A stretch of DNA of 20,913 bases from a virus. Below, one piece after another: positions 1 through 20,913 of this stretch. The stretch covers positions 1-20,913 of IMG/VR virus record IMGVR_UViG_3300021519_000090. One strand, 5' to 3'. The notes beneath the pieces are model-generated. The model ran no database searches. It was not told the origin of the DNA and was given only the letters and a program-made list of their open reading frames with translations. How positions within the stretch are numbered: the first letter of the stretch is position 1; the number at the start of each line of letters is the position of its first letter. Both the position numbers and the translations under genes were made by a program.

Positions 1-1002
1 GGCATTGGCTGCCAGCGCTGCCGAACTAGCCCATGTGTTACTTGCGCTGAAATACGGCACACCGCCGCTTGTGCCCGCTACTGTGAAAGCTGGCGTGGTT
101 GTTGCGGTAGCGACGCTAATGATCCCGCCGGTGAATCCGACACTGGTGACCGTCCCCGTGCTGCTGCCATTGCTTGCGGCGGTGATGCGGCCCTTGCCAT
201 CTACGGTGATATTTGCCGTGGTATAGCTTCCCGCCGTTACGGCGGTATTTGCCAATGTTGCCGCAAAGGAACCTGCGCCACTACCCGTCACATCACCTGT
301 CAGTGTGATGGTCTGGTCCCCTGTGTTGGTGCCACTGTTGGTCCCGGTGATGTCGCTGGTCATGGCGATGGTTCCGGTTTTATTCGGCAGAGTCCATGTG
401 CGGTTGCTTGTGATGGTTGCAGTTTGCAGACTGCTGAAAAAAGCTCCGGCAGGTGAGCCGGTGGCAAAACGAACATACGTCGGGCCGAGGAAAGTGAAAG
501 GGCCTGAACCATCAAAAGCGGGGCCTGCATAAACAAATGATCCGTTCAATCCTCCATTGCTGGTGAATAGAACGATTTTCCCGGCATCGGCGGAGTCGTT
601 AATTCCCACTGATGTAGATGTGTAACTAAATGTGCCGCTCCCGTTGTTTGCCAGCACCCCAGCGGCATTTGATAGCGTTCCAAAAGCTGTTAGTTTAGTA
701 TTCAGCGGCTGGTAAGTGCTTGCCGCCGTCGTCACTGCCAGCTTTGCATTCAGAGCATTTTGAAGGTCGGTCTGATTTGATAGAGTCCCTGTGATGCTGC
801 CCCATGCACCGCCAAATCCTGTTGCAGTGCCGTTGTTCGTGATCGTGCCGCCCGAGTCAATAGTGACCGTGATTCCCGATGGAATCACAAGATTGTCAGT
901 GATTTTTTTACTCGCTGTTTCCTGCGTGACGGCTTTCGTCGGCGTCGTGGCGGCATGAGCGACGACTGAAAATAGAATCAAGATGGCGGCGAGGTATTTC
1001 AT
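1..1002 (-). CDS. Tail fibre-like protein with Sec signal peptide (3' end outside window)
   Basis: The frame is open from an ATG at 1002 to the left edge (334 codons), so the C-terminus is missing. Residues 1-18 read MKYLAAILILFSVVAHAA: a positive start, a hydrophobic core and an AHA-A cleavage-like site, i.e. a Sec signal peptide. The rest is rich in Gly, Thr, Ser, Asn and Ala with almost no charge. It includes a TGDVTGSGAGSF segment and an ITVDGKGRITAASNG segment, short motifs that recur in phage tail fibre and collagen-like phage proteins. The ATG overlaps the stop of the upstream gene (ATGA). Position at the distal end of the tail block fits a receptor-binding fibre or an accessory surface protein. 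A signal peptide is unexpected for a virion tail component made in the cytoplasm, so a secreted or host-surface role is an alternative. Confidence 0.75.
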   Translation of the reverse strand, partial: MKYLAAILILFSVVAHAATTPTKAVTQETASKKITDNLVIPSGITVTIDSGGTITNNGTATGFGGAWGSITGTLSNQTDLQNALNAKLAVTTAASTYQPLNTKLTAFGTLSNAAGVLANNGSGTFSYTSTSVGINDSADAGKIVLFTSNGGLNGSFVYAGPAFDGSGPFTFLGPTYVRFATGSPAGAFFSSLQTATITSNRTWTLPNKTGTIAMTSDITGTNSGTNTGDQTITLTGDVTGSGAGSFAATLANTAVTAGSYTTANITVDGKGRITAASNGSSTGTVTSVGFTGGIISVATATTTPAFTVAGTSGGVPYFSASNTWASSAALAANA

Positions 1003-1469
1003 TGTATCGGTGATTCGGTAACTGTCTTTTCAAAGGTGGTGATCTTCACCCCCTTCAATGGAGGCTCGCCTGGAGTCTCGGTTTGGAACTGTTGAACCAT
1101 GCCAGATGCAGAGGTATCGTCAGCAGAGAGAATGACCGTTGGAGCTACGCTGGCCCTTGTTTCGTATCCTGCACGTTTCAGGAATGCTCGGCCTTCGACG
1201 GCGGCAAATTCCAACTGGCTAAAAAGATGGTCTCCAAGGTGCTCTTTCAAGCCAGCACCGGAAATCCGCATGACGCCAGGAGTTCCTGAAATGGAAATTT
1301 TCGTGCCGTTGACGGTCATGTTTTCGCAGTAGGTCACGAACTCATCAAAGCTTTTGAGATGTTGCGCGAACTTGCCAGTAATGCGATTCAGCACCAGCCC
1401 CAGCACAGCCTCTCGTGGCGTCACTGCACCGGTGACAAAAGATGGTTTTGGAGTGTCGTCTGTCGTCAT
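999..1469 (-). CDS. Hypothetical tail-region protein
   Basis: 156 residues from ATG 1469, which lies 2 nt after the stop of the preceding gene. The frame extends further upstream to 1580, but that part lies inside the upstream gene and is Arg-rich, so the ATG at 1469 is preferred. Soluble, no signal peptide or membrane segment. The first half (PREAVLGLVLNRITGKFAQH) is helical in character; the C-terminal half contains a Thr/Val/Glu-rich strand-like stretch. I do not recognise the family. Its place between a large receptor-binding candidate and the fibre gene, with ATGA overlap to the latter, suggests a distal tail or fibre-assembly role; this is inference from position only. Confidence 0.65.
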   Translation of the reverse strand: MTTDDTPKPSFVTGAVTPREAVLGLVLNRITGKFAQHLKSFDEFVTYCENMTVNGTKISISGTPGVMRISGAGLKEHLGDHLFSQLEFAAVEGRAFLKRAGYETRASVAPTVILSADDTSASGMVQQFQTETPGEPPLKGVKITTFEKTVTESPIQ

Positions 1470-1471
1470 GG

Positions 1472-2728
1472 TTAGGAAATCATTACCCAAACTCGGGCGT
1501 TCGTTGATGCGTTGTAATCGGAAGGCCGCACATAGCCGTTTGGCGCGTCTGTGGCGTTCGTGCCGGACTGCAGTTGCCAAGTGTGGAAAATGGCTGAAAC
1601 AACAGTGAAGGCAACGCTGCCCGTGGTGATAGTGCCGTTTGCCGTGGCGAGCGACTGCAACGAATCCCCCGCTCCCGTGTATGCCGAGAGCGGTTGAAAC
1701 GCAGTGCGCTGGTAAATAGGGATAGTCGATGCGGCAGGGGAGGCAATCGGCATTTTCAGCATGAGCCCCATGATTGCGGATGTGACTTGCGACGAGCCTG
1801 TTGAAAGCGTCACCGACAATTCAGATGGCACGAACGAAGCGCCGTCCAGCATCTCACGAATACCGGGAGTAGATAGGTTTAGGAACGCCGTTTTCGTCGG
1901 CGGGATGATCAATAGCGAGTCGTCAACGGTAAGCGTCGTCGATGCCTGAAAAGCGATCACAAATCCACTCGTTGCAGATCGCATGACCTGACACGGTGCC
2001 GCGATCATTTCGAGCGCGGTTTGAATCTGCAAAGACGATGCGGTCAGAGGAATGTAGCCGGTCACGTTGCCGTTGGCAGTGAGGGTGAAAAACCCACTCA
2101 ACGCGGCAGGGTCAAGAGTCAGCACCCAGACAGCGCCAGAACCCGTTGCCGTGCTTGCTGGCGTCGTGCTGCCAGAACTCCACGCGTCGGGAGTGATGCC
2201 GCCGGGGGCCGATTCCATGAGCAGCACGCGCCACTGTGCGGGCGTCGTGGTCGTGCCGTCTGTGATCGTGACCACCGATGCCGTTACCGTGGTTGATCCC
2301 TGAAAGGTGATCGTTCCAACGGCCTGAACGCCAGCCAGCGAAAAAGAAAAAATCCAGTCGCCAGGATCACCCGATACGGTGATTCCTCCTGCTGACACAA
2401 TGCCGGCCATGGGAGAAAGAATAGCCTCCACTTCTGCCGCTGTTGCTCCTGCGGAAATAGGCAGAGAGATTGATCCGCCAAACGTCAGCGTATAAAATCC
2501 GAGTTCGGGCCGTGCGTTCGTTGATCCGACTGCCAGCCGGATGTCATAGCCGCTCAAATCGACGGCATAGAATGCGCTGCGGTCATGCTGTGAGCGCCGG
2601 TAGCCAGAAAGCTCCACAGGCATCACGTCCCCGTAAACAAACGGCGGCGGCAGCAAAACTGCGTCGGGGCGATCCGTTGACGCGATGAAGCGCCCTTCGT
2701 CGAGCAAGATTCGCAGTTTTAGCGGCAT
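1472..2728 (-). CDS. Large distal tail / receptor-binding protein candidate with a duplicated beta domain
   Basis: 418 residues. The N-terminal part (about 1-75) is mixed and could be the anchoring domain; the rest is Thr/Ser/Ala-rich and strand-forming. Two related segments are visible, about residues 77-143 (GFYTLTFGG...AGATAAEVEAILSPM...ITFQGSTT) and 212-270 (GFFTLTANG...TASSLQIQTALEMI...IAFQASTT). They match the general pattern 'TLTFNG-xT-x(n)-AAAVQAAL-x(n)-V-x-G' that repeats in many phage and planctomycete/verrucomicrobial surface proteins. The last 120 residues resemble fibre tip sequence. Position after the minor tail genes supports a baseplate or receptor-binding protein. No catalytic motif seen. 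Confidence 0.6.
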   Translation of the reverse strand: MPLKLRILLDEGRFIASTDRPDAVLLPPPFVYGDVMPVELSGYRRSQHDRSAFYAVDLSGYDIRLAVGSTNARPELGFYTLTFGGSISLPISAGATAAEVEAILSPMAGIVSAGGITVSGDPGDWIFSFSLAGVQAVGTITFQGSTTVTASVVTITDGTTTTPAQWRVLLMESAPGGITPDAWSSGSTTPASTATGSGAVWVLTLDPAALSGFFTLTANGNVTGYIPLTASSLQIQTALEMIAAPCQVMRSATSGFVIAFQASTTLTVDDSLLIIPPTKTAFLNLSTPGIREMLDGASFVPSELSVTLSTGSSQVTSAIMGLMLKMPIASPAASTIPIYQRTAFQPLSAYTGAGDSLQSLATANGTITTGSVAFTVVSAIFHTWQLQSGTNATDAPNGYVRPSDYNASTNARVWVMIS

Positions 2729-2764
2729 GGCCTACACTCTTGCAAATAAGTTGTATCAAGTCAA

Positions 2765-3259
2765 TTACGTTGTGTGGCTCATGAAGGGCCGAAAGCACGC
2801 CCGCCAGACAAAAGTATTTGAGTCGTGGGCTGCTGCCGGAAGCGGAATCGTGACAGTGCTCGTTAATGATGTCGCGGTCAAAGCAACAGAGGAAAAGCCT
2901 CCGTATGTGAATACGCCGGTTGTGGCGTTTCTCGTTCGTATCGCATATTCAACCGTGCATGCAATCAACGGGTTTCTGAGAGTCCATCGCGCCTCGTAAG
3001 TCGTCGATGCTGCCGAGTTGTAAGAGCTTGATCCTATCGTGTGGCAGACTCGCGAAGCATCGTCACCGGGCGGCGTGATTTCCCGCGAGCGTTCATATTG
3101 CGCCTCATACCATTTACCAAAGGACGATGTAGGACCAACCGATATGGTTCCATCGTTACGCCATGAGCTTACAATGGTTGGGCCTCCCACGAATGACACT
3201 TGAGTATCTCTGTCCTCAAGCAAAACGCGACCGTGGTATCTGGCGGAATAAATTGGCAT
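2765..3259 (-). CDS. Hypothetical minor tail protein
   Basis: 164 residues from ATG 3259, which overlaps the stop of the upstream gene as TAATG. A start at 3289 would add ten residues but lies inside the upstream gene. The protein begins MPIYSARYHGRVLLEDRD and is rich in Ser, Thr, Tyr and Trp with an alternating strand-like pattern (for example SLTSTVTIPLPA), typical of small beta-rich virion proteins. No known domain recognised. A 36-nt gap separates it from the next gene. Tight coupling to neighbours argues for a distal tail or fibre-associated component. Confidence 0.6.
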   Translation of the reverse strand: MPIYSARYHGRVLLEDRDTQVSFVGGPTIVSSWRNDGTISVGPTSSFGKWYEAQYERSREITPPGDDASRVCHTIGSSSYNSAASTTYEARWTLRNPLIACTVEYAIRTRNATTGVFTYGGFSSVALTATSLTSTVTIPLPAAAHDSNTFVWRACFRPFMSHTT

Positions 3260-3831
3260 TAGGCTGCTCCAGGATAAAGCACTGTGCAATCAAGCTTTCC
3301 GCTATTGCTCGCATCGTCCTCGAAATAAAGCGAGATGGGGCCGTATCCATTTTGCGATTGAAAAACGCCGTCAACGTAAAAGGCTAGGATGAACTCAAAA
3401 GTGCTACCCGTGCCTTTGCTGAGAAGGTCGGCGTCAGTGGGGGCTGTTGCGACCAGGCTTAGCACCACGATCTTATTCGTAAGTTGCTTCGCAAAAAGTC
3501 CATCGGGTGTAAGCACCCATGTGCCTGTCACGGAAACGATTACATATTCGTTTCCGGCTCCCGTCATCGTCATGTTTGGCGGCGGGGTATCATTAATTAA
3601 GGTTCCGCTTATCAATGGAATCACTCCACCGATGGTGCCGGGAGCCACATAGACTTTCAGCCCGTCGTTATAGACTTGAAGCGCAACAAAGGAAGCGCCG
3701 TCGATCGGAATGTCTGGCGTGAAATTGGGAGTCCTGCCATCCACGGAGCTGATAAAATTTCCTCCCTGCTGTCCAGCCGCGAAAGGGGCCGATGCCATGC
3801 GCAGTGCATCTTTGGAAAGAGTCAGGTTCAT
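3259..3831 (-). CDS. Hypothetical structural protein of distal tail
   Basis: 190 residues. The start overlaps the upstream stop as ATGA (3828-3831). The sequence is beta-rich and Gly/Thr/Val-rich: GGNFISSVDGRTPNF near the N-terminus, a central GAGNEYVIVSVTGTWVLTPDG, and a Tyr/Asp-rich end. Such short beta proteins between tape measure and fibre are usually minor tail or carbohydrate-contacting baseplate proteins. I cannot assign a family. The start is well fixed by the overlap. Confidence 0.6.
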   Translation of the reverse strand: MNLTLSKDALRMASAPFAAGQQGGNFISSVDGRTPNFTPDIPIDGASFVALQVYNDGLKVYVAPGTIGGVIPLISGTLINDTPPPNMTMTGAGNEYVIVSVTGTWVLTPDGLFAKQLTNKIVVLSLVATAPTDADLLSKGTGSTFEFILAFYVDGVFQSQNGYGPISLYFEDDASNSGKLDCTVLYPGAA

Positions 3832-4559
3832 GCTTTTGATTTGATTGGATCGTAAATTTCATCAATCCATTTACGCGGGCCTGACAATGCAGCAGAACGG
3901 CTCACCTCGTAATAGACGTTGCCAATAGAACGAATGCGAATGCCGGTATAAAGCCAGTTTCGTTCTCCGCTCAAACTGGGGATGTTCTGACTCAACGTAG
4001 CAGACTCAATGATTTTTCCAAGCAGTGCAAACTCGTCGTCCGTAGGCCATTCTTCCTGGATGCGCGTTTGTGACGCAACCATGATAGGGCAGTTATAGGA
4101 GCGAACGCCCGCGAAAGGATTTACCTCTCCGCTGTCTGCGGGGTATTCTGGCCGGAATCCTGCGAATCTTCCATCTTGGGAATAGACCGCTCCATTTTCT
4201 GGTGCTGTCCTAGTGCCTCCGATTTTGATCCAGTTCGGATGCGAGTCGATGGGCTCAACGGAGCATGTAATGTCAAGAGTCAGGTCGTCGGTGAACTCTG
4301 ACTTGGTATGCGCTGTGTCCTTGCCTTCGTAATGAAGCTCAATACGAATATCTTCGCACCCGGCCTCTCCTGTATGAATGATAGCACCAGATACCAGTAC
4401 TACGTTGGCGTAATCATCCGCTGGGTTGCCTTGCTCAAGAATTGCCGCATCGCCGCTGCTCATTCTATAAGCCACATCGTATGAGGCGAGGCCGTTTCGC
4501 TCGAAAGCATATCGCGCTCCCGGCTGGCGGATTAGTCCTGTTTCTCCAAAAAGTGGCAT
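3828..4559 (-). CDS. Minor tail / distal tail protein candidate
   Basis: 243 residues, ATG one base after the tape-measure stop. It lies exactly where siphoviruses keep the distal tail protein (Dit-like, or lambda M/L region). Visible are an N-terminal GETGLIRQPGARYAFER, an acidic middle (DDLTLDITCSVEPIDSHPNW) and a C-terminal segment with several Trp/Tyr. No zinc or Fe-S cysteine cluster like lambda gpL is present; only a few isolated cysteines. The assignment to distal tail is by position, not by recognised sequence. Confidence 0.6.
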   Translation of the reverse strand: MPLFGETGLIRQPGARYAFERNGLASYDVAYRMSSGDAAILEQGNPADDYANVVLVSGAIIHTGEAGCEDIRIELHYEGKDTAHTKSEFTDDLTLDITCSVEPIDSHPNWIKIGGTRTAPENGAVYSQDGRFAGFRPEYPADSGEVNPFAGVRSYNCPIMVASQTRIQEEWPTDDEFALLGKIIESATLSQNIPSLSGERNWLYTGIRIRSIGNVYYEVSRSAALSGPRKWIDEIYDPIKSKA

Positions 4560-4560
4560 A

Positions 4561-5871
4561 TTATTTGATTGTTACATTACCAAGCGATGAAGGGCCGGGA
4601 GATTTTATAGGCTGTGCATTTCCCCATGCTGCAATTATTCTAACGTTATCAAGAGTCTCCTGCTGAATCTTAGTTTGTTGCTCTGCATGGCCGATTAAAC
4701 TTCCTGCGCCAGTGCCTCCACCGCCACCAACTGAGGCCAAGCTAGAAACTCCAAAATTCTGGCTGAAGCTTTGGTTGGAAAAGCCTTCGTTATTTTTGCT
4801 GTTCTTCGCGACGCCTTCGAATTTTTTACCTGCCTCTTCGATCTTTGCCCACATTTCAGGCGTTCCGAATGTTACAGATTTGAAAATGTCTTTCAGGCTT
4901 TCTGCCAATGATGCTTTTTCTTCCTTCGGCGTTTCCGATGGCTCCGCATATCCAGCCGCGACACCTTCAAGGGTGCTATCACGGTCTTTTTTCATGTCGT
5001 TGGCTGTGGACTCATCAAGGAATCCCATCATAACCGCCATGGAGTCGAGCAGGTCAGCGGCTTTGTTGAGAGCGGCTAAAAATCCAAGAGAGAAAAATTC
5101 AATCACTCTGCCGAATGCGCTTTGCAAAGTCTCGTAGAGATAGACGCCAATGCTTTTGATCGACTCCCAAATCGTGGAAAGAGCTTCCTCGAATCCCATT
5201 GATGCAAACAAGGCGATGCATTTGCCCAAAATTTCCGAGGCATACTTAAACGCAGCGGCGGCAAGTTCGCCCATGGTCTGCCAGAGTTGGCCGTCAACGG
5301 CAAGCTGGTATATAATACCAACGGCCTTAGCGATGGGCTCGGCGAAAGCCTGACCCCATGCGCTCAAATCTAGGGCCGCTAGCCTGTCCAGTAGTGGGTT
5401 GATAACTGGCGCGATTTGATCCGCGACGCCGAGCCAGAAACCTTTGATCCGCTCGCCCACGGCGAACAGTTTGAGAGAGATGTCGCGGAAAATATTCGCG
5501 TCCCGCTCCATGATCTCGGCATTTTTGCCAAGCAGTTTGCCCGCCTCGCTGAAAGTCACGCCCTTTTCGACGGCGGTTTTGAATTGGAGATACTGGCCGG
5601 TTGCCATCCCGGTGGCGTGAGCCATGTTCGCCAATTCCTCCCCGGTCATGAAAATTTGAAGGAGGTTGTCCTTCATCGCTCCCGCAAAGGACGCCAGGGC
5701 GGAAGCGCCTTTTGTGAATGCACTAGCGAGGATGTTCCCGGCGGCGACAGCCAGCGTATCGCGGATGAAAGATCCCATTTGCTGCGCGATCTTCATCACT
5801 GCCTTGCCCCCGGCCTCGAACGCCGAGAAATCGAGCCCAATCGTCGCCTGGGCGCTGCCTTTTTTAGCCAT
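4561..5871 (-). CDS. Tape measure protein
   Basis: 436 residues. It starts MAKKGSAQATIGLDFSAFEAG, the usual N-terminus of tape measures ('xIxLDxxxFxxG'), then about residues 30-90 hydrophobic Ala/Gly-rich helix, a long helical body with several hydrophobic stretches (about 150-290), a charged Lys/Glu segment (about 305-350), and a Gly/Ser/Gln-rich end with a GGGGGTGAG run. This is short for the family; at about 1.5 angstrom per residue the tail would be near 65 nm. The ATG overlaps the stop of the thiol-oxidase gene by 8 bases. Role: sets tail length, chaperoned by the upstream G/GT proteins, and is ejected to help DNA entry. Confidence 0.85.
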   Translation of the reverse strand: MAKKGSAQATIGLDFSAFEAGGKAVMKIAQQMGSFIRDTLAVAAGNILASAFTKGASALASFAGAMKDNLLQIFMTGEELANMAHATGMATGQYLQFKTAVEKGVTFSEAGKLLGKNAEIMERDANIFRDISLKLFAVGERIKGFWLGVADQIAPVINPLLDRLAALDLSAWGQAFAEPIAKAVGIIYQLAVDGQLWQTMGELAAAAFKYASEILGKCIALFASMGFEEALSTIWESIKSIGVYLYETLQSAFGRVIEFFSLGFLAALNKAADLLDSMAVMMGFLDESTANDMKKDRDSTLEGVAAGYAEPSETPKEEKASLAESLKDIFKSVTFGTPEMWAKIEEAGKKFEGVAKNSKNNEGFSNQSFSQNFGVSSLASVGGGGGTGAGSLIGHAEQQTKIQQETLDNVRIIAAWGNAQPIKSPGPSSLGNVTIK

Positions 5872-6202
5872 CCTTGAGCATTATTCCAAAATTCTCATAA
5901 TGCAAACTGATTGCAGTATCGTGCCGGGGCTTGCCGATCTCGCGGTTGATCCAGTCGTGAGCAGCAACGGTCCAGTTGTGGAATGCCTCACGGCCTGCCA
6001 GCGAGGGCGGCTGGCGCTCCACGAGCAGGCACCATTTACGGTGGCACGACGAGCAGCCAGTTGAATTATCCTCCACGATCTTTCCCCACGAGGCCAGCCA
6101 TTGCACAGCGCCTGCCCGTGCCGCGTCGTCAGCGATCTCGGGGTATTGGAGCGCGTAGGCGTGAAGGACGCGCCATAGGGCATTGCCAACGGCTGCGTTC
6201 AT
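5864..6202 (-). CDS. Erv1/Alr-like FAD-dependent thiol oxidase
   Basis: 112 residues that follow the Erv1/Alr pattern from end to end: a G...W..LH..A..YP block at residues 6-21 (W10, L13, H14, Y20-P21), a CxxC redox pair CSSC at 50-53, a PP-SL-REA-F-W segment (about 65-77), and H82-D-x-x-N86...G90-K91-P92. In the family these Trp, His, Asn and Lys residues bind FAD and CxxC oxidises dithiols, passing electrons to oxygen. There is no separate shuttle CxxC, so it is a minimal domain. It is coupled by ATGA to the upstream gene and overlaps the tape-measure start. It may form disulfides in tail proteins or act in the host. Catalysis is inferred. Confidence 0.7.
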   Translation of the reverse strand: MNAAVGNALWRVLHAYALQYPEIADDAARAGAVQWLASWGKIVEDNSTGCSSCHRKWCLLVERQPPSLAGREAFHNWTVAAHDWINREIGKPRHDTAISLHYENFGIMLKDG

Positions 6203-6762
6203 AGGCCGGAGTCATTCGCGGCCTGTGCCAGTTTGCGGTTGATGTAATCCACCATGTCAGCGGTCTCGGCGTCGAGCGCCTGCTGCATGGCGTTGCCTTT
6301 GATCTCTGCCGTATGCTCCGCCCCTGGTTGCTCGTTGATGAGTGTCACCTGCACGCTGGCGCTGCCACGCTTTTGCTCAATTTTGCCACGCTTGGGGCCG
6401 TTGACTCGCTTCGGAATCTTGGGGGAGCCGCCGAGTGCTTCCACAGCGGGAAACCATCCCGTGGCGGTGAACATGCGGGCGTTCACGCGGGCGCGGATTT
6501 CTGCCTTGATTTGCTTCGCCCGCTTTCCTCCTTTTTTCTGGATGCCGCCACGCACCTTGAGAGCAAAGCCTATTTTCGCCGCATCCGCCTTGATCTGCGC
6601 GGCAGTAGGGGCGTTTCCCTTGTAGATCGTGATGAGCTTCATCCCCACATTTTTCGCCCTCCGCTTCACTTCGGTATCAGGATCAACGTTTTTTCGCAGG
6701 TCGAGATACTGCTTCAACGCCGCTTTCATGGCGCTGTCGTCGTATGTGAAGGCGTCGGGCAT
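6199..6762 (-). CDS. Hypothetical basic tail-region protein
   Basis: 187 residues from ATG 6762 (MPDAFTYDD); the frame runs back to 6777 but the ATG at 6762 is closer to the usual tail-gene layout. Strongly basic: a Lys/Arg/Gly-rich middle (RGGIQKKGGKRAKQIKAEI) and a C-terminal helix that ends in DYINRKLAQAANDSGL. Basic proteins of this size with a helical C-terminus are common near tail completion genes (HK97 gp10-like), but here it sits just before the thiol oxidase and tape measure, so that label is only a guess. It lies about 20 nt downstream of a strong terminator with no visible promoter of its own, so its expression must depend on read-through. Confidence 0.65.
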   Translation of the reverse strand: MPDAFTYDDSAMKAALKQYLDLRKNVDPDTEVKRRAKNVGMKLITIYKGNAPTAAQIKADAAKIGFALKVRGGIQKKGGKRAKQIKAEIRARVNARMFTATGWFPAVEALGGSPKIPKRVNGPKRGKIEQKRGSASVQVTLINEQPGAEHTAEIKGNAMQQALDAETADMVDYINRKLAQAANDSGL

Positions 6763-6779
6763 GGGTGAAATTAGCACAC

Positions 6780-6807
6780 AAAAACGCCGCTGGCAAAACC
6801 AGCGGCG
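6780..6807 (-). terminator. Rho-independent terminator closing the four-small-gene unit
   Basis: A perfect 9-bp stem (6785-6793 pairs with 6799-6807) with a 5-nt loop, followed on the minus strand by five T (6784-6780) and then GTGTG. It lies about 20 nt after the stop of the last small gene (6828). The other strand has a weaker T-rich tail (CTTTCGTTTTC), so it may work in both directions. Confidence 0.85.
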
Positions 6808-6827
6808 CTTTCGTTTTCTTCGTGCTG

Positions 6828-7208
6828 CTACTCGTCTCCCTGCGGCTGAGTCCAGACATCAGCGGTGATGATCCGCTGACTTGTGAGACACACCAGCGGC
6901 TGTTGCTGGCGAAGTCCCATCTTGGACTCCCACGCGGCGCGGCGGTCAACGACTCGGATCGTGACAGCTTTGACGCGCTCGTTTCGGTGTGCGCGCTCCT
7001 TGGCTGCATCGGTGGCAGCAGTCAGTGCTGCTTCCAGTTCCACGACGCGGGCTTTAAGGCTCGCATCCTGGACGATCACGACGTGCGCTTGCATGCTTCG
7101 CAGCTTGGCGGCTGTGTCAGGCATGCGGGCGATGGTCTCGGCGCGGGGCGGCATGCGGAGCGTTTGACGGCTGCGCAGGGTGATGGTTGGCGATTTCGTG
7201 TTTCTCAT
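6828..7208 (-). CDS. Hypothetical small coiled-coil protein
   Basis: 126 residues, ATG at 7208, four bases after the previous stop. The N-terminal 35 residues are basic (RSRQTLRMPPRAE). About residues 45-80 form a likely coiled coil (LKARVVELEAALTAATDAA). The C-terminal third (WESKMGLRQQQPLVCLTSQR) is of mixed character. No family recognised. It is the last gene of a four-gene unit that has its own promoter and terminator, and is not part of the standard tail gene order, so it is probably accessory. Confidence 0.6.
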   Translation of the reverse strand: MRNTKSPTITLRSRQTLRMPPRAETIARMPDTAAKLRSMQAHVVIVQDASLKARVVELEAALTAATDAAKERAHRNERVKAVTIRVVDRRAAWESKMGLRQQQPLVCLTSQRIITADVWTQPQGDE

Positions 7209-7212
7209 GTGG

Positions 7213-7419
7213 TTACTTTGGTTCGTTTACCGGGCTACCGGCGGAGCGTGATTCGTAGTGGGAAAGAAAGCGTTCGATTTCATCGGCTACCGTGACGGGC
7301 GGGCCGTTTCCGAGGATTTGCCCCTCACCGGTCCCGCACATCCAGCCGATGCACAGGGAGTCGATGAAAGGATCTTCTTTTTTGAGGGCGTTGAGTCGTT
7401 CGAGGAATGATGGATTCAT
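7213..7419 (-). CDS. Hypothetical small protein
   Basis: 68 residues. The ATG overlaps the stop of the AT-hook gene (ATGA), which fixes the start. Begins MNPSFLERLNALKKEDPF, with a Cys/Gly-rich middle (CIGWMCGTGEG, two cysteines five residues apart) and a C-terminal helix (DEIERFLSHYES). No domain recognised. Part of the small-gene accessory unit. Coding is supported by the tight overlaps on both sides. Confidence 0.55.
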   Translation of the reverse strand: MNPSFLERLNALKKEDPFIDSLCIGWMCGTGEGQILGNGPPVTVADEIERFLSHYESRSAGSPVNEPK

Positions 7420-7583
7420 ATTTTTGCTTTTTTCGGTCTGCCTCGAGGGCGAGAGCCGGGTTTAACGGGTGCCGCGCCGTTTTTTCTCACGGCCTCGGCT
7501 TTTTTGCGGGACTTCGCCGCCCCCATGATGGAGGCGGCGTTGATTTCGTCGGCATGGCCGCATTGTGTGCATGTGTGAGTCAT
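7416..7583 (-). CDS. Small CxxC and AT-hook protein
   Basis: 55 residues from ATG 7583 (MTHTCTQCGHADE). The same frame is open further upstream to 7811, but that part lies across the preceding gene and its codons look like a shadow. Two features stand out: one CxxC pair (C5, C8: half of a zinc-ribbon, needing a partner or a second site to bind zinc) and a C-terminal RPRGRPKKAKI, a textbook AT-hook core (RGRP) that binds the minor groove of AT-rich DNA. The middle is Ala/Lys-rich. Inferred role: small DNA-binding factor, maybe acting on the AT-rich divergent region 300 bp upstream. Confidence 0.6.
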   Translation of the reverse strand: MTHTCTQCGHADEINAASIMGAAKSRKKAEAVRKNGAAPVKPGSRPRGRPKKAKI

Positions 7584-7656
7584 GGCGGTTAGCGGGAACC
7601 GGAAAGCAGGGCAAATGGCGGGCGGATATTTAGTCCGCAGGGGCCTTTTGTGCTGT

Positions 7657-7869
7657 TTAGCCGTTTTGCTGTCTGTTTTCTTCAGCATCCACCTCGTAGC
7701 GAATATCGCTGCCGTCTTCCGCCCTGATGCTGTACGTGACGTAGGAGTTTTGTCCGTTTGCGCGACGTACAGCCTTGGAGTGCTTGATGCGCTTCGCGAC
7801 CGCTGTAGCAATGGTGCGATGGGTGCTGATAATGGTATTATTAAAGGTGTCGGTAAGGATGATTTTCAT
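7657..7869 (-). CDS. Hypothetical small protein, first gene of accessory unit
   Basis: 70 residues (MKIILTDTFNNTIISTHRT at the start, an acidic end DIRYEVDAEE). Predicted strand-helix-strand pattern: a short strand, a helix around ATAVAKRIKHSKAV, a second pair of strands (YVTYSIRAEDG). No recognised family. It is the first gene after a sigma70-like minus-strand promoter (-10 at 7904-7909), with a short leader of about 28 nt that contains a purine-rich but non-canonical ribosome site. A 73-nt gap with a small hairpin separates it from the next gene. Confidence 0.6.
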   Translation of the reverse strand: MKIILTDTFNNTIISTHRTIATAVAKRIKHSKAVRRANGQNSYVTYSIRAEDGSDIRYEVDAEENRQQNG

Positions 7870-7903
7870 ATTTTCGTTTCTTAGTGGTTTGCTCTGACAA
7901 GTG

Positions 7904-7931
7904 ATAATAACCTAACGCTTGGTTTACGCAA
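7904..7931 (-). promoter_or_regulatory. Sigma70-like promoter for the small-gene unit
   Basis: On the minus strand: TTGCGT (7931-7926), a 16-base spacer, then TATTAT (7909-7904; five of six consensus bases). Start of transcription expected near 7897, about 28 bases before the first ATG at 7869. The surrounding DNA is AT-rich compared with the rest of the window. Confidence 0.55.
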
Positions 7932-7975
7932 GTGAAGAATGAAATATTTCTGAAACTTTTTTTGTAATCGCCTCT

Positions 7976-8028
7976 TTTGACAGTGAGCACGGGAAAATTC
8001 AGAAAGCGCATTTGACAGTGAGCACGGG
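7976..8028 (+). repeat. Two exact 18-bp direct repeats between divergent promoters
   Basis: TTTGACAGTGAGCACGGG occurs at 7976-7993 and again at 8011-8028, 35 bp apart start to start (between three and four helical turns). A diverged partial copy (TTGACTGTGC) at 8041-8050 forms the -35 box of the plus-strand promoter. The core GTGAGCAC is nearly palindromic. Placement upstream of the plus promoter and about 70-120 bp upstream of the minus promoter suggests binding sites for a regulator, but both copies also contain a TTGACA hexamer and could be degenerate promoter copies. Confidence 0.75.
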
Positions 8029-8040
8029 TGATTCTCCCTC

Positions 8041-8069
8041 TTGACTGTGCCTTTCAGTCAGTGCATAAT
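8041..8069 (+). promoter_or_regulatory. Strong sigma70-like promoter, plus strand
   Basis: TTGACT (8041-8046), exactly 17 bases, CATAAT (8064-8069). Five of six consensus bases in each box with ideal spacing. Expected start of transcription near 8076, right where the first RNA hairpin begins. It points against the late tail genes. The same TTGACT-N17-AATAAT design recurs at 18060-18032. Confidence 0.75.
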
Positions 8070-8075
8070 TCGCCC

Positions 8076-8174
8076 GACTCCAAAAGAGTCTGCTTCGGGT
8101 GCAACTGGAGCCAATCCAGCTATCCCGAAGCGAAAGCCTGATTTCCGTCTGCACCCCGGAGTCAGGCTTTTTTC
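8076..8174 (+). ncRNA. Candidate structured small RNA, about 98 nt, three hairpins
   Basis: From the expected start to the T-run the sequence folds almost completely. Hairpin I: GACTC (8076-8080), loop CAAAA, GAGTC (8086-8090). Hairpin II: GCTTCGGG (8092-8099) pairs with CCCGAAGC (8124-8131), with an inner stem CTGGA (8105-8109) / TCCAG (8115-8119) and loop GCCAA. Hairpin III: AAAGCCTGA (8133-8141) / TCAGGCTTT (8162-8170), with inner TCCG / CGGA, ends in six T. A precise promoter, tight hairpins and terminator mark an independent small RNA. Its size and three-hairpin shape recall plasmid RNA I or phage regulatory RNAs, but I recognise no family. It is fully complementary to any late transcript that reads through from the tail chaperone gene. 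Possible roles: antisense control of late genes, or a host-acting regulator. Confidence 0.7.
8133..8173 (+). terminator. Rho-independent terminator of the small RNA
   Basis: Nine-bp stem 8133-8141 / 8162-8170, with inner TCCG (8144-8147) / CGGA (8157-8160), followed by T at 8168-8173. Only a few bases separate it from hairpin II. On the opposite strand the stem is preceded by six A, so it would be weak there. Confidence 0.8.
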
Positions 8175-8288
8175 ATGTCCTGATTCTTGGCCCTCTCAGT
8201 CAAAGGGGCCAGCGAAGCGGAGACGCCAGCAACGCGACTATGCAGCCGGTGAGACGGCAGTGCTTAACACCGCGTCAAACGTGCTGGA

Positions 8289-8325
8289 CTCGCAGGGAGC
8301 CGTCATAATACGGTGCTAGTGCGAG
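8289..8325 (+). other. Further hairpin of the noncoding region
   Basis: CTCGCA (8289-8294) pairs with TGCGAG (8320-8325). Inside, CCGT (8300-8303) pairs with ACGG (8310-8313) around a CATAAT loop. Together with smaller stems at 8188-8211 it shows that structure continues beyond the small RNA terminator. No function can be assigned; it may belong to the 3' untranslated part of the tail-chaperone transcript. Confidence 0.4.
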
Positions 8326-8328
8326 GAT

Positions 8329-8396
8329 AAACAAAACTGGCAGGGTTCCCCTCGTCCTTCCCGCTTACCAGTGGGGAGGAGGGAGGGGTTTGCCTG
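8329..8396 (-). terminator. Candidate terminator after the tail chaperone gene
   Basis: A long GC-rich stem (CCCCTC 8348-8353 with GAGGGG 8383-8388; TTCCC 8358-8362 with GGGGA 8373-8377; CAGG 8341-8344 with CCTG 8393-8396) begins 16 bases after the chaperone stop. On the minus strand it is followed by CCAG and then TTTTGTTT. The T-tract is imperfect and displaced by four bases, so this could instead be an mRNA-stabilising or processing structure. Confidence 0.45.
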
Positions 8397-8411
8397 AATG
8401 CTGACGCGAAT

Positions 8412-9151
8412 CTATTCCTTCCCACGCAAAGCCGCCAGCAACAGTCCCCGCGCCTGCTCTGTCACGTCCTCGGCAACGTCGTATTCGTCGATCCAGACCG
8501 GATGAGCGCCGTTATTTAGGGCCAGGGCGCAGAGATACTGCTGCCCCCGTGCGAACGGAAGCCTTTTCAAAAGCTCCGCCTCACTCATGCCCAGAGGCCC
8601 CGCCAAGGCTATGACGTAACCGGCGCGGAAGCAGGGTCGCGCTTTTTTTTTGCATCGCCATCGACTGCGGGGCCATCGTCATTCTCCACAACGGCGGTTG
8701 AGCGGTTGATCTTCGCAAACTCGGCTTGCACGTCAGCCATCGCCTCCATGATCTCCGCCATGGTCTTTTCATTCATCACCCGGCGCCGGAGTTTGGCGAG
8801 ATGGGTAATATCATCGTCGCACGCATCCATTTCGGAATCTTCGCACGTCAGGAGCGCGATAACCTCCGCGATTTTCGGCACGATGGCCCCGGCTTTCGTC
8901 GGATCAAACTCGGCGCTTTTTGGCGACAGGATGAGATGGAATTTTTTGGGGTCAATGCCGATGGATTTGAAGCCAGCGGCCCCGGTGATGAAGAAATTGT
9001 TAGCACGACGGAGGATGTCTACGACGAGCGCCGTCACACGGCGGCATGGCTTGAATCCCACGATTGCAGCTTTTGTGCCGCTGAATGCGTCGTCAAGGTT
9101 CTGCTCGCGTTGAGCCTCGGGGGCCAGTTTGGATGCGTCTAGGAGTGCCAT
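8412..9151 (-). CDS. Tail assembly chaperone fusion (G-T type) by -1 ribosomal frameshift
   Basis: The upstream frame (from 9151) carries GCA AAA AAA AAG, in which A AAA AAG (8648-8642) is in exact X XXY YYZ phase. A -1 slip there enters the frame ending at 8412, open with no stop from the slippery site, and adds 76 residues that begin ARPCFRAGYVIALAGPLGMS. The fusion would be about 246 residues. This is the layout of lambda G/GT and of most long-tailed phages: the short form and the less abundant fusion both bind the tape measure protein during tail assembly. The added domain is acidic and helical (ELLKRLPFARGQQYL, DEYDVAEDVTEQARG). The 64-residue frame from TTG 8606 is unlikely to start on its own. 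Confidence 0.8.
8609..9151 (-). CDS. Tail assembly chaperone, short form (lambda G-like)
   Basis: 180 residues from ATG 9151, five bases after the previous stop; a TTG at 9160 in frame is a less likely start. Helical and charged with an acidic region (LTCEDSEMDACDDDITHL, about residues 101-118) and a flexible C-terminus (VVENDDGPAVDGDAKKKRD). Sequence identity to lambda gpG is not obvious; assignment rests on size, charge, position after the tail tube genes, and the frameshift site near the end. Stops at TAG (8611-8609), about 30 bases after the slippery site. Confidence 0.75.
   Translation of the reverse strand: MALLDASKLAPEAQREQNLDDAFSGTKAAIVGFKPCRRVTALVVDILRRANNFFITGAAGFKSIGIDPKKFHLILSPKSAEFDPTKAGAIVPKIAEVIALLTCEDSEMDACDDDITHLAKLRRRVMNEKTMAEIMEAMADVQAEFAKINRSTAVVENDDGPAVDGDAKKKRDPASAPVTS
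8642..8648 (-). promoter_or_regulatory. -1 frameshift slippery heptamer A AAA AAG
   Basis: Part of a run of nine A then G on the minus strand (8651-8642). The phase matches the incoming reading frame, giving the same heptamer as the well-known dnaX site. A GC-rich stretch that can pair (CGCC around 8627-8624 with GGCG near 8604-8601) follows and may act as stimulator. Transcriptional slippage on the A9 run is an additional possibility. Confidence 0.8.
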
Positions 9152-9156
9152 GGTGG

Positions 9157-9756
9157 TCAATCTGCGCCACGGAAAAGCCGCTCGCTCCTCCGGTTGGCGG
9201 TGGTTTCGGATTCGAGCGGGTTAAGCGTCACAGCCACGCCGTTTCTTTTTAGCGATCGGCAGAATTTCAGGAAAGGATTGCGGTTCAGCTCCTGGATGCT
9301 GTCACACATGACGCACCAGTTACAGAGATGGTCGTAGAGGACCTGGATCACGAACTGCAAAGAAGCATCGACGCCGCCGCGCTTCACTCGTTCGGCCAGG
9401 TCGGTCATTTCGGCGCGCTCGCTGCTGTTGATCGTTCCAATCTCGTTTTTCTGGCGGAGTTTCGCCAGTGCATGCCCGGCGGCGACCATGGAGCACGTCA
9501 GGCGCTTAAAAAGCGGATGCTCGATCTCATACGCGAAGGAAATTTCCACCGTCGCAAGGTCATTCATGCCGCCGACTTCCGTAATTCCCTTTTGCGTAAC
9601 TGAAACGATGCGTTTGGCGTCGTAAGTGACCATGATCGGCAGCGTGCCACGAGCGGGAAAGCCGAGACTGCCAAGGGAGCAAGCCAGCATCGGGTCTTTC
9701 GTTGACCATATGCCGGTTGCGGGCGCGAGTTGATCTAAAAGCCCGAGGGCAGACAT
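9157..9756 (-). CDS. Hypothetical tail protein
   Basis: 199 residues, start overlapping the tail-tube stop (TAATG). Mixed alpha/beta with a cysteine-bearing middle (HLCNWCVMCDS, with two CxxC-like spacings at about 143-150) and several Arg/Lys. No family recognised. Position between the tail tube candidate and the tail assembly chaperones is where some siphoviruses keep a second tail or tail-completion protein. The cysteine cluster (C-x2-C-x2-C) could bind metal. Confidence 0.6.
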   Translation of the reverse strand: MSALGLLDQLAPATGIWSTKDPMLACSLGSLGFPARGTLPIMVTYDAKRIVSVTQKGITEVGGMNDLATVEISFAYEIEHPLFKRLTCSMVAAGHALAKLRQKNEIGTINSSERAEMTDLAERVKRGGVDASLQFVIQVLYDHLCNWCVMCDSIQELNRNPFLKFCRSLKRNGVAVTLNPLESETTANRRSERLFRGAD

Positions 9757-10127
9757 TAGATGCCGTCGTTATTCTCGGCGCTGGCGCGGAACTTTGCCCA
9801 TTCGCCTGCCGTCTCGGTGTAGTCCGCGCTGACGCAGACGTAAACACTACCGGGTGAGGCCATGTTGCCGGTCCACGCGGTGCCAGGTGCCGTCATCGAC
9901 GCGCCCACGACAGAAACGCAGATGCCGCCAGCTCCGCCGCCGGTGATCTCGCCCTCGGCGTCGTGCGCAGACATCACATTTTTCGTGAACCCCTGCACAT
10001 TTTGCCCGCAGGCATCGACGGTCTTTTTGTATTCGCAGGTGGTTTTTGCAGAATACGATTTCGCGTTGATGCCGGAAATCGTGCCGACACAACGAGAGAG
10101 AAAAGCGGTGGAGCCAAAATTAGCCAT
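9756..10127 (-). CDS. Major tail tube protein candidate
   Basis: 123 residues, beginning MANFGSTAFLSRCVGTISG. Small, Gly/Ala/Thr/Ser-rich with alternating strands, a pattern that fits a tail tube subunit; the sequence is short for the family (140-250 usual). A glycine patch (EITGGGAGGICVSVVG) sits at about 60-75. It follows the tail terminator candidate and precedes the chaperone pair, the canonical location of the tail tube gene. Assignment is by order and composition only. No clear ribosome-binding site precedes it. Confidence 0.5.
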   Translation of the reverse strand: MANFGSTAFLSRCVGTISGINAKSYSAKTTCEYKKTVDACGQNVQGFTKNVMSAHDAEGEITGGGAGGICVSVVGASMTAPGTAWTGNMASPGSVYVCVSADYTETAGEWAKFRASAENNDGI

Positions 10128-10145
10128 GATAGTGTGCGGTGAAAA

Positions 10146-10610
10146 TTACAGAACAGGTTTCTTCAGTTTTGCCGCCGCGTTGAAAGTTTGCCCCATTGCA
10201 ACTAATTTGCAAGAGTAAACCGCCTGATGGGCTTTGTCGGTGGGCGTGCTGTCTGTCGATGTGACGCGGATTTCGTAGCAATGCCAGTCGTTACGGATGG
10301 CGGAAAGTTCGGCAGAAAGCTGCTTCCAATGGATCGACAGAATCTCTTCGATGGCTGCGCATTTCGCCTCGTAATCGGTCAGGCTGTCTCCCGCAGGGAG
10401 CCGCACGGGGTAGAGCAACGTGATTTCCGCCTCAACGGCATAGACTCCTGACGGCGGGGCATCTTCCTCGCCCTGCTTGCAGGCAATGATTATGTCACCG
10501 TGGCGTTTTAGAGATTCCCCGGCCTGCTCGCGAAACTGGACGTTGGCAAGCACAGGATGAGCCTGGAATCGAGCAATCAAAGCCAATTCCGCTTTTTTCG
10601 TCAGCTTCAT
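10146..10610 (-). CDS. Tail terminator / tail completion protein candidate (gpU-like)
   Basis: 154 residues. Preceded by GGAGG ten bases before the ATG and coupled by ATGA to the upstream gene, so the start is secure. Helix at the N-terminus (LTKKAELALIARFQAHPVL), then strands with YAVEAEITLLYPVRLP, a helix with EAKCAAIEEILSIHWKQL, and a C-terminal strand pattern. This alpha-beta arrangement and the location before the tail tube gene fit the tail terminator family that caps the tail and docks to the head; a firm sequence match is not visible. Confidence 0.5.
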   Translation of the reverse strand: MKLTKKAELALIARFQAHPVLANVQFREQAGESLKRHGDIIIACKQGEEDAPPSGVYAVEAEITLLYPVRLPAGDSLTDYEAKCAAIEEILSIHWKQLSAELSAIRNDWHCYEIRVTSTDSTPTDKAHQAVYSCKLVAMGQTFNAAAKLKKPVL

Positions 10611-11086
10611 GTGCTCGCGTCCTCCGGTTCGCAGGTGGCAATTAGCTCATCCCCGTTTTCGTCGAATCCTTCGCTAATGGATGTGATGGTGAAGTTTTTC
10701 CACTCGCCCTTTGCCATGATGGCAACGGTGTGATGCTGCGCGGGGCGGTCCTTGTCGTTAAATTGAGATTGGCTGAAAACGAGGGTGATTGTTCCTGTCG
10801 CGCCCATGCCGCCAGCTTCCAACGGCATGCCCGCTTGCCCATCGTCCAGGCTGGCTTGGAACTCTACGTTGTCCCATCGCACCGTGACTGTCAGCCACGC
10901 CAGAGAGGCATGGAAGATGCGGTTTAGCTCCGCCTTGTCAGCGCCGAGGATGGTTCCCGATGGCAGCACGCCTTGCCAGTTCGCGTCGTTCGCCTTGCGG
11001 TTGGCGTCCCAAAATCCAGACGGATCATTCGCGTAAGCCGGTGCTGGCTTCTGCTGATTTTGGGGGCTGTTGACAGTGCGTGGCAT
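10607..11086 (-). CDS. Head-tail joining protein candidate (gpFII position)
   Basis: 159 residues from ATG 11086, two bases after the glycosyltransferase stop; an earlier in-frame start (11182) lies inside that gene and was not used. The N-terminal 30 residues are disordered (Pro/Gln/Asn), followed by a beta-rich body (LTVTVRWDNVEFQASL, TGTITLVFSQSQF, WKNFTITSISEGFDENG). It lies where lambda has gpFII/gpZ, between capsid and tail terminator. It could equally be a minor capsid protein. Confidence 0.5.
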   Translation of the reverse strand: MPRTVNSPQNQQKPAPAYANDPSGFWDANRKANDANWQGVLPSGTILGADKAELNRIFHASLAWLTVTVRWDNVEFQASLDDGQAGMPLEAGGMGATGTITLVFSQSQFNDKDRPAQHHTVAIMAKGEWKNFTITSISEGFDENGDELIATCEPEDAST

Positions 11087-11088
11087 GT

Positions 11089-11709
11089 TCAGTAGGTGCC
11101 AGGGATGGGATAGAGTGCGCTGCCCTCGTGTTGCGCAGCACACCGCCGGTCGATGAGGATTCGCCCGCCGATGGAGCGCCATAGATCACAAAAGGCGAAG
11201 TCGTCAGAATGTCCACCGAGAAGATTGCGCCAGAACTCCCACGATGGACGGCCAGTCTGTGCGCAGGTGTATGCTTGAACGTGATCCTTCAGCATCTCGA
11301 AAACGGAGCGATGCACGCGCATGAATCCTCGCGCCGTGCGCTTCACTTCGCAGAGAATTTGTTCCCCGTGGAACGGCTGCGGGTTTTCTGGCAGCGGTTC
11401 TGCTGGATAGGTCAGCCCGACTTCCTTCTTTGGGTAGATGCCAAAAACAAGCAGCTCGTCATGCGAAAGCAGGAAGTCGATTTGCTGCCGCGTGAAAACA
11501 ACGTCGGTGTCGATGATGATCATCTCGTCGCACTCGCTTTCGAGAAACGCAGAGGCGGCCATGTTCATCGCACCGTCTGGGTAAGGATAGCTGAAGCTCT
11601 GCGCGACGAATGCGCGGCCAGAGAATGCGCCGAGCATTGAGATTGCCCAACTCGTGCGGGAAAGTCCCATACCATTATCCACTATTGGAATGTAAAAAGG
11701 CTTGCTCAT
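11089..11709 (-). CDS. Glycosyltransferase-like protein (GT-A fold)
   Basis: 206 residues from ATG 11709 (MSKPFYIPIVDNGMG); an extended start at 11757 would add an artificial-looking tail. The segment ECDEMIIIDTDVVFTRQQI holds D67-T-D69, the DxD motif that binds the nucleotide-sugar metal in GT-A enzymes. Further on, GFMRVHRSVFE and GGHSDDFAFCDLWRSIGG match the acceptor-side acidic motif and 'C-x-x-W' block seen in phage and viral glycosyltransferases of this kind. The family's reaction is sugar transfer from a nucleotide sugar. It is not part of the core capsid set; it sits between the gpFI-like and joining genes. Possible targets: capsid or tail proteins, DNA bases, or host surface glycans. 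Confidence 0.7.
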   Translation of the reverse strand: MSKPFYIPIVDNGMGLSRTSWAISMLGAFSGRAFVAQSFSYPYPDGAMNMAASAFLESECDEMIIIDTDVVFTRQQIDFLLSHDELLVFGIYPKKEVGLTYPAEPLPENPQPFHGEQILCEVKRTARGFMRVHRSVFEMLKDHVQAYTCAQTGRPSWEFWRNLLGGHSDDFAFCDLWRSIGGRILIDRRCAAQHEGSALYPIPGTY

Positions 11710-11798
11710 TTGGTGATGTTGGAAAGAAAAAAACCCCAAGAATAGAAGCGGCGGCAACTACACGAGGGGCAATTCTGCGCGCCATGACGCGTCGCAAA

Positions 11799-12188
11799 TT
11801 ATTTCACTGGGTCGAATGCGAGGCGGAAATCAGCGTCCGTCCCCTGCCAGGTATGAGCGGTATTTTTCGCCGTGTGCGTCATTTCGTAGCTGTTCGGCGC
11901 GTGGATGCACAGAGCATACCGCTCGCCGGTTGCACGATGCACAAAGATGCCATGCGTGTATTCGTGGTCGAGCGGCTGCGCCGGGTCGATAACATCCGCT
12001 TTTTCAGGAGTTACGATCACCGGCAGCAATGACGGCGGAGGCGCGGGGCGGTTCGCTTCGTCGTCGAGTTCAAGCGCGGCGCGCAGATCATGCACGCTGC
12101 CGTTAAGGTCGATGTTTGCGCCGGTCTCGTTTCGCTGATTCGCGATGTCGAGCGCCTGCTTGCGCGAGAGGTTGTCGTATTTAGCCAT
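11799..12188 (-). CDS. gpFI-like DNA packaging accessory candidate
   Basis: 129 residues. The N-terminal 40 residues (LSRKQALDIANQRNETGANIDL, then GSVHDLRAALELDD) have the helix-extended-helix style and spacing of lambda gpFI's N-terminus (an 'xLxGTxxELxxRV' segment), followed by a Pro-rich linker and a C-terminal beta-rich domain (EYTHGIFVHRATGERYALCIH). Directly follows the major capsid gene, as gpFI does in lambda, where it helps packaging at the capsid-terminase step. Sequence match is partial, so confidence is moderate. Confidence 0.45.
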   Translation of the reverse strand: MAKYDNLSRKQALDIANQRNETGANIDLNGSVHDLRAALELDDEANRPAPPPSLLPVIVTPEKADVIDPAQPLDHEYTHGIFVHRATGERYALCIHAPNSYEMTHTAKNTAHTWQGTDADFRLAFDPVK

Positions 12189-12226
12189 GGATATTTACGA
12201 GGTGTTGTTTGGGTGAAGCGTGGAAG

Positions 12227-12263
12227 TAAAACGGGGCGCTCCGCCTTTCAGCAAAGCGCCCCG
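12227..12263 (-). terminator. Rho-independent terminator after the major capsid gene
   Basis: On the minus strand a 9-bp perfect stem (12263-12255 with 12240-12232, CGGGGCGCT / AGCGCCCCG), about 14-nt loop, then TTTTA. It lies in the gap between the major capsid stop (12287) and the gpFI-like start. Partial termination here would raise capsid mRNA over tail mRNA, a common phage arrangement. Confidence 0.75.
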
Positions 12264-12286
12264 CTGAGAACAACCACACGAAGAAA

Positions 12287-13366
12287 TTAGCTATACTGCG
12301 TTGCGATGAGATCGCCAGCGCGATTATTCGTCAGCGTAGGCTTATGGCTCATTTCGATTCGCAGAACTTCCGACTTGCGGGCAAGGTCGGGATACTGCTC
12401 GACGTAATAGCCACCTGCACCGGTGAAGTCGTGAGCGTCCTTGGACAGCGAAGGCATGCCGGAGGAATCGAAGCCGTTCCAGAACACGTTGGCCCCGATG
12501 CCGGAGAGCGTTGGAACCGCCACGCCGTCTGTCTCGCTTGCAGTGCCAGTGTTGCCAGCTTTGCAGACGAGCATGTAGGTGTTAGCCCAGATCGCAGTCA
12601 GCGACGGCGTGGCGCCATCGGCGGCGCTGTTGTAGTAGTTGTCGCCCACGAGAACCTGCTTGATGCCGTAGGGTGCAAGGCATGAGGTGAAGTTCGCGAG
12701 ATTGACTTCCGTGATGGCGTTGTAGGTGCCTCGCACGAACTGGAGTGTGTTCTGGCAGGTGCCGACACGATACCAGACCGGGCCGGACATCACAACCGTA
12801 TCAGGGCGCTCGCCGTTGGCGATGATGCGGCGGATGGAGGCAAGGATGTCCTGGATCGGATTCATCCCTGATGCACCGAGCACGTCACGGTTGGCGGCGG
12901 TGTAGGCAACGCCGCTGTTCGCCGCGGAACCCGCAACGTAGAGACTGCCGCTGCCGACAGTCGCGGCAGCGATGAGGTATTCTTTCGTCAGAGCGCCGAT
13001 CTCGGAGCCGAAACGGCCAGCGAAGAAGCTGAGAACGTCGAAGCGATTGGCGTAGTCGAGCACCATTTCACGCGGCACCATGATTTCGACACCACGAGGA
13101 GTGACGGTCAGAGTGGCGTCGCCAAACGTGGCGGACATGCGCTGGTAGCTCGTGCCCTGCGCGCGAATGTATTTGTCCGCGCCGATATGGCGAAGGCCGA
13201 GGCTCCCGCCGAGCGTGGCCTTGACCATGTGAGCATTGCGCCAGTTGATGCCGAGTCCGCCGAGAAGTTGATCACCGATACAACCCTGGACGGCCCCTTG
13301 ACCCTCCACGATTGCAAGGCCGAGTTCTTCGCGTGGAGTGGCACCGGATGTAGGATAGGCGGGCAT
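12287..13366 (-). CDS. Major capsid protein (HK97 fold, lambda E-like)
   Basis: 359 residues. It follows protease, scaffold-like and decoration genes and precedes terminator and joining genes. The C-terminal half has the region typical of lambda-type capsid proteins: 'LASIRRIIANGERPDTVVMSGPVWY', a P-domain spine helix followed by a strand, then GIKQVLVGDNYYN near residue 235 and a WANTYMLVCKAG stretch. Length (359) is close to lambda gpE (341). An early GGLGINWRNAHMVKATL stretch may be the N-arm. No Shine-Dalgarno precedes the ATG. It should form hexamers and pentamers of the icosahedral head. Confidence 0.8.
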   Translation of the reverse strand: MPAYPTSGATPREELGLAIVEGQGAVQGCIGDQLLGGLGINWRNAHMVKATLGGSLGLRHIGADKYIRAQGTSYQRMSATFGDATLTVTPRGVEIMVPREMVLDYANRFDVLSFFAGRFGSEIGALTKEYLIAAATVGSGSLYVAGSAANSGVAYTAANRDVLGASGMNPIQDILASIRRIIANGERPDTVVMSGPVWYRVGTCQNTLQFVRGTYNAITEVNLANFTSCLAPYGIKQVLVGDNYYNSAADGATPSLTAIWANTYMLVCKAGNTGTASETDGVAVPTLSGIGANVFWNGFDSSGMPSLSKDAHDFTGAGGYYVEQYPDLARKSEVLRIEMSHKPTLTNNRAGDLIATQYS

Positions 13367-13406
13367 GACTTTTTAGTTTTGAGAGGTGATTTTGAAGAGG
13401 GGTGGA

Positions 13407-13778
13407 TTATGCGACGCTGAACAGCTTCACCGATCCAAGCACGGCATCAGCGGAAGCGGCCTGCACCCACCGGCCCATGAGAGCGGCATTCGTGGAGGTC
13501 TTGGAAAACTTGCCGGACGCAGCGGCATAGGCGAGATCACCGATGGCACATGCCTCAGATGCGAGCGCCGGAACGATGCCCTCGTTTGCATCATAGGCCG
13601 CAATGACCTGCGATGCAGCGCCGTCAGTGGCAAGGACATAATCCCCACGAGCGGTGGCATCCTGAACAGCGCAGAGGCCAGAAGAGTTGGTCGTGACGCG
13701 AACGCCACGAACGGCGCTGGCGGCGGTGAGAGTAACGGTGAGGAGCGAGGCTCCGGTATCACATGCAAGTTCGGCCAT
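13407..13778 (-). CDS. Capsid decoration (cement) protein candidate
   Basis: 123 residues, beta-rich, Ala/Thr/Val-rich (ASLLTVTLTAASAVRGVRVTTNSSG). Directly upstream of the major capsid gene, the lambda gpD position. The sequence pattern (short strands, many A/T/S, 'GRWVQAASADAVLGSVKLFSVA' end in spirit) resembles DUF2190-like small capsid proteins. Not certain: some proteins here are minor capsid stabilisers. A related role is likely for the gene at 17610, which has a similar composition. Confidence 0.55.
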   Translation of the reverse strand: MAELACDTGASLLTVTLTAASAVRGVRVTTNSSGLCAVQDATARGDYVLATDGAASQVIAAYDANEGIVPALASEACAIGDLAYAAASGKFSKTSTNAALMGRWVQAASADAVLGSVKLFSVA

Positions 13779-13819
13779 ATTGTTAGGAGGTCAGAAGTGG
13801 GGGCGTCGGGTGAGGGTGA

Positions 13820-14821
13820 TTAGGAGCGGAACTTGTGATAGAGGTCCGGCTTGTCTTTCGCCATGCGGGCGATGGCGGAGGCGCGATTTGCACAACCCGT
13901 GGAAAGCTGGGTGGCGATGAAGGTTTCGCCGTCTTCGATTGCTGTCGGAGCAGCGGCCTCGCCAGTCTTGACGAATCCCGTTGACAGTTTCGTGAATGTG
14001 TCGTTGGCGACTTTGAGCGCGGCCTTTTCGATCAGCGCGTTCATTTTCTCCTGAGCGGATTCATCGTCCTTTTTCTTGGCATCTTCCTCTTTCTTCTTGT
14101 CCTCGTCGCTTTTTTCAGCGGGCGGAGCTTCGAGCTTGGCGAGACGTTCCTCGATTGTGCTGCTGCCCTTGGCGGTGGCAACGGCCTTGTTGATCATATC
14201 GCCAATGGCGGTCAAGTCTTCGGGAGAGAGGGGCATAGATTCAGGTGGTGATTCGATTTCTTCAAACAATGAATTAGTCGCCGCCGGACTGTCCACGAGG
14301 TCAATGCTACCCAAACGCAAACAATTTGCAATAGCAATTTTCTTTCCGGTGGCATCCTTGCCCATCGTGTATGCACTTTGGAAGTCGATGGAGTTGCCGA
14401 ACTCGTCAGCGAAACGGGAGGCGATGCCCTCCACAAATGAGCGGTGCGGAGTGCCTTCGAGGAACCTCAAATCAGCGTAAACATTCGTTCCTTCCACGCG
14501 GAAATTGGAGTAACCGCCGAACGTGTCGCGCACGGTTTCGCCGTGGTCGAGTTTCGCTTTCACCTCGGAGCGCGAGTTGCCAGACTGCGCGACTTCCGCC
14601 AGTGTCTGCGCGGTGATGTAGATGGGGATTTTCTCCAGCTTCTCATGCGCGGCGTCGTCAGGATTGAACGGACGCAGCTTGCCGTTTTGCTCAACGCAGA
14701 AATGCCCCTTGGCCGGCCCTTCAGATATCACGAGCACGCTGTTGATGCCATCGCTGCCAACGGTCTGCTTGGCTTCAAACAGGGTAAAGAACTCTGAACG
14801 AATGATGTTTTTCTTTTTCAT
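13820..14821 (-). CDS. Prohead protease fused to scaffold
   Basis: 333 residues. A Shine-Dalgarno GGAGG is ten bases before the ATG. Residues about 1-190 resemble the caudoviral prohead protease: a His in VKAKLDHGETV (H93), a following FRVEGTNVYADLRFLEG block, and GSIDLVDSPAATNSLF around 171-186 where S172 sits at the catalytic serine position. From about 196 on it becomes a charged helical scaffold (a Lys/Glu/Asp run at 235-260, then KMNALIEKAALKVANDTFTKL), as in lambda C/Nu3 fusions. M196 could start an in-frame scaffold-only form, but no ribosome site precedes it. Confidence 0.7.
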   Translation of the reverse strand: MKKKNIIRSEFFTLFEAKQTVGSDGINSVLVISEGPAKGHFCVEQNGKLRPFNPDDAAHEKLEKIPIYITAQTLAEVAQSGNSRSEVKAKLDHGETVRDTFGGYSNFRVEGTNVYADLRFLEGTPHRSFVEGIASRFADEFGNSIDFQSAYTMGKDATGKKIAIANCLRLGSIDLVDSPAATNSLFEEIESPPESMPLSPEDLTAIGDMINKAVATAKGSSTIEERLAKLEAPPAEKSDEDKKKEEDAKKKDDESAQEKMNALIEKAALKVANDTFTKLSTGFVKTGEAAAPTAIEDGETFIATQLSTGCANRASAIARMAKDKPDLYHKFRS

Positions 14822-14827
14822 GATTTG

Positions 14828-15124
14828 TTATCCTCCGGTGGTGAGAACGGTTTCTGCTGTCGGGTTTGCGTTCAGAGCATGGAGCACGCTTTCTGCCACA
14901 TCTTTGATGTTTGGATCATCGGGATCATCATCTGCCAGCGCCGTTGTTATTTCCGCAGTGATGGCGGGCACGTCCTCACTGACGCCATGCTCCCAGAGTT
15001 GCACAAGCTGCGGATATTTTTCAGCGTCCAGGCCGTCAACCCAGTCGCCAAACTCAGACCAGCCGAGATTGGAAGCGACCTGGTATTGATTGCCGTCTTC
15101 GTCGAATTGGATGTAAAGACTCAT
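14828..15124 (-). CDS. Small acidic protein, possible partner of portal C-terminal domain
   Basis: 98 residues, very acidic (for example ADDDPDDPNIKDVAES near the C-terminus). The ATG overlaps the portal stop (ATGA). Pattern: a short strand (LYIQFDEDGNQY), a helix (DWVDGLDAEKYPQLVQLWEHG), a second helix. No known capsid or scaffold homology recognised. Immediately after a portal that ends in a nuclease-like domain, its size, charge and coupling recall immunity-type partner proteins that block a toxic domain in the producing cell; this is inference. A plain capsid-assembly accessory is the alternative. Confidence 0.6.
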   Translation of the reverse strand: MSLYIQFDEDGNQYQVASNLGWSEFGDWVDGLDAEKYPQLVQLWEHGVSEDVPAITAEITTALADDDPDDPNIKDVAESVLHALNANPTAETVLTTGG

Positions 15125-17340
15125 CGTGCGCCGGGTGGGAGTTTTCGCGTTGGAGTGTCGAACAAAGATTTCAATTCAGCAACATCCTTCACTTGATGCA
15201 TGCCGTTGAAACGAAATGAACCGTAACCTCTGCGGTAGTAGATTTTTCTTTTTGATTCATCGTGCTTGCCTTCACCCTTCGCATTAAATACGGCGGAATC
15301 GTCAATCACGACGGTGTGAATGGTGGCCTTGTTTTTACGCTCCCATGATTTCTTCCGAGCGATAGCATCGCCCTTCATGGTTATTTTACCGTTGCTGTTG
15401 GCAACAACGGTTTTCAATTCGATGCCATGCTTAACAACGCCGTTTGGTCCGGCAATAGCGATGTCAATAGGCTCGCCATCTGGGAAGGAGACTCCGCCAA
15501 GACTCTTCGCCATGCGCGGCTCGTTGTGCTCTTCGGCGTAGCGTTGGATGTGCTTATCAACCATCACATGCGCTGCTTTTGCCCTCTGTGATTTCTCACT
15601 CAGAGCGGGGACCGCTGTTTTGTTTGGCGTAGCTTTCGCAGGAGTTCGCGAAGCTGTCTTCGTGTCTTTTTTGGCGGGATCGCGCCCGCCACCACCGGGG
15701 CCAAATTCTCCATCCTTGGCTCTTGGGTGTTTGCCTTCGTCCCATTTTTCATCAAGGCGCGTCCGCAAATCATCAAGCCTGTCACTGAGTGATGCCAGCT
15801 TAGAATCTACGGGCTCACTTTTTTTTTGAGCCTCTTCGGGTTGATCTTTCGGCGTTGGATTCGGCCCCATCATCTGAATGTGAGGCATCACGTCCTGCCA
15901 TGTCATGGCAACGCCAGTGCTGTCTTTGATGCGTTGCGCGGTGCGGATAGCGCGCTCCATCTTGCTCTCCGCTTCGTATTCAAGCTCTTGATCCACGTCA
16001 TCCCAATATCGGCCTTCCTCTGCGCAAATGTCAGCCATGGAGCGGATGCCCTGAGCATTCTCTTTGAGGTTCGCGTCGGACTCGCGCCCCACGTCAACAG
16101 ACGAGCGAGCGGGGAACATCCATTGCCCCTTATCCCAGTTTTTCACATACGGGATTTCATCGCGCATGATGCCGGAAAGGAGCGCCTTATTTTTGATCTC
16201 GTCGAGCGCCGTACGTTGCAGCCACCGCTGCCCGATAGGGCCGTCCTCAAACGTGCGGCTCGCCCATTCGCCAATTAGTCGCGTGTAGGTGCCAGGGAGC
16301 CCCATCATGACGTAAACGAAGGGCAGCGGCAGGTTGAGCGCGCCCGCGATCTGCTGAAGCTTCACAATCATGAAGTCCATTTCTTGGGGCGATGGCGTCT
16401 TGCCCTCGATCATCTTCACTTCCATTCCCGGCTCGCCGTAGAGCACTTCACCGGCGGCCATCGGTTGCAGCCGTCCGCGTGTCACTGAGTTGCTTGGCTC
16501 ATCGAGGTAGTTCGTCGATGGCTGCGGAGCCATGCCGTTGGCTGTGTTGATCTGGCCGACTTTGAAACCTGCCCACTGAATTTTATTAAGCCATGCCTTT
16601 TCGATGCGGCGGAAGTCGGCGGCATCGTTCAATACCGCATGGAATGGCGTCTTGGCTTTGTATTCGTCAGAGCGAGTCACCGGGTTGAGGTGGCTGAAAT
16701 GTGAAGCAGGAACCTCGTCAACGAAAATGAACTGGCTGTTTACCGTCTGCTTGTAGATTCGGTATGCCACGGGAGCGCCGTTGGCGTCGATCACGACTCC
16801 GCGAATCACATGGTTGTTGCCGCTCACGACTTGACGCGGGTTGCCGATGTTTTCACCCTCCACGTTTTGAATCTGGAAGGTTCCGTCTGGGTGATGGTGA
16901 TGAATGATGCCGTGGTCGCCTTGCACGAGGCACCCACTCACTCCCATGTTCATCTGGTCAACGAAATGGAACCGGCGCGTTACATCCGATTTCTTTGCCC
17001 ACTTCTGCCAGAACTCGCGATAAAGCGCATTCTCCTTTCGGGTGCCGACCTGGGGAATGTATTGGAGATTCCCCACGACGTGCATCTTGAATCGGTCAAT
17101 GATGCTTTTGATGAACGAGGAATCTCGAGCCAGTTCCTCGGCTCGCTGGATCATCGCCACGCTTTCAAGCTGGTGAATGATGTTGTCAGGTCCGCGTAGA
17201 GGCTGCGGAGGCGGGCGCTCCCGTCCTGAGCGTGCGGCCTCGTAACTGAGCTTTGTTCGCTGCTCGCGTGCAGCAAGTCGGGCGCTCATCCACGCGGGGG
17301 AGATGATGCCGATTAAGCTGTCAATGCGGGTAGGATTCAT
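15121..17340 (-). CDS. Portal protein, lambda-type, with C-terminal nuclease-like extension
   Basis: 739 residues from ATG 17340 (overlapping the gpW-like stop, ATGA); the open frame upstream to 17409 is inside the other gene. Residues about 1-500 are a lambda-type portal (LARDSSFIKSIIDRFKMHVVG near 70-90, FEDGPIGQRWLQRTALDEI near 365). The family normally ends near 500-530. Residues 531-552 form a linker with WDEGKHPRAKDGEFGPGGG, a kind of W-HPR-GEFG segment that often joins phage head proteins to cargo domains. Residues about 575-735 have D626 in DIAIAG, then E641-L-K643 in HGIELKTVV, plus later strands and Lys/Arg, the D...ExK arrangement of PD-(D/E)XK nucleases. Role of the tail: unknown, possibly ejected with DNA. 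Confidence 0.8.
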   Translation of the reverse strand: MNPTRIDSLIGIISPAWMSARLAAREQRTKLSYEAARSGRERPPPQPLRGPDNIIHQLESVAMIQRAEELARDSSFIKSIIDRFKMHVVGNLQYIPQVGTRKENALYREFWQKWAKKSDVTRRFHFVDQMNMGVSGCLVQGDHGIIHHHHPDGTFQIQNVEGENIGNPRQVVSGNNHVIRGVVIDANGAPVAYRIYKQTVNSQFIFVDEVPASHFSHLNPVTRSDEYKAKTPFHAVLNDAADFRRIEKAWLNKIQWAGFKVGQINTANGMAPQPSTNYLDEPSNSVTRGRLQPMAAGEVLYGEPGMEVKMIEGKTPSPQEMDFMIVKLQQIAGALNLPLPFVYVMMGLPGTYTRLIGEWASRTFEDGPIGQRWLQRTALDEIKNKALLSGIMRDEIPYVKNWDKGQWMFPARSSVDVGRESDANLKENAQGIRSMADICAEEGRYWDDVDQELEYEAESKMERAIRTAQRIKDSTGVAMTWQDVMPHIQMMGPNPTPKDQPEEAQKKSEPVDSKLASLSDRLDDLRTRLDEKWDEGKHPRAKDGEFGPGGGGRDPAKKDTKTASRTPAKATPNKTAVPALSEKSQRAKAAHVMVDKHIQRYAEEHNEPRMAKSLGGVSFPDGEPIDIAIAGPNGVVKHGIELKTVVANSNGKITMKGDAIARKKSWERKNKATIHTVVIDDSAVFNAKGEGKHDESKRKIYYRRGYGSFRFNGMHQVKDVAELKSLFDTPTRKLPPGAR

Positions 17341-17597
17341 CCCTGTGAAAAGTCGGTGTAGTTCGACGCATAGCCGAGGTTTCCGTTTGCCGCGTTCTGT
17401 GCCTTCCACGCGATGGCGGCGGCGATGTTTGCAAGCTGGTCGTGCAGGTCGCGCTGCGTCGCCATAGCAACATTCCTGCCGTTCATGCTGTGAGACTGCC
17501 CTGCGCCTTCAATAGCCTTGATCTGCTGAAGGCACGAGGATTTCAACGCCTGAAGCGTCTCATCGTCCATCGTTCGATAGCGAGAATCAAGGGGCAT
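17337..17597 (-). CDS. Head-tail connector, gpW-like
   Basis: 86 residues. Two-helix pattern with a short beta turn (TLQALKSSCLQQIKAIEG, then MATQRDLHDQLANIAAAIAW) like the gpW family (lambda gpW is 68). Overlaps the portal start by ATGA, exactly as W precedes B in lambda. gpW-type proteins attach below the portal after packaging and help tail attachment. No obvious alternative reading. Confidence 0.7.
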   Translation of the reverse strand: MPLDSRYRTMDDETLQALKSSCLQQIKAIEGAGQSHSMNGRNVAMATQRDLHDQLANIAAAIAWKAQNAANGNLGYASNYTDFSQG

Positions 17598-17609
17598 TCA
17601 GGTGGCTGG

Positions 17610-18023
17610 TTATGCGTGCGCGCCGACTCCGCCGATGATGCCGAATGAAACCGTCGTCGTCGTGTTGGTCACGAAAAGGCAGGTGGTTTGATTCGCGGTG
17701 GAGATGTCGGCCAGAGGGCAAAGCATGCCAGGGGTAGCAGACTGGAAATGCGGAATACCGAGGCCGAGGGAATGCGTTCCGATGGCAAGATTTGGGTCAG
17801 AGGTGATCACCTGCAAATTTTGCCCAATGCCTGCGGTATTTCCAGCGATGCCGGCGACAGGAAGTTTTGTCGCATCATTGCCGTCCGCGAGCTTGTATGT
17901 GGCCGTGGCTGTGTCGAGAAAGACGGTCTGCCCGCCGTTTACTGCCGCCCCGGCCTTGCCGTTGAGTTTTACCGCCAAGGCGGAAGGGACAACGCTGCCC
18001 GCAGTGATAGATAGATCAGCCAT
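17610..18023 (-). CDS. Decoration or surface protein candidate with its own promoter
   Basis: 137 residues, Ala/Thr/Val/Gly-rich, strand-forming (SITAGSVVPSALAVKLNG, VFLDTATATYKLADGND, SFGIIGGVGAHA). Resembles DUF2190-like small capsid proteins and the 13407 gene in composition. Placement between the terminase and gpW-like genes is not the lambda order. A strong sigma70-like promoter ends about 8 bases before the ATG (-10 at 18037-18032), so the transcript would be leaderless or nearly so. A strong promoter fits a protein needed in many copies. It may be a cement protein. Confidence 0.55.
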   Translation of the reverse strand: MADLSITAGSVVPSALAVKLNGKAGAAVNGGQTVFLDTATATYKLADGNDATKLPVAGIAGNTAGIGQNLQVITSDPNLAIGTHSLGLGIPHFQSATPGMLCPLADISTANQTTCLFVTNTTTTVSFGIIGGVGAHA

Positions 18024-18031
18024 AGTGACTG

Positions 18032-18060
18032 ATTATTGCAAACAACTTGCATTAAGTCAA
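18032..18060 (-). promoter_or_regulatory. Sigma70-like promoter in the packaging operon
   Basis: On the minus strand: TTGACT (18060-18055), exactly 17 bases, AATAAT (18037-18032). Start of transcription expected around 18024-18026, so the ATG at 18023 would be leaderless or have only 1-3 leader bases. The box sequences match those of the plus-strand small RNA promoter (TTGACT, CATAAT). Confidence 0.75.
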
Positions 18061-18071
18061 TGCCGGGAAAA

Positions 18072-19868
18072 TTAACCCGTTGCCGCTGGCTGGGTGTCGT
18101 CGGACAGTTCAGACGGCACAATACCGAAAAGGGCAGCGAGCACCAAATTCATTTCTTCGCAGGCTCGAATATGGTCGTCAGCATAGACCTGGTGCCAGCC
18201 GGTTTCAGTCGCTCCGGTGCGTTTGTTGAGGACGGATTTCAGCACCCACGAGTTGAGCTGGCTGAGGTAATCAGTCTGTCTTTTATTCGTCCCTTCGAAC
18301 GTAATACCATGGATGTCGTCCGGCAGCTCCCACTTGCTACCCTGCCCGAGCAGCCGGTTGTATAGCGTGCTCCGCGCCCAATTTTTCGAGAAATGGAATC
18401 CCTCGCTGAACAGCGTCCCCTGCCGGTTCGTGCCGGTGAAAACGTCGATGAGGTCTTTTTTACCGAATGGCTTTTGAATCGCAGTGATGGCACCGGGGGC
18501 GCGGTGGTCGTAGTGCTTCCGCGATTCGTCGGCCATGAGCCAGAAATACCCATTTCGTGCGCAGATTTCCCGCACCTCCTTGCCCTCATGTCGGCAGTCA
18601 ACGCCCACGCGGCGGGGCAGGACGCCGTAGAGCCTGCGCGTTTCTTCCACCTCGCCCCACGTATTGCAACGCTGTGCCGCAACGAGCCTAGATGCCCCTT
18701 CCTTGCTCCATGCACGCACGACAACCCACATGTGCCGCCCGTTCTTCGATTGCACGTCAACGGCCATGAAACGGGCGTGCTCGTCGTCCCATCGGAAGGC
18801 GTCCGCCACGGAATAGCCGCCGGTAACGATGGCCTGGGTGCCTCCGCTGACACGATTCTCCCACGTCTGCGCGAGGCGTTTTACGATGAAATTTCGCAGC
18901 AAGGTCAAGTCTCCGGTCTTTTGCCGCTCAATGGCTTTGATCCAGCTCTCCACGATCACCTCCCAAGCGACCCACGGAGCCGCTAATTGCGACGCGGTGA
19001 AGCTGCGGTTGTCGGGGGATGCCGTTGGATTGCCGATGATGTAGGAGCCGCGCCGGTTCATCTCCATTCGATCCGTGAGGTTGTCGCGGATCTCACAGCC
19101 GCACCCTTCGTGCGGGCATTTGAATTTGACCGTCTTGCGCACCTCCTGAAAATTCCACGCCTTGCCTTCCGGCTTCGTGATGTCGTTAGCTTCCCACACC
19201 AGCACACGCGGCTTTTCATTCCATCGAGGTCTGACAAGCTTCCCGCACTCGGGGCAGCCAATGTGCCATTCCTCCTGTGTCCCCGCGTCAAACGCAAGCT
19301 GCTGCTCGCTGCCCTCGTCGCCAGCGGTCGAGGTGTTGAGAATTTTTCCGTCCCAAAATGCGGAGCACCGGTCGCGGGCTTGATCGTGCATGCCCTTATC
19401 CCACAAATGCAACTCGTCGTTGATGATGTATTTCGCGCTCTTGCCCTGCGTGTTTGATTCGTTCGCCCCGAGGAATTTCAGATACATGTGAGCGAGCGCC
19501 GCCTCGTCCTTTCGCTTTGCTGCGTGCGTATCCGGCCAGAGTGACCGGAGGGCGGGCATGGGGCGAACGCGCTTCAAAACTCGATCTTCCGCGAAGTCGT
19601 GTGCGTCGTCGTCGGTCTGGCAATAAACGAGGATGTTGCCGGGGGCGTGTCGGACGATGTAGGCCACGAACATCTCAGAAAGCAGGTTCTTTCCCATCTG
19701 CGCTGCCAGTTGCAACGTCACCTCTCGAATGCGCGGATCACAAAGCGCCGCCGCTGGCTCCGCTAGATACGGGCTGTTGTCGATGCGGAAGACGCCGGAG
19801 ATTGCAGCCTCGGGGCCGAGTTGGTAATGCTCTTCCGCGAAGTCGATCAATGGGGAACGCGGGATCAT
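18072..19868 (-). CDS. Terminase large subunit, GpA family
   Basis: 598 residues. The ATG overlaps the 45-codon gene stop (ATGA). ATPase domain: LAAQMGKN at 54-61 is a degenerate Walker A (family motif ends GKT/S; here Asn), YIINDE at 147-152 is Walker B, followed by a T-A-G coupling segment (NTSTAGDEGSE). Zinc-binding CPECG (205-209) and KCPHEGCGC (250-258). Nuclease part: FMAVDVQ with D371, GVDCRHEGKEV with D424. Typical of phage lambda-type terminases, which pump DNA into the prohead with ATP and cut at cos sites. The Asn in Walker A deserves notice. Confidence 0.9.
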   Translation of the reverse strand: MIPRSPLIDFAEEHYQLGPEAAISGVFRIDNSPYLAEPAAALCDPRIREVTLQLAAQMGKNLLSEMFVAYIVRHAPGNILVYCQTDDDAHDFAEDRVLKRVRPMPALRSLWPDTHAAKRKDEAALAHMYLKFLGANESNTQGKSAKYIINDELHLWDKGMHDQARDRCSAFWDGKILNTSTAGDEGSEQQLAFDAGTQEEWHIGCPECGKLVRPRWNEKPRVLVWEANDITKPEGKAWNFQEVRKTVKFKCPHEGCGCEIRDNLTDRMEMNRRGSYIIGNPTASPDNRSFTASQLAAPWVAWEVIVESWIKAIERQKTGDLTLLRNFIVKRLAQTWENRVSGGTQAIVTGGYSVADAFRWDDEHARFMAVDVQSKNGRHMWVVVRAWSKEGASRLVAAQRCNTWGEVEETRRLYGVLPRRVGVDCRHEGKEVREICARNGYFWLMADESRKHYDHRAPGAITAIQKPFGKKDLIDVFTGTNRQGTLFSEGFHFSKNWARSTLYNRLLGQGSKWELPDDIHGITFEGTNKRQTDYLSQLNSWVLKSVLNKRTGATETGWHQVYADDHIRACEEMNLVLAALFGIVPSELSDDTQPAATG

Positions 19869-20002
19869 TCAGACTCTTCGAGAAAGCCCTTCACCCGTTC
19901 ATTGAGTTGCGCCGCCGCTTCCCCGTTACGCTCATCGAGGTATTCCGCCACGTCGGACAATATCACTTTCGCGGCTTCGAGTTGCTGTTCAGGAGTGCTC
20001 AT
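19865..20002 (-). CDS. Short acidic helical protein (45 residues)
   Basis: Reads from ATG 20002 to TGA 19865: MSTPEQQLEAAKVIL, an amphipathic acidic helix that continues to DERNGEAAAQLNERV and FLEESE. Overlaps with the upstream stop (ATGA) and with the terminase start (ATGA), which supports translation. No domain. It may be a small terminase-associated protein or a coupling peptide. Confidence 0.6.
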   Translation of the reverse strand: MSTPEQQLEAAKVILSDVAEYLDERNGEAAAQLNERVKGFLEESE

Positions 20003-20220
20003 AGTTTTACGGTCTGGTTTATTTCAGGGAGCCCATACGGCTCCCAGTGATCGCCTTTGTCGATGATGTGCCAGCGTCGAACGCCTTCCGGTGTTTTCTG
20101 CGTGACCCTCGCGAACTCGTCATGCCTCATCCTCACACGCAGTTTGCCGGAGAGTCCCTTAATGGGCTTCATCCCTTGAATGCCGACAACAAACGGGATT
20201 CCTGCCATTCGATAGTTCAT
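19999..20220 (-). CDS. Hypothetical small protein in packaging operon
   Basis: 73 residues from ATG 20220 (MNYRMAGIPFVVGIQG), which overlaps the small terminase stop (ATGA). Contains LSGKLRVRMRHDEFARV and a Trp-rich end (RRWHIIDKGDHWEPYG). Charged, basic-leaning, no motif recognised. Between the two terminase genes, it could be a packaging helper, but nothing specific is visible. Confidence 0.6.
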   Translation of the reverse strand: MNYRMAGIPFVVGIQGMKPIKGLSGKLRVRMRHDEFARVTQKTPEGVRRWHIIDKGDHWEPYGLPEINQTVKL

Positions 20221-20913
20221 GGTGGTGGTGTTGGTTTCTGATTCATCGCCGCTTCGGCCAGCCACGAGGGTACAAGTCCCGCCCGTGTGCCGATGTCAAA
20301 TGCCAGCGCCTGCGATTCTCGAATGATTGGATCAATGATATGCGCCACGTCCCCCGGTTTTTCAAGCCCCACGATACGCGGCACGGCGGTGCGGATGGCG
20401 TCAGACAGCCCGACCTGATGCCACGCGAGGAATGCGCGGGCATGTTCTACGACTTCCTCACGGGGGATCAGCTCGCCAGCGTCCCGCTTTGCCATTTCGA
20501 TGTTCATCTCGTAGCGGAAAAGCTCCCGTGATCCTTTCAGCCATGCGTTCACCGCCTCGCGCCTATCCTCCGCTGTGGCCTCGTCGGATTCCAGTAATTC
20601 CATGAACTCCGCATGTGACGCGGCCTCGTATTCCTGGAGCCGTTTCAGCGCCGGACCAGCGCCGAGGCTTTTCAGTTCGCGCATGTCGAGCAGGTTTTTT
20701 ACCTTGGACTCGCGCTGCTTGCGGGGATTTTCTGCCAGCCACTTTAGGACGGTCGGAATGTGAGACGCCCCATTTCTGCGGAATCCGAGACAGCCTCCAT
20801 TTTTAGCCCGCTTGATTTCCGCCAAAGGAACGCCAGCCGCCGCCGCCGCTCCTGACAGCGTCGATTGCCATTCCGTCTGCACGGTCTTTTTAGTGTGGGG
20901 ACTACGTTTTTTC
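20217..20913 (-). CDS. Terminase small subunit (5' end uncertain, runs to window edge)
   Basis: The frame is open to the right edge, beyond a GTG at 20882, with basic residues before it (KKRSPHTKKT), so the true start is probably outside. From the GTG, 221 residues: an N-terminal winged-helix-like segment (SGAAAAAGVPLAEIKRAKN, then a second helix IPTVLKWLAENPR), a coiled helical middle (LKRLQEYEAASHAEFMELLESD, then a second long helix), and a C-terminal helix with a Pro-rich end. This layout fits lambda Nu1-like and related small terminases that recognise cos/pac DNA and recruit the large subunit. No cos site was seen inside the window. Confidence 0.65.
   Translation of the reverse strand, partial: KKRSPHTKKTVQTEWQSTLSGAAAAAGVPLAEIKRAKNGGCLGFRRNGASHIPTVLKWLAENPRKQRESKVKNLLDMRELKSLGAGPALKRLQEYEAASHAEFMELLESDEATAEDRREAVNAWLKGSRELFRYEMNIEMAKRDAGELIPREEVVEHARAFLAWHQVGLSDAIRTAVPRIVGLEKPGDVAHIIDPIIRESQALAFDIGTRAGLVPSWLAEAAMNQKPTPPP

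Follow-up and report, generated by a model that had tools for sequence, protein, structure and literature searches.

In a virus record of 20,913 bases that was analyzed in its entirety (here, the window), we describe a predicted small-RNA gene at positions 8076 to 8174 of the plus strand. With modest confidence, we read the locus as a phage accessory ("moron") gene for a small RNA that would act in trans or as a decoy, a reading that draws on two RNAs from one pair of phages. The anatomy of the gene, its structure, its conserved promoter, the replacement of its transcript in a close relative, and its place in a cargo slot were all obtained by computation. The predicted promoter, folds, and terminator support the original prediction, made from the letters of the window, of a compact and self-contained small-RNA transcription unit inside the tail gene block.

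In the window we recognized genes for the terminase, the portal, and the major head protein, all of them on the minus strand. Every phage structural gene that we found has this orientation, and the RNA gene does lie, as had been claimed, on the opposite strand. The best named match of the terminase is Verrucomicrobia phage P8625 (24% identity), from which a verrucomicrobial host is plausible. In scans of the viral collection, L002 was the one close relative, and the block was also present in a single more distant relative, L003. The window and L002 share 86 to 95% nucleotide identity (mostly 89 to 92%) over most of positions 5212 to 17253 and about 92% around the RNA locus. Besides the cargo slot, the main differences from L002 are at 3222 to 3844 and 4561 to 5211, in the downstream tail genes; the tape-measure-like protein is 72% identical at the amino acid level, and the product of the next gene is 77% identical. 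No integrase was found in the relatives, and no prophage relatives were found in bacterial genomes. The window also has an A-run (GC-A(8-9)-GCGC; 8609 to 8680, minus strand), shared with L002 and L003, at the end of the open reading frame (ORF) of a 183-amino-acid tail protein. A second overlapping frame follows the run, an arrangement that resembles a programmed frameshift of the lambda G/GT type.

The promoter of the small RNA, TTGACT-N17-CATAAT, occupies positions 8041 to 8069 of the plus strand (-35 element at 8041 to 8046, 17-nt spacer, -10 element at 8064 to 8069). It matches the consensus at 10 of 12 positions, in agreement with the near-consensus promoter that had been proposed. The predicted transcript is about 98 nt long and contains no ATG. 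Hairpin 1 (GACTC-CAAAA-GAGTC; 8076 to 8090) begins where transcription is predicted to start, 7 nt downstream of the -10 element, and is followed by hairpin 2 in the predicted fold (8092 to 8131; 8 bp, an internal loop, and 5 bp). An intrinsic terminator closes the unit at 8132 to 8173, with a stem-loop at 8132 to 8171 (15 pairs, one bulge, and a loop of 9) and a run of six T's at 8168 to 8173. A simple terminator scan missed this hairpin because it allows loops of at most 8 nt. The three hairpins and the six-T terminator are thus present where the original prediction had placed them.

The minimum free energy of the RNA is -47.4 kcal/mol (z = -7.05), and none of 200 dinucleotide shuffles was as stable; repeating the fold with 300 shuffles gave a z of -6.7. 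As a background, we folded 1,262 windows of 99 nt on a fixed grid covering both strands, for which the standard deviation of z was 1.14 and the minimum was -5.5. With a z of about -7, the exact transcript is therefore the most structured stretch tested. A long-range fold of the same RNA reached only -29.9, far short of the -47.4 of the local fold.

An accidental promoter ahead of accidental hairpins would be one alternative explanation of the locus. Taken singly, promoter-like and terminator-like sites do occur at chance frequency, and the 11 promoter-like sites found in the window are not unusual against the 8.8 expected. We collected 39 promoter-like sites by one rule from the window, L002, and L003 and ranked them by the fold of the next 100 nt relative to shuffles. 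The two homologous RNA promoters took ranks 1 and 2 (z = -6.35 and -5.96), and the third site had a z of -2.3. These ranks come from two phages with unrelated sequences behind the promoter. Together with the z of about -7 and with exchange boundaries that coincide with transcript boundaries (see below), they make pure chance extremely unlikely. Judged from sequence, it is difficult to account for two unrelated and extreme folds behind one promoter without invoking selection for RNA structure.

The exchange is seen in the comparison with L002. The promoter region is identical at 57 of 57 positions (8011 to 8067), so that the promoter differs only in the last bases of the -10 element. The alignment is then lost over 8068 to 8207, an exchanged RNA cassette with conserved flanks, and identity returns right after the terminator of the window RNA. 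The two transcripts cannot be aligned (the score was within the shuffled range, with 13% of shuffles as good). The L002 transcript is nevertheless about 100 nt long and just as strongly folded (z = -7.8). It opens with a hairpin (UACC-GAAA-GGUA) positioned as hairpin 1 is in the window, and it ends in a different 15-bp terminator hairpin with a U-rich tail. For this transcript, the three-part fold that includes the terminator (-43.4) faces competition from a long rod (-57.3). The RNA has been replaced whole in the only close relative, with no covariation. A different RNA at the homologous place indicates an exchange slot and not one conserved RNA family.

The RNA belongs to no family that we could recognize. 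The original prediction had named none and had called for an Rfam search; nothing in Rfam 15 exceeded the gathering threshold, and with permissive thresholds included, both the window RNA and the L002 RNA gave chance matches only. DNA similarity searches in phages and plasmids returned nothing useful and no close DNA relative of the RNA. The hairpin pattern had a single match among viral contigs, within coding DNA of an unrelated phage. Among 388 Verrucomicrobiota genomes there were six short matches to the RNA, the best of which (27 of 30 positions in L041) was judged to be chance. A tRNA search found none, and 6S RNA was rejected as a candidate for want of a matching shape in L002.

The cassettes might instead matter as DNA or as a transcription event, either as palindromic mobile DNA at this site or as a short terminated transcript serving as an insulator. 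Both cassettes have complementary ends (GCCCGACTCC and GGAGTCAGGC in the window; in L002, a perfect inverted repeat of 17 bp), which favors such an element. This explanation does not account for a fully conserved promoter directly before two unrelated structured transcripts. Moreover, we found no target site duplication and no further copies in the viral contigs or the 388 verrucomicrobial genomes, and the core site of an integron is absent from the sequence, on which ground an attC site was also rejected. We regard a DNA element or insulator as rather unlikely.

The conserved upstream region carries further elements. A perfect palindrome (TGACTG-N7-CAGTCA; 8042 to 8060) lies within the -35 element and spacer of the promoter and is a possible operator. 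The 18-mer TTTGACAGTGAGCACGGG occurs twice on the plus strand in the window, at 7976 to 7993 and 8011 to 8028 (about -100 and -65 from the RNA start), compared with a single copy in L002. In bacterial genomes the 18-mer had six matches, approximately the number expected by chance and mostly within open frames. A 21-nt version of the 18-mer, TTTTGACAGTGAGCACGGGAA, is present in two otherwise unrelated phage contigs (L011, position 5994; L012, position 563). In both it directly follows a terminator and opens a long intergenic stretch that separates the capsid gene from the gene before it.

The RNA is one part of a variable block. The alignment with L002 has two clear holes at the locus, one at the RNA (8068 to 8207) and one at a divergent small ORF (7592 to 7864), and the divergent regulatory region between them is 95 to 100% identical. 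The divergent ORF (7657 to 7869, minus strand) encodes 70 amino acids and is replaced by unrelated ORFs in L002 and L003, so that all three phages differ here; it had no match in Pfam, PHROG, or PADLOC. At the site of the RNA, L003 has a plus-strand ORF with a signal-peptide-like start (MKTAAFIFLISCTSALAQ). In three distant relatives (L026, L027, and L049), the tail-chaperone gene abuts the next tail gene and the block is absent. Presence of the block in the window, L002, and L003 and its absence from these three empty sites point to an insertion with changing content. By its sequence features, the RNA gene also has what an accessory gene would bring with it, a promoter and a terminator of its own within the late gene block. 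As read from these comparisons, the locus is a slot for cargo, headed by a conserved divergent promoter.

That divergent promoter is a candidate identified by reading the sequence (TTGCGT-N16-TATTAT; 7904 to 7931, minus strand). It would serve the downstream tail genes and is conserved in L002 and L003. It overlies a near-palindrome (AACCTAACGCTTGGTT and AACCTARCGYTWGGTT) that is also kept in both relatives and is probably an operator controlling these genes. Searching viral sequences for an operator-like pattern gave four further matches, all unrelated. On the other side of the RNA, a hairpin that may terminate the upstream late operon (8325 to 8395, minus strand) reads GGCA..CCCCTC/GAGGGG..TGCC followed by TTTTGTTT; it is conserved in L002 and ends before the RNA. 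The RNA gene is situated between the candidate terminator of the upstream operon and the candidate promoter of the downstream operon.

This layout bears on the suggestion, made in the original prediction, that the RNA is an antisense regulator of the RNA I type. Plasmid RNA I and CopA are antisense RNAs of about 100 nt with consecutive hairpins and a fast-changing sequence, and the window RNA is similar in all three respects. A cis-acting regulator of this kind would pair with read-through of the tail-chaperone operon, and the strand of the RNA (opposite to all late genes), its three-hairpin shape, and its convergence with the late operon would suit such a role. However, the conserved terminator-like hairpin appears to close the upstream operon before the RNA, and the downstream genes would be restarted by the conserved divergent promoter, which makes an antisense role on late mRNA unlikely. 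Nor does any gene or translation start overlap the RNA, whose sole long complement is its own opposite strand. When we searched the phage's own genome for targets (duplex energies being used as ranks only), no pairing was better than those of shuffled RNA. Unlike RNA I and CopA, the window RNA has no functional overlapping target RNA, and it is found in a phage tail block and not at a replication origin. The antisense role found no support, and we consider it unlikely.

A second kind of antisense RNA, the antitoxin of a type I toxin-antitoxin pair, would require a toxin nearby. The candidate is a convergent small hydrophobic peptide encoded by a 25-amino-acid ORF in L002 (MNSTGYLTACIVAVLAFLLRWLFLD; 5840 to 5960), which ends about 20 nt from the RNA terminator on the other strand. 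The L002 layout resembles that of convergent type I pairs whose 3' ends overlap. RatA, SR4, and SR6 are convergent type I antitoxins of Bacillus prophages, and the prophage-borne SR6 is 100 nt long (PMC5848175); the L002 RNA is comparable in that it, too, is about 100 nt long and converges on a short ORF. In the window, however, the counterpart (8190 to 8270, minus strand) is frameshifted by one base near the start and has no start codon, and the peptide is absent from L003, so that an intact frame next to the RNA occurs in L002 only. Most of the differences alter amino acids, and PHROGs finds no family for the peptide. A type I antitoxin is accordingly a very doubtful assignment.

We return to the accessory small-RNA gene as the favored explanation. 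A sigma-70-type promoter, probably under the control of its internal palindrome, would produce an RNA of about 98 nt that is protected by its 5' hairpin. Because transcription would stop at an intrinsic terminator belonging to the unit itself, the RNA would neither require nor disturb the late operon. The cargo slot of the gene would be bordered by the tail-chaperone pair on one side and by the tail genes that follow on the other, with the promoter kept and the transcript exchanged whole between near-identical phages. We infer that the RNA is transcribed, is stable, and has a target in the host on which it acts in trans. The target would most likely be a variable host component, either an RNA (messenger or regulatory) or a protein (RNA-binding or defense), reached by pairing or as a decoy. 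The stable 5' hairpin, the few single-stranded stretches, and the strong terminator fit a long-lived antisense or decoy RNA, and replacement of the whole RNA between near-identical phages fits a changing host target. The RNA may be an anti-sRNA, an anti-CRISPR, or another decoy. More tentatively, the phages may possess a "plug-in" slot in which a conserved, operator-controlled promoter drives interchangeable structured RNAs (sometimes a protein gene) that are swapped whole between near-identical phages, along with the divergent small protein, as host-specific or antidefense effectors.

Phage cargo genes are cataloged almost only as proteins. If a fixed promoter does serve freely exchanged, unrelated structured RNAs, phages carry swappable RNA effectors too. 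Because each is an orphan, such RNAs would escape both Rfam and homology searches; they could be sought by a conserved promoter and flanks around a nonhomologous, strongly folded, terminated insert.

Two known systems of phage small RNAs invite comparison. RNA-based anti-CRISPRs (Racrs) are small phage RNAs encoded directly downstream of a promoter and outside cas loci (PMC10651486), an arrangement that is predicted from sequence here as well. A solitary CRISPR-repeat mimic driven by a promoter would have to follow the CRISPR type of the host, which would explain the swap of the RNA. Yet the 388 Verrucomicrobiota genomes (a guess at the host) revealed no CRISPR repeat resembling the RNA and gave at most one short, chance-level match per genome, where a repeat array would give many; in addition, the hairpins are unlike a single repeat. 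Judged against these genomes, a Racr seems very unlikely. The nearest precedent, by analogy, is AgvB and AsxR (EcOnc01-03), the anti-sRNAs of lambdoid prophages in E. coli O157, which are Hfq-bound RNAs of 51 to 60 nt with a conserved 3' part and a variable 5' end (PMC4104026). In the present pair, by comparison, the promoter alone is conserved and the RNA of about 98 nt differs throughout, with no part kept between the window and L002, and the host lineage is another one. AgvB and AsxR nevertheless share with the predicted gene a transcription start of their own (here, a predicted one), a convergent orientation relative to late or cargo genes, and a fixed cargo position whose content varies between phages (PMC4104026).
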